NCBI GenBank assembly: GCA_040755755.1 | Contig: JBFLZW010000019.1 | Location: 1,774-65,773 of the forward strand | DNA from: a bacterium | GTDB lineage: Bacteria > SZUA-182 > DTGQ01 | Length of the DNA: 64,000 bases | Reading direction: 5' to 3' | In this document: in pieces, positions 1 through 64,000 of the stretch | Layout of the letters: each line of letters opens with the position of its first letter | Position numbering within the stretch: the stretch's first letter is position 1 | The notes under the pieces: model-generated | Told to the model about the DNA's origin: nothing | The model's database searches: none | Seen by the model: only the letters and a program-made list of their open reading frames with translations | Made by a program: the position numbers and the translations under genes

Positions 1-216
1 ACTTGTCCGATCTCAGAATCGATCTTCTGGCTTAAGGTATCGATTCTTTGGTTTACTTGTCCGATCTCAGAATCGATCTTCTGGCTTAAGGTATCGATTC
101 TTTGGTTTACTTGTCCGGTCTCAGAATCGATCTTCTGGCTTAAGGTATCGATTCTTTGGTTTACTTGTCCGATCTCAGAATCAATCTTCTGGCTTAAGGT
201 ATCGATTCTTTGGTTT
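1..216 (-). repeat. 54-bp tandem repeat inside the coiled-coil gene
   Basis: Four head-to-tail copies of a 54-bp unit begin at 1, 55, 109 and 163, differing by only one or two bases. A diverged fifth unit starts at 217. The unit is 18 codons, so copy-number change keeps the reading frame. The near identity at DNA level indicates recent slippage or unequal crossing-over, and the array may continue beyond the window edge. Confidence 0.95.
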
Positions 217-488
217 ACTTGTCCAATTTCCTGCCTTACCTGCCCTATTTGAGTATCAATCTTCTGATTTAATTGACCGCCCAAGTCATCAATCTTCTGG
301 CTTATAGTATCTATCCGCTGGTTGAAATATCGAGAGCTTTCCTCTTGCTTCTGCCTGAAGTCCTCAGCATTTTTCTCAATGGCAGTGTAAATATCATCCA
401 GTGTAACCCGCTTAATTGACTTACCCGCTGCCATTATCGGCCCTGCTATCTTCCCCATGCCCTCTTTTATGTTCTCTTTGACTTTCAT
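1..488 (-). CDS. Coiled-coil repeat protein, C-terminus cut by window edge
   Basis: An open frame runs on the minus strand from an ATG at 488 to the window edge (about 162 codons visible). A ribosome-binding stretch AAAGGTGG lies about 10 nt before it, and the ATG overlaps the stop of the upstream HTH remnant in an ATGA junction. After a head of about 55 residues rich in Lys and Glu, the protein becomes a heptad-like repeat: the 18-residue unit NQRIDTLSQKIDSEIGQV recurs exactly, preceded by looser versions. No signal peptide or membrane segment is visible in the head. The repeat predicts a long parallel coiled coil; the function is unknown. Small proteins of this style often follow excisionase-like HTH genes, but I cannot name a family. 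Confidence 0.7.
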   Translation of the reverse strand, partial: MKVKENIKEGMGKIAGPIMAAGKSIKRVTLDDIYTAIEKNAEDFRQKQEESSRYFNQRIDTISQKIDDLGGQLNQKIDTQIGQVRQEIGQVNQRIDTLSQKIDSEIGQVNQRIDTLSQKIDSETGQVNQRIDTLSQKIDSEIGQVNQRIDTLSQKIDSEIGQ

Positions 489-655
489 CTCGATGCCACC
501 TTTAGATTATCAGTTTCTCTCCTGATGAATCTATCAATATCCTCTCTCAAGAATCCATAACTACGCCCTGATTTGTTACCCTTTATTTTTCCTTCATGGA
601 CCAATCTTTGGTATCATTTCAACGCCACCTTGAGTAGTTCAGTTTCACCATAGTT
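485..655 (-). pseudogene. Excisionase/MerR-like HTH remnant with internal stop
   Basis: Read on the minus strand after a TAA at 656-658, this frame gives an N-terminal stretch (YGETELLKVALK), one in-frame TGA, then YQRLVHEGKIKGNKSGRSYG followed by FLREDIDRFI and a short basic tail. The second half matches the usual recognition helix and wing of excisionase-type DNA-binding domains (aromatic near the wing, then an E-D-I-D-x-F-I helix). The TGA replaces one codon, so the gene looks inactivated by a point change unless it is read through. Its stop overlaps the ATG of the coiled-coil gene by ATGA, so the two were translationally coupled. Confidence 0.5.
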
Positions 656-679
656 TTAAGCTACTTACGATACTTTTAA

Positions 680-708
680 ATTCTATATAATTCTTATCGG
701 CACGTCAA
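680..708 (-). promoter_or_regulatory. Sigma-70-type promoter for the HTH/coiled-coil pair
   Basis: On the minus strand, TTGACG (703-708) and TAGAAT (680-685) are separated by exactly 17 bp. The start point would fall near 673, about 20 nt before the HTH remnant frame. Both hexamers match consensus at 5 of 6 positions. Confidence 0.6.
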
Positions 709-1122
709 GCAAATGATTTACCATTATTTCACCTTTGTGCCTTTCTTGTACCTGCTGACACATGGCATTTATCTTTAGTAACTGTTGCTAACAACAATTG
801 CTAATCCCTGGTCAATCTTCCCTGTCCACCAGCTCGATTCATTTAGTAACAATTTGTTTCTCATATTGTTTTACGATCTCATCCATTCTGGCATATCTCT
901 TGCCTATACAGAGGGAAAGATTATAAAAAGTTATAATCTGCGGGCCGAAGGGGGGTGCAAGGAGAGATGGCCATTATTTTAGGGATCTTATTAAGTAGGC
1001 GTAGGTGGTGTTTTGTTCTCAGGCAATATGGATTTTAAAATCCAGGAGTAAATTTTCAACACCCTGTTCCGATCATGAGGACAGATGATTCAAAGGAGAA
1101 AAAATTGTTCTTCCCAGCACAT
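709..1122. other. No recognisable gene
   Basis: This stretch carries only short open frames without ribosome-binding sites. On the minus strand near 866-930 a frame gives GKRYARMDEIVKQYEKQIVTK-like sequence ending in a stop, which could be the tail of another decayed gene, but it is too short to assign. Confidence 0.4.
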
Positions 1123-1236
1123 ACTTAGGAGTGGCCGCCATAAATAGTAAGCCAGTGTGATAGAGGACCGTAAATCTTGGTGATACGGCTCTAAAAAAAT
1201 AAAACTTACAGGCGGTTATGGCGGCCAGTACTAAGT
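1123..1236. repeat. 114-bp element bounded by 21-bp inverted repeats
   Basis: The arms at 1123-1143 and 1216-1236 are inverted copies that match at 18 of 21 positions. The three differing bases are contiguous (GAG against TAC after ACTTAG), and the shared part is TGGCCGCCATAA. The 72-bp centre is AT-rich and non-coding. No flanking target duplication is visible. It could be a MITE-like element or a structured RNA; it lacks the core sites expected of an integron attC. Confidence 0.7.
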
Positions 1237-1473
1237 GCCTTCAGAGATATGACATGAAGGCAGCAGGTGTCTGGCGTGTCAGCCAAGCCCTCGATTTTTA
1301 GGTAATCCCCAGCTCAAGTAAATCCCCAGGTATTTCAAAGTTTCAAGAATAAACATCCTGAAGTACCCTTAAAAAAGGGATAACTGTCGGTAATATCTAT
1401 GAATTGGAAAAATCCCGGATAATTTGCAAATCCCAGTCAGACAATAAAGCTCTCCAGATAGAAGGTTCTCCAG
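1237..1473. other. Intergenic DNA, nothing recognised
   Basis: Low-complexity, AT-rich spacer without a supported frame, promoter or RNA gene. It runs from the inverted-repeat element to the hairpin at the next start codon. Confidence 0.4.
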
Positions 1474-1517
1474 CATAAGGCTCCCCAATGGAGAAATAGA
1501 AAGGAATAAGCCTTATG
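1474..1517 (+). promoter_or_regulatory. Hairpin that sequesters a start codon
   Basis: CATAAGGCT (1474-1482) pairs perfectly with AGCCTTATG (1509-1517). The last three bases are the ATG of the next gene, and the probable ribosome-binding site AAAGGA lies in the 26-nt loop. Folded mRNA would bury the start codon. Whether this regulates or is fortuitous is not known. Confidence 0.4.
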
Positions 1518-2096
1518 AGTGAGCACGAGCAGCTTTTTATTTTTGTCAACGACAGTATTGATAAGACAGATGTTCCCCATTTCCCTTTTTTTGAGAGAAA
1601 GATTGATAATGACCATCACCCCCACCCAGACTCCCCTGCCACAGGGGCTCCCTGCATCAAAGGGGAGGAGAATAGTGGAGGCTCTCCTCTCAGGAGGGAG
1701 AAGTGGAAGGGATACTCCTCTCCGAGATTGGGAACATCTGTTGACAGGAGCATATTGCCGCAGCAGAAAAGCCCCCCCTTCATCAAGGTTTCCCTGATGG
1801 ATGGGAAAGGGAGGACTGTCGATGAGGTTTTGGAAAACGCCCTGTTGCCTGACAAGAACTTCAAGGACTTTTCGGGATTATTCATTGGGCTCACCAGGGC
1901 CGAGCGAATTGGTGGTAAAAGGATTCTGATTATAACCGACAACATCCTCCTTCAAATCCTGATTAAAAGTGAAGCGGCAGGGGCATGGAAGGATAGTTAT
2001 GGATTTCATGCTGACATTAAAAGGCTGATGAATAACTTTGAAGAGGTAAAAGTTGAGATCACCGGTTGGGAAAAAGAACATCGGAAGGCCGCATAA
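1515..2096 (+). CDS. RNase H-fold-like protein carrying an inserted dispersed repeat
   Basis: The C-terminal half (from about residue 90) follows the layout of bacterial RNase HI-like proteins: a strand, then a helix with GLTRAERIGGKRI, a strand with IITDN matching the second catalytic Asp strand, then a helix and a final strand with VEITGWEKEHRKA resembling the end of the fold. The N-terminal FIFVNDS could be the first strand with an Asp. The conserved Glu of the helix appears missing (KDFSGLF), so catalysis is doubtful. Residues of about 34-52 are encoded by a dispersed repeat that also occurs in a non-coding region at 37.65 kb, so this gene has absorbed an insertion in frame. The product may be a folded relic. 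Confidence 0.45.
   Translation: MSEHEQLFIFVNDSIDKTDVPHFPFFERKIDNDHHPHPDSPATGAPCIKGEENSGGSPLRREKWKGYSSPRLGTSVDRSILPQQKSPPFIKVSLMDGKGRTVDEVLENALLPDKNFKDFSGLFIGLTRAERIGGKRILIITDNILLQILIKSEAAGAWKDSYGFHADIKRLMNNFEEVKVEITGWEKEHRKAA
1616..1670 (+). repeat. Dispersed GC-rich palindromic repeat, copy 1 (in gene)
   Basis: About 55 bp with the core CTCCCCTGCCACAGGGGCTC. An inverted copy with identical core lies at 37651-37706 outside any gene. The core contains CCCCTG...CAGGGG, so it can form a small hairpin. Here it is read through in frame. Confidence 0.75.
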
Positions 2097-2135
2097 AGCG
2101 ACCTTTATCAGTAATCCGTCTTCAGTCTTTATACT

Positions 2136-2180
2136 CTGACCACTGATCACTGACCACTGACCACTGATCACTGGCCACTC
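2136..2180 (+). repeat. CTGACCACTGA-family repeat
   Basis: A run of degenerate 10-11 bp units of the type CACTGACCACTGATCACTGG. The same family recurs at 17474-17504, 43300-43325, 49089-49105 and 51623-51650, always in gaps between genes, most often just upstream of a start codon. Confidence 0.8.
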
Positions 2181-2205
2181 ATTCAGAAGGAGGTATTGTA
2201 TTACC

Positions 2206-2826
2206 ATGGATAACAAGCCAGGAAGTTTAACCAAAATATCAACGGTTAATGAGCCGGAAAGTCCGGCAAGAAAAGACAGGGGAACAGAAACGGCGGGAGT
2301 ACGATTCAGCATTTCATCCAAAAGCATAGCCAAAAAGCTGCTGCGCCTGAACATGTGGTTTATCATGGTTGGTGTTCTGGTTTTGGCCATAGCCTCCATT
2401 GTTACTTTTACCATGGGCATCGTGCGCTTTCTCCTGTTCCTGGCAAGAGACATCCATTGGCATCATTTTTCGGTGCCGCACAATTTTAATGCCGTGATCT
2501 GTGAGATCCTGGAAATCAATTTAATCGCCGTAATCCTTTTTATTTCAGCTATCGGGCTCTATCTTCTCTTTTGGAAAGATATTCGGGTTCCCGGATGGCT
2601 GACCATCAACGATGTCAATCAATTGAAGGAGAAACTGGTTGGCATTCTTATTACTGTTATGGGAGTAACCTTTCTCGAACATATCCTGGAATGGGCTGAC
2701 CCGCAGGGAACGCTTATGTTTGGAGTGGCTATTGCCCTGATCATCACCACGCTGGTATTTTACATCAAAATCATGGTCTCGGAGGGGGGAGAGGGAGGGA
2801 ATGAAAAGAATGCACACCACGGATAG
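2206..2826 (+). CDS. YqhA-type (UPF0114) inner-membrane protein
   Basis: The first 45 residues are polar and probably cytoplasmic, and at least four hydrophobic segments follow (about 48-75, 100-125, 140-163 and 170-190). The stretch PGWLTINDVNQLKEKLVGI followed by FLEHILEW is the pattern of the YqhA/UPF0114 family, whose role is not established. A strong AAGGAGGT site 11 nt upstream supports the start. The 3' end overlaps the next gene by 26 bp, so this membrane protein is probably made with the large propeller-ATPase and may anchor it. Family assignment is fairly sure; the functional link is inference. Confidence 0.75.
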   Translation: MDNKPGSLTKISTVNEPESPARKDRGTETAGVRFSISSKSIAKKLLRLNMWFIMVGVLVLAIASIVTFTMGIVRFLLFLARDIHWHHFSVPHNFNAVICEILEINLIAVILFISAIGLYLLFWKDIRVPGWLTINDVNQLKEKLVGILITVMGVTFLEHILEWADPQGTLMFGVAIALIITTLVFYIKIMVSEGGEGGNEKNAHHG

Positions 2827-5800
2827 GGAATATGATGCCTGCCCAGGTAAAGAACCCCGACAGGCGTTGAAAGACCTTTTACGCCTGGCTGAGACCAAGC
2901 TCGATCTCGTCTGGCGTTTTGAAGCAGGAGAGGAGATTACCAGCCTCTGCGTTGCTCATTATACGAGACACGATAAGCCGCAAAATCAGGTTATCGTCGG
3001 CTCGAAAGACAGTTGTGTTTATTCGCTGTCCATTGATAAGGAGCTGTTATGGAAATTCTGTGCCCAGGATGAAATCCTGGCTCTGTGCACCTCGGACCTG
3101 ACCCGTGACGGTTCAGAGGAAATCGTCGTTGGATCAAAGGACCATCACATCTATATCCTCGATCCGGAAGGCGGCCTGATAAAGGATTACCTGTGTGACG
3201 GCCCGGTGAAGGCGGTGACCGTAGCCAGAGGCGAGGGAGAGGACTCTATCGTCATCGCCGGATCTTCGAACGGCTATATCTACTTTTTCGGTTATGGGGA
3301 TGGGACTCAGTGGAAATATTATTGTGGTGACAACTGCCGGGTCACCGGTCTGTGCGTAGCCTCTCTCGGAGAGAATAAGGAGAGTGTGGTAGCCATTACC
3401 AACCGGGGGGATGTCATTATCCTGGATTATCAGGAGAAAAAGGTTCTGCGCCGGGTCAAAAAGCCCGGTTCGCTCTATGCTGTCATAGCCCAGGATATCG
3501 ATAATGACGGAACCAATGAAATCATCGTCAGTTCCGATTCCTGCTGTGTCTATGCCCTGAATAACTATGGCCGGGAGAAATGGCGGTTCAGGACCAAGGA
3601 TTCCGTCTACTCGATTCACTGCTGCGACATTGATATTGACAACCGTTTCGAAGTTGTTATCGGCACCCGCGATGATTACGTGTACGTGCTCGATGCCGAA
3701 GGAAGATACGAGTGGAAATACAAGACCGACCATAATGTCTGGAGTATCTACAGTGCACCCTTCTCACAGCAGATGAAATTCTGCGATCTCTTTGCCGGTT
3801 TGAGCAACCGGATGGTCTATTACTACCGGCTGCGCGACTGGCGGCATTATGCCAACAAGATCGATGAGTTCTATACCAAACTGCTGAGTACCGGCAAAGA
3901 GGAATGGGAGGTTCTGGAAAGCTTCAGCAGGGATGAGGATGAGTACCTTCGGCAGTTTGCCGCTCAAAAGCTGGTGACCCTGGCCAATGGCCATTCCCTG
4001 AACCAGAATATCCTGCTCTGTTTGCGGAACATGTTGAAAGATCACTCTCCCAAGGTCAGGGCCGCTGCGGTGAAGAGCATGGTCAGCCTGTCGGAATATA
4101 ACCCTGACCTGGTGGTCAGGATACTCTCGACCGAGACCTTCGAGCAGGATGAACAAGTGCGTCTCAAGATTATTCAGGGAATGTCTTCCATAGCCCTGAA
4201 CGCATCCACCAGGAGAGGGGATATCTTTAATCATCTCCAGAGATTGAGCCAGCAGTGGGAGCAGATCGACCGCAAGGCGATCATTAATCTTTTCGACGTT
4301 GCCCAGACGGAATTTATCACCGGCAATCTGAACGAAGCCCTGATCGATTTCCAGTTCCTGGCGGACCGGGGGATCGACCTTGTTTCGAAATATAAGACCG
4401 ACGGCTATGTCTGCTCGCTGACCTGCGGTGACCTGAACCAGGGCAGCAGCTCGATTATTGCCGTGGCTTCCCGGAACAACCATCTCTACATTTTCGATCA
4501 GCGGGGAAAGCTGAAATGGGACCGGTCAACGGAAACCTATGTCCAGGGAATCTTCATCGAGGATGTGGACAATGACGATCATCCTGAAGTCGTGGTCGGC
4601 GAGGCTAACGGGACCTTTCAGTTTTTCTCGGAAAATGGAGAGGAGAAGGGCAGATTTTGCTTTCCAAACCAGGTCAATGATTTTTACCCGGTCAAGGACA
4701 GGCGCGGAAAGGTCGATGGTCTGGTCATCGGAACCCAGGATGGCATGGTTTACTACCTTGATTCTTCCTGGCAGGAGAAGTGGCGCTTTCAGACCAGAAC
4801 CTGCGTTTTAAGCGTTTTTGCGGATGATATCGATCGCGACGGCTATCCGGAGATAGCTGTCAGCACCCTGCATGGGCATCTCTTTTTACTGGACCGCAAA
4901 GGAGGAGTGCGCTGGGAAAGAAATTTCCAAAGTGATATCAGGGCCATTAATTCATTGCGGGAAGAGGATGTCGATCTGATCATCGGCACCCGGAGCTGGA
5001 AGATATATGCCCTCGATGCCAGGGGAAATATCAAGTGGCTGCAATCCAGTGATCAGGTGATCAACAGGATCTGGGTATCGCAGATTCATGATGCCAAACG
5101 GATCATGGTCGCAACCCAGGGTGCCTCGCTCCTGGTTCTGGATGCCAGGGGAAACCGGGTTGGAAAAGTGGAGACCTTTGCCAACATTACCGCCCTTGCC
5201 TGTGCCGATATCAACCGTGACGGACAGAAGGAAATCATTCTGGGTTCCCAGGATGATCATGTCTATATTTATCAGTTCATCGATCGCCAGACAGTGGATG
5301 CCTACATTAAACGATGCAGGGAATTATCCGAGATCCTGGGGAAAAAATTATCCTTCGCCAGAAACGATATTCTGCGGCTCATCAAGGTCAACTTTGAAGG
5401 ACGGGATAGGAAGGACAAGGTTGTCCTGGTAGGCTACCTCGGTTCGGGGAAAACGAATATCCTCTGGCAGATCAGTTCCGGAGCTATCGGCGAGCGGTAT
5501 CTGCCGGTCTATATCAACCTCCACTATGCCAGGCTCGACAGTCTGGGAGATTTTATCTGGGATTTTGCGGAAAAAATCACCAAAGAGCTTTTCCGGAAAG
5601 GAATTTATCCTTCCTGCCCATCCAAACCGGATTTTTCCGACAATTGCCTGGAGGTGTTCCGGACCTTTTTCCGGGGCCTTTCAGCTCAACTGGAGGAGAA
5701 AATACTCCTGATCCTGTTCGACGATTTCGATTGTCTGCAAACCGAGGTTACCAGCGAGAATATCAGCCACGATGTCTTCCATCTCTTCGAGGAGATGATC

Positions 5801-8119
5801 GATACCGGCAAGTGCTATTTTGTCCTGACCGCTTCCTCGTATGACTTCGACCTCGAACGAAAGAGTGGAAATACCTTTCTGAGCAATGCCCTGATCAAGG
5901 ATGTTAACTTCGTTGACCGGTTCAGCGTCCAGCAGGAACTGTTCCGGCAACTGGGGGAGGATCTCGAAGACCGGGAGGAGGTGGTCAACAGGATCCTTGA
6001 AATTACCGGAAGCCATGCCCACTACCTTCAGATTGCCTTCAATATCATTTCAGCCTATCTTGACAGGACCAGGAAGAACCGTCTGACCAACAAGGACTGG
6101 GCCGATCTGTATTTCAGGATCATGGAGGCCATCGAGGCAGAGCTTCTCAATCCCTGGGAGACGTTCCTGGCCTGGGAAAAGGTGGTCCTCTCCTCTCTGG
6201 CCAGACTCAATCCCTACGGGGCAACCATCACGGATATCAAGAAGAACCTCGGCTTGTTCACTCCTCTGGTTTCCAGTCACCATCTGGCCAACGTCCTGAA
6301 GAACCTGACCAGAAAGTCCATCCTGAACGAAATATTCACTGACCGGGATATTCACTACAATTTTACGATCTCGGTTTTCCGTGACTGGATCAAGAAGAAG
6401 ACCAATCCCTTTCAGGTCATCAGCGAGAATGCCGAAGCCATCTTGCAGGATGTCCCCTTAAGGCTGTTTTATCATCAGCACCGCACCTGCCAGCACAGAA
6501 AACAGATGGATCTTTTCTTACAGACTATTGGCCTTGATTTCAAACAGTGGAAGGTTTTGGCAACCTTATCGCAGAAATGGGCCAAGCTGATTGACCGCAA
6601 GGGTGAAATCAATAAGACGGCCCTGGCCGATTTTGTCCGCTATTTCGCCAAATTATTGGGTTTTTCAGTCAACGAGATTATCGAGTATCCCAAACTTTCC
6701 TGTTTCCGCTTCGACACACCGGCCCTTCGTCTCAAAAAGCTGGCTGGTATGATCCTGGCTGTTCCTCTGACCTGCAAGCCCGACGAAACTGACTTTCAGA
6801 CCCTGATCGGCGTGATTGCCAACCTCGATGCAGCCCCGAATACCTTTATGGTCCTCGAACTGGAAGAAACCGGCATTTTCGAGAAACTGGTCGCCAACTC
6901 CAAGCTCGACCTTGTTCTTCTGGATCAGGAGCGGCTCAAGAGCATCTTTCTGGCCACCAGCAACTATCTCCAGGCACTCATCGATGATGTCATCCTGCAC
7001 TATGTTGATTTTGTCGATCTCTCGCCCTATGAGACCATGGGGCCGGTGGACAGCATGTTTTTCGGCCGTCTCGAAGAAATCAAGACCATGAGGCAATTGT
7101 CGCACAAAAGCTTTGCCATTATCGGGTCCCGGCAGCTCGGCAAGACCTCTCTGATGCTGAAAGTCCGTAATCTCATCTGCCACGATACCAAAATCAAGAC
7201 CCTTTTTCTGGATTGCAGCACCTATTATGATCCTCTTACCCTGTGCCAGGCCATTATCGATGGCATCTGCCATGAACGAAAGGCGGTTATCGACAGCCTG
7301 GCTGATTTCAAGAGAATCATTCATGAAATTTGCCAGAAAGAGGTCAAGCTGGCCCTTTTCCTGGATGAAATCGACACCCTCTTGTCTATCGACAAGGAGC
7401 AGAATGAATTGCTGTTCAAGACCTTTCGGGCACTGTCACAGGAAAATGCCATCAGCCTGATCGTGGCCGGGTATGAAGAACTGTCCATCAGGACCAAGGA
7501 CATCAAATCACCCCTGTTCAATTATCTTGAGCTTATCAGGCTTTCTTCACTGGACAAGCGGGCAGCCGCTCAACTGATTACCGAGCCGATCAAGGAGCTG
7601 GGGATCCGCCTCCAGGACGAAAAGGCCCTGGTCGAAGAGATCTGCGAGATCAGCTCCTGTTTTCCCAACCTTATCCAGTTCATCTGCAAACGGCTGATCC
7701 AACTGATCGCTTCTCAAAAGCGCAGGGTGATCTACCCGACGGATCTGGCCCAGGTAAAGAGGGATCCGGACTTTCAGGATTACCTGCTCAGCAGATTTTT
7801 TACCAATCTTACTCCTCTGGGTAAAATCATTACCCTGCTTCTGGCAGGAAGACAGGAGATGCCCGCTTCTTTGATTGATGAAAAGCTGCGGCAAAATAAT
7901 ATCTATTTATCGATGCTGGAATTATCCGAAGAAATTGACCGGCTGATTATTGCCTCGGTTTTTTCCCGGACAAAGCAGGGTCTGCGGTTCAGCCTGCCCT
8001 ATTTCTCGCAGGTTCTTGCCCAGAACATGGAAAAGGAACTTTTATTGAAACAACTTTTCAGGGAGGTACATAATGGAAAACACGATTCCCTTCAAGTACA
8101 CCGGTCCGTTGGATCCTGA
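2801..8119 (+). CDS. Giant beta-propeller / HEAT / beta-propeller / dual P-loop ATPase
   Basis: A 1772-residue soluble protein. Residues of about 30-350 form a propeller of PQQ/FG-GAP-like repeats with D-I-D-x-D-x-x-x-E-I/V blades (DIDNDGTNEIIV is one). Residues of about 365-470 are HEAT-like helices, then a helical linker. A second propeller spans about 527-840, again with DVDNDDHPEVVVG-type motifs. The first NTPase has Walker A GYLGSGKTN (about 877) and Walker B ILFDDFD (about 971). The second has SRQLGKTSL (about 1442) and LFLDEIDTL (about 1519), followed by winged-helix-like sequence. The second module resembles AAA-like STAND ATPases and the neighbouring gene. No signal peptide is seen. 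It sits between a membrane protein and another ATPase, overlapping both. I infer a sensing or scaffold NTPase; the architecture is not one I recognise as characterised. Confidence 0.85.
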   Translation: MKRMHTTDREYDACPGKEPRQALKDLLRLAETKLDLVWRFEAGEEITSLCVAHYTRHDKPQNQVIVGSKDSCVYSLSIDKELLWKFCAQDEILALCTSDLTRDGSEEIVVGSKDHHIYILDPEGGLIKDYLCDGPVKAVTVARGEGEDSIVIAGSSNGYIYFFGYGDGTQWKYYCGDNCRVTGLCVASLGENKESVVAITNRGDVIILDYQEKKVLRRVKKPGSLYAVIAQDIDNDGTNEIIVSSDSCCVYALNNYGREKWRFRTKDSVYSIHCCDIDIDNRFEVVIGTRDDYVYVLDAEGRYEWKYKTDHNVWSIYSAPFSQQMKFCDLFAGLSNRMVYYYRLRDWRHYANKIDEFYTKLLSTGKEEWEVLESFSRDEDEYLRQFAAQKLVTLANGHSLNQNILLCLRNMLKDHSPKVRAAAVKSMVSLSEYNPDLVVRILSTETFEQDEQVRLKIIQGMSSIALNASTRRGDIFNHLQRLSQQWEQIDRKAIINLFDVAQTEFITGNLNEALIDFQFLADRGIDLVSKYKTDGYVCSLTCGDLNQGSSSIIAVASRNNHLYIFDQRGKLKWDRSTETYVQGIFIEDVDNDDHPEVVVGEANGTFQFFSENGEEKGRFCFPNQVNDFYPVKDRRGKVDGLVIGTQDGMVYYLDSSWQEKWRFQTRTCVLSVFADDIDRDGYPEIAVSTLHGHLFLLDRKGGVRWERNFQSDIRAINSLREEDVDLIIGTRSWKIYALDARGNIKWLQSSDQVINRIWVSQIHDAKRIMVATQGASLLVLDARGNRVGKVETFANITALACADINRDGQKEIILGSQDDHVYIYQFIDRQTVDAYIKRCRELSEILGKKLSFARNDILRLIKVNFEGRDRKDKVVLVGYLGSGKTNILWQISSGAIGERYLPVYINLHYARLDSLGDFIWDFAEKITKELFRKGIYPSCPSKPDFSDNCLEVFRTFFRGLSAQLEEKILLILFDDFDCLQTEVTSENISHDVFHLFEEMIDTGKCYFVLTASSYDFDLERKSGNTFLSNALIKDVNFVDRFSVQQELFRQLGEDLEDREEVVNRILEITGSHAHYLQIAFNIISAYLDRTRKNRLTNKDWADLYFRIMEAIEAELLNPWETFLAWEKVVLSSLARLNPYGATITDIKKNLGLFTPLVSSHHLANVLKNLTRKSILNEIFTDRDIHYNFTISVFRDWIKKKTNPFQVISENAEAILQDVPLRLFYHQHRTCQHRKQMDLFLQTIGLDFKQWKVLATLSQKWAKLIDRKGEINKTALADFVRYFAKLLGFSVNEIIEYPKLSCFRFDTPALRLKKLAGMILAVPLTCKPDETDFQTLIGVIANLDAAPNTFMVLELEETGIFEKLVANSKLDLVLLDQERLKSIFLATSNYLQALIDDVILHYVDFVDLSPYETMGPVDSMFFGRLEEIKTMRQLSHKSFAIIGSRQLGKTSLMLKVRNLICHDTKIKTLFLDCSTYYDPLTLCQAIIDGICHERKAVIDSLADFKRIIHEICQKEVKLALFLDEIDTLLSIDKEQNELLFKTFRALSQENAISLIVAGYEELSIRTKDIKSPLFNYLELIRLSSLDKRAAAQLITEPIKELGIRLQDEKALVEEICEISSCFPNLIQFICKRLIQLIASQKRRVIYPTDLAQVKRDPDFQDYLLSRFFTNLTPLGKIITLLLAGRQEMPASLIDEKLRQNNIYLSMLELSEEIDRLIIASVFSRTKQGLRFSLPYFSQVLAQNMEKELLLKQLFREVHNGKHDSLQVHRSVGS

Positions 8120-9233
8120 GTACGACGGCCTGATCAGCATCACCCGGCAGGATGAGCTGACCGAGATGATCAAAGGGGTGAGCAATCATACCTATTATGC
8201 TCTGGTCGGACCGCGGCAGACAGGAAAAACGACCCTTCTTTTCCAGCTTATGCAGGAAATTGCCACCAGTTTACCCGGTTTTCAGGGGCTTTACCTGACC
8301 CTGGAGGATCTGGTCAAGGTCAAATACCAGGACTTTTACAAAAACCTTGCCCGCAAGATCATCAGCTCACTTTCAAACCGATATCAGATCCAGCCAGCCT
8401 CGCTCAGGGAGCAATACAAACAGGTCGAAACCAACCTGGACCTGAAGGATTTTCTCCTTGATTTAGCCAGGGCCAGGCTGGGGCCGCAGAGTTCGGATGA
8501 ATGTATCGAATTCGAAGCCAGAGAGCATAAGGGAGTAAAGTTCGTCCTCCTGATCGATGAGATTGACGCCATTCCCCATGATATCATGATCGAATTTGTC
8601 AAAACCGTCCGGTCCATTTTTATCGAGCGGCTCTCGGTAGCCGGTTTCAAGGCTTACACTATGGTCCTGTGCGGATCGGCTGATCTTGCCTCTTTGACCT
8701 ATGGCAAAACCTCGCCGTTTAATATCAGCAAGGTCATTTATCTGCGAGATTTCACCTTTGAGGAGATCCGGGAGTGGACTAGCCGGATATTCCACCATTA
8801 CCAGATCTCGCAGCCTGAATCCTTTGCCCGGCGGTTGTTCGACGAGACCATGGGACATCCCTACCTCACCCAGATGCTCTGCTTCAGGATTTTCAAGCGT
8901 CTTTGGCAGGAGGACCGTCATGAGGTCACCCAGGACGATTTTCAGGAGGTTGACCAGATTATTACCGGAGGGGACATTAATCTCCTTACTACCCTGGAAA
9001 GGATCAAGGGAGATGAAATACTGAAGGAGATGACCTTGAAGATTTTACGGGGTGAACCCATCCGGTATTCACGGACCCATGACATCATCTATCATCTTGA
9101 GCTGGCGGGAGCCATCCGGCGAAACAACGAATATTGCCAGATAAGAAACCTCATCTATGAAAAATTTTTAAAACAGCATTTTAATCTCATCGAGCCCGGC
9201 CCATCGTTAGCCAGGGCTGCGATCGGGATGTAA
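8073..9233 (+). CDS. AAA-like (PF14516-type) STAND ATPase
   Basis: 386 residues. Walker A is GPRQTGKTTL at about 45-54 and Walker B is FVLLIDEIDAI at about 157-167. A C-terminal winged-helix-like stretch (about 300-375) ends with YCQIRNLIYEKFL, typical of the AAA-like family in which a small WH domain closes the ATPase. The start has a good AGGGAGGT site 7 nt upstream and lies 47 bp inside the preceding gene, in another frame, so the two are probably translated together. Its ATPase is similar to the second ATPase of the giant protein, and the two may form a mixed oligomer (inference). Confidence 0.85.
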   Translation: MENTIPFKYTGPLDPEYDGLISITRQDELTEMIKGVSNHTYYALVGPRQTGKTTLLFQLMQEIATSLPGFQGLYLTLEDLVKVKYQDFYKNLARKIISSLSNRYQIQPASLREQYKQVETNLDLKDFLLDLARARLGPQSSDECIEFEAREHKGVKFVLLIDEIDAIPHDIMIEFVKTVRSIFIERLSVAGFKAYTMVLCGSADLASLTYGKTSPFNISKVIYLRDFTFEEIREWTSRIFHHYQISQPESFARRLFDETMGHPYLTQMLCFRIFKRLWQEDRHEVTQDDFQEVDQIITGGDINLLTTLERIKGDEILKEMTLKILRGEPIRYSRTHDIIYHLELAGAIRRNNEYCQIRNLIYEKFLKQHFNLIEPGPSLARAAIGM

Positions 9234-9264
9234 GCTCTCCAGGGAAGAGGAGGAAAAAGGACGC

Positions 9265-10569
9265 ATGAACATAGATCAGAGCATGACAGGCTCCTCATCA
9301 CAGGTCACAACAGATTATATTCCTCTCCGGGAACCGATTGATCTCAGAGCAGGGAGGATAGCTTCGAATGGGGAATCCTCTCTGCGCATTCTCCTGGTTG
9401 ACGATGAGGAAATCGTCCACCAGACCCTGGGACCATACCTTCGGGACTGCGGGCACCATGTGGAAAATGCCTGGGAAGGCAGCACTGCTTTGGAGTTGAT
9501 CGAGGCCAAAGAGTATGACCTTGCTCTTGTCGATATCAGAATGCCGGGCATGGACGGTCTCTCGGTGCTGTCGGCCATGGGGGAGGTCCGCCCTGAACTG
9601 TCTGCGGTCATTATTACCGGGCACGGAAACATGGAAACCGTCATTCAGGCCCTGAGACTGGGGGCGGCGGATTTTCTCACTAAACCGGTCAAATTGCTTG
9701 AGCTGGATGCAGTGCTGGAAAAGTCGATGCGGATCCGCTACCTGCGTCAGGGCCAGCGTCGGTTGCGGGAAACCATCAGGGGCATGCAGGCCTCGGAGGA
9801 GATCCGCCTCGGAAACCGCTATCTGGTTGGAGTCAGCCAGGCCATTGACGAGGTGCGCAGGCAGATTCATCTGGCAGTCAAGGCCCGGTGCGAGATCATT
9901 CTGATCAGCGGAGAGACCGGCACCGGCAAGGAGATTGCCGCCCGGGAGATCCACTTCCGGAGCGCAGGCGACGACCGGCCCTTTATCGCCGTAAACTGTC
10001 CGACCCTGCCTGAATCCCTCGTTGAGAGCGAGCTGTTTGGCCATGTCAAGGGCGCATTCTCCGGTGCTGCCGCGGACAAGGCAGGCTATTTCGAGCTGGC
10101 CGAGGGTGGCACCCTCTTTCTGGATGAAATCTCAGACCTCAGCCCGCAAGTCCAGGCCAGGCTCCTTCGGGTGCTGGAGGCCCGAAAGCTGCGGCGGATC
10201 GGAGGATCGAAGGAAACCGGCATTAATGTCCGGGTGATCGCCTCGACCAGTATGCCCCTGGAGGAGCTGATAGTTTCACCTCGGTTTCGGAGGGACTTTT
10301 TCTACCGCCTGAATGTATTTACCATCAAAATCCTGCCCCTCCGGGAACGCTGCCCGGATATCATCCCCCTGGCCGAGCATTTCCTGTCAACCTACCGGGC
10401 GAGCCGAAGCCTTCGCATCAGCGGCTTTTCGCAGGAGGCAAAGGATATGCTGGTTAGCTACAGCTTTCCCGGTAATGCCAGGGAGCTTCGCAATATCGTC
10501 GAGCGGGCAGCGATACTGTGCCGGTCAGGGCTGATCGAGCCAAAACACCTTGGGCTGCCGGAGAGCTAG
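9265..10569 (+). CDS. NtrC-family sigma-54 activator without DNA-binding domain
   Basis: 434 residues. A receiver domain (about 40-155) has acidic pocket DD46-47, phospho-acceptor Asp90 in LVDIRMPG and Lys140 in LTKP. The AAA+ sigma-54 interaction domain (about 184-425) has Walker A GETGTGK (216-222), a GAFTGA loop in the variant form GAFSGA (263-268), Walker B FLDE and arginine fingers in FRRDFFYRL. The protein stops right after the AAA+ lid (PKHLGLPES), so the usual C-terminal Fis-type helix-turn-helix is absent. It may act from solution or be recruited by a partner. It follows the ATPase gene by 31 bp and precedes a Spy/ZraP-like gene, recalling the ZraR/ZraP arrangement; no cognate kinase is adjacent. 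Confidence 0.9.
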   Translation: MNIDQSMTGSSSQVTTDYIPLREPIDLRAGRIASNGESSLRILLVDDEEIVHQTLGPYLRDCGHHVENAWEGSTALELIEAKEYDLALVDIRMPGMDGLSVLSAMGEVRPELSAVIITGHGNMETVIQALRLGAADFLTKPVKLLELDAVLEKSMRIRYLRQGQRRLRETIRGMQASEEIRLGNRYLVGVSQAIDEVRRQIHLAVKARCEIILISGETGTGKEIAAREIHFRSAGDDRPFIAVNCPTLPESLVESELFGHVKGAFSGAAADKAGYFELAEGGTLFLDEISDLSPQVQARLLRVLEARKLRRIGGSKETGINVRVIASTSMPLEELIVSPRFRRDFFYRLNVFTIKILPLRERCPDIIPLAEHFLSTYRASRSLRISGFSQEAKDMLVSYSFPGNARELRNIVERAAILCRSGLIEPKHLGLPES

Positions 10570-10701
10570 AGTTTCGGGTAAAATTTACACTCACAGGTTA
10601 TACAGTCACGGATCGATCTGTACCGTAAATTCATTTGAAAACCGTATGTCAAGGGTGAATACCATCAATACACCTGCAAACCGTGTGAGGAGTGAAAAAG
10701 T

Positions 10702-11217
10702 ATGACTAAAAAAATCGGATTATTCAACTCACTGAGGAGCAGCAGGAGCAGCTTTTGCGCCTGGCTGATTCCAGAGGCCATCCCATTATCAACACCCCCG
10801 GCGCTGGAAATCATTTGTATGGGGAATTGCCATCCTCTTTTCCGGTATGATCGTCGGTGCAGGCATATCCTTAACTATATGGGGCATGCGATGCTGTTTC
10901 AGGCCCTTCACTCCGGGAATAAAATGGCCGAACATATTACCAGACGGATCGCATGGAAAGTTGATCTCACACCGCAGCAGCGCAAGCAGGTGGAAATCAT
11001 CGTTCGTACAGGGGTGGCCGGATTCAGAGAGATTATCGACTCTGTCTACCTGCAGGTCGAAGAGCAGTTCGAATTACTTCACCAGGAAGTGAATTCTTTG
11101 CTCACCGAGGAGCAGAAGGTGAAGTGGGAGAAGCATTATAAAAAGATGAAAGACAAGCTCAATCGTCATAGGCCAGGCCCTTGGAATTCGGAAAACATTG
11201 ATGCGCACACGAGGTAA
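10702..11217 (+). pseudogene. Spy/ZraP-like periplasmic protein broken by three homopolymer frameshifts
   Basis: The coherent product is spread over three frames. Adding one base in each of A7 (10708-10714), C5 (10795-10799) and G4 (10881-10884) gives one 172-residue protein: a cytoplasmic head with LTEEQQEQLLRLADSRG, a membrane anchor (WGIAILFSGMIVGAGISL), and a C-terminal helical domain with KVDLTPQQRKQ and SLLTEEQK, the paired LTxxQ motifs of Spy/CpxP/ZraP. Those proteins are periplasmic chaperones or metal-stress sensors. As written, only the C-terminal domain from about residue 62 is correctly framed from the ATG at 10702. Three same-direction single-base losses in homopolymers suggest sequencing error as much as real decay. 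Confidence 0.7.
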
Positions 11218-11247
11218 ATAGGATCGCATCTCCGTCGTCTCGTCTCC

Positions 11248-11279
11248 GGGGTCGGATCAAGAAATCGTATTGTTTTATT
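11248..11279 (+). repeat. GGGTCGGA dispersed repeat, copy A
   Basis: The sequence GGGTCGGATCAAGAAATCGT followed by ATTGTTTTATT recurs with few changes at 22824-22854, and its first 25 bp recur at 48794-48818. All three copies lie 20-50 bp beyond the stop of a plus-strand gene and have the same orientation. Confidence 0.75.
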
Positions 11280-11293
11280 AATCAGCTTAAACC

Positions 11294-11567
11294 GAATGGC
11301 ACTTACATAAGCCAAGCTTATAATATAGAGAGGACACAAAGCACACAGGGAAAAAAGATCTCCCGCAGAGACGCAGAGACGCAGAGAACAACCAATCCGG
11401 CAAGGTCCTGATGAAAGTCGGGATATATCGATGTGTCAACGGCCTGGAAGCAAGCAAAAAGTAAAAAGGCACAAGGAGGAACTTATTTTACTTTTACTTT
11501 TCAATGATATCCTCTGCGTCTCAGCGTCTCTGCGGGAGAATTACTAATTCTTATGTAAGTGCCATTC
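11294..11567. mobile_element. 274-bp MITE with 18-bp terminal inverted repeats and 10-bp target duplication
   Basis: The ends are perfect inverted copies: GAATGGCACTTACATAAG (11294-11311) and CTTATGTAAGTGCCATTC (11550-11567). The element is flanked by the direct repeat AGCTTAAACC (11284-11293 and 11568-11577), a clean 10-bp target-site duplication. Inside, CTCCCGCAGAGACGCAGAG-type sequence near 11360 is inverted near 11515 with one mismatch. No transposase frame is present, so it is non-autonomous. A 10-bp duplication fits IS4-type transposases, but the helper is not in the window. Confidence 0.85.
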
Positions 11568-11577
11568 AGCTTAAACC

Positions 11578-12087
11578 ACATACTGATGTAAAAATTTTAC
11601 ACCATTCACATATATTTCTCAATATAATAAAGTTATTCCTGAAAATCGTCGGCTTCGTATCTTCAAATGTCACATCTGCTTGACAGGAGAGGCTCATTGC
11701 AGGTATTATGAGGATTCACGGCCAGAGTTCCATGAATGGCTAATCCCCGGATACTTCTTCTCATGTCTTCGCCCGGCATAATGAGCACAAGGGTATCTTC
11801 GGGGATGGAAAAAACTACCGGCCGTTTTCGTGGATTACCGAATCTATTTCTCGATCTTAGCCCATTTCTCAATCTTAGCAAGGAAGAGATGGTCGATTGG
11901 TTTTACCTTGAGGCTCATGTCTGCGTACTGATGAGCAATCATGAGTATCTGCCTGCCTGCACCGGAATCGCTAATCTGTTGAGGTGGTAGTACAGAGGTC
12001 TGGCATCAATTGTACGGATTCAATCGCTGAGAAGGTATAACCCGCCCTTTTTTCCAGGAGTGCAGGTATGCAACCCGGAAATAACCC
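11578..12087. other. Gap holding the RAYT relic and otherwise empty
   Basis: Apart from the transposase relic, no gene is supported. An AT-rich stretch at 11590-11640 follows the MITE. No clear promoter hexamers were found for the 12195 gene. Confidence 0.35.
11736..11990 (+). pseudogene. Degenerate REP-associated (RAYT/Y1) transposase fragment
   Basis: The end of this 84-codon frame reads HVCVLMSNHEYLPACTGIANL, close to the HAYVLMxNHYHLLLETPEANL region of REP-associated tyrosine transposases, in which the HUH metal-binding histidines lie. Here the second His of the HxH-type motif has changed (NHEYL), and the regions before and after do not align. I read it as a decayed transposase core. The REP-like palindrome at 23257-23299 could be a relic of the same family. 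Confidence 0.4.
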
Positions 12088-12108
12088 AAAATCCCCTGAA
12101 GGGATTTT
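12088..12108. terminator. Terminator-like perfect hairpin
   Basis: AAAATCCC, a 5-nt loop, then GGGATTTT. The perfect 8-bp stem with an A/T outer half would act as a weak intrinsic terminator in either direction. Confidence 0.45.
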
Positions 12109-12148
12109 GAGAGAGTTACATCATGAGCCTGATACAGGGATGAGGGGC

Positions 12149-12187
12149 GGACCTTATTCAGGATATTGCTATCCTGTAATAAGGTCC
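12149..12187 (+). promoter_or_regulatory. Long hairpin directly upstream of the 12195 gene
   Basis: GGACCTTAT (12149-12157) pairs with ATAAGGTCC (12179-12187), and the inner CAGGATA/TATCCTG pairing closes on a TTGC loop, giving 16 bp with one small bulge. The right arm ends 7 nt before the ATG at 12195 and contains the only purine-rich stretch that could bind the ribosome. A leader regulatory structure is plausible; a transposon relic is the alternative. Confidence 0.5.
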
Positions 12188-12194
12188 TGAGCAT

Positions 12195-14009
12195 ATGAAC
12201 AGTTTGGAGCATACCTTCTATATTCCGGTCATGGGGACCGGCCATTCCGTCGATACACCGATACGGCTAGCTCCTCTCGGTATTTCCTCGGTCATATCAC
12301 TTGTCGATGACATCCTCCTGGAAAAAGTGCGAAAGTTCTACAGCGAGAAGTTCGGGCTGAGTTATACCCCCCTCGGAAGGAGCGAGGTGGACGGGAGGGC
12401 GAAAAGGATTACCGCCTACCTTGATACTGTATGGCAAATTGTCCAGATCAAAATGGCGGCCATCAAACAGCAGCCGTTTTTCGCAGCCAATGACAAGAGC
12501 AGGTATTTTGAGCTCCTTCCCGATGAAAGCCCGCTGAAAAAAGAATATGATAGACTGCTCGGCATGGATGAAGGACCGGAGAGAGATGCTCTGGCAAACG
12601 ATTTGACCGGCAGGATGCGTCCCGGATCCATAGATGTCAATATCATGGTCAAACTTGACCGGACGGTTTACGACGCCGAGGGCAAGAGCCTCGGCGAGGA
12701 ATTCACCGATGCCAAAGCCGCGCTCAGAGGCTACGCCAACAGCGCTCTGGAATCGTGTATCGTATTCTCAGCCGGAATCAACCAGAAATTATTCAATTAT
12801 CTTACCCGGTTCCAGGATTTTTACCGGGACAAGACAGGCTGGATCAGGAAAAAAATCATCGTCAAGGTGAGCGACTTTCGCTCTGCCCTGATTCAGGGTA
12901 AATTCCTTGCCAAAAAGGGCCTGGAAATTTCCGAATTTCGCATCGAATCGGGCCTCAATTGCGGTGGTCACGCCTTCCCTTCCAATGGTAATCTGCTCCC
13001 GTGCCTTCTCCAGGAATTTAAGGATAAGCGGGAGCAACTGGCTGCGGAGTTTCTGCCGTTCATCCAGAAATATTACCGGAGTCAGGGATGGAAATATCCT
13101 GAGTCGGCAGTAAACGAAAAACCCCTCATCAGTGTGCAGGGCGGGATTGGGGTATTCGGCGAAGTCTGCAGGCTCAGGAAGGACTTCGGCATGGACATGA
13201 CAGGCTGGGCAAGCCCGTTTTTGCTGGTGCCTGAAGCCACTCCTGTCGATCATACCACCCGTGAGCTTCTGATCCGGGCCACAGAGGATGACTTTTATAT
13301 CAGTGATATTTCACCCCTCGGCGTACCCTTCAATACTATCCGCAGGACCGGATCGGAAGTATGGACCCGCGAAATGGCGGCCAGAGACACACCCGGCTCA
13401 CCCTGCTCGAAAGGCTGCCTGGTGTCCAACACCGAATTTACCGAAACACCCATTTGCCTGGCCTCCAGAACATACCAGACTCAAAAACTGGCCCAGATAG
13501 ACAGGATGGAAATTCCGGAGAAAGAAAAGGCACGGCTTCGCGCCAGGGTTGTCGAGAAGGCCTGTATTTGCGATCACCTGGGAAACGGGGCCCTGATCTC
13601 CCTGGGGATTGCCAAAGAACAGCATGCTCCCCAGGCTATCTGTCCAGGTCCCAATATCGTGTGGTTCAAGCGGCTGTATACACTCAAGGAAATGGTTGAC
13701 CACATTTATGGAAGAAGGCCTTCCCTGGTTCCATCCGAGCGCCCGCATATGTTTGCTCAGGAAATCGTCATGTACGTGGATTACTTTGAAAAACTCATCT
13801 CCAATCAGGATTGCACGGAAAAAGAGATCGCCTACCTGCAGGAATTCTATTATAATCTCGAACACGGCATGGACTTTTGCCTGGCTATTGCCCAAAATTC
13901 CCCTTACCCCGGAGAAAACCTGGCCTCTATTCCTCCCTGCGTAGAGCAGCAAAGAGCACGCCTCAGATCACTCTATGGCAAGGTTGAGAAAAAGATAAAT
14001 ATAGGGTGA
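12195..14009 (+). CDS. Uncharacterised 604-residue protein, TIM-barrel-like with Cys-rich C-terminal part
   Basis: I do not recognise a named family. The N-terminus (IPVMGTGHSVDTPIRLAPLG) looks like the first strand of a flavin-type TIM barrel. Residues of about 250-345 contain GLNCGGHAF and, later, SVQGGIGVFGEV then MTGWASPFLL, in the order seen for the GGH and GGI phosphate-binding segments of nitronate-monooxygenase-like enzymes. The C-terminal third is Cys-rich (SPCSKGC, TPICLAS, ACICDHLGNGAL, AICPGP) and may bind metal or an Fe-S cluster. There is no signal peptide or membrane segment. The gene stands alone; its start has only a weak ribosome-binding site beside a hairpin. Enzyme class is inference. 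Confidence 0.65.
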   Translation: MNSLEHTFYIPVMGTGHSVDTPIRLAPLGISSVISLVDDILLEKVRKFYSEKFGLSYTPLGRSEVDGRAKRITAYLDTVWQIVQIKMAAIKQQPFFAANDKSRYFELLPDESPLKKEYDRLLGMDEGPERDALANDLTGRMRPGSIDVNIMVKLDRTVYDAEGKSLGEEFTDAKAALRGYANSALESCIVFSAGINQKLFNYLTRFQDFYRDKTGWIRKKIIVKVSDFRSALIQGKFLAKKGLEISEFRIESGLNCGGHAFPSNGNLLPCLLQEFKDKREQLAAEFLPFIQKYYRSQGWKYPESAVNEKPLISVQGGIGVFGEVCRLRKDFGMDMTGWASPFLLVPEATPVDHTTRELLIRATEDDFYISDISPLGVPFNTIRRTGSEVWTREMAARDTPGSPCSKGCLVSNTEFTETPICLASRTYQTQKLAQIDRMEIPEKEKARLRARVVEKACICDHLGNGALISLGIAKEQHAPQAICPGPNIVWFKRLYTLKEMVDHIYGRRPSLVPSERPHMFAQEIVMYVDYFEKLISNQDCTEKEIAYLQEFYYNLEHGMDFCLAIAQNSPYPGENLASIPPCVEQQRARLRSLYGKVEKKINIG

Positions 14010-14171
14010 ACGGCGCAATATTCATCGTCAAGTCCGAATATCTTCCGAATATCTGATGACCTGATTCATGCAAAACCGTAGTCAAAAGCAAGCTGCGGAT
14101 ATTGATTCCGGTTAAAACAGCTGGGCTCTTCCGTAAGTGGTGTGCTGGCTTTAGACAAAAATACCTTTTTA

Positions 14172-14210
14172 TGGACACGAAGAGCACGAAGAGACACCAA
14201 GGACAGGAAG
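14172..14210 (+). repeat. GACACGAAGAGCACGAAGAGACACC repeat-family copy
   Basis: About 39 bp of ACACGAAGAGCACGAAGAGA-type sequence in a gene-free gap. This repeat type is widespread in repeat-rich uncultivated bacterial genomes. A related purine-rich run (AAGGACACCACAGAGGCACA) lies at 47059-47085 in front of the GH57 gene. Confidence 0.55.
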
Positions 14211-14282
14211 GAATTAAGTTAGTTGCTGACATGGAGCACCCTGAAGACGGAAGAGCCAATAGTTGCGACGCAAAATCCTCTC

Positions 14283-14393
14283 TCATGCTTTCTCCAGCAT
14301 AGTTAAAATCCGCTTTACGTTATCTGCTTCCTTATCTTCAATGATAACTGATCCTGCTTGCTCTCTGCACTGACTCAGATCTTGCTCGGCCAT
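14283..14393 (-). CDS. Possible 36-residue small protein
   Basis: On the minus strand an ATG at 14393 is preceded by GGAGGATGGTATC, a good ribosome-binding site, and opens a short acidic, Glu/Lys-rich frame (MAEQDLSQCREQAGSVIIED...) to a stop at 14283. The frame stays open upstream to 14483 but without a ribosome-binding site. It could be a small antitoxin-like protein or chance. The rest of the 14010-14582 gap shows nothing else. Confidence 0.25.
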   Translation of the reverse strand: MAEQDLSQCREQAGSVIIEDKEADNVKRILTMLEKA

Positions 14394-14582
14394 GATACCA
14401 TCCTCCAAACCAAAAATCCTGCCCTGATGAGGATGAGGGGGATACGTGGTCTGATAGTTACCGCGCAGTGTATCAAGGTTCATCTATAAAAAAGATTTTG
14501 TGTTATTTTCATGTCGGTGGTATACTAGCATTGTTTTGAATAACAATTCGCCGCGTTCACCGCAAAGGAGAGCTGATGCATC

Positions 14583-17465
14583 ATGAAGAAAGGGATTAAA
14601 ATCGCCGCTTTCTTTCTTGGCGCTCTGGCTGTATTGTTCATCGGCCTGAGTATTTTCATTAAGGCTTACCTTACTTCGGAGCGGGTAAAGGGGCTGGTTC
14701 TGCCCTATGCTGAGAAGGCTCTGGGAAGAAAGATAGCGGTAGAAGATGTCAAGATCCACATCCTCACCGGGATTGAGATTTCAAAGGTCAGCATCCAGGA
14801 TAATCCTGCCTTCAGCTCCGGGCCGTTCCTGACAGCCGATGAGTTTGTCCTGAAATATGCTTTCTGGCCGTTATTCAAAAAAAAGCTGATTATTCACCAG
14901 GTGCTTGCCGTCCGGCCTCATATTTCGATTGCCAGGAATGAGCGGGGAGCTTTCAATTTCAGTGACCTTTCGGCCAAAGCCGGTGCCGGGAGCACAAAGC
15001 CGAAAGAACCCGAACCTCCCTCGCAAGGCTTTGTGCCCCTCATTTCGGAGGTTGAAATCGAGGATGGCGAAATCGTTTTTACCGACCAATCGGTCCACCC
15101 GGCCTCATCGCTGCTTGTGCAGAAGGTCAATTTCACTGCCGAGGACATTTCACCGACCAGCCCCATGACCGTGACCCTTTCGGCAGAACTGCCGGGCAGA
15201 GGGGGTGCCAGGCTGGATATTACCGGCCAGGTCGATCCTGTATCGCACACGAGCGACCTTCAGGTGAAAGTCGATTCCCTGGACCTGAAAATCCTCTCGC
15301 CCTATTACCATCAAGCCGTACCGCTCACGGTGCTCTCTTCACGGCTCAACCTTTCCAGCCGGATAATGTCGGCAGCCGGGATGGACACCACCGGCGGCAG
15401 GATTCAGGCGGATGGTCAGATCAGCCTGGACGAGCTGAAATTCATATATCCTGATACCACCTCAAAAGAGCCGGTTCAGGGGCTTAATCTTAAGGGAGAC
15501 TATGTTCTCAAGGCGGATATGAGCCAGCATCTTGTACAGGTGGAGCGGATGAACCTTTCGGTTGTACAAATCCCCGTCCAGGTCACTGGCCGGATAGCGA
15601 GCTTCAATACTCCGGCCCGGCAGGTTGACCTCAGGCTCTCCGCTTCCGAGATTGATCTTGCCAGGCTCAAAACAACTGTTCCTCCTTCCCTGCTGCCAAA
15701 AGCCCTGGAGAAAATAACCCTGGGCGGGAAAATCCTTGGATTGCAGGCCAGCATCAGGAAAGCTGGAGAAGCCGGAGGGCAGGCTCAGGCCCCCCTTGCC
15801 TGGTTCGGGCAGGCCCGGCTGTCCGCGGTGCAGGTGGCCTATCAGCCTTACGCTTCACTGGTGCCCCGTATTGATGGCAATCTGCAGTTTGACCGGCAGA
15901 AAGTGCACATCCCGAAGCTGACCGCTGCACTTGTTGGCTCACAGACAATCCTGTCCGGCACCATCTCCGATTATCTCGAGAAACCTGTCATGAACCTGAA
16001 GATAGAGTCTCAGATCCCGGATATGGCCAGGATATACCAGGCACTGCCCCCTGCCCTCTCCCCCTGGCTGACCAGGGTCAAGCTCCAGCAGGGCGCAGCC
16101 AGAATCACCGCCAATCTGTCGGGGAATCCGGCGGAATTCTCCTCCCTGCGCTACCAGGGGGATGCGCTTTTGCGCCAGATCAAAATCCAGCCCTTGGCCG
16201 CCGATCCCTCCCTGGTGTCGCGGATCAACGGGCTGCTCAAGTTTACCGAGAATGAGCTTGGTGTTGAAAATCTGAACGCTTCCCTCCCCCGGTCCGATCT
16301 GACCCTGAACGGGAAGATCAGTAATTACCGCACAACCCCGGTCATGCAGATGGATGTAACTTCTCCCCGGATAAGCCTTGATGAAATCCTGGCCAGCACG
16401 CAGGCTTTGACCGCTCAACCGGAAGGGGAAAAGGAAAAGGCCCCACCGAAGGAGCCTGCTCCTGCCGGTGCTCCTGAAGAGAAGCTCTCGGCTTCCGGTA
16501 AAGTCCATCTGGCCAGGGCCACGTATAAGAGCCTGACCATGCAGAACGTGGATCTTGCCTACTCGCTGCAAAACGGCATCCTCAGGTGGCAGAACCTGAA
16601 GGCTGAAGTGCCCGGCCAGGGCATTATTACCGCCGACGGCATGCTGGATACCGATAAAACCATCTACTCCTCGAAGCTGAGCATCCAATCCCTGCCCGTG
16701 CAGGAGGTGCTCATGGCCCTGGCCCCGAAGTATGCCTCCATTTTTTCGGGAAATGCCTCCAGCAGTATCAACCTGGCAGGGGAAGGGAAAGATAAGGCGA
16801 AGATCCGGCAAAGCCTGAATCTTACCGGGAATTTCCAGCTTGCCGACGGAAAGATCAGGAATACCGAGCTGGGCAAGTCTCTCTCCTCCCTGCTGCCGGT
16901 AGCCGACTGGTCGGAACTGGCATTTAAGACCCTGAAGGGCAAGGTTGCAGTGGAAGAGGGAAAGATTCACCTCGATTCCAGCCTGGCCAGGGAGGATTAT
17001 GTCCTCGAACCCAAAGGGACGATCGGCCTTGACAGCTCCCTGAGCATGGACATCATGGTCAGGATATCGCCCCGGATCACGCGGGGAAACAAGATACTCA
17101 GCCAATATGTGACCGACGACAAAGGCTGGATAATGATTCCGGTCAAGGCTGGAGGAACACTGACCCGGCCTGCTCTCAAGGTTGACCTGGCAGCAGTAGG
17201 TAAGGGATTGCAGGAGAAGGCAAAGAAGCAACTGGAGGAAAAATTCTGGAAAGAAGAAGAGAAGGCCAGGGAGGAACTGGAGGAGAAGCTCAAGGAAAAG
17301 CTCCGGCAGCGGTTTTTTGACAAGTCCTCCCCAAAAGATGGCAGGGAGAGCAATCAGGAGCAATCGCCGAAGGAAGTGTCGAATGAAGGGACTGCGGCCA
17401 AGCCAAAACCGGTCGAGGACGTGCTGAAAGATACGCTGAAAGGATTTTTCCGGAAAGGGGAATAA
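14583..17465 (+). CDS. AsmA-family envelope protein
   Basis: 960 residues. An N-terminal anchor (about 5-27, IAAFFLGALAVLFIGLSIFI) is followed by the AsmA start pattern: ERVKGLVLPYAEKALGRKI, then strand-rich sequence with RPHISIARNERGAFNFSDL. Long repeated beta-rich segments of about 70-100 residues follow, and the AsmA2-like part lies at about 690-860. The last 100 residues are a highly charged coiled coil (EEKAREELEEKLKEKL). AsmA-like proteins are inner-membrane-anchored periplasmic bridges implicated in lipid transport to the outer membrane. AAAGGAGAG 12 nt upstream supports the start. The charged C-terminal tail is longer than in typical members. Confidence 0.85.
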   Translation: MKKGIKIAAFFLGALAVLFIGLSIFIKAYLTSERVKGLVLPYAEKALGRKIAVEDVKIHILTGIEISKVSIQDNPAFSSGPFLTADEFVLKYAFWPLFKKKLIIHQVLAVRPHISIARNERGAFNFSDLSAKAGAGSTKPKEPEPPSQGFVPLISEVEIEDGEIVFTDQSVHPASSLLVQKVNFTAEDISPTSPMTVTLSAELPGRGGARLDITGQVDPVSHTSDLQVKVDSLDLKILSPYYHQAVPLTVLSSRLNLSSRIMSAAGMDTTGGRIQADGQISLDELKFIYPDTTSKEPVQGLNLKGDYVLKADMSQHLVQVERMNLSVVQIPVQVTGRIASFNTPARQVDLRLSASEIDLARLKTTVPPSLLPKALEKITLGGKILGLQASIRKAGEAGGQAQAPLAWFGQARLSAVQVAYQPYASLVPRIDGNLQFDRQKVHIPKLTAALVGSQTILSGTISDYLEKPVMNLKIESQIPDMARIYQALPPALSPWLTRVKLQQGAARITANLSGNPAEFSSLRYQGDALLRQIKIQPLAADPSLVSRINGLLKFTENELGVENLNASLPRSDLTLNGKISNYRTTPVMQMDVTSPRISLDEILASTQALTAQPEGEKEKAPPKEPAPAGAPEEKLSASGKVHLARATYKSLTMQNVDLAYSLQNGILRWQNLKAEVPGQGIITADGMLDTDKTIYSSKLSIQSLPVQEVLMALAPKYASIFSGNASSSINLAGEGKDKAKIRQSLNLTGNFQLADGKIRNTELGKSLSSLLPVADWSELAFKTLKGKVAVEEGKIHLDSSLAREDYVLEPKGTIGLDSSLSMDIMVRISPRITRGNKILSQYVTDDKGWIMIPVKAGGTLTRPALKVDLAAVGKGLQEKAKKQLEEKFWKEEEKAREELEEKLKEKLRQRFFDKSSPKDGRESNQEQSPKEVSNEGTAAKPKPVEDVLKDTLKGFFRKGE

Positions 17466-17473
17466 GGGAAGAT

Positions 17474-17504
17474 AGTGGTCAGTGGTCAGTGATCAGTGGC
17501 CAGT
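17474..17504 (+). repeat. CTGACCACTGA-family repeat (inverted orientation)
   Basis: AGTGGTCAGTGGTCAGTGAT and onwards, the reverse complement of the repeat at 2136-2180. It lies between asmA-like and darP-like genes, and a GTG inside it could be mistaken for the start of the next gene. Confidence 0.8.
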
Positions 17505-17549
17505 AAAAAACTGATATCTGACAACTTCTTTAAGACTAAGGGAAACTCC

Positions 17550-18056
17550 ATGGATTTTCAGAAAACGAAATCTCAGAAAAAGCGGGAGGCCAGGATGGTG
17601 GAAGACCTGGCCAGGGAGTTGGCGGACCTGCCAGGCTCGATCCTTTCACAACTTCCCTGTGAAGAGGAAATCCGGGAGCAAATCCGGATCGCTCAAAGCA
17701 TAGATCAGTTCAACGCCCGGCGAAGGCAGATCAAGTACCTGGCCAAGCTCCTGCGGGAGACAGAACCGGCACCCCTGCTCGATTTTCTGGAAGAAGCCCA
17801 TGAGTCCAGTCTGAAGCAGGCGGTAACCAGCCAGAGGCTGGAGCGCCTCCGGGACCGGATTCTCCACGAGGACGAAGAGGAACAGGCACTTGAGGAGGTG
17901 CAGGAGGAGTTTCCGGAGGTTGACCTTGAGAGGCTGCGGATTTTGGCCGATAAGTTTCGCTGGAGCCGGAATCAGCGGTTCTCACGGGAAATATTCCGGC
18001 AGCTCAAAATAGCTCAGGATCATGCCGGACATCGAAAAGGGCCTGACAGCATATGA
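17550..18056 (+). CDS. DarP/YjgA (DUF615) ribosome-biogenesis-type protein
   Basis: 168 residues from the ATG at 17550, which has AAGGGAAA upstream. A longer frame starts at a GTG (17496) within the CTGACCACTGA repeat and is less likely. The sequence follows DUF615: KSQKKREARMVEDLARELADL, then LPCEEEIREQIRIAQ, then NARRRQIKYLAKLLRE, with a C-terminal helix that has EFPEVDLERLRIL. E. coli DarP (YjgA) binds the 50S subunit and promotes its late assembly. The length matches the family. It lies in a run of plus-strand genes, including the NYN nuclease and TtcA-like genes. Confidence 0.8.
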   Translation: MDFQKTKSQKKREARMVEDLARELADLPGSILSQLPCEEEIREQIRIAQSIDQFNARRRQIKYLAKLLRETEPAPLLDFLEEAHESSLKQAVTSQRLERLRDRILHEDEEEQALEEVQEEFPEVDLERLRILADKFRWSRNQRFSREIFRQLKIAQDHAGHRKGPDSI

Positions 18057-18107
18057 CTGAATTGCAGTTTAATATTGTCATGTTAGGAGAAGAAGGAAAA
18101 AGTAATT

Positions 18108-18911
18108 ATGAACCAAACCGAGCAGATGGATCATGCTCTGGCAGTTTTCATCGATTTTGAAAATCTGGCTCTTGGTTTTCAGCAGGATAGGGATAAAAAA
18201 CAGCGTGCCAAGACCAAATTTGATATCCATAAAATATTGGAGCGGCTGGTGGAGAAGGGGAAAATCATTGTCAAGAAAGCATATTCCGACTGGGGGAAAT
18301 ACAGCGATTATAAGGCCAGCCTTCATGAATATGCCATTGAACTGATCGAGATCCCCAAGCGGTCGGTAACCGGGAAAAACTCCGCCGACATTCGTCTCTG
18401 TGTGGATGCCATGGACCTGTGCTATTCCAAGGAGCATATTGATACCTTTGTCATTGTCTCCGGAGACAGCGATTTCTCCCCTCTGGTGTCCAAGCTCAAG
18501 GAAAACGGAAAGCGGGTCATCGGCCTGGGGATGAAAAAATCAACCTCTACCCTTCTCATTGGCAACTGCGATGAATTTATCTACTACGAAGATCTTGAGC
18601 AAAAGGACGCCAGCCCTCCCAAGCTGCCGAAAAATACGCCCAAGATCAAGCAGGAGGGACTGCAATTGCTGATTGACTCGGTGGCTGCCCTGATGCGGGA
18701 GAACAAGGAAATTCTCTGGTCATCCATGATTAAGGATACCATGAAGCGAAAAAGCCCCTCCTTCAGCGAGTCAGCTCACGGGTACCGGAATTTCAGCGAG
18801 TTGCTTGAGGATGCAGAGAAAAGGGGCCTGGTGTCTCTTCGTATCGATCAACGAAGCGGCACCTATGTGGTCACCAACTTCGGAAATGCCAACCCGGTGA
18901 AGAAGGTGTAA
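18108..18911 (+). CDS. NYN-domain (LabA/PIN-like) RNase with OST-HTH/LOTUS domain
   Basis: 267 residues. The NYN/PIN-like nuclease occupies about 7-165, with acidic residues in FIDFEN, SADIRLCVDAMD and VSGDSDFSPLVSKL, the usual metal-binding set. It ends with IGNCDEFIYYEDL. A linker leads to a winged-helix OST-HTH/LOTUS domain (about 185-262, LLIDSVAAL... SELLEDAEKRGLV). NYN-LOTUS proteins are thought to act on RNA. AGGAGAAGAAGG upstream supports the start. It is cytoplasmic and followed closely by the SspB-like gene. Confidence 0.9.
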   Translation: MNQTEQMDHALAVFIDFENLALGFQQDRDKKQRAKTKFDIHKILERLVEKGKIIVKKAYSDWGKYSDYKASLHEYAIELIEIPKRSVTGKNSADIRLCVDAMDLCYSKEHIDTFVIVSGDSDFSPLVSKLKENGKRVIGLGMKKSTSTLLIGNCDEFIYYEDLEQKDASPPKLPKNTPKIKQEGLQLLIDSVAALMRENKEILWSSMIKDTMKRKSPSFSESAHGYRNFSELLEDAEKRGLVSLRIDQRSGTYVVTNFGNANPVKKV

Positions 18912-18936
18912 AGGGAATCGGCATGGGAGAAAAACA

Positions 18937-19401
18937 ATGGAAAAGGACGATTTGCAGCTCCAGCTCAATGAGCTTAAGAAGCACACTTTCTACGAATTAC
19001 TCAATATGGCTGGCAGGGTCTATCTTTTAGTCAAGTATTCCGAAAATGTCGTGATAGGCACCAGGGGGTTTCTTCCTGAGGAGAGAGAACACGGGCTGGT
19101 TCTGGTGTTAAACACCAGGATGAATTTCACCTGGGATGAATATGGAATTTCCGTTAAGCTCGTCTTCGGGGAGACGCCGCATAAGTGCTTTATCCCTGCT
19201 GATGATATCCTGGCAATTTATTCCCCGGAATTGAATTCGCAGCTCATCGTAGGGCCTCAGCAGGTTCTGGAGGCAAATACAACCCCGGAAAAGAGCGCAG
19301 AGGTTACAAAAACGACCGAGGAGATGCAGGAGACCTCATTCGGGGATGAAAACAGGAAGCACAAGGTCGTCCGGGTTGATTTCCAGAAGAAGAAAAAATA
19401 A
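18937..19401 (+). CDS. SspB-like ClpXP adaptor
   Basis: 154 residues. The core (about 20-108) reads like the SspB substrate-binding fold: a strand with VLVLNTRMNFTWDEYGISVK, then VFGETPHKCFIPADDILAIY, comparable to the FGG-x-VPxxAVLAIYARE segment of SspB. A flexible acidic tail of about 35 residues ends in a basic stretch (VVRVDFQKKKK), equivalent to the ClpX-binding tail, although the canonical tail motif is not certain. SspB delivers ssrA-tagged proteins to ClpXP. The 3' end overlaps the next gene by 56 bp. Confidence 0.65.
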   Translation: MEKDDLQLQLNELKKHTFYELLNMAGRVYLLVKYSENVVIGTRGFLPEEREHGLVLVLNTRMNFTWDEYGISVKLVFGETPHKCFIPADDILAIYSPELNSQLIVGPQQVLEANTTPEKSAEVTKTTEEMQETSFGDENRKHKVVRVDFQKKKK

Positions 19402-20122
19402 TATTAGCCGCAAGACCGGGCAGGCGATTGCCGATTTCCAGTTGATTCAGGACGGAGACAATATCCTGGTCGCCCTCTCGGGAGGGAAAGACAGTCTGGC
19501 ATTGCTGGAAATATTGCTGTATCTTCAAGCAAAAGCCCCGGTTAAATTCTCCCTGACCGCCGGTACGGTCGATGAAGGGTTCGAAGGGTTTGAAACCGCG
19601 CGGATTGCCGACCATTGCAGCCGGAAAAATATACCCTTCATCCTGAAACGGGAAAAAATCCTGGACATCATCCGGGAAAAAAATTTATCCGGTCCTCATT
19701 TTTGCTCCTTCTGTGCCCGGCTTCGACGGGGAACCCTGTATACGCTTGCCCAACAGCAGGGGTTCAATAAGATTGCCCTTGCCCACCATGCCGACGATTT
19801 TATCGAAACACTCCTTTTAGATCTTTTCTATGCGGGATCGTTCTGGAAAATGCCGGTCTGTCTGGTGTCCAGACGTCAGGAAATTACGGTTATCCGCCCT
19901 CTGGTCTATGTCTACGAAGAGGAAATTGAACGCTTCTGCCAGGACCAGGGCTTTGCTCCCGTTCCTCACCCCTGCCCTTTTTCCGAGGCAGGCTTTTCCC
20001 AACGCGCCCGAATGAAGCAGTGGCTGACAGAAATGGCCCGGACCAACCCGGCTATCAAGGGAAACCTGCTGAGAGCGGTCCTCAAAGAACAAAAGATTGC
20101 CCTAAAGTACACGTCGCGATAA
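19346..20122 (+). CDS. TtcA/TilS-family PP-loop tRNA sulfurtransferase
   Basis: 258 residues. The PP-loop is SGGKDS (45-50) after QLIQDGDNILVAL, as in TtcA. Cys120 and Cys123 (CSFCARLRRG) plus Cys210 (HPCPF) give the three cysteines that hold the [4Fe-4S] cluster in TtcA. The motif AHHADDFIETLL follows the usual position. TtcA makes 2-thiocytidine at tRNA position 32; paralogues with other substrates exist, so the symbol is left open. The ATG at 19346 lies inside the previous gene; a TTG at 19376 is an alternative. The family usually begins close to the NISRKTG stretch, so a later non-ATG start is possible. Confidence 0.8.
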   Translation: MKTGSTRSSGLISRRRKNNISRKTGQAIADFQLIQDGDNILVALSGGKDSLALLEILLYLQAKAPVKFSLTAGTVDEGFEGFETARIADHCSRKNIPFILKREKILDIIREKNLSGPHFCSFCARLRRGTLYTLAQQQGFNKIALAHHADDFIETLLLDLFYAGSFWKMPVCLVSRRQEITVIRPLVYVYEEEIERFCQDQGFAPVPHPCPFSEAGFSQRARMKQWLTEMARTNPAIKGNLLRAVLKEQKIALKYTSR

Positions 20123-20362
20123 ATCCGCGGTCAGTTAGGATTACAACGAGACATGGAAGAATGATCTCCCGCACAGACGCACAGGCGCGGAGAATGACCG
20201 AGAGTGAAAAAGGTAACAGTAGTCAAAAAAATGAAACGATGCCGATTCATCCTTTTGAGGGAGTAAGTGAAAGGTTTACTGGCAGGAGAAAACGAGGAGG
20301 ATAATGCAGAGAGGGCATTATGTCCATAAGGAATTTCGATTAACCACCGAACCAGTTAAGTC
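20123..20362. other. Spacer with a decayed CTCCCGCAGAGACGCAGAG repeat
   Basis: Near 20163-20195 lies ATCTCCCGCACAGACGCACA-type sequence, a mutated relative of the internal repeat of the MITE at 11294-11567. No gene is supported here. Confidence 0.4.
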
Positions 20363-20390
20363 TTGCACAGTGGCTTTTGAGCAGTATGCT
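20363..20390 (+). promoter_or_regulatory. Possible promoter with overlapping palindromic operator
   Basis: TTGCAC (20363-20368) and TATGCT (20385-20390) are 16 bp apart. The palindrome TGAGCA-GTA-TGCTCA (20378-20392) overlaps the -10 box and could be an operator. The DUF378 gene begins about 85 nt downstream of the predicted start point. Confidence 0.35.
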
Positions 20391-20419
20391 CATGCGTCGT
20401 GAACTGCGAGATCAACGAT

Positions 20420-20458
20420 TCTCGAGGAGAAAGACGGTTTTTTTCCTCTTCCTCGAGA
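20420..20458 (+). promoter_or_regulatory. Leader hairpin before the DUF378 gene
   Basis: TCTCGAGGA pairs perfectly with TCCTCGAGA around a 21-nt loop that contains seven consecutive T. The structure ends 22 nt before the start codon and leaves the AGAGGAG ribosome-binding site free. Confidence 0.4.
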
Positions 20459-20480
20459 TGTTTAAAGAGGAGATACAAAA

Positions 20481-20690
20481 ATGAAGAGATTTACATGGTT
20501 CGACTGGCTGGCTTTAACCCTGCTCATTATCGGCGCCCTGAACTGGGGGCTGGTTGGGTTCTTTAACTATAATCTGGTTAATGCACTTTTTGGTCCTGCG
20601 CTCGCGAGAGTGATTTATTCGATTGTTGGTCTGACCGGATTGTATACGATAATCACAGGACTTTCACGAATGGCGCGCAAAGAACCGTAA
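20481..20690 (+). CDS. DUF378-family small membrane protein
   Basis: 69 residues with two membrane helices (about 7-30 and 41-62). The sequence FDWLALTLLIIGALNWGLVG followed by a Gly/Leu-rich second helix is the hallmark of DUF378 (YuzA-like). The role is unknown; such proteins are common and often stress-induced. A good AAAGAGGAG site lies 10 nt upstream. It is monocistronic and closed by the strong hairpin at 20738-20772. Confidence 0.85.
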   Translation: MKRFTWFDWLALTLLIIGALNWGLVGFFNYNLVNALFGPALARVIYSIVGLTGLYTIITGLSRMARKEP

Positions 20691-20737
20691 ACCATTTTTA
20701 CTCCCTTGATAAAAGCTAGTCTTTTTTCGTATGAAGA

Positions 20738-20772
20738 GACCGGATCCGGGAAGATTCTTTCCGGATCCGGTC
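20738..20772. terminator. Strong GC-rich terminator hairpin
   Basis: GACCGGATCCGG and CCGGATCCGGTC form a perfect 12-bp stem with an 11-nt loop, followed by TCATTTACTCTTCTCTT. It lies between the DUF378 gene and the convergent zinc-ribbon gene and would stop transcription from both. Confidence 0.7.
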
Positions 20773-20813
20773 ATTTACTCTTCTCTTCAGGAATTTATTC
20801 TCCCGGAATGGCT

Positions 20814-21029
20814 TCATTCCTGACCAACCGAAGTCGAACACTCAATGCAGAGGTTGCTGCCGCTATTGCCTGCTCCACAAAAGGGGCAGGGACGATCAAG
20901 GAGTTCACTGCTGGGGTCATCGTTTTCCTCGAACATCCCTCCAAAAAATCCTGGCCCTACTTCAAGGTACTTTAAAATAACATACAGCTTACTCTCTTCA
21001 CTCTCTTTCAATGGATATGCCTGGTCCAT
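20814..21029 (-). CDS. Small C-terminal zinc-ribbon protein
   Basis: 71 residues from the ATG at 21029, preceded by GGGAGAGGATGC; the frame stays open to 21080. The N-terminal two thirds are soluble (YVILKYLEVGPGFFGGMFEE). The C-terminus has four cysteines in CPFCGAGNSGSNLCIEC, a C-x2-C-x9-C-x2-C zinc ribbon. I do not recognise the N-terminal part. It converges on the DUF378 gene. It may be a nucleic-acid- or protein-binding regulator, but nothing in the context fixes its role. Confidence 0.55.
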   Translation of the reverse strand: MDQAYPLKESEESKLYVILKYLEVGPGFFGGMFEENDDPSSELLDRPCPFCGAGNSGSNLCIECSTSVGQE

Positions 21030-21080
21030 TATAGCATCCTCTCCCTTGGCTATACTCTTTCCTACTGCTCTACTGCACAT

Positions 21081-21690
21081 TAAACAACGGACTGCTTAAC
21101 TCAATCTCTTCATGCATGGGAGATTCATCCATACATACTCTCACCCCCTGATGTCTCGTTTATTCGTCCTTACCGAGTATCATTATCGAGTATCAATCTG
21201 CGGCGATAAAATGACTCCTCGACGACACAACAGAAGTCATTGCCGTATGCTGGCTGGGATACTTACCTTATTCCATCAGATGGGAGAAACCTGGAGACGA
21301 TCAGTAGGGTTATGGAACTGTGCAGAGCTGCAATATAAATAGAGTATGAGTATCATTTACAAAGCCATTGGTCTGAAGATACAAAACTGGCAGGAATAAC
21401 CTGTACGCAGGAACAATCCGTACCCCCCCTTACTACAACCCCCCATAAGAACGACATTCTTTAATATTGCAAGAACGATGCCTCGTTCATCTCTTATCCC
21501 CTATTCGACGATTGCTATTGTAATCTAAGACGTTTGCTGCTATAGTACAATTCTGGACCGTCCGATATTAGTAAGACGGTGCAATAGTTTTCATACTTAC
21601 GGTTTAAGAAATATTGTTAACTTACTGTTTTATATTTTCCTTATCGGTTATGAATTTTTTTTCCTATTTAATTTCATTCAAGGAGCAATC
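21081..21690. other. 600-bp gap before the phosphofructokinase gene
   Basis: No gene is supported. A near-direct repeat GAGTATCATTATCGAGTATCA lies at 21175-21196 with a related GAGTATGAGTATCATT at 21342-21357. A small palindrome ACCGTC-12 nt-GACGGT is at 21557-21580. The last 100 bp are AT-rich, as expected of a promoter zone, but no convincing hexamer pair was found. Confidence 0.35.
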
Positions 21691-22797
21691 ATGGCCACTC
21701 AGCATTCTCTGCACAAGGTAGGTATTCTGACTGGCGGGGGGGACTGCCCCGGCCTGAATGCAGCTATCCGGGCGGTAGCAAAACCCGCGATCCTGGACTA
21801 CGGGATGGAGATTATCGGCATCAAGGATGGGTTTGCGGGACTGGTGCAAAACAAAACCGTACGGTTGGATTACGAGGATGTATCCGGGATTCTGACCCGG
21901 GGGGGAACGATTCTGGGAACCTCGAATAAAGCCGATCCGTTCCGGTGGCCGGAGGAGAAAAAAGAGGGGGAAACCATTTTCCGGGATCTTTCCAGCCTGG
22001 CTTTAAAAAACTACCACGAGCTGGGACTGGATTGCCTGTTCTGCATCGGCGGAGATGGAACACTGACCGCAGCCCGGAAATTCCATGAGCTGGGACTGAA
22101 TATTATCGGTATTCCGAAAACCATCGATAATGACCTGTCCGGCACAGACCTGTCCTTCGGGTTTGATACGGCAGTCCTGAATGCCACGGAAGCCATTGAT
22201 AAAATTCATACTACCGCTGAATCACACCACCGGGTCATGGTCGTGGAGACCATGGGCAGATATGCGGGCTGGATCGCTCTCCATGCTGGTCTTGCAGGCG
22301 GAGGGGATATTATCCTGATTCCGGAGATACCGTACGATCCTGCCTGTATTACGGCCAAGATCAGGGAACGGGGCAGAAGGGGAAAGAGATACAGCATTAT
22401 CGTTGTGGCCGAAGGGGCAAAGGCCAAAGGCGGTGAAATGACGGTCGATAAGGTAATCGAAAGCAGCCCCGATCCGATTCGCCTGGGAGGTATCGGCCGG
22501 CAGGTAGCAGAGCTGATCGAAACCAGCACCGGCATCGAAACCCGGGTCACGGTCCTTGGCCACCTGCTGCGGGGCGGAACCCCTACCCCATTTGACCGCA
22601 TCCTGGCTACCCGCTTTGGCGTAAAAGCCCTGGAGCTGGCGGTAAAGGGCCATTTTGGCCAAATGGCCTGCCTGCACGGCCAGGAGATTTCCTCCGTTCC
22701 TCTCAGCGAAGCTGTCAACCGCCTGAGACTGGTCCCCCCTGACTCAGCCCTGGTCAAGACCGCCAGAGAGGTGGGCACGAGCATGGGGGATGAGTGA
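21691..22797 (+). CDS. 6-phosphofructokinase, mixed-substrate (Gly/Lys) type
   Basis: 368 residues. GGDCPG (16-21) binds the nucleotide or pyrophosphate, GGDGT is at 120-124, and the catalytic Asp146 lies in PKTIDND. The residue after GGD is Gly, the ATP-type state, while the Lys in PKTID is found in pyrophosphate-type and 'mixed-substrate' enzymes. That combination is known from ATP-using group III enzymes (TIGR02483-like). Fructose-6-phosphate contacts are seen in METMGRYAGW. A CAAGGAGC ribosome-binding site supports the start. It catalyses the committed step of glycolysis, here probably with ATP. It is a single gene with no other glycolytic gene nearby. Confidence 0.85.
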   Translation: MATQHSLHKVGILTGGGDCPGLNAAIRAVAKPAILDYGMEIIGIKDGFAGLVQNKTVRLDYEDVSGILTRGGTILGTSNKADPFRWPEEKKEGETIFRDLSSLALKNYHELGLDCLFCIGGDGTLTAARKFHELGLNIIGIPKTIDNDLSGTDLSFGFDTAVLNATEAIDKIHTTAESHHRVMVVETMGRYAGWIALHAGLAGGGDIILIPEIPYDPACITAKIRERGRRGKRYSIIVVAEGAKAKGGEMTVDKVIESSPDPIRLGGIGRQVAELIETSTGIETRVTVLGHLLRGGTPTPFDRILATRFGVKALELAVKGHFGQMACLHGQEISSVPLSEAVNRLRLVPPDSALVKTAREVGTSMGDE

Positions 22798-22823
22798 CCA
22801 ACATCGTGCCAACATCCAACATC

Positions 22824-22854
22824 GGGTCGGACCAAGATATCGCATTGTTTTATT
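22824..22854 (+). repeat. GGGTCGGA dispersed repeat, copy B
   Basis: GGGTCGGACCAAGATATCGC followed by ATTGTTTTATT, beginning 27 bp after the pfk stop. It matches copy A at 11248-11279 in all but a few positions. Confidence 0.75.
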
Positions 22855-22913
22855 TGCGATAGATGTTCTCCAAAAAAGTAAGCTGTATGTGTAAGAGAAA
22901 GATAAATTATAAT

Positions 22914-23101
22914 ATGGTAATTATCAGCCGGTTTATCTGCCGGAAATCGAGACATCGAGATATGGAATGGACTTTTTAGTCTCATGGAATTGTGTCCACA
23001 TAGCAAATGCCAAGATAAGGGTAACACTTGAAGAAATTAATTCCAGATATGGAATAAGAACTCCGGTTATCTGTACACCGGAAGAGCTGATGGAGGCTTA
23101 G
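22914..23101 (+). pseudogene. PIN-domain (VapC-like) toxin remnant
   Basis: The remnant starts at an internal ATG and preserves only the C-terminal third of a PIN-type toxin: YGMDFLVSWNCVHIANAKIR, then, after a one-base deletion near 23040, RYGIRTPVICTPEELMEA and a stop. The WNxxHIANA and ICTPEEL motifs are typical of the VapC-like family that is paired with a small partner gene. The N-terminal half with the first catalytic acids is gone and the frame is broken, so it is inactive. Confidence 0.65.
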
Positions 23102-23103
23102 TT

Positions 23104-23268
23104 ATGTTTCAGGATCCTATTATAAAGGAAATCCGTAAGATCCGCCATGATATTGAAACGGAATACCAAAACGATTCCCAGAAATACTATGAGCATCTTG
23201 AACAGTTACAAAAGAAATATCAAGATCGTATCGTGCGACGGAAACCAGTGGTCGGGGTCAGGTCTTGA
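23104..23268 (+). CDS. 54-residue partner protein of the decayed PIN toxin
   Basis: The ATG follows the toxin stop by 2 nt. The product, MFQDPIIKEIRKIRHDIETE and onwards, is a charged helix rich in Lys, Glu and Tyr. Proteins starting DPIVEEVRxIR commonly sit next to this PIN family and are presumed to be its partner; which of the two acts as antitoxin is not certain. The final residues (VVGVRS) come from the start of the adjacent palindromic repeat, so the natural C-terminus may have been replaced. Confidence 0.55.
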   Translation: MFQDPIIKEIRKIRHDIETEYQNDSQKYYEHLEQLQKKYQDRIVRRKPVVGVRS

Positions 23269-23299
23269 AATATGAGTTTTTCACAATTCAAGACCTGAC
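23257..23299. repeat. REP-like palindrome / terminator
   Basis: GTCAGGTCTTGAA and TTCAAGACCTGAC form a perfect 13-bp stem around a 17-nt loop. It overlaps the last codons of the partner gene and lies between convergent transcription units, so it can serve as a terminator. Palindromes of this sequence type often flank REP-associated transposase genes. Confidence 0.65.
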
Positions 23300-23331
23300 A
23301 GCCCCTTTAATGGGTGACCACATAGTTCTTT

Positions 23332-23790
23332 CTACTTCACCACCTGCTCCATATAGGGAATCGGCTGTTTGCTGATCACCGGCCTGGTAATGCCGGTGAT
23401 TTTCCAGCTTCCCTGGGCCTTCTGGAGGGAGAAGGTCTGGGCCTCGTTGCGGTCCGAATAGACCACCTCCACTTCAAACACTGCCTTCTGGGGATCTTCC
23501 TGCTGGCCGTTGATGATCGACAAGGCCTTGATATCCTGGACATCCCGCTTGATATAGTCCTGAAAAGCCGTATCCGTGCCCTGCTTCCGGTTTTCCTCCA
23601 GGGTGGCCAGGGAGGGGCCGGAAAAGCATTCAAGGTATCGCTGAATATCTCCGGCCTTGGCTGCGGAGAACATCTTCCAGATAACGTCCTCGATCTTATC
23701 GGGTCCCTTGGCTGTTTTAGGTGCCGTAAACCACATGACTCCAATGAGGATGATAATCACAATCATAGAGAAAAAGATTTTATTCTTCAT
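23332..23790 (-). CDS. Membrane-anchored NTF2-like (DUF4878-style) protein
   Basis: 152 residues. One N-terminal membrane anchor (about 5-22, FFSMIVIIILIGVMWF) is followed by a soluble domain with the alpha/beta order of NTF2-like lipoproteins: an initial helix (KIEDVIWKMFSAAKAGDIQRYL), then strands with FEVEVVYSD and WKITGI. There is no lipobox Cys. It is the last gene of the minus-strand metal-ATPase/SPFH operon, 17 bp after the HflK-like gene, so it probably works in the envelope with that complex. The exact role is unknown. Confidence 0.6.
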   Translation of the reverse strand: MKNKIFFSMIVIIILIGVMWFTAPKTAKGPDKIEDVIWKMFSAAKAGDIQRYLECFSGPSLATLEENRKQGTDTAFQDYIKRDVQDIKALSIINGQQEDPQKAVFEVEVVYSDRNEAQTFSLQKAQGSWKITGITRPVISKQPIPYMEQVVK

Positions 23791-23807
23791 GCGTCACTCT
23801 TCATGCT

Positions 23808-24749
23808 TCATTCTTCAAGGTCGATGATTTTCAAATCAAAGGGTTTTTTCTGACTATCTGAATCGACCACCACCTTTTGCATTTTGGTCATGGTCTGTTC
23901 CATGGTTTCCAGGAAAAGGCGGGAGGTTGTAACCTGCTCGCTGCCGTTGTATTGAGCGCACATCTCGATGAATCTCTGGGCATCTCCCTGGGCGTTATTG
24001 ATTTTCTCGTTCCGGTAGCTTTCAGCCTCACGGATGATTCGCTCGGCTTCTCCTCTGCTCTGGGGGATTTTCTCGTGCCGGTATCCTTCGGCCTCGTTGA
24101 TATACCGGTCCCGGTCCTGTCTGGCTGCGGCCACATCCTTGAAGGCATCGGCCACCTCCAGGGGCGGGTAGACATTCTGCAGGTTGATCGAGGCCAGTTG
24201 CACCCACCGTTTCCCCTGGCACAGCTCATCCAGCCTGCTTTGGGTATCAGCCAGGACGTCCCGCTGAATGGCTATCTTGCCGTTCCCTTTCAGCACATCG
24301 TCCACATTCATCCGGGCTACGGTTTTCGTCAGGCTGGACTTGGCCATATCCCTGATCAGGCTAGCCGGGTCATTGAATGCAAACAGGTAGTCAACCGGCT
24401 CAAGAATGGAATATTGCAGGACCATTTCCATCTTGATGATATTCCGGTCGCCGGTCAGGAATTCCCCCTGGGTCGGATTCGAGGCCCGGCCTATGGCCTG
24501 GTCGGCGAATTCAAACCCGACGCTGATCCGCTTTTTTTCCTGCGGCATGATCTTATCCACCCGCTCAATCGGGTACGGCCATCGGTAGTGCAATCCCGGA
24601 GCCACTCTGGCATTGACTACCCGGCCAAAGCGCCTCTTGATCCCCAATTCGTTCGTCGATACCAGGAACAGGCCGGACAGCAGGTAGAGAAGCCCGGCTA
24701 TGCCCAGAATCCATTTCGTCCATCTGGTTACAGTTTTTGTCGTGCTCAT
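23808..24749 (-). CDS. HflK-like SPFH/band-7 membrane protein
   Basis: 313 residues. One N-terminal anchor (about 12-32) is followed by an SPFH domain opening with ELGIKRRFGRVVNARVAPGLHYRWPYPIE. The C-terminal coiled coil carries repeated AEGYRHEKIPQSRGEAERI-type motifs and ends with IDLEE. HflK and HflC form a periplasmic cage around FtsH in E. coli. This protein has a conserved WPYPIE segment like the SPFH part of the fusion protein upstream, so the two are paralogues. It is encoded 17 bp after the HflC-like gene. Confidence 0.8.
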   Translation of the reverse strand: MSTTKTVTRWTKWILGIAGLLYLLSGLFLVSTNELGIKRRFGRVVNARVAPGLHYRWPYPIERVDKIMPQEKKRISVGFEFADQAIGRASNPTQGEFLTGDRNIIKMEMVLQYSILEPVDYLFAFNDPASLIRDMAKSSLTKTVARMNVDDVLKGNGKIAIQRDVLADTQSRLDELCQGKRWVQLASINLQNVYPPLEVADAFKDVAAARQDRDRYINEAEGYRHEKIPQSRGEAERIIREAESYRNEKINNAQGDAQRFIEMCAQYNGSEQVTTSRLFLETMEQTMTKMQKVVVDSDSQKKPFDLKIIDLEE

Positions 24750-24766
24750 CTTGAGTACCCGCCTCT

Positions 24767-25744
24767 CTACTTTTTGGCCAGGTTATCTGCTTTGGCAGCA
24801 CCGGCGGTTTGAGTGGCTTTGCTCCTGTTCTTACCAGAGCTTACGGTCCTGACAGCATCCTTCACCTGTCCTTCAGTCAGCAATTTGAACAGATCTGAAC
24901 CTGACGACAGAACCACCGTGGTTTTCTCATTCATGAATTTCTGATAGGCCTGGAGTGTTCGCAGGAACTTGTAAAAGTGGACGTTCTGCCCATAGGCATC
25001 ACCATAGATCCGGATCGCTTCGGCATCGCCTTCTCCTTTGGTGATTTCAGCGGTCCGGTAGGCCTCGGAGAGGATCGTTCTGGTCTCCTTGTCCGTGGCT
25101 GCCCGGATCTTCAGGGCCTCCTCTTCTCCCTCGGCCCGGTACTGTTTGGCGATTCTCTGCCGCTCGGCCCGCATCCGGTCAAAAACAGACTGCTTGTTCT
25201 GCTGGGGAAGAATCAATTGTTTGAGCTTTACGCTGGCAATCTTGATACTGTAATCCTTCTCGGCGCGCTTTCTGCAATTATCGAGGACCTGCTGAAAAAT
25301 CTCGGTGATCTTCATCTCTCCCGGTTTGGTGGAAACCAGAGAGGACAGGTCATACCGGCCGAGAGCAGCCGACACTTCGGAATACACCAGGTCATCGAGA
25401 TGGGTTTGCGCTTTGGCAACATCATTGACGGTAACGTAGAAGTCAAGAGGATCGATGAGCTTCCAGCAGACGAAATTGTCCACCACCACGTTTTTCTTGT
25501 CCCGCGTCAGGTACTCCTGGGGTATCGGGTTGTAAATCAACATCCTTTTGTCCAGGGTGATGGTGGTATGAATGGGTGACTTGAAGTGCAATCCGGCCTT
25601 TGAAACCACGCGGGTCGGCTTTCCGAACAGGGTGACAATCTTGTACTGGGTTTCATCAACCACAAACATGCTTAAAAAGATTAAAACTAAGGATACGAGA
25701 ATCAGGAATGAAACGGTGATCTTCTTTCTTGTTTTCTTTTCCAT
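24767..25744 (-). CDS. HflC-like SPFH/band-7 membrane protein
   Basis: About 325 residues. The GGAGGG site suits the ATG at 25744 (the ATG at 25750 is too close to it). One N-terminal anchor (about 9-27) is followed by an SPFH domain: TQYKIVTLFGKPTRVVSKAG, then HTTITLDKRMLIYNPIPQEYL and KKNVVVDNFVCWKI-type strands, as in HflC. Then come a long helix with MRAERQRIAKQYRAEGEEEA and the GEGDAEAIRIYGDAYG turn seen in HflC. It is part of the operon with a metal ATPase-SPFH fusion and an HflK-like protein. Confidence 0.85.
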   Translation of the reverse strand: MEKKTRKKITVSFLILVSLVLIFLSMFVVDETQYKIVTLFGKPTRVVSKAGLHFKSPIHTTITLDKRMLIYNPIPQEYLTRDKKNVVVDNFVCWKLIDPLDFYVTVNDVAKAQTHLDDLVYSEVSAALGRYDLSSLVSTKPGEMKITEIFQQVLDNCRKRAEKDYSIKIASVKLKQLILPQQNKQSVFDRMRAERQRIAKQYRAEGEEEALKIRAATDKETRTILSEAYRTAEITKGEGDAEAIRIYGDAYGQNVHFYKFLRTLQAYQKFMNEKTTVVLSSGSDLFKLLTEGQVKDAVRTVSSGKNRSKATQTAGAAKADNLAKK

Positions 25745-25765
25745 TGACATCCCTCCATGAGGAAA

Positions 25766-28700
25766 TTACGGCTTCAGACTCTGCTGTTTGGATCGAGGGA
25801 AAAATTCCCTGGTAATATTATTGATGAGCGTCTCAATTTTTTTGGAACCAAAAACTGTCAATTCCTCGCGGCCACTGCGCTGCTCGTCGAGGATAAATTT
25901 TTTCATCCCCGGCAGTACGCTCTCCACGGTCTCAAGGTAAAGCCGGACCGAGGTGACATCTTTAAAGGTATCATAGTTTTTGCACATGCTGACAAACCGC
26001 TGGCCCTCTCCCTCAGCCCGGTTGGTTATTTCGTCACGGTAAGATTCGGCCATTCTGATATTCTGCTCCCCCTTGCCGCGGGCCAGGGGCAGTTGCTCGT
26101 TGTGATAGCCTTCAGCCAGATTGATGAGCATGCTCTTTTCCTCATGGGCATTGACCACGGCCCGAAAGGCGTCGGCCACCTCAATCGGCGGATGCACGCT
26201 CTGCAAATACGCTCCCTCGACCAGAAGGCCTGCGTCAAGAGAGTCAAGCTCCCGCTGGAGAAGCGTGGAAACCTGGGCTTCGATTTCACTGCGGTCCACG
26301 GTCAGGATATTATCGGCCCCTTTTCGTCCGACGATTTCCCGGATGGCTGACTGGGCGCAAAACCGCACCAGGTCCGTGGTGTCCTGGAACCCCCGGATCT
26401 TGAACAGATAATTCGAAGGATCCCTGATCACGTACTTGACCACCATGTCCATTTCAAGGAAATTCTCGTCTCCGGTGAATACCAGGGACTCATCACTCTT
26501 CTTCTGATACTCTCCGGTACGGTCCTGAATATCCCATTCATAGGCGGTGACCACCTGCCCGGTTTTCTGATCCACCCGGCTGACTACGCTTTTGTTTCGG
26601 CGAAATCCGACCTCGACCCGCTCGACGGTACGAACAACTTTGGTGACTTTATCGATCGGCCAGGGAAAGAACAGATGAAGGCCGGGTTGCAGATTATCGG
26701 TGATCTTGCGGCCAAACCGCTGGACTACTCCCCGCTGGTAGGGAGAGATCATGGTAAGCCCGGAAGCCAGATAGAGCACGATCACCAGGGCAAGAGCAGC
26801 GTTGCATATCGGCTTTTTGTGGGCTTCCCAGACATGGTGAAGATAGTCATGAACAAGGTGCCGCCACCATCCCGCCAGCCCGCTCGCCCAGCCCGACAGA
26901 ATGGCTTTCATTTTTCCGGATAAAAGCCGCAGCGAATTTCCCACTACCAGAAGGGAACTGATCTGGTGGACAACGGCTGCCACCACTGGAGTGACCCAGG
27001 CAACGGTCGAGGCAGCCACCACTGCCAGCGCGTTGAAGATAACGGCAAAAAAGAGGATGTTCTGCCTGATGGTCCTCACGGTTTTTCTGCCGATGGTAAC
27101 TGCATTTTCAAGGCGGCTCAGGTCATCGGCCATAAAAATCATGTCTGCGGATTCAATGGCAATATCGGAGCCGATATTGCCCATGGCTATGCCGACATTG
27201 GCCGTACTTAAGGAGGGGGCATCGTTGATTCCGTCTCCGACCATAGCCACGGTGTATCCTTCCTCCTGCCATTGCCGGATCTTGGCTACCTTGCCGTCAG
27301 GCAAAAGATGGGCGGCATATTCATCGATGCCGGCCTGCCGGGCAATCTGCCTGGCTACCAGCTCGTTGTCGCCGGTCAGGAGGGTAAGCCTGATACCCAG
27401 TTTTTTCAGTTTCCGGAGCGTCTCCACAGTTTCGGGCCGGATCTCATCCTGCATGGCGATGGCGCCGGCCACCTTCTGCCCGCAGGACACCAGGATCATG
27501 GTCTGTCCCTTATGTTCGACTTCGTCCAGGACTTTCAGGGCAGCCGGGTCGAATTCCAGGCCATTTTCCTCGAGGAGTTTTCTGTTCCCTACCAGCACGG
27601 TATTCCCCTGGTGAACGGCTTCAACCCCTAACCCGGGCTTTACCTGGAATTTGTCACAGTGGCCGATATCGAGTGACTTTTTTCTGGCCTCCTCCACGAT
27701 AATGCTGGCCAGAAGGTGCTCGGAATACTGATCCGCCGTGGCCGCCAAAGAGAGGACCTGCTGTTCTGAATACCCTTGAAAGGAAATGATACTGACAATT
27801 CTGGGTCTTCCCTGGGTCAGGGTTCCGGTTTTGTCGAGAGCGATCAGATTGACTCTGCCCATGGCCTCAAGATAGGCCCCGCCCTTGACGAGGATACCCT
27901 CCCTGGCCATCCGCCCGATACCGGCAAAAATGGCCGTGGGAGTAGCCAGGACCAGAGCGCAGGGGCAGGCGATGATTAAAATGGAAACCGACCGCACCAG
28001 ATCTCGGGTAATAAGGTAGGCAATGGCAGCCACCAGGATAATAACCGGGACAAAAAACTTGGCATACCGGTCGGCCACCTTCTGAATGGGAGCCTTCTGA
28101 GCCTGGGCCTCTTCCACCAGATGAATGATCCTTGACAGGACAGTATCCTCACCGACCTTGTCCGCCCTGATCTCCAGAGAGCCCAGTTGATTGATGGTTC
28201 CGGAATACACCTTGCTTCCGGTGCTCTTTTCCACCGGAATGGATTCGCCGGTAATCGTGCTTTGATCGACGGAAGACCGTCCGCAGAGAACCTCACCGTC
28301 AACCGGGATCCTCTCACCGGGCCTGACGATGACATGGTCATTGGCAGTCAGCTTTTCAACCTCGATCTCCTGCTCTTTCCCCTCCCTGATCACCCGGGCC
28401 TTTTTCGGCGAAAGATCGATCAGCTTTTTGATAGCCCCCCTGGTCCGGTCAACGGCAAAGGATTCAAGGGCTTCTCCCACCAGCATGATAAAAATAACTT
28501 CAGCGGCAGCCAGATACTGCCTGATGGAGAGGGCGGCAATCGCAGCCAGAGCAATGGCCAGATCAACCGAGATCTTCCGTCTGAAAAGACTCTCCAGCGC
28601 GCCAAAGAAGATTTTATACCCGCCGATCAGGGTCAGAATGATCGATGTGTCGATTCCCAGAACGGTTCGAAAAATTCCCAGCCAGTTGAGCAAAAGCAAC

Positions 28701-28825
28701 AAGCCAATAATGGCAGTGAAAATAACATAATTCAGAGAGACACCTTCTTCTTCCTCTTCTATCTCGTCTTCCAATTTCGGATCATCGGCCAAGACCTGAT
28801 GATTCTTCTCCTTAGCTGTGCTCAT
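25766..28825 (-). CDS. P1B-type metal ATPase fused to an HflK-like SPFH domain
   Basis: 1019 residues. Residues of about 1-650 are a heavy-metal-translocating P-type ATPase: actuator TGES (about 192), membrane CPC in ACPCALVLATPTA (about 287), DKTGTLT (about 330), GDGINDAPS (about 530). The nucleotide-domain His motif reads SEHLL instead of the usual SEHP. There is no N-terminal HMA metal-binding domain; an acidic stretch (EDEIEEEEEG) is there instead. A linker leads to another membrane anchor (about 676-695), then an SPFH domain (QRGVVQRFGRKITDNLQPGLHLF) and coiled coil to the C-terminus. A CPC motif suits Cu, Zn or Cd. The single frame is continuous across the junction, so this is a true fusion as sequenced. 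It leads an operon with HflC-like and HflK-like genes. Confidence 0.9.
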   Translation of the reverse strand: MSTAKEKNHQVLADDPKLEDEIEEEEEGVSLNYVIFTAIIGLLLLLNWLGIFRTVLGIDTSIILTLIGGYKIFFGALESLFRRKISVDLAIALAAIAALSIRQYLAAAEVIFIMLVGEALESFAVDRTRGAIKKLIDLSPKKARVIREGKEQEIEVEKLTANDHVIVRPGERIPVDGEVLCGRSSVDQSTITGESIPVEKSTGSKVYSGTINQLGSLEIRADKVGEDTVLSRIIHLVEEAQAQKAPIQKVADRYAKFFVPVIILVAAIAYLITRDLVRSVSILIIACPCALVLATPTAIFAGIGRMAREGILVKGGAYLEAMGRVNLIALDKTGTLTQGRPRIVSIISFQGYSEQQVLSLAATADQYSEHLLASIIVEEARKKSLDIGHCDKFQVKPGLGVEAVHQGNTVLVGNRKLLEENGLEFDPAALKVLDEVEHKGQTMILVSCGQKVAGAIAMQDEIRPETVETLRKLKKLGIRLTLLTGDNELVARQIARQAGIDEYAAHLLPDGKVAKIRQWQEEGYTVAMVGDGINDAPSLSTANVGIAMGNIGSDIAIESADMIFMADDLSRLENAVTIGRKTVRTIRQNILFFAVIFNALAVVAASTVAWVTPVVAAVVHQISSLLVVGNSLRLLSGKMKAILSGWASGLAGWWRHLVHDYLHHVWEAHKKPICNAALALVIVLYLASGLTMISPYQRGVVQRFGRKITDNLQPGLHLFFPWPIDKVTKVVRTVERVEVGFRRNKSVVSRVDQKTGQVVTAYEWDIQDRTGEYQKKSDESLVFTGDENFLEMDMVVKYVIRDPSNYLFKIRGFQDTTDLVRFCAQSAIREIVGRKGADNILTVDRSEIEAQVSTLLQRELDSLDAGLLVEGAYLQSVHPPIEVADAFRAVVNAHEEKSMLINLAEGYHNEQLPLARGKGEQNIRMAESYRDEITNRAEGEGQRFVSMCKNYDTFKDVTSVRLYLETVESVLPGMKKFILDEQRSGREELTVFGSKKIETLINNITREFFPRSKQQSLKP

Positions 28826-28853
28826 GCATTGTTCCCTCTTCTTGGTAAAGTGC

Positions 28854-29906
28854 TTATTGATTCAAGCGCAGGATAAATTTCTCACTGCCTTTTGCCAAGC
28901 AGATGCTGTCTTTGGTAATCCACATCACCTCCATTCCGATTACAGTTTCCCCTTTTTTCAACCTTCGATTATTGATCAGGGCGATATATTCCCCCTGATA
29001 GCTCACGATGCCGTTCAGGTCAAGATCCCTTATCGAGGTCACGGCTTCCTCACTCCGATGGCCGCTGTCCGTTTCGGGGTTACTGTTCCTTTCTTCTGCG
29101 CCGCTGTCTCCTCCTGCTTTCTCCGAGTCCCCCTCCCCTACCACAACATCCTCCAATCCCGATGGCGACCCGTCACCCTGCTGATACTCTCCTTCTTCAG
29201 CACTGGCTCCCTCAGGTGAAAAGAGGTCTTTTTCCAGGGCGGTAATCCGCAGGTTCTTCTGAGCAGCTATCAAGGAGGGAGAAAGATGAACAGGCTGGTA
29301 GAGATCAGTTTTCCTGAAAAAACGGCCAGCCGCTTCCTTCCCCCGGTGTGACAGGCTCATCACCTTGAAAAACATAGTCAGCCGCACCTGAGGAAACACC
29401 GAAGAGCTATCCTCCAGCCTGATAATGTCCACATTGTCGATACCCAGAAAATAGGGTAATCCTTCCAGCCACTCAAGATAGCTGCACAGGTCAGGAAGCT
29501 GCCCTTCCGCCTGAAGGTGAACCGGCACAGGCTCAAAGCACAAAATCGCACCATCCTGGGATGAGTCTGCCTCACCCAGCCAGAAGGAATAATCGGAATC
29601 GACTTTCAGCATATTCAGCCCATAATCTGTCCCCTTGGATCTGACCTCGCCCAGAAGGCTGTCAATTTCCCCCTGTCCGGGAAGGTAGCGAACAAGATGC
29701 TGAATATTTTTCTGAAACAGGGCAATCTTTCTGTCCATGTCTTCGGCTTGTCCGCTGAGCTGGCGAAGCCTTTCGATCCGGCTGCGGGTCATCCGGATTT
29801 TTTGCCTGACCTCACGGATCTCCGTTATATACGGGGAAAACAACAGCCAGGAGAGGCCAACAAGCAGGATAGGAAAAATAAGAATGAAAATCCGTACTTT
29901 TTTCAT
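28854..29906 (-). CDS. PilO/PilP-like bipartite pilus or secretion inner-membrane protein
   Basis: 350 residues. An N-terminal anchor (about 5-23) and a coiled coil (about 28-70) lead into a ferredoxin-like fold with PVPVHLQAEGQLPDLCSYLEWL, as in PilO. After a Gly/Glu/Ser-rich linker (about 240-285), the last 65 residues (LDLNGIVSYQGEYIALINNR... then KKGETVIGMEV) match the PilP/GspC-type small beta domain, preceded by a DLFSPEG motif like the RDPF of PilP. The PilO and PilP roles thus appear joined in one chain. It is the last gene of the minus-strand ExeA-PilN-PilO/P unit. No secretin or pilin gene is in the window. Confidence 0.6.
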   Translation of the reverse strand: MKKVRIFILIFPILLVGLSWLLFSPYITEIREVRQKIRMTRSRIERLRQLSGQAEDMDRKIALFQKNIQHLVRYLPGQGEIDSLLGEVRSKGTDYGLNMLKVDSDYSFWLGEADSSQDGAILCFEPVPVHLQAEGQLPDLCSYLEWLEGLPYFLGIDNVDIIRLEDSSSVFPQVRLTMFFKVMSLSHRGKEAAGRFFRKTDLYQPVHLSPSLIAAQKNLRITALEKDLFSPEGASAEEGEYQQGDGSPSGLEDVVVGEGDSEKAGGDSGAEERNSNPETDSGHRSEEAVTSIRDLDLNGIVSYQGEYIALINNRRLKKGETVIGMEVMWITKDSICLAKGSEKFILRLNQ

Positions 29907-29997
29907 ATTTTAAGCCAAATTTTTCTGGAAAAATTCGTGTGAGGAACTGGCTGTCGAATGAAATACCGTAATCAGGGATGCCCAGCGGGCATCCAAA

Positions 29998-30648
29998 TTA
30001 TTGCAAATTACCGGTCAGGATAAAATTCAATCCATGACCGTAATCGGTATCCGTTTCCCGCTGATAATTTACGTGCATTTTCTGAAAAAAGGAGGATTGA
30101 TTGAGCCGGGCTAAAAATGCAGAGAAATCGCCTTTTCTGTCAGAGACCTCGGCTTGAATGGCCATGCCTTCGAGAACCAGATACTTGCCCGCTGCCGATC
30201 GATTGCCTGACTGGACAGGAGCCAGGCTCTTCAGGGAAATCCTGGTGAAAAAGACAAGTGCCGGACTGAGATGGCTCAGTTCCTTGAGCATGCAGCTCAT
30301 CGAGAGTTTCTCGCCGACAAGGTCCTGGTAGAGTGCATCCTGTCCCGCCAGGAATACCTGCCTTGCCTCGATGTCCTGTGGAGAAAGATTTCCGGCTGCT
30401 CCGGCATCCAGGTCTCTGGACAGCATATCGAGCTGTGACTGGCCGGCCTTGAGCTGCCAGGATAAAACCAGGTATCCTATCAGGATGAGCATAAGCCCTG
30501 CCAGGGCTGGAAAAGCATACAGAGCCATCACCGATCTCCCCTCGGGTTTCACCTCAGGATATTGGTTATAAAATTCCTCACAGGTGACCCCTCCGCGAAT
30601 GAACCTGATCAACTGGTTCGTGGCGGAAAGGTTTTCCTCTTGTTTCAT
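29998..30648 (-). CDS. PilN-like inner-membrane protein
   Basis: 216 residues. A cytoplasmic head of about 35 residues is followed by one membrane helix (about 42-62, LYAFPALAGLMLILIGYLVL), then a coiled coil and a ferredoxin-like periplasmic domain ending with a strand. The order matches PilN/GspL-C-type proteins that pair with PilO. AAGAGAGC upstream supports the start, 9 bp after the ExeA-like stop. It probably forms a bridging subcomplex with the PilO/PilP-like protein encoded 91 bp downstream. Confidence 0.55.
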   Translation of the reverse strand: MKQEENLSATNQLIRFIRGGVTCEEFYNQYPEVKPEGRSVMALYAFPALAGLMLILIGYLVLSWQLKAGQSQLDMLSRDLDAGAAGNLSPQDIEARQVFLAGQDALYQDLVGEKLSMSCMLKELSHLSPALVFFTRISLKSLAPVQSGNRSAAGKYLVLEGMAIQAEVSDRKGDFSAFLARLNQSSFFQKMHVNYQRETDTDYGHGLNFILTGNLQ

Positions 30649-30657
30649 CTGCTCTCT

Positions 30658-32337
30658 TCAATCCTGACTGATTACGATCACCCGGGAGTTGTTGAAGTCC
30701 TTTTTCTCCAGTTTGTCCATCGTCTCCCAGGCGCGAGTCAGGTCAGTAAAAGGGCCAACGATGACTGAGTATCTTTCCCTTTGATCGGAAAGGTTCTCCC
30801 GCTCGATATAGATGCGTCTGCCGATCGAGGACAGTTTATTCAGGCAGCCCTGGGCCTGGTCAACGGTCGGGAAGGAATCTACCTGCACACCGTAGATACG
30901 GGAGCCTTTTTCCGATTTCCCTCCATCGGCGGTGAGATCAGGAAAGTAAACCTTCTGGCCAGGTTCGATGAGGTTCAAATTTGAGATATGGGGATTGGCC
31001 TTGTGAATGGATGCCAGGATACTATCCGTCACTTTCTCACACCCGTAAAGTTTGAGGGCCATCCGGGAGACAAAATCGCCCTTTCCGGCTACCACTACCT
31101 GATATCCTGCCCTTTGTATTTCTCCAGGGGCACTATCCTCCGGCAGGTTCCGGTGATCAGCGGGGAAATTTTTGTTGTCTGCTTTTCTTATCGGCTCATC
31201 GACGGGTGGAAGATCGTTTTGGCCGACCGGATTGGAATCGGACCGGGCGTCAGATGGAACTGCCTGAGACCTGGCTCTGGCAGTATGCAGAGACCCTGGC
31301 TGCGGCACAGAGCCGGTTTGCGGGGATTGCACAGGTGACAGGCCGCTCGGTCCTGCCTTTCGGCTGGAAGTGGCCTGCTCCTGACCGGTATCGGTTGCAC
31401 TGCGGTGGCGGATAATCCCGAAAAAACCCAGGATAACGAGAACTGCCAGGGCTGCCGCAGGCGCAGCCAATTTTGACAACTTTTTAAGGTTGAACTTTCT
31501 CTGTTCCGGAAATACGGCGTCCGGGAAGAGGGATTTGACAACCAGCTCGACGATCTGCTTATCCACTACCTGCTGCTTCCTGATGAGCATGAGCAGCAGG
31601 CAATGATGGCAGAGATTGACGATTTTTCGGGGATATCCCTGGCTGCACTCGTAAATCTTCTGATAGGCCTCCTGGGTAAAAAGAGACTGACGGGAGAAAT
31701 ATCCCGCCTTCCGAAGGCGGAAATCAATCATTTCCCTGGTATCAGCCAGGCTCAGGGGTTTGAGAAAATAGAGCATATTGACCCGGTCCATAAAGTTTTT
31801 CTTCCCCTGAATCTTGTCCAGAAATTCCATCTGCCCAAAAAGCACCAGCTGCAGCAGCTTGTATTCATTGGTTTCAAAATTCAGAAAATCCCTCAGCAGC
31901 TCCAGAAAGGGATAGTCCATCTTCTGGGTTTCGTCGATGATCAGGACAATGACCCGCTTGCGTTCCAGTCCCTCTTTCAGGAGGTTGGTCCGTATGGCTT
32001 CCTTGAAAGCCAGGCTGGTTTTCTCCTCAGGGACCGGGATATTGAAAATTTTTACCAGCGAGAGGAGAAATTCATATTCGGAATTGAATGAAGGATCGAG
32101 TATCAGATGGAACCTGAACTCTTCATATCCCTGAAACAACTGAATTAAAGCGCGGCTCAGGGTTGTCTTGCCGGTCCCGACATCCCCCAGGATGATATTC
32201 AATCCCCTGCGCAGCCGGATGGATAATTCAAGTTGTTGCAGACATTCCTGGTAATCCCTGGAATAGTAGAAAAAGCTCGGATCAGGTGAAATCGAAAACG
32301 GTTCCTTTTTTAGGTTAAGGAGGGTTGTGTAATCCAT
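30658..32337 (-). CDS. ExeA-type ATPase with LysM-like and SPOR domains
   Basis: 559 residues. The ExeA/AAA ATPase occupies 1-270, with the family N-terminus (NLKKEPFSISPDPSFFYYS), Walker A GDVGTGKTT (51-59), and Walker B LIIDET (about 132-137). A membrane helix lies at about 290-309. The periplasmic part has a Pro/Ser-rich linker, a LysM-like domain (about 415-470, ending IEPGQKVYFPDL) and a SPOR domain (about 480-559, YGVQVDSFPTVDQAQ then VIVGPFTDLTRA). ExeA acts with ExeB to insert secretin through peptidoglycan; LysM and SPOR both bind peptidoglycan. The start codon has no ribosome-binding site and lies about 7 nt from a -10 box, so the mRNA may be leaderless. Confidence 0.85.
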   Translation of the reverse strand: MDYTTLLNLKKEPFSISPDPSFFYYSRDYQECLQQLELSIRLRRGLNIILGDVGTGKTTLSRALIQLFQGYEEFRFHLILDPSFNSEYEFLLSLVKIFNIPVPEEKTSLAFKEAIRTNLLKEGLERKRVIVLIIDETQKMDYPFLELLRDFLNFETNEYKLLQLVLFGQMEFLDKIQGKKNFMDRVNMLYFLKPLSLADTREMIDFRLRKAGYFSRQSLFTQEAYQKIYECSQGYPRKIVNLCHHCLLLMLIRKQQVVDKQIVELVVKSLFPDAVFPEQRKFNLKKLSKLAAPAAALAVLVILGFFGIIRHRSATDTGQEQATSSRKAGPSGLSPVQSPQTGSVPQPGSLHTARARSQAVPSDARSDSNPVGQNDLPPVDEPIRKADNKNFPADHRNLPEDSAPGEIQRAGYQVVVAGKGDFVSRMALKLYGCEKVTDSILASIHKANPHISNLNLIEPGQKVYFPDLTADGGKSEKGSRIYGVQVDSFPTVDQAQGCLNKLSSIGRRIYIERENLSDQRERYSVIVGPFTDLTRAWETMDKLEKKDFNNSRVIVISQD

Positions 32338-32344
32338 GAAGATG

Positions 32345-32374
32345 TGTATAACAGATTGAGGATGGATTTGTCAA
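32345..32374 (-). promoter_or_regulatory. Strong sigma-70 promoter, probably leaderless start
   Basis: TTGACA (32369-32374, perfect) and TATACA (32345-32350) are 18 bp apart on the minus strand. The ATG of the ExeA-like gene (A at 32337) follows the -10 box after only 7 nt, which is where transcription normally begins. The ATG has no Shine-Dalgarno, consistent with a leaderless message. Confidence 0.75.
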
Positions 32375-32390
32375 GGGAGAGTGTGTAAAA

Positions 32391-32409
32391 AAGTTTCATT
32401 ATGAAACTT
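32391..32409. promoter_or_regulatory. Perfect 9-1-9 palindrome, possible operator
   Basis: AAGTTTCAT-T-ATGAAACTT is a perfect inverted repeat beginning 17 bp upstream of the -35 box of the ExeA promoter. The position suits a dimeric activator or repressor of that operon. Confidence 0.5.
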
Positions 32410-32432
32410 TTCCTCCCTGACTATGGGCATAA

Positions 32433-32485
32433 AAAAAGACCAACCACCACAATCTCGCTTGTCTTTGGGGATGGTCAGTCTTTTT
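32433..32485. terminator. Bidirectional terminator-like hairpin
   Basis: AAAAAGAC...ACCA pairs with TGGT...GTCTTTTT, with a T tract at the 3' end on both strands. It separates the 32525 gene from the ExeA operon. Confidence 0.55.
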
Positions 32486-32524
32486 CAAGAAAAAATCGTC
32501 TGGCTGATTTACTCAGGGAATTGA

Positions 32525-32833
32525 TCAGTCATTTTTTTCACGATCTTCTTCTTTTCTGCGGCCTGAATTTTCAGCCGATCGCGGCTCTTCCCGGAATGAA
32601 TCGAATCGGCCACTCTCTTCCTCTTTAGTCTTGATCGTATCCTTTATTTCGGTGATGCCGATAAACAAGGCAATCAGGCCGCCAGTAAGCAGAATCATGG
32701 GGACGCTTCCCGCGATAAGGTAAAGAAAATATCTGAACCAGAAAATCAGCCCGATAATTCCGAGGATTATTGCTAAAAAACCGCCTAACACTGCCATAAT
32801 CATTCCCATTGTTCTTTTTGCCCCCTTTCTCAT
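32525..32833 (-). CDS. Small two-helix membrane protein with charged tail
   Basis: 102 residues with two membrane helices (about 10-30 and 35-60) and a highly charged C-terminal tail (KTKEEESGRFDSFREEPRS...). The tail would be cytoplasmic if both ends are inside. The ATG at 32809 (residue 9) has AAAGGGGG upstream and is an alternative start. I do not recognise the family. The gene is transcribed alone, ending at the hairpin at 32433-32485. Confidence 0.6.
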   Translation of the reverse strand: MRKGAKRTMGMIMAVLGGFLAIILGIIGLIFWFRYFLYLIAGSVPMILLTGGLIALFIGITEIKDTIKTKEEESGRFDSFREEPRSAENSGRRKEEDREKND

Positions 32834-33034
32834 CTAGGATTGTTTTGGCGATCTGTTTTCTGATAGCTAGATTCTCTAATAAATTCTCTGAAAAGTCAAG
32901 CATTAAAAATAATTTACACCCTTGAAGATGTATTCTGTTAAACCCTCAACTTCCTTATGCTGGATAGAAAAAGGGAAGTGGCCCATTATGGAATAATAAT
33001 TCCCTATTGGCTGTTTTTTGTCAAGTCAACAGTG
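32834..33034. other. AT-rich promoter-like gap
   Basis: About 200 bp of AT-rich DNA between divergent transcription units. A ribosome-binding site for the minus-strand gene lies at its start; no other feature is supported. Confidence 0.35.
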
Positions 33035-33066
33035 ATTCACATTCGGTTTCGATCATATGTGAATCT
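33035..33066 (+). terminator. Hairpin followed by a T run
   Basis: GATTCACAT pairs perfectly with ATGTGAATC around a 14-nt loop and is followed by TTTTTTCC. It has the form of an intrinsic terminator on the plus strand, yet no plus-strand gene ends close before it, so it may be a leader or relic. Confidence 0.5.
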
Positions 33067-33452
33067 TTTTTCCTAATAGATGGAAAAAATTTTCATAACT
33101 CTCAGGAAGATTCCGCTCTATAGTAGTTGAGCTATTTGAAAGCAACTTTCCTTTCTCATCGCTTATTATATGATTTTAATGGATCATTGATTTTAGATTC
33201 AATCTTTGGCAAGAAGGAAATACAGGGAAGAACTGTATGGCATAAGAATTGCTTCACTATATGCCGTCCTGCAAATAAACTCAATCTCCCTTATGAGGAA
33301 GGGAATTCCGAACTCTGATATTGAAAATACCATGAAAGTGTCCCGATAGGGTAAATCAATCTCGAACAGGTATTAATTTCTCTGGATAATATAAGGCTCA
33401 CTGGCTTATTTCCCTAATAAGGCCAGCACAGAGTCGAAATAATGGATAGGGA
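33067..33452. other. Gap without a supported gene
   Basis: A TTG-started frame of 63 codons at 33127-33318 has no ribosome-binding site and no recognisable motif, and I do not annotate it. No promoter or RNA gene was recognised. Confidence 0.35.
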
Positions 33453-33974
33453 ATGAGGCGATTGTTCGATTGTAAGGTATTGAAAATTCTTTCTCACCTG
33501 TTGCAGATATTACTGGCAGGCTTAATCTGTATTTTATGCACTATGGATGCGCCGGAATACATCCGCTGCACCCATATCGGTGTTTGTGAATTCCTGGAAG
33601 TCTGCGCAGATTTTACCGAAACCCGGAAACTGGAAAATATCCTGGAAAGCATAAGCCATTTTCCCCGCCGGATTTTTACTGCCGGAAGGAACCTTATCGG
33701 ACGCTTTTCATGCTTTCTCGAATGGTTAAGACGCATCGTTAACTATAACCTGAATCTCATTCAGCAGAACCTCATCGAAAATTTTTTCTGGCCGCCGGTT
33801 GTGTTGCCGATCCTGGAGCGGTGGGTCAATCCATTCCGCTGTGAAGTACCTTGTCCTGTGCTCAGGATAATGAGCAGGGTTCTTCTGAAGGACGAAACCA
33901 TTCCTCCTGCACAGGAAAATAAGCTCCCTCCGCCAGCACTTCAGATCGTAACGATCTCGATTATCAAATCCTGA
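33453..33974 (+). CDS. Hypothetical protein with N-terminal hydrophobic segment
   Basis: 173 residues. A hydrophobic helix at about 14-30 (LLQILLAGLICILCTM) could be an anchor or signal sequence. The rest is rich in Cys, Ile and Asn with no family I know. ATAGGGA precedes the ATG. It lies directly before the two secreted Tyr/Gly-rich protein genes on the same strand. Codon use looks less biased than that of its neighbours, so it may not be expressed strongly; its reality is moderately sure. Confidence 0.4.
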   Translation: MRRLFDCKVLKILSHLLQILLAGLICILCTMDAPEYIRCTHIGVCEFLEVCADFTETRKLENILESISHFPRRIFTAGRNLIGRFSCFLEWLRRIVNYNLNLIQQNLIENFFWPPVVLPILERWVNPFRCEVPCPVLRIMSRVLLKDETIPPAQENKLPPPALQIVTISIIKS

Positions 33975-34022
33975 CCTGTCTCATCCAAATAAATCCGCAT
34001 TAAACCCTGAAGCTGTAAGATT

Positions 34023-34092
34023 CCCCCAAAAATATTCACAGTCAACATGTTCCTCATCAACTGAGAATATTGTGGATATTGGGGTTTGGGGG
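34023..34092 (+). promoter_or_regulatory. Long imperfect leader hairpin
   Basis: CCCCCAAA plus AATATTCACA (34023-34040) pair with TGTGGATATT plus TTTGGGGG (34071-34092), apart from a 4-nt GGGG bulge and one G-U pair, around a 30-nt loop. It ends 47 nt before the start of the 34140 gene. It could be a regulatory leader or attenuator. It does not match a riboswitch class I know. Confidence 0.4.
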
Positions 34093-34139
34093 ACCTGTGA
34101 AATACTGTATTCAACACATCAAAAGAGGAAGGTGAGTAA

Positions 34140-34679
34140 ATGAAATTTTTTCCAAAATGGCTTTTTGCAGTTATTATGCTTTTCATAGCGGCTGCTGTTC
34201 CCGAAGGCTTGCTGCCTGGCTGGGCAGAGGCACAATTTTCTCCCCTCTCAGGCTATTACGGTTATTATAATTACCTGGCACCATTCCAGGCTTATGGCTA
34301 TGGGGGGCTGGGCGGCTCTGCATTCATCAATCCTCATGCAGGATTGGGATGGGGAGGAATGAACCCTTTTTCAGGCTCTCTCACATCATGGTCTCCGTGG
34401 TATGGCGGCGGGTATTTCGGAAACGGCCTGAGCCTGATGAGCCCTTTCTCTTACGGGAACGGATACCAAACCCTGATGGAGGCGTTCAACACCTATAACT
34501 ATTTACAATACGCCATACAATTTTACGAAATAGCCAGAGAAGTTCCTCTTCTCTATCTCCAGGATACCCAGGCCGATCATCTCGGTGCCCTGATGTATAG
34601 TTATGCGGACAAGCTGGGGGTATCGCCTCAAGAGGCTGTGCTCTATTTTATCAGGGAAAATTTCTTTCCCCAGCCATAA
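34140..34679 (+). CDS. Secreted Tyr/Gly-rich protein 1
   Basis: 179 residues. A signal peptide (basic start, hydrophobic core LFAVIMLFIAAAV) ends at AEA, so the mature chain would begin QFSPLSGYYG. The first 100 mature residues are low-complexity Tyr/Gly/Asn/Ser sequence (GYYGYYNYLAPF), and the last 60 are helical (ADHLGALMYSYADKLG). AGGAAGGTGAG precedes the ATG. It shares composition, signal type and terminal Gln with the proteins at 34886 and 41510, which suggests secreted surface or matrix material. No catalytic motif is visible. Confidence 0.6.
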   Translation: MKFFPKWLFAVIMLFIAAAVPEGLLPGWAEAQFSPLSGYYGYYNYLAPFQAYGYGGLGGSAFINPHAGLGWGGMNPFSGSLTSWSPWYGGGYFGNGLSLMSPFSYGNGYQTLMEAFNTYNYLQYAIQFYEIAREVPLLYLQDTQADHLGALMYSYADKLGVSPQEAVLYFIRENFFPQP

Positions 34680-34885
34680 GAGAGCAAGGCATTAACCCTG
34701 AAATAACTCGAATTGGCCGCGCTCATGAGCGTGGCTGTATCAAGGATGGGTAAAGGCAACCTTTTTGGATAAGAAAGGAGGACAATTTATACCACGCATT
34801 CGCAGTATGGTACTATCGTTAGGTTTTTTATTTAGTGTTTATCAATATTGTTTCCAAGATGAGGAAAGGTTAAGGAGAAACGATC
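34680..34885. other. Leader region of secreted protein 2
   Basis: 206 bp with an inverted GCGCTCATGAGCG palindrome near 34720, an AAGGAGG run at about 34779 unrelated to a start codon, and an AT-rich segment before the gene. Nothing matches a known riboswitch with confidence. Confidence 0.35.
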
Positions 34886-35440
34886 ATGCGTAGAACACGA
34901 CTTTTATTGGGTGCATTGGTATTAGGTATGGCAGTTTGTTTTTTCATGGCTTCATCAGCAACTGCTCAGTACTGGCAGGCGATGCCTCCTTATAATGTAT
35001 TGTGGCCACTGTGGACTCAGACACTGTCTCCTGTAGACCCCCTTACGGGCAAGGCTACACCTCTGGTGAGCTCACTTACCAGCTCGACCGTACTGCCGGT
35101 AACGCCTTCTTTTATCTGGGACATCGAGGACTCGCATCCCTGGTTTCTGTACAATGCTCCTGCAATCCTGGGTGGCAGCCTCTACTATTTTGATCCTCTG
35201 ACCGGCTTCAACACCTTCCCGCCTCCCGACCATATCCTGCCAGGTGGGGTAATTGTCCCGAACACACTGCCACTGGGCTATGAACTTCTGATTCCGCCAT
35301 TTCAGAATGTTGACCTGTTGACCTTGATTGCCAACAATGCCTATACCGCTGCCTTCGGATCATATGTAGGCGCTATCCCCTATCTCAGCCTGGTGACTCC
35401 GGAAGTTCTGTGGGGAGTACCTCCATTCCCTGTTTTCTAA
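34886..35440 (+). CDS. Secreted hypothetical protein 2
   Basis: 184 residues. The signal peptide (MRRTRLLLGALVLGMAVCFF) has a typical A-T-A cleavage site, so the mature protein starts QYWQAMPPYN. It is rich in Pro, Leu, Trp and Tyr, with short patterns such as LWPLWTQTLSPVDPLTGK and no known domain. TTAAGGAGA upstream gives a strong start. It follows secreted protein 1 by about 200 bp and may belong with it. There are no cysteines beyond the signal peptide. Confidence 0.6.
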   Translation: MRRTRLLLGALVLGMAVCFFMASSATAQYWQAMPPYNVLWPLWTQTLSPVDPLTGKATPLVSSLTSSTVLPVTPSFIWDIEDSHPWFLYNAPAILGGSLYYFDPLTGFNTFPPPDHILPGGVIVPNTLPLGYELLIPPFQNVDLLTLIANNAYTAAFGSYVGAIPYLSLVTPEVLWGVPPFPVF

Positions 35441-35864
35441 TCTTATGCTATGAAAGCTGCCCAAGCACGTCATAGATAAGATGCACTATCCTGACTTACC
35501 ACAAAACCTTATGGATAAGTACAGGGAAATGGAGGTACCTTGAATTAACTATGGTATAAATTGACGCCTATACCCATTCCGTATTCTTATCGGTATTCTC
35601 ACCAGTAAAACAGGTTGGGGGAGGCCCGGCATACCCTTCGGGGGGGGGACTGGGCCTCCCCACAACTTTCCGGCACGATTTTTTGGAAATTTTTATTTTT
35701 TTATTGCTTGCCCGAATATTTTCTGGTTTAATAGGCTCCAAAATCAGTTCAAATGTAAAAGCATAATGTTCCAAAAGGAACAGGCGGATTTTCCATCTCT
35801 CCGTTACGCTTTTGCCAAAGGAAAAAAGGGCTTATGAGGGGGGAAATAAGCATCGGGAGGCTCT
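35441..35864. other. 424-bp gap with a GC-rich hairpin and G9 tract
   Basis: The gap holds the 35614-35666 hairpin, a run of nine G at 35640-35648, and TTTTTATTTTTTTATTG at 35690-35707. No gene is supported. Confidence 0.4.
35614..35666 (+). terminator. Terminator-like hairpin containing a G9 loop tract
   Basis: GGGGAGGCCC (35618-35627) pairs with GGGCCTCCCC (35652-35661), and GTTG/CAAC extend the stem. Nine consecutive G lie within the loop. A T-rich run begins about 25 nt downstream. It would end the transcript of the secreted-protein genes. Confidence 0.55.
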
Positions 35865-36437
35865 ATGAAAAGCTTTACCATCAACAGGACAACCGTAATA
35901 TGGAAAGTTGGGGATATCACCGAAGAATCAGTAGATGCCATTGTTAATGCCGCTAATTCCGGCCTGCGGGGAGGAGGGGGCGTAGACGGGGCCATTCATC
36001 GGGCAGGCGGCCCCAAAATCATGGAAGAATGCCGGAAAATCGGCGGATGCCCTGCCGGTGAGGCAGTCATCACCACAGGAGGCAATCTGCCTGCCCGCTC
36101 TGTTATCCATACCGTAGGGCCAATCTATGTCACCGGAAAAAAGGGAGAGCCGCAAATCCTGCACAATGCCTATCTGAACAGCCTGCGGCTGGCTTCACAG
36201 CATAATCTTCGAACCATCGCCTTCCCCTCGATCAGTACCGGCGTTTACGGCTATCCGATCGAGAAAGCATCCCGAATCGCTCTTGAGACCTGCCTCGACT
36301 ACCTCAAAGATCATCAGGATGACTTTGATTCGATTACCTTTGTGCTCTTCAGCCAGAGAGATTACGAGGCTTATGAAAAGGCCCTTCAGGAGCTGTACCC
36401 GGAGGAATTTTCCCAGGCACGGGAAGAAGGCACGTGA
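35865..36437 (+). CDS. Macro-domain ADP-ribose-type hydrolase
   Basis: 190 residues, essentially one macro domain. [20 protein letters not shown] opens the domain, [14 protein letters not shown] forms the ADP-ribose loop with the conserved Asn and Asp, and [12 protein letters not shown] is the second loop. This is the YmdB/MacroD-like class that removes ADP-ribose from proteins or O-acetyl-ADP-ribose. The best ribosome-binding site is GGGAGGC, 6 nt before the ATG. A charged C-terminal helix extends past the core domain. The neighbouring gene is convergent, so the gene is probably independent. Confidence 0.9.
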
Positions 36438-36452
36438 TCTGTGCCCGGTCAC

Positions 36453-37415
36453 TTACGGGAAGACTTCCACAAAGGGAGAAGGGCTGATTTCATGCCAGAT
36501 GATGCCTTCAAGCAGCCCCGCGTCACTGACCGTTAAGCGGGTAATATTCAGGGTTCTCATCAGAGTCAGCAGTATGGCCGCACCAGCCAGGATAATATCC
36601 TCCCTGCCCTTCTCCAGCCCGCAAACCTTCCCCCGCTCATGGACAGGCACAGAGCGAAGACCGGCAGCCAGCTCTTCAAGGCTGGCTAAAGGAATGGCAA
36701 AGCTATTGATCCGGTCAGGATCATAGCTGCACGCTCTTTGCTCGATGGCGGCCAGGGTGGTAGCCGTACCTCCGGTCCCGATAAAACTGGTCAGGGAATC
36801 GGTAAAAATCGACGGAAGACTCTGCTCAATAATGCTCCGGCAATATCTGACCATCTCTTCCCATTCGCAGGCCGCAGGAGGATCATGAATCAGGAATTTC
36901 TCGGTAAGCCAGACAGCACCCAGGGGAAGGCTGAAAAAAGAAGGATAGCCGTCAGCAGGAGGAAAGTGAATGACTTCACTGCTTCCTCCGCCGATGTCGG
37001 TAATGATCAGATTTTCCGGCTGGAGGCCGAGAGTCCTGATAACCCCGTACGAGGCCAGGCCAGCCTCCATCTCCCCGGAAATGACCTGCACTGGAATGCC
37101 GGTTTCCTGATGCAGTACCCTGCAGGCGGATTCCCGGTTCTCGGCTTCCCGAAAGACACTGGTCCCTGCGAGGCGAACCTTTTCAGCCCCCAAACTTGCC
37201 GCCTCAGCCGAAAACCTCTTCACCGCTTCGACAGCCCGCCGGAGGCTCTGGGGCAGGATTTTTTTCTCCCTGCCAAATCCCTCCCCCAACCGGACAACCA
37301 TCCGCTCCCGGTGCAGCACGCGGATTTGCCCGCGGTTTAGTTCCTCGGCAACCATGAACCGGATGGCATTGGTCCCAAGGTCAATCGCAGCATGAATCAT
37401 GGTCGTTTCTCTCAA
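36453..37415 (-). CDS. Ppx/GppA-family phosphatase
   Basis: 320 residues. The ASKHA fold begins with AAIDLGTNAIRFMVAE (phosphate loop 1), continues with FSAEAASLGAEKVRLAGTSV and GSGSSE-type IGGGSSEVIHF (phosphate loop 2), and ends with SDAGLLEGI. The length is that of short GppA-like exopolyphosphatases, without the C-terminal HD-like extension of Ppx. These enzymes hydrolyse polyphosphate or pppGpp. It converges on the macro-domain gene, leaving only 15 bp between stops, and an ATG three residues after the second Met might be the true start. Confidence 0.9.
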   Translation of the reverse strand: MRETTMIHAAIDLGTNAIRFMVAEELNRGQIRVLHRERMVVRLGEGFGREKKILPQSLRRAVEAVKRFSAEAASLGAEKVRLAGTSVFREAENRESACRVLHQETGIPVQVISGEMEAGLASYGVIRTLGLQPENLIITDIGGGSSEVIHFPPADGYPSFFSLPLGAVWLTEKFLIHDPPAACEWEEMVRYCRSIIEQSLPSIFTDSLTSFIGTGGTATTLAAIEQRACSYDPDRINSFAIPLASLEELAAGLRSVPVHERGKVCGLEKGREDIILAGAAILLTLMRTLNITRLTVSDAGLLEGIIWHEISPSPFVEVFP

Positions 37416-37650
37416 TAATCTTCAGAAGCTGCTTCACCCGATATGGTTTTGCCTTCCCATTAATCTGTTGTTAGTATAGCCTAAAATAAAGCAATTTGGA
37501 AAAAAATCTTCAGGACGGTACCACATTAATTGCATGAATAAAACCAACTTATACCCTGGCGCATGTATTTGTTCAGGGGCGGACAGTTTTAATTTATCAG
37601 AGGCAGCCTCCTGTTGTTTACCCTATAAGGGAGCGAATGCTCCTCATAAT
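37416..37650. other. Spacer upstream of ppx-like gene
   Basis: About 235 bp of AT-rich DNA containing the divergent promoter region of the ppx-like gene. I saw no gene and no convincing promoter hexamers. It ends at the dispersed repeat. Confidence 0.35.
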
Positions 37651-37706
37651 CCCTCCCCCTTTTGAGGCAGGGAGCCCCTGTGGCAGGGGAGGTTAGGTGG
37701 GGGTGA
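37651..37706 (-). repeat. Dispersed GC-rich palindromic repeat, copy 2
   Basis: This is the reverse-complement counterpart of the repeat in the 1515 gene. The core GAGCCCCTGTGGCAGGGGAG is identical to copy 1, and the flanks differ in a few positions. It lies in a gap, which indicates the repeat is normally intergenic. Confidence 0.8.
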
Positions 37707-37770
37707 ACCAACGGGGAAACCAGTACAGAAAAAAACCGGCAGCGAGGTTATCCGGCTCTCTTAAAAAAGC

Positions 37771-37798
37771 TTGACAATAACCGTTCAGTCATTAAAAT
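37771..37798 (+). promoter_or_regulatory. Likely promoter for the PilZ gene
   Basis: TTGACA (37771-37776, perfect) and TAAAAT (37793-37798) are 16 bp apart. The start would leave a long leader of about 295 nt before the PilZ gene. Between the boxes lies AACCGTTCAGTC, which could be a regulator half-site. Confidence 0.5.
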
Positions 37799-38100
37799 AG
37801 ACAGGGTCGAGTGAAAAATATTTCGTGGATTTCGAGGTAATAAATTATAAATTTGGAGATAAAAATATCATTTCACTACGTGATTTTACAGTATACAACT
37901 GATCCGTCCAAGAGAGGTGTGTGGGTGCGTGAATGCATGCTCGAGAGAGTTGAAAGAGAAAGGCAAGTGGATATTCGACAATCTCCAAAAAGACATGGGG
38001 GGTAGGAGGAGAGGAATCGTTCGTCCGTATTATGAAAAAAAGCCGAAGTAATTAACGTGGTTTGTACAACGAAGAAAATACCGAGCGGAGGGCTGTTGTT

Positions 38101-38466
38101 ATGATGGTCGAATCAAACGATAGAAGGACAACCAGACGGGTCACCGCAGAAATTCCCCTTGAACTTGTCACTCTCCCCATAACCATTGCCAAAAGATCGC
38201 AAAGTTCCCAGACTCAGAACATCAGTTGTTTCGGATTGTATTGCAAACTGGATCAATATATCCCCCCTTTCACCAATGTTGAAGTCAGCCTGTTCCTGCC
38301 ACAAAAACAAAATCCACACTTGCCCTCAAAAATTTCCTTTAAAGGGATTGTTGTTCGGAGTGAGCCGGCAGAAGAAAGCAAAGCCAAAGAATATAATATC
38401 GCTATCTTTGCACCCTCAGGCATTGATTTAGGAGGCTATTCTTTTCAGCCCCCTGCCGGAGATTAA
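38101..38466 (+). CDS. PilZ-like c-di-GMP receptor domain protein
   Basis: 121 residues from the ATG at 38101 (GGAGGG 9 nt upstream; a TTG-started frame to 38062 is less likely). The order fits PilZ: an N-terminal RRTTRRV, the first strand IPLELVTLPI, then a motif TQNISCFGLYCKL comparable to N-x-S-x-x-G, then the barrel strands with KISFKGIVVRSE. An Arg-rich stretch before the barrel would bind c-di-GMP together with the N-x-S-x-x-G loop. It lies far from the chemosensory island but could respond to its HD-GYP/GGDEF output. Domain assignment is good, ligand binding is inferred. Confidence 0.7.
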   Translation: MMVESNDRRTTRRVTAEIPLELVTLPITIAKRSQSSQTQNISCFGLYCKLDQYIPPFTNVEVSLFLPQKQNPHLPSKISFKGIVVRSEPAEESKAKEYNIAIFAPSGIDLGGYSFQPPAGD

Positions 38467-38474
38467 CCCCGGTT

Positions 38475-38576
38475 CAGAAGTCAGGAGCCAGAAGTCAGGA
38501 GTCGGGAGTCAGGAGTCGGGAGTCGGGAGAAAAGAAAGCTTTTATTCTGACTCCTGAATTCTGACTCCTGACTCCT
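38475..38576. repeat. GACTCCTGACT-family repeat, arms in both orientations
   Basis: AGTCAGGAGTCGGGAGTCAG-type units on the left and CTGACTCCTGACTCCTC on the right give a hairpin-prone inverted array. The same family fills 51640-51772. Confidence 0.75.
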
Positions 38577-38612
38577 CTAAATATAGAGCCTCCAAACAAA
38601 AGTAGCTGCACA

Positions 38613-40490
38613 ATGCCAAGAATAAAAATTTTGCCGGAAAATCTGGCTAATATGATCGCTGCCGGGGAAATTATCGACCGGCCGGCTTCGGTCGTGAAGG
38701 AGCTGGTGGAAAACTCCATCGATGCCGGGAGCGACCAGATAGAAGTACACCTGAAGCGGCATGGCAAAGAGGAAATCAAAGTCATCGATAATGGATGCGG
38801 AATGGGATACCATGATGCCCTGCTGGCCTTTGAAAGGCACGCTACCAGCAAGATCTGCGAGCCTGCGGACCTTGAGAAAATCCATACCCTCGGGTTTCGG
38901 GGAGAAGCTTTGCCGAGTATTGCCTCCGTAGCTCAATTGACGATTATCACCAGAGAGCAGGGAACTGAAATCGGCACTCAGGTGATTCTCGATGGGGGAA
39001 AATTGATCAGGGTTTCCGAGATCGGTGCTCCGGTAGGGACAAGTGTCTGTGTTTCCTCGCTGTTTAAAAATGTCCCTGCCCGGCTGAAGTTTATGAAAAG
39101 CGATTCCGTCGAATTCAGCCATATTGCCCAGATTCTGGACCAGGAGGCACTGGCCCACCATCAGATCTCTTTTACCTTCAGGCACAACGGGAAAACCGTC
39201 TGGCACATGCCCAAAGTCCTGACCCTGGATGAGCGGATCCAGCAGCTCTATGGTCATGAAATCATCGATCACCTGCTGAAGATCAATGGAGAATTCACAA
39301 CATGCCGGGTTTTCGGACTTATCGGGGAGGCCACCTATACCAGGCCGAACCGTTGCGGTCAGTATACTTATGTCAATGGCCGGTTTGTCCGGAATCCGAT
39401 CCTTCTGAAAGCGATTTCCGAGGGTTACGAACACGTTCTGCCCCGCGACCGCTACCCGGTCTGCTTCCTGTTTCTCACGATTTCTCCCGAGCATGTTGAT
39501 GTCAATGTGCACCCGGCCAAGATCGAAGTCCGGTTTTCCCATCAGCAGGAAATTTTCGAGGGGATAGTCAGTCTCCTGAAAGAGCGGCTGTCAACCTCCC
39601 GGACAGCGGTCCCCGGAATCTCGATCACGGCAGAGAGGTATGCTCGGGATGAAACCTGCCATTCCCCCTTGCCATCCTTTCCTCACCTGAGCATGGAGGA
39701 ATCGGCAGATGAAAAGCCTTCATCGAGGGAACTCCCAAAGCCCCTGCAGGCCTGCGAGCCTGCCTGCCTGCTCCGGCAGGAGCAGGAATTGCCAAAGCCC
39801 TGCACCGAAATTGCGGGCCTTTTTCCTGCCTTCTCCGGGCAATCCGCGTTCAGGGGAGAAGAGCACCAGCGCGGTTTTCAGGAAGTCATCCAGAACAGCG
39901 ACTCCCGGAGTTTCCTTGTTGCGGAAGGTGACTTCATGCAGATCAATAATTCCTTCATCCTGTTTGAAACCAGACAGGGCCTGGTCATCGTGGACCAGCA
40001 TGCAGCCCATGAGCGGGTCCGGTACGAGCAACTGCAGCAGCAGTTTCGCACCAAAACCCTCCATGCCCAGCAACTGCTGGTTCCGATAACTTTTCAGGTT
40101 CCGGGATATCTTGCCGGGCCAGCCGAAGGGGTGCTCCCGCAGCTTCATGGTGCGGGATTTGACCTTGAGCCTTTCGGCCAGAATACGTTCGTCATCAAGG
40201 CCGTTCCTGTGCTGCTTGCCAAAACCGATCCCCGGGATCTTATCCAGGAAATCTTCAATGATCTTGTGGAGGTTCCGAAAAACGACCCGGAGGCCCTGTA
40301 CGATGCCCTGCTGATGCGGATGGCCTGCTCTTCGGCTATCAAAGCCAATCACCGGTTGAGCCCGGAAGAAATGCGAAGTCTGATCGATCGACTGCGGGAA
40401 ACGTCCATGCCCTTCCGCTGTCCGCACGGCCGGCCAACCACGATTCAACTGGACCTGAAACTCCTGGAGAAATATTTCCTGCGGGGATAA
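38613..40490 (+). CDS. mutL: DNA mismatch repair protein MutL
   Basis: 625 residues. The GHKL ATPase opens with LPENLANMIAAGEIIDRPAS and VKELVENSIDAG, with DNGCGM and HATSKI later. The C-terminal dimerisation/nuclease part carries DQHAAHERVRYE, the metal-binding endonuclease motif, plus the companion Cys/His pieces ACSSAIKANHRL and CPHGRP. It is therefore a nicking MutL, as expected for a bacterium that lacks MutH. A flexible linker (about 340-430) separates the halves. The length is normal. miaA follows by 22 bp, a common neighbour order. Confidence 0.97.
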   Translation: MPRIKILPENLANMIAAGEIIDRPASVVKELVENSIDAGSDQIEVHLKRHGKEEIKVIDNGCGMGYHDALLAFERHATSKICEPADLEKIHTLGFRGEALPSIASVAQLTIITREQGTEIGTQVILDGGKLIRVSEIGAPVGTSVCVSSLFKNVPARLKFMKSDSVEFSHIAQILDQEALAHHQISFTFRHNGKTVWHMPKVLTLDERIQQLYGHEIIDHLLKINGEFTTCRVFGLIGEATYTRPNRCGQYTYVNGRFVRNPILLKAISEGYEHVLPRDRYPVCFLFLTISPEHVDVNVHPAKIEVRFSHQQEIFEGIVSLLKERLSTSRTAVPGISITAERYARDETCHSPLPSFPHLSMEESADEKPSSRELPKPLQACEPACLLRQEQELPKPCTEIAGLFPAFSGQSAFRGEEHQRGFQEVIQNSDSRSFLVAEGDFMQINNSFILFETRQGLVIVDQHAAHERVRYEQLQQQFRTKTLHAQQLLVPITFQVPGYLAGPAEGVLPQLHGAGFDLEPFGQNTFVIKAVPVLLAKTDPRDLIQEIFNDLVEVPKNDPEALYDALLMRMACSSAIKANHRLSPEEMRSLIDRLRETSMPFRCPHGRPTTIQLDLKLLEKYFLRG

Positions 40491-40512
40491 GGCTTAAAGG
40501 GATAGGAGAGCA

Positions 40513-41469
40513 TTGGAAAGTCCAAATTTGAAGATCGTCCCCAAACCCCCTCTGGCCGTCATCCTGGGTCCAACCGCCGTTGGCAAAACCCGTCTGGCCA
40601 TCAATCTGGCGCAGGCAGGGAATATGGAAATCATCAGTGCCGATGCCTTGCAGATCTACCGGGAAATGGATATCGGCACAGCCAAACCATCTGCCTTTGA
40701 GCGCTCACTGGTGCCTCATCATATGATCGATATTGTATCTCCGGCTGAGCACTACAATGCCGGAAGGTATGAGCGGGAGGCGGGTGAGGCGATCAGGAAG
40801 GTCCTGCAATCGGGGAAAATCCCTCTGCTTGTCGGCGGCTGCGGGCTGTATCTCAAGGCTGTTCTCCACGGTATCTTCCAGGGACCTGAGAATGATCCTG
40901 TCCTGCGGGAGCAGCTTCGGCAGGAAGCCCAAATGCGGGGAGAGTATTACCTGCACGAGAGGCTCAGGGAAATCGACCCGGAAACTGCCCGCAAGCTTCA
41001 CCACCGGGATCAGCCACGGCTGATCCGGGCCATTGAGGTTTATCTGAAGACCGGCATCCCCCTGTCCGTGCTCCAGAAGAGGCATTCCTTTCCGGAGAGC
41101 CGCTACCGGACGAAAATTATCGGCCTGTTCCGGGACCGCCATGACCTCTACACCCGGATCGAAACCAGAATCGACCAGATGATTGCAGCGGGCCTGGTAG
41201 CCGAAGTACAGGGGCTGCTCGATGCAGGCTATTCCGAGCATTCAACCGCTCTCCAGGGACTCGGATACAAGCAGATCGTGGCTGCCCTGAAAGGCCAATA
41301 CTCGTGTGAAGAGGCTGTTCGCCTGCTGAAAAGAGACACCCGCCATTATGCCAAACGGCAGTTTACCTGGTTTCGTCAGGTAGAAGATGTCCACTGGATT
41401 GACCTTGGCACCTATCCCGAAGAGCAGGCTGTCCGGAAAATGAAAAAGGTGCTGGCAGATCTCGGTTAA
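40513..41469 (+). CDS. miaA: tRNA dimethylallyltransferase MiaA
   Basis: 318 residues. The P-loop is GPTAVGKTRLA, and DALQIYREMDIGTAKP and HHMIDIVSPAEHYNAG are the family's nucleotide and DMAPP segments. MiaA adds the isopentenyl group to A37 of tRNAs reading U-initial codons. The start is TTG in frame with GGAAAGTCC nearby; the preceding AGGAGA is a good ribosome-binding site. It is cotranscribed with mutL (22-bp gap) and ends in a hairpin that contains its own stop region. Confidence 0.97.
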   Translation: MESPNLKIVPKPPLAVILGPTAVGKTRLAINLAQAGNMEIISADALQIYREMDIGTAKPSAFERSLVPHHMIDIVSPAEHYNAGRYEREAGEAIRKVLQSGKIPLLVGGCGLYLKAVLHGIFQGPENDPVLREQLRQEAQMRGEYYLHERLREIDPETARKLHHRDQPRLIRAIEVYLKTGIPLSVLQKRHSFPESRYRTKIIGLFRDRHDLYTRIETRIDQMIAAGLVAEVQGLLDAGYSEHSTALQGLGYKQIVAALKGQYSCEEAVRLLKRDTRHYAKRQFTWFRQVEDVHWIDLGTYPEEQAVRKMKKVLADLG

Positions 41470-41484
41470 TCCGCCAGCACCTTT
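41445..41484 (+). terminator. Intrinsic-type hairpin spanning the miaA stop codon
   Basis: AAAGGTGCTGG (41445-41455) pairs perfectly with CCAGCACCTTT (41474-41484), an 11-bp stem around an 18-nt loop holding the TAA. It lies between convergent genes and can end both transcripts. Confidence 0.65.
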
Positions 41485-41509
41485 GAAGCCGGAAATAGAA
41501 AACGGCTTA

Positions 41510-42331
41510 CTAGTATGGATAACTGCTGGTGCTCGTTCCGCTGGTATAGGGATAATAGGAGCTGTAGGGGTAAGAACCGGAAGTCGCGGGATAGCCGGTA
41601 TAGGGATACGAGGCGTAAGCGCTGCTGCTATAGGGATACGAGCTGTAGCCATAAGGATAGGAGCTGCTGCTCGTGGGATAACCGCTGGTATAGTAAGGAC
41701 TGAAAGCGCCGATGGTGGAGCTGTAATATGAAGGATAGCCAGCCGAAGAGCTATAGCCATAGGGGCTGTATCCATAGCCGGCAGCGCCGTAGCCATAAGG
41801 GCTATATCCGCCGTAGCCATAGGGATAGCTGCCATAGCCGTAGCTGCTTGTAGCCCCATAGGGATAGCCGCCATAGCCATAACCGGCAGCGCCGTAGCCA
41901 TAAGGGCTATATCCGCCATAGCCGTAGGGATAGCCGCCATAGCCATAACCGGCAGCGCCGTAGCCATAAGGGCTATATCCGTAGCCACCGGCAGCTCCAT
42001 ATCCATACCCATAGGGGCTATACGCCCCATAACCGGCGGCACCGGCATACGGGCTCAGGCCGACCAGACCATAACCGCCCATCGGCATGGGGTTGACCAT
42101 TCCAAGCCCTGACATCAGGGGATTGGCCATGGTCAGAGGAGGCATCATGAGCCCCATCATCATGGGGTCCATCATGATCTGGTTCATGGCCATTGTTCCC
42201 ATATACATGGGATTCAGTCCGCCAAGCAACTGTGCCTGAGCTGCCGGAACAAAGCTGACCATTGAGAGAGCTGCCAGAATAACCATACCAAAGGAAAAAT
42301 TCTTCAAAAACCTGTTCATTTTCATACGCAC
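41510..42331 (-). CDS. Secreted Tyr/Gly/Pro-rich repeat protein
   Basis: 273 residues. A signal peptide (FSFGMVILAALSMVSFVPAA) ends at AQA, so the mature chain would start QLLGGLNPMY. A Met-rich segment follows (MGTMAMNQIMMDPMMMG). From about residue 95 the chain is nearly all Gly, Tyr, Ser, Pro and Ala, built from units such as GYGYGGYPYGYGGYSPYGYG repeated at 21-residue spacing, passing into SSYPYGYSSYPYSSS. The DNA repeat (63 bp between two copies) is nearly exact. The composition resembles silk- or adhesive-like proteins; without Lys or Cys, cross-linking would rest on Tyr. Function is inference. Confidence 0.75.
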   Translation of the reverse strand: MRMKMNRFLKNFSFGMVILAALSMVSFVPAAQAQLLGGLNPMYMGTMAMNQIMMDPMMMGLMMPPLTMANPLMSGLGMVNPMPMGGYGLVGLSPYAGAAGYGAYSPYGYGYGAAGGYGYSPYGYGAAGYGYGGYPYGYGGYSPYGYGAAGYGYGGYPYGATSSYGYGSYPYGYGGYSPYGYGAAGYGYSPYGYSSSAGYPSYYSSTIGAFSPYYTSGYPTSSSSYPYGYSSYPYSSSAYASYPYTGYPATSGSYPYSSYYPYTSGTSTSSYPY

Positions 42332-42509
42332 GACTTTCTGTCCTTTCCGTCTGTTTCTCTTCCTCTTCTCCCCCCTGAGATAAATCAGAGAAAATGATTT
42401 GTTAGACCTTATTGATGACTCACAACCCTCAATTATCTTTAACTACCAGTAAATACCTCTCAAATCACCTCCCTTTGTGCCCCGCTGTTTGCAGTCCCTG
42501 ATTATATCC

Positions 42510-43226
42510 TCAGGTTGGCAAATTCCGGCTATTATGCTTGTGTGACCAGTGTATTTCCGCATCCGAAGGCCGCAGATAGGTTGGAACCAGGGTTTCGGCC
42601 CGGTCGGATTGCTGAAGGGTCAAACGTTTCAATCCCAGGCTGGCGACGATCGATGCCCTGGGGCAATTATGGGATTGGGGAGAAAATTCGGCTTCCTTGC
42701 CGAATTCTTCTCGAATCAGTCTCTCATAGAGTCTTGAGCCGTTTCCGATAAAAATTGTCCTGCGCGATCGGTCCAACTGATTAATCATATCCAGCGGAGA
42801 AACTGCTCTCTCCGGAACAAGTACCTGTAATTCCCCCTCAGTCCATTGATAGAGGGCTGTATAAACCTCTTTTTTTCTGGCATCGAGCAGAGGACAGATA
42901 GAACACGAAGTAAAAGGAAGGTTAGCGGCCAGGGCTTCCAGGGTCGGAACACCCACAATGGGCTTTCCGGCTGCAAAAGCCAGGGCCTTGGCGGTGCTCA
43001 CTCCGATCCGAAGGCCGGTGAATGAGCCGGGTCCGATAGACACAGCTATTCCTGCGCACTCGGCCAGCGATCTTCCCGTATCAGTCAAAACTTGGTCAAT
43101 TCCTCTCAATAACTGCTCGGCATGGCTTTTGATACCGCTTATCAGATATTCAGCCAGAACTTCATCTTCGCTCACCAGGGCAATGCTGCCGGTCCTGGTG
43201 GCGGTTTCTATGCCTAAAATAATCAT
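42510..43226 (-). CDS. tsaB: tRNA threonylcarbamoyladenosine protein TsaB
   Basis: 238 residues. The N-terminus IILGIETATRTGSIALV is the ASKHA start of TsaB, and the family motif GPGSFTGLRIGVSTAKALAF follows. TsaB partners TsaD and TsaE in forming t6A37 in tRNAs decoding ANN codons. The length is normal. It is the last gene on the minus strand after the NtrY-like kinase gene, about 100 bp downstream with a repeat between them. No tsaD or tsaE gene is in the window. Confidence 0.93.
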   Translation of the reverse strand: MIILGIETATRTGSIALVSEDEVLAEYLISGIKSHAEQLLRGIDQVLTDTGRSLAECAGIAVSIGPGSFTGLRIGVSTAKALAFAAGKPIVGVPTLEALAANLPFTSCSICPLLDARKKEVYTALYQWTEGELQVLVPERAVSPLDMINQLDRSRRTIFIGNGSRLYERLIREEFGKEAEFSPQSHNCPRASIVASLGLKRLTLQQSDRAETLVPTYLRPSDAEIHWSHKHNSRNLPT

Positions 43227-43299
43227 GATCCCATAATATTAATAATAGCAACTTGCTTCGCTAATAGCAAAAGTTTTGCCCTTCTCCTGAGTATGAACC

Positions 43300-43325
43300 C
43301 ACTGACCACTGACCACTGACCACTC
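43300..43325 (-). repeat. CTGACCACTGA-family repeat
   Basis: CACTGACCACTGACCACTGA and two more bases, ending at the stop of the NtrY-like gene; the last stop codon region lies in it. Same family as at 2136-2180. Confidence 0.8.
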
Positions 43326-45543
43326 AGACAGGGAGAAGCAGAATGAATTTTGTTCCCTTGGGCATATTATCCTCTCCCGTAATGTGGCCGTTATGATCAC
43401 CAATGATTCGGTGCACTATAGCCAGGCCAAGTCCCCGCCCCTCTTTTTTGGTGGAAAAATACGGCATGAAGAGTTTCTCTTTGTCTTCCGGAGGGATCCC
43501 CTTTCCATTGTCACTTACTTCCAGTCTTACTTTAGACGAGGAGCGGTCATAAATACTTACTACGGTCAATTTTTTTTCCGGGCCGCCGGGCCCGGACATG
43601 GCATCGATTGCATTGTCAAACAGGTTGATGAATACCCGCTTGATCTGCTCTCGGTCCAGGTTGACCAGGGGCAGGTCTGCCGATAGATGCTGCTCGAAGC
43701 GGATATCGGGATACATTTCCTGATACCTGCTTATAACCATGCCGATCAGATGATTCAGGTCTTCCGGTCTCAGGTTGGGCAGGGGCAGTCTGGCAAACTG
43801 GGAAAACTCGTCGATCATGTTTTTCAGGTCATTCACTTCCTGAATAATGGTTTCGGTGCACTCTTCAAAAATTGCCCCATAACCGGAACCGCCTTCATAG
43901 AACCTTTTTCGGAGCCGCTGGGCACACAGTTGAATGGGGGTGAGAGGATTTTTGATTTCATGGGCCAGTCTGCGGGCCACCTCCTGCCAGGCAGCCACTT
44001 TCTGGGCTTTCATGAGCTGCGTGAGATCGTCGAAGGCACAGACCATGCCCCGGTAATGATTTTCCTTATCGAGAAGAACCGATATGCTGACCAGAAGATG
44101 CACGCCTGCTCCTCCGACCTGAAGATGGACCTCCTTCTCGGTAATCGACTTTTTTCTCTCCTCCACACTGTCCAGCAGCACGGAGAGTCCCTGAAGTTTA
44201 GGGCAGTCGAAAACGGCCCGGTAAGGGACACCGATGACCTCCTGCTGAGAGAGTCGCAGCATCTTGGCAGCCGATTTATTGATGGTGGTGATATGACCGT
44301 CCTGGCCGATGGTCACGACTCCGGAGGCAATGTTTTCAAGCACGGTCTCGATGTAGTCCCTGCGGCGGTCCAGCTCCTGATTGGTGGTTTGCAGCCGCCG
44401 GTGAACTGAGTGAAGCTCGTCCGTCATCTTGTTGAAAGAATTGACCAGCATGCCGATCTCGTCATCCGCCTGGACCGTGACTTTGTAATCCCAGTTTCCC
44501 AGGGCTACTTTCCGGGTGCCTTCAGCCAGTTTCTGAATGGGAATCGTGATGCCGCGGGCCAGGTAGAACCCGAACCAGGTAGCTGAAAAGATAATCAGCA
44601 GGGTAATAAGCAAAAAGGTAATGATGTAGCTGCTCTTGATCGGCGTTTCAAAAACCTTCCGCTGCTTGTATTCTTCATAGGCATTTTTAATGTCCCTGAT
44701 TTCCTCCATCAGGCCGTGAGGATCGAGGATACAAAAAACCACAGCTCCGGCAATTCTTCCCTTCCCCGATTGGGAGGCAATCGGAACAGCCCCTTCGATA
44801 ATATCTCCCTGACGGATCTTGCGGACAGTGGAATGTTCCTGTCCCCGCAGGGCCCTGGCAACCAGGTCTTTTACCGGGCGGCTCGCAAGACTGCGGGGAA
44901 TTTTCGGGTTATCCAGATGCACGATCTCTTCCCCCCCGGCCCCGAACACCGTGACTGTACCAAGGGCGAATTCCTGCTGCACGCTTTGGACTGCAAGCAC
45001 CAATGCACTCCGGTTCCCCTCATGAATCAAACCCTTTCGGGTAATCGTTTCACTCAATTCGCGGGTTTTGCCGAATGCATTTTCCAACTCGGTATTGTAA
45101 TAAACCTGGGCCACCTTCATCGCCTTGCGCAGGTATTCCTCATTCTGGGCATTGAACCAGTTATCGATGCTGGTATTAATAAGGTTACTGGCTACCAGAA
45201 AAAGAAGCACGCAGGGGATGAGAGAAAGACCGACAAAGGAAATGATCAATTTGGTGCGGAATTTTGCTCCCAGCACATTTTGCTTTCGCTCAAAGTACAA
45301 TTTGACCAGGTTCCGCAGCACCATCAGGATGGTAATGACCAGCAGGATGATATTGAGGTTCAGGGCAACCAGAACCAGGACATTGTGAGCGATATTGATC
45401 TGAGCCCGTACCTGATAAATTACCACTTCGGTTACGGTCAAAAAAACAATCAAAACGAGGAGGCCAATAATAGCCTTCCACCGTTGGCCAATACCCTTGG
45501 TCTTGTCCATTTCTCCCATCATAATCACAATGCCCGCAGGCAT
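43324..45543 (-). CDS. NtrY-like membrane sensor histidine kinase
   Basis: 739 residues. Two or three membrane helices at the N-terminus (about 21-44, 51-80, 95-119) are followed by a periplasmic sensor (about 120-300), another helix (about 310-335), a HAMP domain with GITIPIQKLAEGTRKVALG, and a PAS domain (about 395-505). HisKA His528 is in ARRLAHEIKNPLTPIQL, and the ATPase has N-box NLFDNAIDAM and G-boxes DNGKGIPP and GRGLGLAIVH. NtrY-type kinases usually signal to an NtrX regulator; none is next to it here. The 45543 start lacks a clear ribosome-binding site. The DUF4390 gene lies 7 bp upstream, a pairing common in deltaproteobacteria. Confidence 0.9.
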   Translation of the reverse strand: MPAGIVIMMGEMDKTKGIGQRWKAIIGLLVLIVFLTVTEVVIYQVRAQINIAHNVLVLVALNLNIILLVITILMVLRNLVKLYFERKQNVLGAKFRTKLIISFVGLSLIPCVLLFLVASNLINTSIDNWFNAQNEEYLRKAMKVAQVYYNTELENAFGKTRELSETITRKGLIHEGNRSALVLAVQSVQQEFALGTVTVFGAGGEEIVHLDNPKIPRSLASRPVKDLVARALRGQEHSTVRKIRQGDIIEGAVPIASQSGKGRIAGAVVFCILDPHGLMEEIRDIKNAYEEYKQRKVFETPIKSSYIITFLLITLLIIFSATWFGFYLARGITIPIQKLAEGTRKVALGNWDYKVTVQADDEIGMLVNSFNKMTDELHSVHRRLQTTNQELDRRRDYIETVLENIASGVVTIGQDGHITTINKSAAKMLRLSQQEVIGVPYRAVFDCPKLQGLSVLLDSVEERKKSITEKEVHLQVGGAGVHLLVSISVLLDKENHYRGMVCAFDDLTQLMKAQKVAAWQEVARRLAHEIKNPLTPIQLCAQRLRKRFYEGGSGYGAIFEECTETIIQEVNDLKNMIDEFSQFARLPLPNLRPEDLNHLIGMVISRYQEMYPDIRFEQHLSADLPLVNLDREQIKRVFINLFDNAIDAMSGPGGPEKKLTVVSIYDRSSSKVRLEVSDNGKGIPPEDKEKLFMPYFSTKKEGRGLGLAIVHRIIGDHNGHITGEDNMPKGTKFILLLPV

Positions 45544-45550
45544 CGTGTTT

Positions 45551-46261
45551 TCAGTTGAGCTTTGATCTCAGGGCTACGGATGGTCTTTGTCGAATCAGGG
45601 GCCGGGTCCGGGCCGCTTTATCTGATATGGCAGCAGGTATCGGGGAGGTAACCCAGGAAGTATCAACATCTAAAAACGAAACAAGATATGATAGCAAATA
45701 ATTCAACGGAAATGAATAATTTAACGGAAACGGCATCTTGATGCACTTCATTTCAGCCTTCAGCCTGACCATATAGTTCCTGTTTGCAGGTAATAACTCC
45801 TGAGAAGGAAGAAACTTGAATGATTCAAGACCGGCCATCCATTTTTTCATCTCACGCTCATCCCTGGTAATCCTCACCTGGGGAGCGATTCCATCGTCCA
45901 GAGTAACCTGATATTCTTTCTTGAGGGTATCGTACTCCACCTTGTGCTGTATTAATCGTTTGTACGGTTTTTTATCAAACCAGAACTGACGGGGACTGAC
46001 CAGCTCAAGATAGTACCTGAAGGTGGTCGGAATACCGCTGGCAATAGCCTCGTTAATCCCTGAGGTAAAGGCACCCTTTACCTGGGCATCGATATAGATA
46101 TAATCCTTCCCCCGGGTAATGGTAAAGTCCACAATTTCCGCTTTGAAAGCCCAGGCCGGTGGATGAGTGCCCGGCAGCAGAAGAAGCAGAAAGAGCGCAG
46201 CCATCAGATACCGATTTACTCCCCCGAAATATTTCATGACCAGCTTCGATCTATCCTGCAT
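45551..46261 (-). CDS. DUF4390-family secreted protein
   Basis: 236 residues. A signal peptide (about 20-38, ending AWA) precedes a beta-rich domain: AEIVDFTITRGKDYIYIDAQ, then a stretch with TTFRYYLELVSPR and YQVTLDDG. The pattern is DUF4390, a family of unknown role that is typically encoded just upstream of an NtrY-like kinase. The last 40 residues are basic and rich in Arg/Pro. It follows CobU by 12 bp, so the three genes are likely cotranscribed. Confidence 0.8.
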   Translation of the reverse strand: MQDRSKLVMKYFGGVNRYLMAALFLLLLLPGTHPPAWAFKAEIVDFTITRGKDYIYIDAQVKGAFTSGINEAIASGIPTTFRYYLELVSPRQFWFDKKPYKRLIQHKVEYDTLKKEYQVTLDDGIAPQVRITRDEREMKKWMAGLESFKFLPSQELLPANRNYMVRLKAEMKCIKMPFPLNYSFPLNYLLSYLVSFLDVDTSWVTSPIPAAISDKAARTRPLIRQRPSVALRSKLN

Positions 46262-46273
46262 GTCTTTTACTGA

Positions 46274-46822
46274 TTATTTTAGCCGGTTGGCTAATCCAGC
46301 CTCCATCTTGATGACTTCATCGGACTCTCTGGCGACCCACTGGTTCATCAAACCGCACATATCCCGGAAAAACCTCGTCCCTGCAGATACCGGGACGATG
46401 CCTGCGCCTACTTCATTACTGACGAGCAGCACCTGCCGGGCGGCAACGGATCTGATGACCGCCATAAGCCCCTGGATATCGTTCCGGAGCCAGACCTCGA
46501 ACCGCTCCTGATCCTCCAGTTGTTCCGGCGATCTATGCTCATGGAAATGATTGGACAGATAGAGAGTCAGGCAATCGACAATAATAAACTCCGATTCAGG
46601 TCCGGCCTGTTGAATGGCTTCACTCAACCGGTATGGCGCCTCGATGGTCTGCCAGGTTTCCGGACGGCTCCGCCGGTGCCGGTGAACCCGCTGCTGCATC
46701 TCTCCGTCCAGGATCCGTGAGGTTGCTATATACGTAACGCGGCAAGAATCCTTTACCCGTTCAACAGCATAAGAACTCTTACCGCTGCGGCAGCCGCCAA
46801 AAATAAAAACCGCTTGAGCCAT
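46274..46822 (-). CDS. cobU: CobU-type adenosylcobinamide kinase/guanylyltransferase
   Basis: 182 residues from the ATG at 46822 (GAGGGGAAA upstream; a longer frame reaches 46840). The P-loop is FGGCRSGKSSYA, and VTYIATSRILDGEM carries the Thr-Ala-xx-xxDxEM motif of CobU. DCLTLYLSN is the Walker B region. HRRSRP holds the guanylylated His. The enzyme phosphorylates adenosylcobinamide and transfers GMP in nucleotide-loop assembly of cobalamin. No other cobalamin gene is in the window, so this may serve salvage. Confidence 0.92.
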   Translation of the reverse strand: MAQAVFIFGGCRSGKSSYAVERVKDSCRVTYIATSRILDGEMQQRVHRHRRSRPETWQTIEAPYRLSEAIQQAGPESEFIIVDCLTLYLSNHFHEHRSPEQLEDQERFEVWLRNDIQGLMAVIRSVAARQVLLVSNEVGAGIVPVSAGTRFFRDMCGLMNQWVARESDEVIKMEAGLANRLK

Positions 46823-46840
46823 GGTTATTTCCCCTCTCAT

Positions 46841-47003
46841 ATTCTGTCAGAATATGCTATTTCGGTAAAATATTCCATCTGGAAATTTGAATTTGACTCC
46901 AGGTACTTACTCCGGGTAAGTTACTCCAGGTATTGAGCTGAAGGGAATAAAATATCTTATCAGAAAACCGGAAAGGTGTAAATCTTTATTTATCGATAAC
47001 GGG
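46841..47003. other. Divergent promoter region between cobU and GH57 genes
   Basis: An AT-rich gap with a direct repeat of ACTCCAGGTA-type sequence (46896-46930). Promoters of both units should lie here; only the plus-strand one is convincing. Confidence 0.4.
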
Positions 47004-47032
47004 TTGACTAAGGAAGATTAATTCTATACAAT
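47004..47032 (+). promoter_or_regulatory. Sigma-70-type promoter for the GH57 gene
   Basis: TTGACT (47004-47009) and TACAAT (47027-47032) with a 17-bp spacer match consensus at 5 of 6 positions each. The start near 47039 leaves a leader of about 55 nt before the ATG at 47094. Confidence 0.65.
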
Positions 47033-47093
47033 ACTGATGAAATTCTTATAATCGGTGAAAAAGGACACCACAGAGGCACAAGAGGCACTTTGT

Positions 47094-48746
47094 ATGAGCA
47101 TGAGCACGAGTATGAGCACTGAATTTTGTGGCACCTATGTCCTGATCCTTCATTCCCACATCCCTTATGTTCTTCATCACGACCGCCTGAATGAGGAATG
47201 GCTGTATGAGGCCACTGCCGAAACCTATATACCGCTGCTGAATGTCCTGTATCGGCTGGTCAGAGAAGGGGTATCCCCGCAGATTACCATCAATATCTCG
47301 CCGGTGTTGGCCGAGCAGCTCAGCAGCCCCTACTTTGTGAAGGGTTTCCAGAATTACTGTGACTGGAAAATCCGCTTTACTCAGGAGGACAGAAAAACCT
47401 TTGCCGGCCATGATCCTCATATGCTGAGACTGGCTACCCTATGGCATAAATTCTACTATAAAACCCTCCGGCTGTTTCAGGATACCTATCAGGGAAATAT
47501 TGTTCAGGCCTTTCGTCACCTGCAGGATGAGGGTCATATCGAGATCATTACCTGCGGAGCCACTCACGGCTATCTGCCAGCCCTGGGAGAAGATGCGAGC
47601 ATCAATGCCCAGGTCCGGATGGCCAGGGCAAGCTATGAGCGGCTTTTCGGACAATCCCCCAGGGGCTTCTGGCTCCCTGAATGCGGCTACCGGCCAGCCT
47701 GCCACTGGGTTTACCCTCTGACCCACCGTCGTCACCAGCCAGCCCGCTTCCGCCAGGGAGTCGAGGAATTTTTGGGAGAAAACGGCATCTCCTACTTTAT
47801 CATCGATCAGGAACAGTTGAAGAAAAGCCCATCCAGCCAGGTTGCCAAAATTCCCTGGAGTACCTACTGTCTGCATAACAACAGCGGGATGCACACTCCC
47901 ATGACCCTTTTTGTCCGCGATACCGGCCTTTCCGAACAGATCTGGAATTTTGAGATCGGCTATCCGGGAGATCGCGATTATCTCGAATTCCACAAAAAAC
48001 AGGGAGGGAGCGGCAACCGGTACTGGAGGATTACCGACAAAAAACTCGATCTGGCCTATAAAGAGATTTACTTTCCTGAAGCTGCCAGGGACCTCGTCAT
48101 GCGGCAGGCAGGCCACTATAAATGGTCCATCAAAAAGACCCTCAAGAGCCAGTTCTTACGAACCGCTCAGGCAGGATTAAAGGTATCGGCCTTCGATGCC
48201 GAGCTGTTCGGCCACTGGTGGTTCGAAGGGCCTGCCTGGCTCTATCAGTTGCTGAAGTGGATCCACCGCGATCCGGAAATGAATATCCTCACCTGTTCCG
48301 CATATCAAGCCAAATATGCTGCCTCCCAATCCCTTGAGCTGCCTGAATCTTCCTGGGGAAGGGACGCCAACAGCAGCACCTGGATCAATCCGGCCATTGA
48401 GTGGGTCTGGGAAAGGATCTACAGTGCGGAAAAGGATATGCGCGACCTTGCCAACCGCTTTCAGGGAGAGAAGGACCCTCTGGTACAGAGGATACTCCGC
48501 CAGTGCATCCGTGAGCTGCTCATCCTGCAATCTTCCGACTGGGAGTTCATGATCACCACCAACAGCACGAAAGATCATGGAGAGCGGCGGGTCGTGGAGC
48601 ACCACGAGGATTTTAAACGACTCGTCCACCTTGCCCTTGTCTGGGAGCAGAACCGGACGATCGATGCCGAAAGCATGGCCTTTTTGCAGGAATGCGAGGA
48701 CCGCGAGAATATCTTCGCTGATCCTGATCCTGGATGGTATCGGTGA
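47094..48746 (+). CDS. GH57-family 1,4-alpha-glucan branching enzyme-type protein
   Basis: 550 residues from the ATG at 47094 (AGAGG upstream). A GTG-started frame begins at 47055 in a repeat-like region. The GH57 motifs are all present: LHSHIPYV, then ITCGATHGYLPAL, the nucleophile Glu196 in WLPECGY, and Asp368 in FDAELFGHWWFEGP. The DUF1957-type C-terminal part (GRDANSSTWINPAIEWVWERI) is typical of the branching enzymes of this family, which form alpha-1,6 branches in glycogen. It is cytoplasmic. No glycogen synthase gene is next to it. Activity beyond the family assignment is inferred. Confidence 0.88.
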   Translation: MSMSTSMSTEFCGTYVLILHSHIPYVLHHDRLNEEWLYEATAETYIPLLNVLYRLVREGVSPQITINISPVLAEQLSSPYFVKGFQNYCDWKIRFTQEDRKTFAGHDPHMLRLATLWHKFYYKTLRLFQDTYQGNIVQAFRHLQDEGHIEIITCGATHGYLPALGEDASINAQVRMARASYERLFGQSPRGFWLPECGYRPACHWVYPLTHRRHQPARFRQGVEEFLGENGISYFIIDQEQLKKSPSSQVAKIPWSTYCLHNNSGMHTPMTLFVRDTGLSEQIWNFEIGYPGDRDYLEFHKKQGGSGNRYWRITDKKLDLAYKEIYFPEAARDLVMRQAGHYKWSIKKTLKSQFLRTAQAGLKVSAFDAELFGHWWFEGPAWLYQLLKWIHRDPEMNILTCSAYQAKYAASQSLELPESSWGRDANSSTWINPAIEWVWERIYSAEKDMRDLANRFQGEKDPLVQRILRQCIRELLILQSSDWEFMITTNSTKDHGERRVVEHHEDFKRLVHLALVWEQNRTIDAESMAFLQECEDRENIFADPDPGWYR

Positions 48747-48793
48747 AGAGGCAGGAGTCTTGTTTAATGAAATATTGCCAGAGCTCCAGCTCC

Positions 48794-48818
48794 AGGGTCG
48801 GACCAGGACATCGTATAT
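48794..48818 (+). repeat. GGGTCGGA dispersed repeat, copy C (shortened)
   Basis: GGGTCGGACCAGGACATCGT and five more bases lie 48 bp after the GH57 stop. The T-rich 3' half present in copies A and B is missing here. Confidence 0.65.
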
Positions 48819-49122
48819 TGAGCAAGTCCTGTCCGACAGGACACCAGTCCTGTTCTGCAAGACGGAGCCATAATGCCTTGTAATTTTTGGTAATGTCAAG
48901 GATATCAATCCTATTTCCCCTAGGCATTTTCCACTTTTCCAGGACAAATACCTGCCCGGATATGACTCCTCATCCTGCCTTTTGCCAGTCTGTGAACCTG
49001 TAAGAGTTTGAAATTTCAGCAATCGATGTTTTATTTTCCCCTTTGGCATAGTTTTTGATCTATAGCCTTATGAAGGTAAGAACTTATCACTGACCACTGA
49101 TTTCAACAAAGGGTTTATCCTG
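48819..49122. other. Gap with small GTCCTG hairpins
   Basis: Around 48827-48855, CCTGTCCGACAGG and GTCCTG repeats can form hairpins that may end the GH57 transcript. A CTGACCACTGA repeat is at 49089-49105. No gene is supported. Confidence 0.4.
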
Positions 49123-49500
49123 ATGAAATTGCTTTACTATGCAACATCGATAGAGGGAGCCGGTGAGCGGCTTCAGAAGATCATCGAAGCCCTGATTCCA
49201 GAGGAGAAACGAGAGGTTTACCGGACTATCGGCCACCTGTCTCACCGGCTTCGCCAGCCGATGATCAATCACTCCGTGGTTGTGCTTCTTGCTGCTACCA
49301 GGGAGGATCTTTCGGATATTCTTTCCATTCGTGACTTGTTCGGTGACCTGCGTCTGATTGTCATTCTCCCCGATCATGAAAGTAAAACCATTGCCATTGG
49401 GCATTCGTTGCGGCCGCGCTTTTTGAGTACCATCGATAGTGATTTTTCGGAGGTGGCCGCTGTTCTGGACAAAATATTTGAGCGGGAGCGTCAAGATTAA
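49123..49500 (+). CDS. Receiver-like hypothetical protein of the chemosensory island
   Basis: 125 residues with an alpha/beta alternation that resembles a degenerate receiver fold: MKLLYYATSIEGAGERLQKI as strand 1 and helix 1, NHSVVVLLAATREDL, then LRLIVILPDH. No clear phospho-acceptor Asp is present. The stop overlaps the start of the next gene by 1 bp (TAATG), so it is translationally coupled to the MCP-like protein. I do not know a named family; the fold assignment is tentative. Confidence 0.55.
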   Translation: MKLLYYATSIEGAGERLQKIIEALIPEEKREVYRTIGHLSHRLRQPMINHSVVVLLAATREDLSDILSIRDLFGDLRLIVILPDHESKTIAIGHSLRPRFLSTIDSDFSEVAAVLDKIFERERQD

Positions 49501-51518
49501 TGCTCAGGTTACATCACTTCACGTATAGTACGGTTTTCAAAAGGTTTCGGCTCCGCCGCCATCTCTCCCGCTGTGGGACCCGGCTGTTGGAAGTCAGCCA
49601 GGGTCTGCTTATGCTGGCTTCTCGAAGTGAGCGGGAATTCCTCTCGCTGGGAGAGAGATTACAGGAGTTTTCCTCGACCTCCCGGCAGATATCCCGGCAG
49701 GTCAAGCTCTCTCTGCAAAAACTGAGCAGTACGGGGGATGATGCGATTTTGGTTAATATCCGGCATCTCCTTGAGCGAGCAATAACTACCTTGCGTGAGC
49801 AGAGTGAAAACATGGCCAGGTCAGTCCAGCATATGGAGCCGATTGGCGAAAGGCTCTATCAGGTGAGCAAGCTTCAGGATGATTTTCAGAAGATCTCCCG
49901 CATTCTGAGTATCCTGGGTACTTCCATCAAAATTGAAAGCAACCGGACTGACACAAAACAGGGTCAGGAGTTCATGATTCTCGGCGATGAGGTCGAACAG
50001 ATATGGTCCCATATCAACCAGCATACTGAAAACATGCTCTCTCAGACTGCCCGATCTGCCAGACTGGTAAATTCGGCCCGCAAGCATATAAAAGACAGGT
50101 TAAGGATTTACCAGACATTGATTACCAAGGCACAGAAGTCCATCCTGTCAGCCCTGGCTGAGGTAGAGGAGATATTTCAGCTTTCTTCGGTGGCCATGAA
50201 CGGATTGGCTGAATGTGCCCAGCAGATCTCACGGGAGATTGGAGAAATCGTTTTCTCCCTTCAATCTCATGATATCAGCCGTCAACAGATCGAGCATGTC
50301 CATGACGCCCTTGATGAAGCAGGGAACAGGCTGAAAAACCCCTCCAGCCCTGGGGCCACATCATTGCTGGCCTATTTACCCGCTGCCAGCCGTAACCTGC
50401 TCATCCAAAGGTCACAACTGGAAAATGTGAGCCTGGAAATGGATCAGGCAGGTACCAGAATCCGGAAAAGCCTGACTGAGATTGCGGGCAAACTGGAGCG
50501 GGAGGATGAATCGTTTGCTGCTTTTCGGGACAATACTCACAGCCGGGAAATGGGAAAAGTAGAACTGCTGAAGGAAGAGATCTCGCAACTGGCCTCGATT
50601 CTCAATCAATGTCAGGGGCTTGAGGAAGAAATATCTCAGGCGTTAAAACCAACCATTCAATCTGCGGTCCAGGTTGAAAAATCCATGAAGGAAATGGAAA
50701 AGGTGGGATATGCGATTAATCTCCTGTCTCTCAATGCCCTCATCAAGTCAGCCCAAAACCTTGAATCAGGCCAGACCTTTGCCGTATTGGCTGAAGAAAT
50801 CCACCAGCAGGCCATCCTTTCCTGTGAATTGTCGGAACAAGCCTGCCGGGAAATATCCAGCCTGATCAAAGAGAGCGAATACATGGATAAGGCATTGAAT
50901 CTTTTCAGTGAACAAAAGAATGAAGCAGCCTCGATCATCCGGCTGACCATGGACAATGCTCACAGCCTGAAGTCTCTGAACCGCGAGTTGAGTGCACTTA
51001 TCTCGCTCCTTGGTGAAAAGAACAGCCAGCTTGCCTCCGGGCTTGTGGCTGTAGCCCGGGATATCCGGTTTGATGAAATGTTCCGGACCACAATCATGCT
51101 GTGCACGGAGGCATTGGAAAACATCCGGAACGAAATTCAGGACTTTGTCATGGATATTCAGCAATCCGGGCGGGAAGGCCAGACTGCGGATACGGAACTG
51201 GTCGATGATCACTACACGATGGAAAAGGAAAGACAGATCCACCTGCAGGCAATCCTCGGTGCCAGTGTGGAAAAAGAGAATTCGCAGGAAACATTACAGG
51301 AAACATTATTCGAATATAATCAAGATCGAAACCAGCAGGACCACCGGCAGGCCGAAGACCAGCAGCGGGCCAATGGCCGGGATCAGAACGAGGGCCATAT
51401 CCAGGCTCAAAACCGGCAGGAACAGGACCAGAACGAGATTCAAAGCCAATATCAAGCCGGGGAGCAGGCTCCAGGAAGTCAGGAGGAATCCCTGGGGGAT
51501 AATGTGGAGCTGTTTTGA
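49500..51518 (+). CDS. Cytoplasmic MCP-like coiled-coil protein with Q/N-rich tail
   Basis: 672 residues without membrane segments. The N-terminal 500 residues are long coiled coils. Residues of about 400-455 (GYAINLLSLNALIKSAQN, then TFAVLAEEIHQQA) resemble the tip hairpin of methyl-accepting proteins ([24 protein letters not shown]), but the pattern is loosened. The last 75 residues are dominated by Gln, Asn, Asp, Glu and Arg (NQQDHRQAEDQQRANG), with no Leu or Val. It may form part of a sensory array or scaffold. A divergent chemoreceptor is the best guess; it could also be a purely structural coiled coil. Confidence 0.6.
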   Translation: MLRLHHFTYSTVFKRFRLRRHLSRCGTRLLEVSQGLLMLASRSEREFLSLGERLQEFSSTSRQISRQVKLSLQKLSSTGDDAILVNIRHLLERAITTLREQSENMARSVQHMEPIGERLYQVSKLQDDFQKISRILSILGTSIKIESNRTDTKQGQEFMILGDEVEQIWSHINQHTENMLSQTARSARLVNSARKHIKDRLRIYQTLITKAQKSILSALAEVEEIFQLSSVAMNGLAECAQQISREIGEIVFSLQSHDISRQQIEHVHDALDEAGNRLKNPSSPGATSLLAYLPAASRNLLIQRSQLENVSLEMDQAGTRIRKSLTEIAGKLEREDESFAAFRDNTHSREMGKVELLKEEISQLASILNQCQGLEEEISQALKPTIQSAVQVEKSMKEMEKVGYAINLLSLNALIKSAQNLESGQTFAVLAEEIHQQAILSCELSEQACREISSLIKESEYMDKALNLFSEQKNEAASIIRLTMDNAHSLKSLNRELSALISLLGEKNSQLASGLVAVARDIRFDEMFRTTIMLCTEALENIRNEIQDFVMDIQQSGREGQTADTELVDDHYTMEKERQIHLQAILGASVEKENSQETLQETLFEYNQDRNQQDHRQAEDQQRANGRDQNEGHIQAQNRQEQDQNEIQSQYQAGEQAPGSQEESLGDNVELF

Positions 51519-51622
51519 GGAAGAAAGGAGTCAGGAGTCAGAATTCAGAATGGAGCCTAAGAGCCTGAAGTTAAAGGGCAGGATTGCTGCTTTATTCACT
51601 TGGCTGTCGGTAGCTGACTATT

Positions 51623-51772
<150 letters not shown>

Positions 51773-51784
51773 AGAGGAGTATCC

Positions 51785-53272
51785 ATGAATCAAGAACAAG
51801 AGCGGATCTCATTTACCAGATATATAGTCGATAACCTGACCGGTCTTTTTAGCCATGCATATTTTCAGGAAATCCTCTATCAGGAAGTAAGAAAAGCGAA
51901 AACCGGCAATTATCCTCTCTCGCTGGCTTTCTTGAACCTCAATGGCTTTTCATCTTATAACATGGCCTATGGGTATTTCCAGGGGGACTCCCTTTTAAGG
52001 ATGACCGGTGAGATCATACGGCATGGCATTCGAAATACCGATATCGCCTGCCGGTACAAAGGAGACGAGTTTGCTGTCATTCTTCCGCAGATGGGCCCTC
52101 AGCAGGCACTGTCGTTGATGGATGAAATCAGGTACCGGGTGTCCCAGGGTTTAGGTCCCAAAGGAGAACAAACCATTACCCTGAGCGGAGGGATTGCCTC
52201 GTTTCCTGTCGATTGCGGTAGCGGGGATGAATTGATTATCAAGGCCCAAAAAGCTCTGTCTCAGGCAAAAATCAGGGGCAAGAATCAGTGCCATCTTTTT
52301 ACGGACTCCATCAGCCTGCCGCAAGAACACCAGGCAACCATTCTTATGGTTGACGATATGAAATGTGACATCCTCTATATGGAGGAAGTTCTGGCTCCCT
52401 TGAACTATTTCTTCCTCAGAGCTTCAGATGGAATGCAGGCCCTCTCCATAGTTCAGCGTCAGAAGCCGGATTTGATCCTGATGGATGTCATGATGCCCAA
52501 CATGAATGGGTATGAAGTCTGCCGCAGGTTAAAGGGAGACGAGAAGACCCGGCTTATCCCCATCATTCTGATTACCTCGCTGAACACGCTTCAGGACAAG
52601 ATAACGGGAATTGAGGTCGGAGCCGACGATTACCTCCGGAAACCTTTCCAGAAAGCGGAACTGGTGGCCAGGGTTAAATCCTTATTGCGGGTAAAGTATC
52701 TCAACGATCACCTGGAAAACCAGGAAAACGTGATTTTCTCTTTAGCCAAGGCTATCGAAGCGAAAGATAAATATACGATTGGCCATAATGAGCGGGTCAC
52801 TAACTACGCATTTTTGCTGGGAAAGCGGATTGCCCTGGATGACACCGGGCTCAATGCCCTGAAGGTCGGCGGTTTTCTTCATGATATCGGTAAAATCGGC
52901 GTACCGGAGTCGATATTGAATAAACCCGGCCCCCTGAACCTTTCGGAGCGGAAAGCTATTGAAAAACATCCGGAGGTCGGATTTACCATTTGCCTGCCCC
53001 TCAAGGACAGGTTGGGAGACGCCTTGTCCGTTATCCGTTATCATCATGAAAAGCTCAATGGCTCAGGCTATCCCAGTGGCCTGAGAGGGGATGTTATTCC
53101 CCTGGTGGCCAGAATCATGGCCATAGCGGATATCTATGATGCTTTGACCACTGACCGGCCCTACCGGAAACGATTAACCAGGGAAGAGGCCTTTGATATC
53201 TTGAAAAATGAAGCTGCCCGTGGATTGCTCGATCAGGAACTTGTTCGTCAATTTGAAGAGGTTATCAGCTAA
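51785..53272 (+). CDS. GGDEF (degenerate)-REC-HD-GYP c-di-GMP regulator
   Basis: 495 residues. The GGDEF domain (about 12-175) has KGDEF (92-96) in place of GGDEF, and the first metal-binding Asp is Asn (N51 in LNLNGF), so cyclase activity is doubtful. A receiver domain (about 184-305) has the Asp pair VDD190-191, phospho-acceptor Asp234 (MDVMMP) and Lys287 in RKPF. The HD-GYP phosphodiesterase (about 315-492) has HDIGK (366-370), HHEKLNGSGYP and a second His in EKHPEVG. Output is therefore probably c-di-GMP breakdown, controlled by phosphorylation. GAGGAGT upstream supports the start. CheW follows by 26 bp. Confidence 0.92.
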   Translation: MNQEQERISFTRYIVDNLTGLFSHAYFQEILYQEVRKAKTGNYPLSLAFLNLNGFSSYNMAYGYFQGDSLLRMTGEIIRHGIRNTDIACRYKGDEFAVILPQMGPQQALSLMDEIRYRVSQGLGPKGEQTITLSGGIASFPVDCGSGDELIIKAQKALSQAKIRGKNQCHLFTDSISLPQEHQATILMVDDMKCDILYMEEVLAPLNYFFLRASDGMQALSIVQRQKPDLILMDVMMPNMNGYEVCRRLKGDEKTRLIPIILITSLNTLQDKITGIEVGADDYLRKPFQKAELVARVKSLLRVKYLNDHLENQENVIFSLAKAIEAKDKYTIGHNERVTNYAFLLGKRIALDDTGLNALKVGGFLHDIGKIGVPESILNKPGPLNLSERKAIEKHPEVGFTICLPLKDRLGDALSVIRYHHEKLNGSGYPSGLRGDVIPLVARIMAIADIYDALTTDRPYRKRLTREEAFDILKNEAARGLLDQELVRQFEEVIS

Positions 53273-53298
53273 CCAGGAGAACCAGGGAGGAAAAACCA

Positions 53299-53832
53299 AT
53301 GAGTCAGGCTACTATCTGCAATTCCAATCAATACCTTACCTTTACGCTGGGAAATGAGCTGTTTGCCGCGGATATTGCCAAGGTTCGTGAAGTTCTGGAT
53401 TTCCCCACTATTACCAGGGTGCCGCGCATGCCCGATTTCCTCATGGGAGTCACCAACCTGCGGGACAATGTGGTGCCGGTGATCGATATGCGGCTCAAGT
53501 TCGGTATGACACCCACCGAACGAACGGTAGACACCTGCGTGGTTATTGTCGAGACAGAGCTCAGCGGAGAGCAGGTTACCATCGGCTGTCTCGCTGACTC
53601 GGTTGAGGAAGTCCTCGATCTTCCCCAGGACCAGATCGAGCCCCCTCCCAAAATAGGGCTTGGCCTCGATACGGAATTCCTGAAGGGGATGGGTAAACAG
53701 GGAGACAAATTCCTGATGATTCTGGATATGGATAAAGTGCTCTCCAGCAGTGAACTCCAGTTTGCCAGGGATGCAGCAGAGGGGACAGCGCCGCAGGGCG
53801 AGGCGGCAGGCGCTGGCGCAGGCGCTGAGTGA
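53299..53832 (+). CDS. CheW-type chemotaxis coupling protein
   Basis: 177 residues. The domain (about 8-160) has the CheW order: YLTFTLGNELFAADIAKVREVL, RMPDFLMGVTNLRDNVVPVIDMR, and later DSVEEVLDL. The tail is Ala/Gly-rich (GAGAGAE). It would bridge a receptor and a histidine kinase. GGGAGGAAAAACC precedes the ATG. Upstream is the c-di-GMP regulator, downstream the chemoreceptor gene. No CheA gene lies in the window, so its kinase must be elsewhere or be the hybrid kinase (less likely). Confidence 0.93.
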   Translation: MSQATICNSNQYLTFTLGNELFAADIAKVREVLDFPTITRVPRMPDFLMGVTNLRDNVVPVIDMRLKFGMTPTERTVDTCVVIVETELSGEQVTIGCLADSVEEVLDLPQDQIEPPPKIGLGLDTEFLKGMGKQGDKFLMILDMDKVLSSSELQFARDAAEGTAPQGEAAGAGAGAE

Positions 53833-53984
53833 GGAAATACCCAGGTAGATAGGCTGGAGGTATTTAGGCAGTTAGGAAGAGACAGTTCTGGGGGGATGAG
53901 AGCTGATGGTGCGCTGGAGAGCTCTGGTAAATGGATGTGCCTGATGGGTGGGGTGCAGGAAACTTCATAAGGAGCGGAGAAACC

Positions 53985-55913
53985 ATGTTGAAGAACGTAA
54001 AACTGGGAGTGAAAATCGTCATCAGCTTTTGTGTGATTATTGCCATTGCAATAATAATCGGCGTGGCAGGCTATCGGGGCATGAATAACGTTATGGAAGG
54101 CACGGACGAACTTGCGGATGTCTGCCTGCCCAGTGTGGAGCACATATTCCTCATGATCGAGGCACAGAAAGGGATTGCCAAGGGAGAGCTTGCATTGATC
54201 AACCGCAGGTTGGCAGATACTGAAATCCGCAGGGCTGCCTACGAAGAGATTGAAACGGCATGGAAAGAGGCCGATGAAGCCATAAAGGCCTATAACTCCC
54301 TTCCCAAATCTCAGGAAGAGGATAACCTGTGGAAACAGCTCATGCTGGAATGGGACCAGTGGAAGAGCGGTCATCTGAAGTTCATGGACTTATCACAAGC
54401 CAAGGACAAACTGGTTGCCGGGGGTGTTGATCTGAACAATTCGAAAGTGGGTGAGCTTGATAATCAGTTACTTGAGGTTTACCTTCAGAACCGGAAATCC
54501 TTTCTTTCTGTGCATGCCATGCTCGATAAACTCATTGACATAAATCTGCGGCAGGGCGAAGAAGCGTCCAAAGAAGCTGATGATGTCATGGCATCCGCTC
54601 GGAAGTACCTGATAGGGACAATGGTCATCGGCACTATTATAGCGGTCTTACTTGGGCTGTTCTTTGCCAGAAGCATTGCCGGTATAATCAAGGCACTCCT
54701 GTCCGAATCCAGCCGGTTAACCGAAGCCGCGGTCAATGGACGATTGGACGCCCGTGGAGATACTGACAGGATTAACTTCGAGTTCAGGGGGATCATCCAG
54801 GGTATCAACGATACTCTCGATGCAGTGATCAGCCCGTTGAATGTGGCTGCCGAATATATAGACCGCATCAGCAAAGGTGATATCCCGGCAAAGATTACCG
54901 ACGATTACCGGGGTGATTTCAACGAGATCAAGAATAACCTCAATACAATGATCGATAACCTGACCACTTTTGCCCTCGATACCCAAAGAGTTGCCGAGCA
55001 GGTCGCATCCGCAAGCCAGCAGATGAGCTCCAGCACGCAGCAGATATCCCAGGGGGCAACCGAACAATCCTCTTCGGCCGAAGAAGTATCCTCCTCAATG
55101 GAGCAGATGGTCGCAAATATCAAGCAGAATGCCGAAAATGCCCAGCAGACCGAAAGAATCGCCCTCAAATCCGCCAATGATGCCAAAGAGAGCGGCCATG
55201 CTGTGGCTGAAACCGTGACTGCCATGAAAGATATCGCCGGCAAGATCTCGATCATCGAGGAGATAGCCCGACAGACCAACCTTCTGGCCCTCAATGCCGC
55301 CATCGAGGCAGCACGCGCCGGAGAGTACGGAAAAGGCTTTGCCGTAGTAGCCTCTGAGGTACGCAAACTGGCCGAGCGAAGCCAGATAGCGGCAGGTGAA
55401 ATCGGCAAACTGTCCTCGTCGAGTGTGGAAGTGGCGGAAAGAGCCGGTGAAATGCTCGCCAAACTGGTGCCGGATATTCAAAAGACTGCGGAACTTGTCC
55501 AGGAGATCAGCTCAGCCAGCAATGAACAGAATACGGGTGCTTCCCAGATCAATAAAGCCATCCAGCAGCTCGATCAGGTGATCCAGCAGAACGCCGGAGC
55601 ATCCGAGGAAATGGCTTCCACATCCGAAGAAATGGCCGCGCAGGCCGAGCAGCTTCGGAACACCGTCAATTTTTTCAAGATCGGTAATACAGCCAGGATG
55701 GGGACTGAAGGCAGGGAAAGCAATATTGGCAGTGCTTATAAAGCATCTGCCGGTTCCCATAAGCCCGGTGCCGCTCATGCACCTCATGCCAGTTTCGCTG
55801 CATATGCATCGGCTGATAATGGCAAGCACTCACCCCCCATCAGCCCCGGCACTCAGACCAATGGAAACGGTCATCATCAAGACCCTGCCGACCGTGATTT
55901 TGAGTTCGTGTAA
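53985..55913 (+). CDS. Methyl-accepting chemoreceptor
   Basis: 642 residues from the ATG at 53985 (AAGGAGCGGAG upstream; a longer frame begins at 53931). Membrane helices lie at about 10-28 and 200-225. Between them is a helical-bundle sensor, and after them a HAMP domain (about 225-280) and a second linker with [17 protein letters not shown]. The signalling tip is [40 protein letters not shown]. The C-terminus is a flexible His/Gly/Asn tail ending FEFV. The CheW gene lies upstream and CheR downstream. Confidence 0.94.
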
Positions 55914-56000
55914 ATCGCTCATAGGCACAGAGGGGCAAGGCATAAAGTTGTCTTGCCTCTGCCCCTTTGTACCTGAGGAGATGAGGTGTTGACCTGAATT

Positions 56001-56651
56001 ATGGCTTTTACCTACTTTTTCCGGGATATGCACACCCTGGAACTTATCGTCAGGTGCATGACCCCCTGGGCCAGGGGCCGCAGTCGCGTCCGAATCTGGG
56101 ATGCAGGCTGTGCCACGGGTCAGGAAGCATATTCTCTGGCCATGATGTTTGCTGAAAACATGGGCCATTTTGCCTTCAGAAATCTCCACATAGATGCAAC
56201 GGATGTAGATGGCAGCAATCTCTTCGGGGCTCTTATTTCTGAAGGTCTCTATCAAGGCAAGGAGTTGCAAAGGATGCCGAAGGCATTCTTCGACAAATAC
56301 TTTCAACCTTCCGGAAAGACTGAATATTTTAAAGTCGTTGATTCTATCAGAAGCCGGGTTTGTTACCAGAAACATGATCTGCTTTCTTTGCAGCCCATCG
56401 GAGAAGACTTTAGCCTGATCTTATGCAAGAATGTGCTGCTTCATTTTCAATATGCCGAGCGGGTGGAAGTGATAAAAATGTTCCATAAGGCACTGGCACC
56501 GGGAGGTTACTTCGCAACTGAACAGACCCAGAAGCTGCCGGAGGAAGTTTCCCGCCTCTTTGAAAAGGTGACTGCCAATGCCCAGTTGTTCAGGAAGATC
56601 CCGGGGAGTAGAGAAGATTATCCCTTAACCCCTGTCGCTCATATTGGATAG
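56001..56651 (+). CDS. Short CheR-type methyltransferase
   Basis: 216 residues. The SAM-binding core begins with TYFFRD, the start of the CheR catalytic domain, then WDAGCATGQEAYSLAMMF (SAM loop) and CKNVLLHFQ, which matches the CRNVLIYF motif. The usual N-terminal all-helical domain of about 70 residues is missing, so the protein is shorter than typical CheR. A poor ribosome-binding site (GAGGTG, 13 nt) leaves the start uncertain. It would methylate chemoreceptor glutamates. Without the N-terminal domain substrate recognition may be altered. Confidence 0.85.
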   Translation: MAFTYFFRDMHTLELIVRCMTPWARGRSRVRIWDAGCATGQEAYSLAMMFAENMGHFAFRNLHIDATDVDGSNLFGALISEGLYQGKELQRMPKAFFDKYFQPSGKTEYFKVVDSIRSRVCYQKHDLLSLQPIGEDFSLILCKNVLLHFQYAERVEVIKMFHKALAPGGYFATEQTQKLPEEVSRLFEKVTANAQLFRKIPGSREDYPLTPVAHIG

Positions 56652-56818
56652 TCACCACGCTTGTGCCGGACAATCAAAAAACTGCGGAATTGGTACAGGA
56701 GATCAGCTCTGCTTGTACCGAACAGAATACAGGGGCAGAACAAAAGGGAGGGAATGGCCACCATATTCACGCTGACGATGCCCTGATGGATATGGACTTT
56801 GAACCGGACAGCCGTTAA
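56652..56818 (+). pseudogene. Remnant of a second chemoreceptor gene
   Basis: Directly after the CheR stop, in another frame, the DNA reads [20 protein letters not shown] and TEQNTGAEQ, then HADDALMDMDFEPDSR and a stop. This corresponds to the end of the signalling domain and tail of the chemoreceptor at 53985 ([20 protein letters not shown]). Only about 55 codons remain, with no start. It marks a deletion between two receptor genes. Confidence 0.75.
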
Positions 56819-56859
56819 TCTGTGCCGGAAGCATCAAGCAGAGGGAGGAATACAGGATC

Positions 56860-57264
56860 ATGAGGATGCTGATTGTTGAGGATGACTTTATTTGCCGTCA
56901 CATTCTTAAAGAATCTCTTGCCCCATATGGCGGTTGTGATATTGCCGTCGATGGTGATGAAGCAGTCCAGGCTTTCCGGCTCTCCTGGGAGGAAAATAAG
57001 CCATATGATCTGATCTGCATGGATATCATGATGCCAAAAGTGGATGGTATGGAAGCCCTCAGCCAGATACGGAGGCTTGAAGCTCTCATGGGAATTAAAA
57101 AACCGTCCAGGGTGAAAGTGATTATGGTTACCGCAATCGATGATGTAAATAACATGGTTAAAGCAATCAACGGGAAGGGGGCTAATTACTATATGGTTAA
57201 ACCGATCAATAAAGAAAAGCTCATCAAGCTCCTGACTTCGATGAATTTCAAGTGTGGCTCATAA
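56860..57264 (+). CDS. Single-domain response regulator (paralogue 1)
   Basis: 134 residues, a lone receiver domain. The acidic pair is EDD (8-10), the phospho-acceptor Asp lies in CMDIMMPKVDGME, and the Lys is in MVKPINK. It has no output domain, so it should act like CheY or by protein contact. It is closely similar along its whole length to the regulator at 61218. GGAGGAATACAGGATC precedes the ATG. The hybrid kinase gene follows by 15 bp and is its likely partner. Confidence 0.9.
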   Translation: MRMLIVEDDFICRHILKESLAPYGGCDIAVDGDEAVQAFRLSWEENKPYDLICMDIMMPKVDGMEALSQIRRLEALMGIKKPSRVKVIMVTAIDDVNNMVKAINGKGANYYMVKPINKEKLIKLLTSMNFKCGS

Positions 57265-57279
57265 GACAGAAATTTACCA

Positions 57280-60200
57280 ATGAAAAAAGACCACGGAAAC
57301 AACCACAGGATTAGTAAAATTTTTATCAAACCTTTTAGCATGCTGTCATTCATCGGGGCTGTTGTCATCATCTATCTGGTAGGGCATCTCACGGCACCGA
57401 TTCTGACAGTTCTCACCTTTCTCTTTATCATCCAGTATGTTATCAATCATCGTCTGTGTAATTGGATGAATAATCAATTACAGCAAGATGTTGCCGTGCT
57501 CAGGCAGGCAGAAAAAGCGCTTGAGGAATCCAAGAAGGAGTTGATTGTCCGGAACAAAATCGCTGATATTTTTCTCACTATTCCGGATGATGAAATGTAT
57601 GCTGAAGTATTGCAGGTTATCCTCAACTTCATGGAAAGCAGTCTTGGATACTTCGGATATATCAACCATGATGGGGCCATTGTCTTACCCTCCCTGACCG
57701 GAGATGTCTGGGATCAGTGCCGGATGAAAAACAAAGACTTTGTTTTCCCCCGCCAGGTATGGAGGGGCATTTGGGGCAGGTCTCTCAGAGAGAAAAAGAC
57801 CCTCTTTTCCAATGAACCTCTCCCTGTGCCTGAAGGGCATATCTCTATAACAAGGGTTCTGGTTGTCCCTATCATGTATCAAGGAGAGCTTATCGGTCAG
57901 ATCACAGTTGCCAACAAGGGGGCCGATTATACGGCCAGGGATCAGGAACAGCTTGAAAGCATCGCCAACCAGCTGGCTCCGGTACTTCACGCAAGGATTC
58001 ACAGAGACAGGCAAAACAGAGAGCGCGAGCGGATGGAGGAGGAACTTCGACAGGCGGAAATCCGCTACCGAACTCTCTTTGAACACTCGCCCGACGGGAT
58101 TGTGGTTATCGACCCCCAGACCACAATGCCGTTAGAATTCAACCCTGTTGCCCACCAGCAACTGGGCTATACCCGCGAGGAGTTTGCCAGGCTGCACATT
58201 TGTGATTATGAGGCGGCTGAAGAGAGCGAGACAACCCAGGCCCATGTAAAGGCAATATTAGCCACTGGTAAGGATACTTTTGAAACTCTGCACCGTACCA
58301 AATCGGGCCAGATCCGGAATGTGCTGATTACGGTGCAGACAGTCGAGCTGTCAGGACAGCCTGTACTCTACTCTGTTTTTCGAGACATCAGCGAACGAAA
58401 GAAAATGGAGGAGGAACTTCGACAGGCGGAAATCCGCTACCGAACTCTCTTTGAAAACTCACCCGACGGCATTATAGTTGTAGACCCTGAAACCGGGCTG
58501 CCGGTTGATTTCAACGCTACTGCCCACCAGCAACTGGGCTATACCCGCGAGGAGTTTGCCAGGCTGCACGTTACTGATTTTTCTGCCTGTAAACCTGACA
58601 GGTGTCGGACCTGCAAAAAGAAAATACTGGCCAATGGGCAGGTTACCTTTGAAACCCAACACTATACCAAATCAGGCCGGACTATCGACATCCTGGTTAC
58701 GGTCATACAGGTTGAGTTATCCGGCAGGTCTTTACTTTACCGGGTTTGCCGGGACATCACTGAGCAAAAGGAAATGGAGCGGGCTCTCCGGGAGAGCAGG
58801 CAGCGGAAAAAAGCCATCCTTGACAATATTCCGGATATTGCCTGGCTGAAAGATAAGGATAGCAGGTTTATTCTTGCCAATAGAGCCTTTGGTCAAACCT
58901 GCGGCGTAGATCTGGATGATTTGCCGGGGAAGACTGATCTGGATCTCTGGCCCCGGGATCTGGCTGAGAAGTACCGGGCTGACGACCGGGAAGTCATGCG
59001 GTCAGGTAAAAGAATAGTCATCGATGAGCCTCTGACAGACAAGGATGGTATAATTCACTGGATAGAGACAATCAAGACACCGATTTACAACGAACAGGGG
59101 GAAGTCATCGGTACGACCGGCATTGCCCGTAACATCACGGAACGCAAAACCGCGGAAGAAGCCCTGCATATGGCCAAGGAGGCTGCCGAGGCTGCAACCA
59201 GGGCCAAAAGTGAATTTCTGGCCAATATGTCCCATGAAATCCGCACCCCGATGAATGGCATCATCGGCATGATCGATCTTGTTTCGGACACTCAACTGAC
59301 CAGTGAACAGCGGGAGTATCTGAATATGGCCAAGACTTCGGCCGATTCCCTCATGGGTCTGCTCAACGATATCCTGGATTTTTCCAAGATGGAAGCCGGA
59401 CGGCTGGATCTCGAAAAGATCGACTTCGATCTTCGCACGACCCTGGAAACATCCACCGAGGCACTTGCCATTCGGGCCCATAAGAAGGGGCTGGAGCTCA
59501 TCTGCCATATCAGGCAGGATGTTCCAACCATGCTGACTGGCGATCCCGGCCGTTTGCGCCAGATTCTTGTCAATCTTGTTGGAAATGCCATCAAGTTTAC
59601 CGAGAAAGGCGAAGTGGTGATTGTCTGCGGTGTCGAAAGCGAAGATGCAGAATCAGTCATGCTTCATTTCTCTGTCTCGGATACCGGAATTGGCATTCCC
59701 AGGGATAAGCAGGGGATTATCTTTGAAAGCTTCCGCCAGGTTGACGGCTCTGCCACCCGGCAGTATGGGGGGACCGGCCTTGGCCTGTCCATCTGTCAGC
59801 AGTTAACGGAAATGATGGGTGGTAAAATCTGGGTGGAAAGTAAACCCGGCAAGGGGAGTACTTTCCATTTCACGGCCAGGTTCACCATGCAGTCAGACAA
59901 AAAGCCGATCGAGGCGGAATCCCGACCGGCTGACCTTCTTGATTTACCTGTTCTGATTGTGGACGATAATGAAACCAACCGCAAGATCCTGATGGAGATG
60001 GTTTCCTCCTGGGGACTTTTGCCGGGGGAGGCCAGGGATGGGAAGAGCGCTCTGGCTGAAATGGAAGCAGCGGCTTTTGCTCATAGTCCCTACCGGCTGG
60101 TTCTTCTGGATGTTCAAATGCCCGGCATGGATGGCTTTGAGGTCAGCCGCCGGATTAAAAACAACCCCGCCCTGGCCGATGCCAGAATAATTGTGCTCAC

Positions 60201-61185
60201 TTCGCTGGGACAAAGGGGAGAGACCAAGATTTGCAGGGAATTAGGGATTTCAGCCTATCTTCTCAAGCCAATCAGACAATCGGAGCTTTTTAATGCCATC
60301 AGTCAGGTCATGGGCGGCGTAATATATGGCCAGGAGCAGGCTGCACCCTCTCTGGTTACCCGGCACACACTCCGGGAAAAGAAGAACAGGCGAAGCCTGT
60401 CGATCCTCCTGGCAGAGGATGATCCTATCAACCAAAAGGTCGCTGTCGGTATGCTGAAAAAGCAGGGTTACTTGGTTCAGGTAGCTGAAGATGGAGAAAA
60501 GGCACTGATGGTCCTCGATCATCAGCCGGTCGATCTTGTCCTGATGGATGTCCAGATGCCGGTTATGGATGGTTTTGAGGCTACCAGGGCTATCCGGGAG
60601 CGGGAAAAGCTCTCCGGTCTCCATACCCCGATTATCGCCATAACTGCTCATGCCATGAAGGGAGATAAGGACAGGTGTCTTGAAGCAGGCATGGATGGCT
60701 ATATCTCGAAGCCAATCAAAATGACTGAACTTGAGCAGGAGATTGAGCGGCTTATCCCGGCCTCCGGTCTGGCCGATATCGAGGTGGAAGATGCACCCTC
60801 ACCGCCAGCAAAAGTACTGGCCAGAGAGGTATTGGCCAGGAAAGTATTCGATGCTTCAAATACTCTGGTCAATCTGGATGGAGACAGGAAGCTGTTAAGA
60901 GAGGTTGTTGACCTTTTCCGGAAAAAGGCGCCGACTCAAATCCAGCAGTTGAACGAGGCTTATCTGAATGATGAAACAAGTCTTCTCGAACACCTGGCAC
61001 ATTCCTTGAAAGGAAGCGCCGCCAATGTCGGAGCAAACAGGCTTTCCGATGCCTCTTTCCGCCTTGAGCTTGCCGCCAGAGGAGGGGAGAGAGAAAAATT
61101 CGGCGAACTGATTCAGCGCATCGAGCAGGAAATGGAGAGTTACGAAACTTTATTGTCAGGCTTTAGCTGGGAAAGTATTCAATAA
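57280..61185 (+). CDS. Hybrid histidine kinase: 2 TM, GAF, 3 PAS, HK, 2 REC, HPt
   Basis: 1301 residues. Two close membrane helices (about 14-52) are followed by a GAF domain (about 88-250), two near-identical PAS domains (about 258-375 and 382-500), a third PAS (about 505-625), HisKA with His652 in [11 protein letters not shown], HATPase (G-boxes DTGIGIPRD and GGTGLGLSI), receiver 1 (Asp about 943 in [10 protein letters not shown]), receiver 2 (Asp about 1089 in [10 protein letters not shown]), and an HPt domain with His1241 in AHSLKGSAA. This gives a complete phosphorelay. The two PAS domains carry exact DNA duplication (see findings). It is flanked by two paralogous single receivers, both likely targets of the HPt domain. 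Confidence 0.95.
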
Positions 61186-61217
61186 CCGTCTCTTAGAACT
61201 GCCCGGAGGTATCGATC

Positions 61218-61616
61218 ATGAAGTCATTGATTGTTGAGGATGATTTTGTAGCCCGCCGTATTTTGAAAGATATCCTTTCCGCCTATGGCCACTGTGATAT
61301 AGCTATTGACGGCCAGGAAGCGGTTTGCGCCTTTCGGATGGCCTGGGAAGAGAACAGACCCTATGATCTGGTCTGCATGGATATCATGATGCCGAATATA
61401 GATGGCCACGAAGCGCTCAGACAAATCCGCGAGCTCGAAGATCTTCTCTGTATCACCAATTCACGAAAGGTAAAGGCAATTATGCTCAGCGCCCTTGACG
61501 ATCCTAAAAATGTGGTCCGTGCATTTGCCAAGGGAGAAGTGTCCTCTTATCTGGTCAAGCCGATCAAAAAGCAGGACCTTGTTGCCGCAATAAGCAAGCT
61601 TGGGCTCCTTGCCTGA
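61218..61616 (+). CDS. Single-domain response regulator (paralogue 2)
   Basis: 132 residues, one receiver. The acidic pair VEDD, the phospho-acceptor Asp in CMDIMMPNIDGHE and the Lys in LVKPIKK are all in place. It resembles the regulator at 56860, especially around WEENRPYDLVCMDIMMP, which points to a duplication around the hybrid kinase. AGGTATCGATC precedes the ATG, 32 bp after the kinase stop. Confidence 0.9.
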   Translation: MKSLIVEDDFVARRILKDILSAYGHCDIAIDGQEAVCAFRMAWEENRPYDLVCMDIMMPNIDGHEALRQIRELEDLLCITNSRKVKAIMLSALDDPKNVVRAFAKGEVSSYLVKPIKKQDLVAAISKLGLLA

Positions 61617-61647
61617 GATGCTCCTTATAGACAAAGAGACATCGAAA

Positions 61648-61697
61648 GTGGAAGCGGCTTCCAGCCCCTTGAAGAAGCGACAGGATGGCGCTTCCAC
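61648..61697. repeat. GTGGAAGCG inverted repeat
   Basis: GTGGAAGCG (61648-61656) pairs with CGCTTCCAC (61689-61697). The flanks (GGCTTCCAGCC) resemble a repeat widespread in bacterial intergenic DNA. It lies between convergent genes and may end both transcripts. Confidence 0.55.
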
Positions 61698-61765
61698 TGT
61701 GGAGGCGGGTTTCTGGCGAAAGATCGCCGCTCGTATTGTCAGCAGCGGATCGGGGGACAAGTCTG

Positions 61766-62110
61766 CTAGGCTGCAGCGCGAGGGTATTTCCTGATTTTTC
61801 GTTTGAGCGTCTTGATCCTTTTCCTCAATCGACTCACTTTGACAGCGTCATTGGATTTACGAGCCTCGTCTTGATCTTTTCGCCGGGCCCGCATTTCCTG
61901 CTTCAAGGATTCCTTGGACCTTTTGATTTTCGCCTTCTTTTTTGCTGCGATTGCGTGCTCTTCCTCATGAATCCCCAGTACATTCATGAGGGCGTGAACC
62001 AGCTGGTCCTTTTCCATCTCATGAATGGTGCCGGAAATCTGATCCTTATACTTGAGCGCTTCATCTCTTAATTTAGTTATGGTCATCTTTTCCAAGTCTC
62101 TTTTTTCCAT
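61766..62110 (-). CDS. Small basic protein with Rho-N/SAP-like N-terminus
   Basis: 114 residues. The first 45 (LEKMTITKLRDEALKYKD... then EMEKDQLVHALMN) follow the helix-extended-loop-helix pattern of Rho N-terminal/SAP-type domains, used to bind nucleic acid. The rest is a highly basic helix (KKKAKIKRSKESLK, RLRKRIKTLKRKIRKYP). GGAGGAGGATCC upstream gives a strong start. I infer a nucleic-acid-binding protein. It is not linked to its neighbours by function. Confidence 0.7.
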   Translation of the reverse strand: MEKRDLEKMTITKLRDEALKYKDQISGTIHEMEKDQLVHALMNVLGIHEEEHAIAAKKKAKIKRSKESLKQEMRARRKDQDEARKSNDAVKVSRLRKRIKTLKRKIRKYPRAAA

Positions 62111-62264
62111 GTCCTGGATCCTCCTCCGTGGAAAGATTAAGAGAGTAAAGGTGAAGAGTCAAGATATGCTCAATTCCCTTCGGCATCAGATGAATATTGA
62201 CGCTTATCATAGCACTTTTATGTTATTTCGTAAAGAATAACTTTCCAAATGTGCTGCACACTCA

Positions 62265-63983
62265 CTACTCCGTCAATCCTGCTTTCCATAACTCAACAGC
62301 CGGATTCCATTTCAGAGGAAGTGGCTCAAGGTCAGGGATTTTTTTGGTGTTCCAGGCCAGGATGGTAAAAACTTCGAAGAAAAACGGCTGAACGTAGCTT
62401 TTGGTAATAAGTTCCTGGGTTGTGCAGCAGGCCTTTCGGCTTTCTTCCGGATCATTGGAGTGCAGGAAAATGGAAAAAGCTTCATCAAGCTCAGGGCTCT
62501 GATACACAGTGAACCAGAAAGGCTGACCGGTATAGTAGAAGAGAGGATAACGCACCTGCGGCCAGAGGGCCATTTCAAACTCTCTGCTGCGCATCTTTTC
62601 GGCATGTACGCCGAATTCCATAGGCTGCAATTTTACCTCTATGCCCACCATTTTCAACTGGGCCTGTATCAGGTCGGCAATTACCTCGTAAACCGGATCA
62701 AAGCTGCTCCATGACAGGGTGACTGAAAATTTCTCCCCCCCTTTCCTGATTACGCCGTCCATACTCCGGTCTTTCCATCCCGCTTCAGCCAGCAGTTGTC
62801 TGGAAGCGGATACATCACTGCGCCTTCTGCGTACCTGGGGATTGTACAGAAAATGGTTTTGGGGAACCGGGCCATTGATGCTCAGGGAGGCATCATGAAT
62901 GAGGCTGTTGATTGTATGCTGATCTATGGCCAGATAGATTGCTTCCCTTACCCTGATGTCAGTGAAGGGCTCTTTCTGATAGTTCAGCACCAGAGAATGG
63001 ACCGACGGATCGGGGCTGGAGAGTTTTTCCACTGCACAATGAGCGGCCCTGAGGCGGGGAACCATTTCAAGAGGCACCTTGTCAAAACAATCGAGGCCGA
63101 TCAAATCGATATCACCTGCCTCAAGAGCGGCTATCCGCTCCCCGGGATCAGGGATGACCTTCAGCATAATATGAGGGATTTTCACTTCACCCTGCCAGTA
63201 ATAAGGATTTTTAGCCAGCAGAATATGTCGGGCCCTGCTGTACTCGCGGATGGTATATGGCCCTGTACCGATAAATCCGGTCACTTTTTCATCCGACGAT
63301 GGTTTGACCACAGGGCTTATATGCGGTGTGGCCAATTCATCCAGGAACAGGGTATATGGCTGATAGAGGTGAAAGCAAACCGTGCGCTCATCGATAATCT
63401 CTATCGAGGAGATTGCGCTCCAGCGAGTCAGGCTGGAGAGCTGAGTGAGAAATTCTTCCGGCTCTCCGTGAGCACAGGATGGAAACTTCAGGGACTTCTC
63501 GCGCTCCCTGGTGTCTCCCGGTATTGGAGGAAGAGCAATTTCGTCTAACCATTCTTTCCGGCACTGCTCTTCGGTGGACTGATGGAAGACGGCCTGTCCA
63601 TTGGCGGCGATTTCCTGTTTTTTCCTTTTTTCCCGCATCTCGAAGGATTCCTTGACATGATAGGCTGTGACCCGCGTCCCATCGGAAAAGCTAATACCAT
63701 CTCTGATCCTGAAGGTATAATCCCGACCATCCTCGCTCTTCTCCCACGATTGGGCGATCAAGGGGAGATATCCGCCCTTTTGATCCTGACTGATCAATGT
63801 CTCGAATACCAGACCATTGAATCCTTTGTATGACCAGATGTCCGAAACCCGCCAGTCTCTGGCAGTGCCGATAACCATAGTATCCGGAGAATGCACTTTT
63901 CCTTTCCGTAAACAGGCCAGGAAACAAAGAAGACCCATCCCAATCCCGAAAGTCAATCCCGCCAGCATCCATCTTCTGCGCAT
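62265..63983 (-). CDS. Extracellular solute-binding protein, family 5 type (oligopeptide/nickel)
   Basis: 572 residues. A signal sequence (GLTFGIGMGLLCFLAC) has a Cys that could be lipidated, although the preceding residues are not a perfect lipobox. The family 5 pattern follows: VFETLISQD, LAQSWEKSEDGRDYTFRIRDGISFSDG, and FVGTGPY-like GFIGTGPYTIREY, then RVREAIYLAIDQ. An insertion of about 60 residues (about 115-180) is longer than in typical members. GGGGAGAT precedes the ATG. No permease or ATPase gene is visible; they may lie beyond the right edge. Substrate is unknown. Confidence 0.85.
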   Translation of the reverse strand: MRRRWMLAGLTFGIGMGLLCFLACLRKGKVHSPDTMVIGTARDWRVSDIWSYKGFNGLVFETLISQDQKGGYLPLIAQSWEKSEDGRDYTFRIRDGISFSDGTRVTAYHVKESFEMREKRKKQEIAANGQAVFHQSTEEQCRKEWLDEIALPPIPGDTREREKSLKFPSCAHGEPEEFLTQLSSLTRWSAISSIEIIDERTVCFHLYQPYTLFLDELATPHISPVVKPSSDEKVTGFIGTGPYTIREYSRARHILLAKNPYYWQGEVKIPHIMLKVIPDPGERIAALEAGDIDLIGLDCFDKVPLEMVPRLRAAHCAVEKLSSPDPSVHSLVLNYQKEPFTDIRVREAIYLAIDQHTINSLIHDASLSINGPVPQNHFLYNPQVRRRRSDVSASRQLLAEAGWKDRSMDGVIRKGGEKFSVTLSWSSFDPVYEVIADLIQAQLKMVGIEVKLQPMEFGVHAEKMRSREFEMALWPQVRYPLFYYTGQPFWFTVYQSPELDEAFSIFLHSNDPEESRKACCTTQELITKSYVQPFFFEVFTILAWNTKKIPDLEPLPLKWNPAVELWKAGLTE

Positions 63984-64000
63984 GTAAAATATCTCCCCTG

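Follow-up and report, generated by a model that had tools for sequence, protein, structure and literature searches.

A patchy three-gene core with a double-propeller giant NTPase as a candidate STAND-type switch

Within a window of 64,000 nucleotides of bacterial DNA, we delineated three overlapping genes, encoding a UPF0114-family membrane protein, a giant protein of 1772 residues and an AAA_35-family ATPase, which sequence comparison identifies as a real but patchy core, lineage-restricted within the searched genomes and, with two genomes carrying it, of thin conservation. By the same comparison, the sigma-54 regulator and the Spy-like reading frame that follow lie outside this core. We tentatively read it as a three-gene STAND-type NTPase switch, in which a propeller/HEAT sensor and a partner ATPase would act through membrane output by the UPF0114 protein, and we give this reading a probability of about 40%.

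Layout of the locus and architecture of the giant protein

An earlier note on this DNA had described five overlapping or closely spaced plus-strand genes, and all five open reading frames are present, namely ORF1 (2206–2826; 206 aa), ORF2 encoding the giant protein (2801–8119), ORF3 (8073–9233; 386 aa), ORF4 (9265–10569; 434 aa) and ORF5 (10702–11217; 171 aa), all on the plus strand. ORF1 and ORF2 overlap by 26 nt and ORF2 and ORF3 by 47 nt, and the ATG of ORF3 is directly preceded by a strong Shine–Dalgarno sequence, AGGGAGGT (8060–8067, plus strand, as read from the sequence), located inside the giant's gene; overlaps and ribosome-binding site together support a coupling of the core genes. 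The regulator gene ORF4 starts 31 nt downstream of the core. Housekeeping genes (MutL, MiaA, phosphofructokinase) make up the surroundings in the window, and no defence island was found around the operon.

ORF1 matches the UPF0114 family (PF03350) with 54.5 bits over a cut-off of 23.1, in line with its proposed identity as a YqhA-like membrane protein, and hydropathy predicts four transmembrane helices. The family match and the four helices are what it shares with other UPF0114/YqhA proteins, from which it differs by a longer N-terminus and by the operonic overlap with a giant NTPase gene.

For ORF2, the Pfam matches agree with the composition given in the earlier note, comprising two β-propellers, HEAT repeats and two P-loop NTPases, and full-length homologues support the gene. 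The order of its parts along the plus strand is propeller, HEAT repeats, propeller, NTPase 1, linker, α/β segment, NTPase 2 and a C-terminal part. The first propeller (about residues 36–345; 2906–3835) was recognized by Pfam propeller models as well as by PDB profiles of PQQ-like and designed propellers, and is followed by the HEAT repeats (about residues 370–480; 3908–4240; PF02985, 27.3 bits), a region that also gave a profile match to Integrator subunit 4. The second propeller (about residues 525–830; 4373–5290) has Pfam support as well and resembles the first, and the matches across both propellers are of the PQQ/FG-GAP type with a best E-value of 4.7e-46. An internal BLASTP comparison, run with composition adjustment and masking off, related the two propeller halves to each other (E 4e-21), and the N-terminal half therefore looks like a duplicated module arranged around the HEAT repeats.

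Both NTPases of the giant scored above their family cut-offs. NTPase 1 (5402–6028) matches ATPase_2 (PF01637) with 54 bits over residues 870–1076, against a cut-off of 33.2, and its Walker A (GYLGSGKT) and Walker B (LLILFDDFD) motifs are conserved in all three giants. NTPase 2 (7052–7780) matches AAA_22 (PF13401) with 41 bits over residues 1436–1561, against a cut-off of 27, and carries the motifs FFGRLEE, GSRQLGKTS (Walker A) and LFLDEID (Walker B). The GxP position is looser in the giant, reading TGSHAHYLQ and SSCFPNLIQ. The α/β segment preceding NTPase 2 (about residues 1275–1390; 6623–6970) has no Pfam match and was modelled at low confidence; by eye only, we suspect a pattern resembling Mrr nucleases. 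For the C-terminal half as a whole, the AlphaFold model reached a pLDDT of 50, below useful confidence. The protein is predicted to be cytosolic, because sequence prediction yielded neither a transmembrane helix nor an obvious signal peptide. Pfam recognized no effector domain in the giant, and PADLOC, NCBIfam and PHROGs assigned it to no family; phrog_6841, a PHROG without known function, touches its NTPases.

Distribution of the core, the partner ATPase and a possible mechanism

We compared nine genomes of the phylum, including the window's own 5.26-Mb assembly. Besides the latter, G001 alone contains full-length giants; this MAG, CSMAG_150, was submitted under the name 'Pseudomonadota bacterium' and belongs to the same family. 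On its contig C78, a flavodoxin-like gene is followed by the UPF0114 gene (73% identical and directly upstream of the giant), the giant (62%) and the AAA_35 ATPase (63%), with gene overlaps of 17 and 14 nt. Because the first three open reading frames are thus kept at 62–73% identity in another genome, the core goes beyond a chance arrangement. A second locus of the same genome, on contig C206, runs from a flavodoxin-like gene through a giant (39–40%) and an ATPase (35%) to the start of a second giant at the contig end, forming a tandem giant–ATPase–giant array with an overlap of 11 nt and without UPF0114; a further contig (C176) opens with a fragment of a giant's C-terminus. The search for co-occurrence suggested by the earlier note had a mixed outcome, with giant and ATPase adjacent in all three complete loci and the regulator lacking the Fis domain not recurring with them.

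The full core set was absent from the remaining genomes of the phylum, and a genome of the same genus that is 96% complete (G002) has no giant, no operon-type ATPase and no UPF0114 gene. A scan of 84,980 genomes with two short peptide patterns, which were built from three sequences and could miss distant relatives, returned only G001. The earlier note knew of no characterised system with this architecture, a statement that holds: we found a conserved unit and no described match.

The flavodoxin/FMN-reductase-like gene lying directly upstream in both loci of G001 raises the possibility that the core serves redox or membrane-stress homeostasis, with this protein, UPF0114 and the NTPases acting together and not against invaders. 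Experiments on Escherichia coli point the same way, where overexpression of yqhA confers resistance to H2O2 (PMC8228696) and a yqhA mutation has been linked to inhibitor tolerance (PMC10991953). However, this YqhA evidence comes from a distant homologue, no flavodoxin gene lies near the window locus, giant NTPase–propeller proteins are not known as redox machines, and the patchy distribution of the core also speaks against it; on balance, we consider a homeostatic role rather unlikely.

The partner ATPase ORF3 belongs to the AAA_35 family (PF14516, 62 bits over a cut-off of 27) with intact Walker A (GPRQTGKTT) and Walker B (LLIDEID) motifs followed by GHPYLTQ, and alignments showed the Walker motifs to be intact in all NTPases of the core. 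Its proposed resemblance to the second NTPase of the giant was confirmed by hhalign, which found the two families homologous with a probability of 98.1% (E 1.2e-13). Among known folds, the predicted ORF3 model (pLDDT 71) most resembles those of 2qen and 2fna, two STAND-like ATPases from archaea, with a TM-score of about 0.6 by target length, and RuvB and Orc/Cdc6 folds follow close behind.

The relatives of ORF3 comprise the two operon ATPases of G001 and a 37% identical sibling in the same genome that carries a fused CHAT (caspase-like) protease in which the His and Cys motifs are present. This CHAT–AAA_35 fusion groups as sister to the partner ATPase of C206 (support 100/99), and the clade uniting the fused sibling with the operon ATPases is supported at 98/100, so that this ATPase group is linked to an effector in one close instance at least. 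At the C-terminus of more distant AAA_35-like ATPases encoded by the same genomes, a PD-(D/E)XK-like region gave a weak Pfam match (E 0.024). On plasmids, AAA_35 relatives at 21–27% identity belong mostly to cyanobacteria, a small number coming from Chloroflexota, Bacteroidota and Abditibacteriota, and large proteins encoded by plasmids of Thiodictyon, Methylocystis and Salinibacter are related to NTPase 2 at about 25% identity; the plasmid search found no relatives of NTPase 1. NTPase 2 also recurs in a WD40–transmembrane protein of another genome (G003; E 8e-28). On the two plasmids inspected for YqhA relatives, the neighbours were unrelated genes.

None of the core proteins gave an over-threshold PADLOC or NCBIfam match to a known antiphage defence family. 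For ORF3, the PADLOC matches were partial, weak and confined to the P-loop region (best E 2.8e-6), and the NCBIfam Avs5 model scored 12.9 bits against a cut-off of 1000. Viral contigs gave no match to the system and no clear phage link. Separately, one phage record without annotation matched weakly.

These folds and relatives also bear on a large NTPase scaffold without effector output, devoted for example to cell–cell recognition or to the remodelling of protein complexes. Such a scaffold would fit the generic protein-binding nature of two propellers with HEAT repeats, and the fold search with ORF3 also returned AAA+ machines of the RuvB and Orc/Cdc6 kind. Set against it are the CHAT fusion of the close sibling ATPase and the accessory distribution of the core, and we judge the scaffold unlikely.

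In the STAND-type switch that we prefer, the propeller/HEAT half of the giant would serve as a sensor platform for a ligand or a protein, and ligand binding would trigger an NTP-driven assembly of the giant with its AAA_35 partner. The assembled complex would then act on an output, for which the four-pass UPF0114 protein in the membrane is the most likely candidate, resulting in a change of membrane permeability or a protective response. Several features are consistent with this switch, including the overlapping and conserved core, the recurrence of the giant–ATPase pair without UPF0114, the intact Walker motifs, the homology of NTPase 2 with ORF3, the STAND-like fold of the ORF3 model, and the patchy presence that extends to the lack of the core in G002 of the same genus, at 96% completeness. 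Counting against it are the lack of UPF0114 in one of the three loci and the lack of an assigned function for that family, the housekeeping surroundings, the weakness of the PADLOC matches, the missing phage link and the occurrence in two genomes only. Moreover, none of the three core genes was found to encode an effector domain whose toxic or enzymatic activity is known. The CHAT fusion of the close sibling ATPase makes a role in surveillance of invaders or stress more likely than housekeeping.

A more specific version, which we hold doubtful, would be a three-component immune-like or damage-sensing machine whose cytosolic double-propeller/HEAT sensor with its two STAND NTPases would bring in a third STAND ATPase and would gate the UPF0114 membrane protein. 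Such gating would, if true, represent the first molecular role for the UPF0114/YqhA family. Should the core operate as a STAND switch at all, it would extend the NLR-like theme of bacteria to three NTPase modules in two proteins, with a UPF0114 protein as candidate output that would offer a handle on the uncharacterised YqhA group.

The adjoining regulator and the downstream reading frame

ORF4 comprises a receiver, a sigma-54 AAA+ domain and a lid and then stops at 10569, in agreement with its description as an NtrC-family regulator lacking Fis, and no Fis-like reading follows downstream in any frame. A full-length paralog with 79% identity is encoded together with a histidine kinase on another contig of the window genome (C23), and a genome without the system (G004) likewise has a full-length regulator and kinase pair. 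The regulator beside the system in G001 is 73% identical to ORF4, retains Fis and is located upstream of the system, with a histidine kinase gene before it and about 600 nt between it and the flavodoxin-like gene; the 10-kb contig C206 carries no regulator with its locus. ORF4 is thus a C-terminally shortened paralog and a neighbour rather than part of the core, because a full-length regulator and kinase exist elsewhere and the copy of the relative keeps Fis.

The earlier note had envisaged a membrane-proximal sensor NTPase that signals through a DNA-binding-less sigma-54 activator to switch on an envelope-stress gene, a circuit that we consider very unlikely. It draws on the regulator of the ORF4 subfamily, one of about 34 sigma-54 activators encoded alongside RpoN in the window genome, which in both genomes with the system lies next to it and on its strand, a repetition unlikely to have arisen by chance. 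Activators of group V, such as FlgR and CtcC, lack a DNA-binding domain (PMC7175178), and ORF4 could act in an analogous way: it shares with them the receiver and AAA+ domains and the lack of a DNA-binding domain, but would represent a lineage-specific shortening, as its paralogs keep Fis. Nor is ORF4 obviously decaying as judged by its substitutions, with 23 specific to it compared with 18, 27 and 30 in the full-length copies. Its GAFTGA motif is changed to GAFSGA, a natural variant taken as functional in other bacteria (PMC4641369), whereas the replacement of the sensor-1 Asn by Ser speaks against the circuit, as do its truncation relative to the full-length paralog with a kinase elsewhere and the Fis domain retained beside the system in G001. 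The check for sigma-54 sites upstream of the operon also turned out negative, as a weighted −24/−12 scan of the window gave 16 sigma-54-like sites compared with 16 in the shuffled sequence and none close upstream of the operon. The link between ORF4 and the NTPases is one of neighbourhood alone, and any transcriptional control by this regulator would be at most an add-on to the core. The circuit as proposed is not sustained, given the shortened ORF4, the relative's copy with Fis and the C206 locus without a regulator.

Its supposed target fared no better. ORF5 had been described as a Spy/ZraP-like periplasmic protein, but its LTXXQ match of 14.4 bits (E 0.063) stays below the cut-off of 24.3, and the frame as drawn has neither a transmembrane helix nor an obvious signal peptide. 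Across about 10690–10890, no single frame holds the coding signal, an LTEEQQEQ repeat and a transmembrane helix: the LTEEQQEQ segment (about 10722–10817) and the transmembrane segment (about 10820–10888) are both in frames other than that of ORF5, and an LTPQQ/LTEEQ tail lies in the annotated frame. The frame of the transmembrane segment has no positive codon-usage score, and the middle frame step is defined by the helix alone. No relatives of ORF5 were found in the phylum genomes searched. The Spy-like frame is probably a frameshifted remnant, an assembly error being possible, and the envelope-stress target falls away with a gene that is unconserved and looks frameshifted. Regulators and stress genes beside such loci can hence be shortened or broken passengers, which calls for comparison before a circuit is read from them.

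Comparison with known systems

Antiviral STAND proteins of the Avs and bNACHT type combine an NTPase switch with a large repeat sensor in a manner similar to the core, which differs from them in having no N-terminal nuclease or protease effector in the chain and no family match over the cut-off. The ternary MoxR–vWA–β-propeller systems (PMC7159879) likewise place NTPase and propeller proteins in one operon; the core differs by NTPases of other families and has no MoxR or vWA gene beside it, its neighbours being a response regulator, the Spy-like frame and housekeeping genes.

The predicted nSTAND2 conflict operon of two genes encodes a partner with eroded NTP-binding motifs and GT4/HEPN effectors (PMC8195603). 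The likeness lies in adjacent genes for STAND-like NTPases that are expected to co-assemble, whereas in the core the Walker motifs are intact in both proteins and no GT4/HEPN match was obtained. None of the nSTAND Pfam models matched the giant or ORF3, with the nSTAND2 model possibly absent from the library.

The closest resemblance is to STAND NTPases (MNS/ATPase_2-type, AAA_35, 2qen, 2fna and the cyanobacterial AAA-like proteins), and NTPase 1, NTPase 2 and ORF3 all matched a curated family of the STAND group over its cut-off. Shared features are the Walker A motif, a DE/DD Walker B, a GR-x-x-E-like N-terminal motif and a GxP-like motif after the NTPase core, and the relatives likewise associate with repeat sensors and CHAT. 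The usual STAND layout, which is not obligatory, unites effector, NTPase and sensor in one chain; the giant has the sensor-like repeats, in its case N-terminal, and no effector domain. A further difference is the number of NTPases, with two per chain and a third in trans. A logic of effector, STAND NTPase and repeat sensor has been described for bacterial conflict systems (PMC7159879, PMC8195603, PMC10907252), and the modular way in which AAA_35 and NTPase 2 recur in other proteins is that of STAND-type conflict and signalling proteins. Taken as a whole, the architecture has no match in the libraries searched, and both its parts and its logic fall in known classes.

Repeats and a mobile-like element

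The window opens with 54-bp tandem repeats on the minus strand (window 1-324; G000:C19 1383-2261), the product of which is a coiled-coil-like repeat protein with an 18-residue unit, QKIDSEIGQVNQRIDTLS. A MITE-like element was observed at window 11287-11574, bounded by terminal inverted repeats of 25 nt (92%) and containing, inside these, a second inverted repeat of 28 nt rich in CGCAGAGACGCAGAG.

Other genes of the window and the lineage

On the minus strand, a P-type cation ATPase is joined to an SPFH/Band_7 domain in an uncommon fusion, followed by two more Band_7 genes (window 23808-28825). The same strand carries an AAA_22 ATPase with a SPOR domain (window 30658-32337) with a PilO-like gene nearby.

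Small secreted proteins rich in Trp/Pro (WPLPPYNTLWPLWSP) form a lineage-specific family, found at L077 (9784-10359), L096 (197-793 and 842-1465) and L084 (549-1079). Histidine kinases of the regulator-linked subfamily were located near two of these genes.

Further NTPase genes in this and other genomes

The window's genome carries three AAA_35-like ATPases with a PD-(D/E)XK-like region at their carboxy-terminus, and G003, of the same phylum, has another (L079, L080, L081, L083 in all). G003 also encodes a WD40-TM-NTPase protein of 1493 aa (L036, G003:C408) that is related to the giant's NTPase 2, with a MoxR-vWA gene set nearby on the opposite strand. On a Thiodictyon plasmid (L090 1014-8287), an NTPase 2-like module is part of a protein of 2038 aa; a 384-aa gene without a Pfam match comes immediately after, in a comparable two-gene layout. 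A further adjoining pair of genes for STAND-like NTPases, in the relative carrying the giant system (L107, G001:C191), recalls two-gene nSTAND operons.

Follow-up and report, generated by a model that had tools for sequence, protein, structure and literature searches.

We detected a gene whose layout, judged from its sequence, is narrowly distributed: an N-terminal double-propeller arm and two separately derived STAND modules in one chain, coupled to a third STAND ATPase encoded by the overlapping downstream gene. The gene lies in the 64,000-nucleotide stretch of bacterial DNA analysed here (the window), and it looks like an unstudied and narrowly distributed relative of the switch systems that act in cell death or defence. 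As a whole explanation we tentatively propose, with slightly less than even confidence, a cytoplasmic NLR-like sensor/switch pair, consisting of this protein and its coupled partner STAND, with a separate effector.

Domain organization of the protein

The open reading frame is intact from ATG to TGA, and a strong Shine-Dalgarno-like sequence lies directly 5' of the ATG at 2801 (Table 1). Pfam analysis detected propeller families at aa ~104-324 and ~586-843, HEAT at aa 407-432/373-436, ATPase_2 at aa 870-1076 (E 2.7e-14) and AAA_22 at aa 1436-1561 (E 2.2e-10); WD40-family models matched far below the cut-off only, and a search for transmembrane segments in the 1772-aa protein found none. The order propeller-HEAT-propeller-NTPase-NTPase, described in the earlier note, is borne out by the single intact frame, Pfam, the AlphaFold2 model and two homologues aligned end to end, and it is not a chance layout, because both homologues are full-length ORFs that keep all motifs. 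We additionally observed a winged helix behind each NTPase, a domain of about 200 aa between the NTPases and overlapping partner genes, which the earlier note had overlooked.

Table 1. Features of the propeller-STAND gene and its neighbours in the window.
Feature	Position	Strand	Basis or remark
UPF0114 membrane protein, four predicted TM segments	2206-2826	+	overlaps 2801-8119 by 26 bases
Whole gene, 1772 aa	2801-8119	+	propeller-solenoid-propeller-NTPase1-wHTH-unknown domain-NTPase2-wHTH
Seven-bladed beta-propeller 1 (aa 34-344), PQQ/FG-GAP-like blades	2900-3832	+	Pfam, AlphaFold2
Ten-helix alpha-solenoid, HEAT repeats (aa 347-523)	3839-4369	+	Pfam, homologues, AlphaFold2
Seven-bladed beta-propeller 2 (aa 525-826)	4373-5278	+	Pfam, AlphaFold2, profile comparison
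NTPase1 (aa 851-1110), ATPase_2-type STAND	5351-6130	+	Pfam, motifs, tree
NTPase1 Walker A GYLGSGKT (aa 878-885)	5432-5455	+	
NTPase1 Walker B LILFDD (aa 970-975)	5708-5725	+	
Winged-helix-like region behind NTPase1 (aa 1111-1205)	6131-6415	+	hhalign of NTPase1 with NTPase2 runs through
Unrecognised domain of ~200 aa between NTPases (aa 1206-1405)	6416-7015	+	helical first part, low-confidence core
NTPase2 (aa 1406-1660), AAA_22-type STAND with FFGR motif	7016-7780	+	Pfam, motifs, model, tree
NTPase2 Walker A GSRQLGKT (aa 1442-1449)	7124-7147	+	
NTPase2 Walker B ALFLDE (aa 1518-1523)	7352-7369	+	
Winged-helix region behind NTPase2 (aa 1661-1755)	7781-8065	+	predicted structure and its fold matches
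Partner STAND-type ATPase (AAA_35), 386 aa	8073-9233	+	start overlaps 2801-8119 by 47 bases
NtrC-type sigma-54 response regulator without C-terminal HTH	9265-10569	+	31 bases downstream of partner ATPase

The AlphaFold2 model of aa 1-854, built with three homologues as input, has a mean pLDDT of 80 and a pTM of 0.49, and therefore the orientation of the domains is not fixed. In agreement with the earlier note, which had named structure prediction as a check, both propellers are predicted to fold, each with seven blades according to a manual reading of the strand list. The strands of propeller 1 (aa 46-344) are closed by a strand at aa 34-41 and those of propeller 2 (aa 537-826) by a strand at aa 525-532, and the helices of aa 347-523 sit between them. 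The lead-ins of the two propellers are alike, helix-strand (RQALKDLLRLAETKLDLVW and NEALIDFQFLADRGIDLVS), also in the homologues, and the final helix of the solenoid, taken with its lead-in, is similar to the stretch leading into propeller 1. Similar lead-ins before both propellers suggest a repeated helix-plus-propeller unit; in the profile comparison of propeller 1 with propeller 2 the blades alone were aligned and the lead-ins were not.

Two STAND ATPases of separate origin

Both NTPases are, by alignment and predicted fold, STAND/ORC-type AAA+ modules. The hhalign comparison of the two modules gave 96.5% over 301 columns at 14% identity, and the best fold matches of the NTPase2 model were STAND/ORC ATPases, namely archaeal 2qen and 2fna together with ORC/CDC6, with plant NRC3 weaker. 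An NTPase followed by a lid and winged helix was detected for NTPase2 by the model, for NTPase1 by the alignment through the same region, and for the partner by profile alone. The earlier note had assigned the two Walker A motifs to different P-loop flavours, which does not hold, since both are G-x4-GK-T in homologous NTPase-lid-winged-helix modules.

Walker A and Walker B are intact in every homologue of NTPase1, NTPase2 and the partner ATPase. NTPase2 carries FFGR and CFPNLIQ, and the partner carries GHPYLTQ. In all three homologues NTPase1 is without the hhGRE glycine (F-x-RN/RK) and the GxP-like proline (GSHAH, GCHAH, GCHIN), both of which its relatives retain. NTPase1 appears to be a reduced unit, because the Walker motifs are kept and the other STAND motifs lost.

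In a 25-row tree, NTPase1 grouped with the C-terminal ATPases of other sensor proteins (support 96/93) and NTPase2 with another set; a common clade for the two was rejected (p-AU 0.0006, to be taken with caution given several long branches). NTPase1-type and NTPase2-type modules were each also found without the other. The two modules are thus of distinct origin, since one clade for both is rejected and each has its own relatives. That they are tandem duplicates of one module, as their homologous NTPase-wHTH structure would allow, is very improbable against this tree, even with several long-branched relatives in it, and by profile NTPase2 is nearer to the partner ATPase (98.0%; NTPase1 to partner, 97.0%) than to NTPase1. 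The phylogeny thereby agrees with the earlier note that the NTPases are not equal tandem duplicates. Its proposal of a fusion of two ancestral STAND-like genes fits the different clades and the separate occurrence of each module.

The last part of the domain between the NTPases (aa ~1206-1405) is common to several other NTPase2-type proteins. A Pfam search gave it no identity; the best matches (0.02-0.05, including RE_NgoBV) each appeared in one of the three members, and the predicted model is of low confidence, so the domain is left unnamed here. A mixed alignment that placed NTPase2-type relatives on NTPase1 was left out of the folding.

Distribution of homologues

Two full-length homologues were detected (1757 and 1785 aa; loci L030 and L031), both in G002, a metagenome-assembled genome (MAG) of the same family as the source genome (G000, 5.26 Mb). 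They are 62% and 39% identical to the window protein end to end and keep the domain order and both Walker A/B pairs. At one of these loci a further truncated copy lies directly downstream of the partner ATPase, at the contig end. No full-length copy was found in the congener G001 or in G003-G008, and a scan of 84,980 species genomes yielded just the two G002 full-length loci and, for the NTPase2 part, a pair of distant matches in Streptomyces. The sample is three full-length members from two MAGs. Within the source genome, other proteins were matched by the propeller part alone, and the search found no second copy of the NTPase region. Searches of viral contigs found no relative and searches of phages no match; plasmids gave three weak matches of NTPase2 type only.

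The best conserved parts are NTPase2 (73%/53% identity to the two homologues) and propeller 1 (72%/50%), and among the least conserved are the solenoid (54%/28%) and propeller 2 (57%/32%). The conservation of propeller 1, the overlapping UPF0114 membrane gene and the Foldseek matches of the N-terminal half to scaffold proteins with tandem propellers, among them subunits of the SSU processome and of IFT, would fit a housekeeping scaffold, in which propellers and solenoid organise a stable complex (at the membrane or envelope, with UPF0114) and the ATPases serve just for assembly. The patchy presence speaks against such a role, and the Foldseek similarity, at TM about 0.3, is generic to propellers; we regard the scaffold as quite unlikely.

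The overlapping partner ATPase

The partner ATPase directly follows and overlaps the propeller-STAND gene at all three loci (by 47 bases in the window, and by 14 and 11), and in the window it has a good ribosome-binding site. At E<1e-30, its subfamily in about 290 genomes comprises the three copies linked to propeller genes, a single CHAT-AAA_35 fusion and, at a greater distance, four paralogues that all belong to the unrelated genome G047. The fusion, from G002, is 773 aa long and 53% identical to the L031 partner, and a clade of the three partners with this fusion has support 100/100. CHAT is a caspase-like protease, so the cousin provides a concrete, testable link of the partner to caspase-like proteases. 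CHAT genes were found in all five genomes searched of the order, and for this reason the mere presence of CHAT in a genome was not used as evidence.

Genomic context and possible regulation

The UPF0114 gene is a candidate membrane effector or anchor. It overlaps the propeller-STAND gene upstream in the window and L030 and is missing beside L031; among nine genomes of the class it occurs in two, the two carrying the module, and there only at the locus. In the literature on UPF0114/YqhA we found no function that helps here. PADLOC detected no convincing defence family among the window proteins, only short weak matches around the P-loop, and the other annotated genes of the window serve metabolism and the envelope and do not form a defence island. 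Rfam gave nothing and no tRNA was found in the window.

The main rival is a regulatory module, in which the propeller/STAND proteins would sense a redox state or another intracellular state and, together with NtrC, govern sigma-54 transcription, much as STAND proteins of the MalT type control transcription, with no cell-death output. NtrC is linked to the module in the window and, upstream, in L030 (73% identical), where a PAS histidine kinase is also present; a flavodoxin-like gene occurs in L030 and again beside L031. Upstream sites of the -24/-12 kind with one mismatch were found at 14887 in L030 (shuffle fraction 0.0065) and, in the window, at 889, about 1.3 kb away (0.012-0.024). They are no more than suggestive of sigma-54 control and weak as evidence, since six regions were tested and the site count across the whole window equals chance. 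Further points against regulation are that the window NtrC has no HTH, that no NtrC was seen on the L031 contig, that the partner's paralogue bears a protease rather than a DNA-binding domain, and that the winged helix of a STAND protein normally has a structural role. Taken together, we consider the regulatory module fairly unlikely.

Proposed function

In the sensor/switch pair that we favour, the N-terminal propeller-solenoid-propeller arm would bind a protein or other ligand, and binding would shift the C-terminal STAND ATPases from one nucleotide state to another. NTPase2, which looks fully equipped, and the partner ATPase would be the active switches, and NTPase1 probably exchanges nucleotide weakly or plays a structural part. 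The 1772-aa protein and its translationally coupled partner may act as a hetero-oligomer, with output through a separate effector: here most likely the overlapping four-TM UPF0114 protein, or, if the partner ATPase is fused to a CHAT protease as in G002, that protease. The locus may serve in defence or cell death.

We counted in favour of the pair the Walker motifs (3/3), the partner overlap at three of three loci, the CHAT-fused partner paralogue, the sensor plus STAND-effector pairs described below (L033, L066, L068), the restriction of UPF0114 to the genomes with the module, the patchy presence, the tandem duplication in G002 and published two-gene STAND systems (PMC8195603). Counted against it were that no effector is fused at the locus, the CHAT fusion being at a different place in a different genome; that there is no convincing PADLOC family, defence island or phage match and the plasmid matches are three weak ones; that UPF0114 is missing at L031; that the full-length members are only three, from two MAGs; and that the linked NtrC and sigma-54-like sites fit a regulatory role too.

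Comparison with known systems

MoxR-vWA-beta-propeller ternary systems (PMC7159879), which have adjacent MoxR and vWA genes, were considered and rejected: no vWA gene was found among the annotated neighbours at 1515-14006, and the weak bpMoxR match is an NtrC protein. Avs proteins usually have an N-terminal effector and a C-terminal sensor (PMC10907252). The window protein shares with them a STAND ATPase with a large repeat arm, but the sensor-like arm is N-terminal, no effector is fused, and PADLOC gave no convincing Avs match.

Apaf-1 and the apoptosome likewise combine a STAND ATPase with two beta-propellers per chain, Apaf-1 is among the Foldseek matches of the propeller half (TM about 0.3), and a caspase-like CHAT protease is fused to the partner's close relative. 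In contrast to Apaf-1, the propellers here are N-terminal with the solenoid between them, the blades are PQQ/FG-GAP-like and not WD40, and there are two NTPases, of ATPase_2/AAA_22 and not NB-ARC type, with no CARD; neither NB-ARC nor CARD was among the listed Pfam matches. Membership of an Apaf-1-like family was therefore rejected on domain order, blade type and NTPase family, and the comparison is a possible analogy at the level of function only, not descent. A bolder reading, which we consider unlikely, is an apoptosome-like bacterial assembly of reversed domain order, in which a double-propeller/double-STAND sensor joins a STAND adaptor, encoded separately, that either has no effector and acts via UPF0114 or bears CHAT; if true, three different STAND ATPases would make up a modular death switch with sensor, adaptor and effector.

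Kaur et al. 2021, eLife (PMC8195603, Fig. 6C) predicted mobile two-gene nSTAND2 counter-invader operons in which each gene encodes a STAND and one of the two STANDs is eroded. As in those operons, an adjacent gene pair has a STAND core in each gene, with a hetero-multimer predicted there, and the eroded NTPase there recalls NTPase1 without its accessory motifs. They differ in that all three NTPases here retain intact Walker motifs, that no GT4/HEPN effector is present, and that the first protein has a double-propeller arm and a second NTPase. PF20702 (nSTAND2) was not listed for the partner and was not among the best 25 Pfam matches of the 1772-aa protein. On sequence grounds the locus appears to fit the nSTAND2 two-gene logic and to fail membership of the nSTAND2 family.

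AAA_35 (PF14516) proteins, including CHAT-AAA_35, are matched by the partner, which is close to the G002 fusion and differs from it in having no fused effector in the window. In unrelated genomes, ATPases of the NTPase1 clade form the C-terminus of sensor-like proteins adjoined by a second STAND gene: GAFx3-ATPase with STAND-TIR (L033), TPR-ATPase with nSTAND2-kinase (L068) and CARDB-ATPase with EAD9-nSTAND2 (L066); at L072 an NTPase2-type protein stands beside an ATPase-kinase in a related layout. The first three pairs share with the window an ATPase of the NTPase1 clade, an N-terminal sensor, a C-terminal position of the ATPase and an adjacent second STAND gene, but each has a GAF, TPR or CARDB sensor and one NTPase, and their partners, which bear TIR, kinase or EAD9, fall in a different clade. 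Such pairs of sensor-ATPase and STAND-effector suggest a more general two-gene logic that is worth surveying, to which the window would add, for STAND switch systems, a layout in which a double-propeller arm at the N-terminus heads a chain with two separately derived STAND modules, coupled to a third.

Neighbouring genes

The NtrC-type sigma-54 response regulator downstream of the partner ATPase lacks the C-terminal Fis-type HTH, which is present in its homologue (73% identical) at L030, one of the two same-family (G002) loci with the module. No obvious HTH remnant was detected in the three forward frames just 3' of the window gene's stop. A flavodoxin-like gene adjoins both G002 module copies (L030 and L031), and tblastn found no counterpart of it in the window.

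Elsewhere in the window, we detected a 1019-aa ORF in which a P-type cation ATPase is apparently fused to an SPFH/Band_7 domain, followed by two further Band_7 genes; this could be a genuine fusion or an assembly effect.

Coordinates of the features discussed
Feature	Location	Positions	Strand
NtrC-type regulator	window	9265-10569	+
Regulator homologue	L030	15269-16636	
Flavodoxin-like gene	L030	14170-14649	
Flavodoxin-like gene	L031	7405-7950	
P-type ATPase-SPFH/Band_7 ORF	window	25766-28825	-
Band_7 gene	window	24767-25750	-
Band_7 gene	window	23808-24749	-
WD40-STAND protein	L032 (G003)	803-5281	
GAFx3-ATPase and STAND-TIR genes	L033 (G053)	957-6097	
Four STAND-type ATPase genes	L067 (G250)	5068-13377	
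~2000-aa proteins	L049, L050 (Streptomyces)	about 6000-12190	

Related STAND ATPases in other genomes

The NTPase2-type (AAA_22-type STAND) module of the big protein is shared by the ~2000-aa Streptomyces proteins, each gene being preceded by a ~795-aa gene; AAA_22 is the sole Pfam match of the large L049 protein, and PADLOC gave no match on L049. At L032 such a module is fused C-terminally to a WD40 array in a 1493-aa protein, and L067 carries its four ATPases in succession (522, 564, 498 and 1166 aa, with TPRs in the 1166-aa one). The GAFx3-ATPase gene at L033 adjoins the STAND-TIR gene, and the two look like a possible defence pair; the TIR domain matches ThsB-type models.
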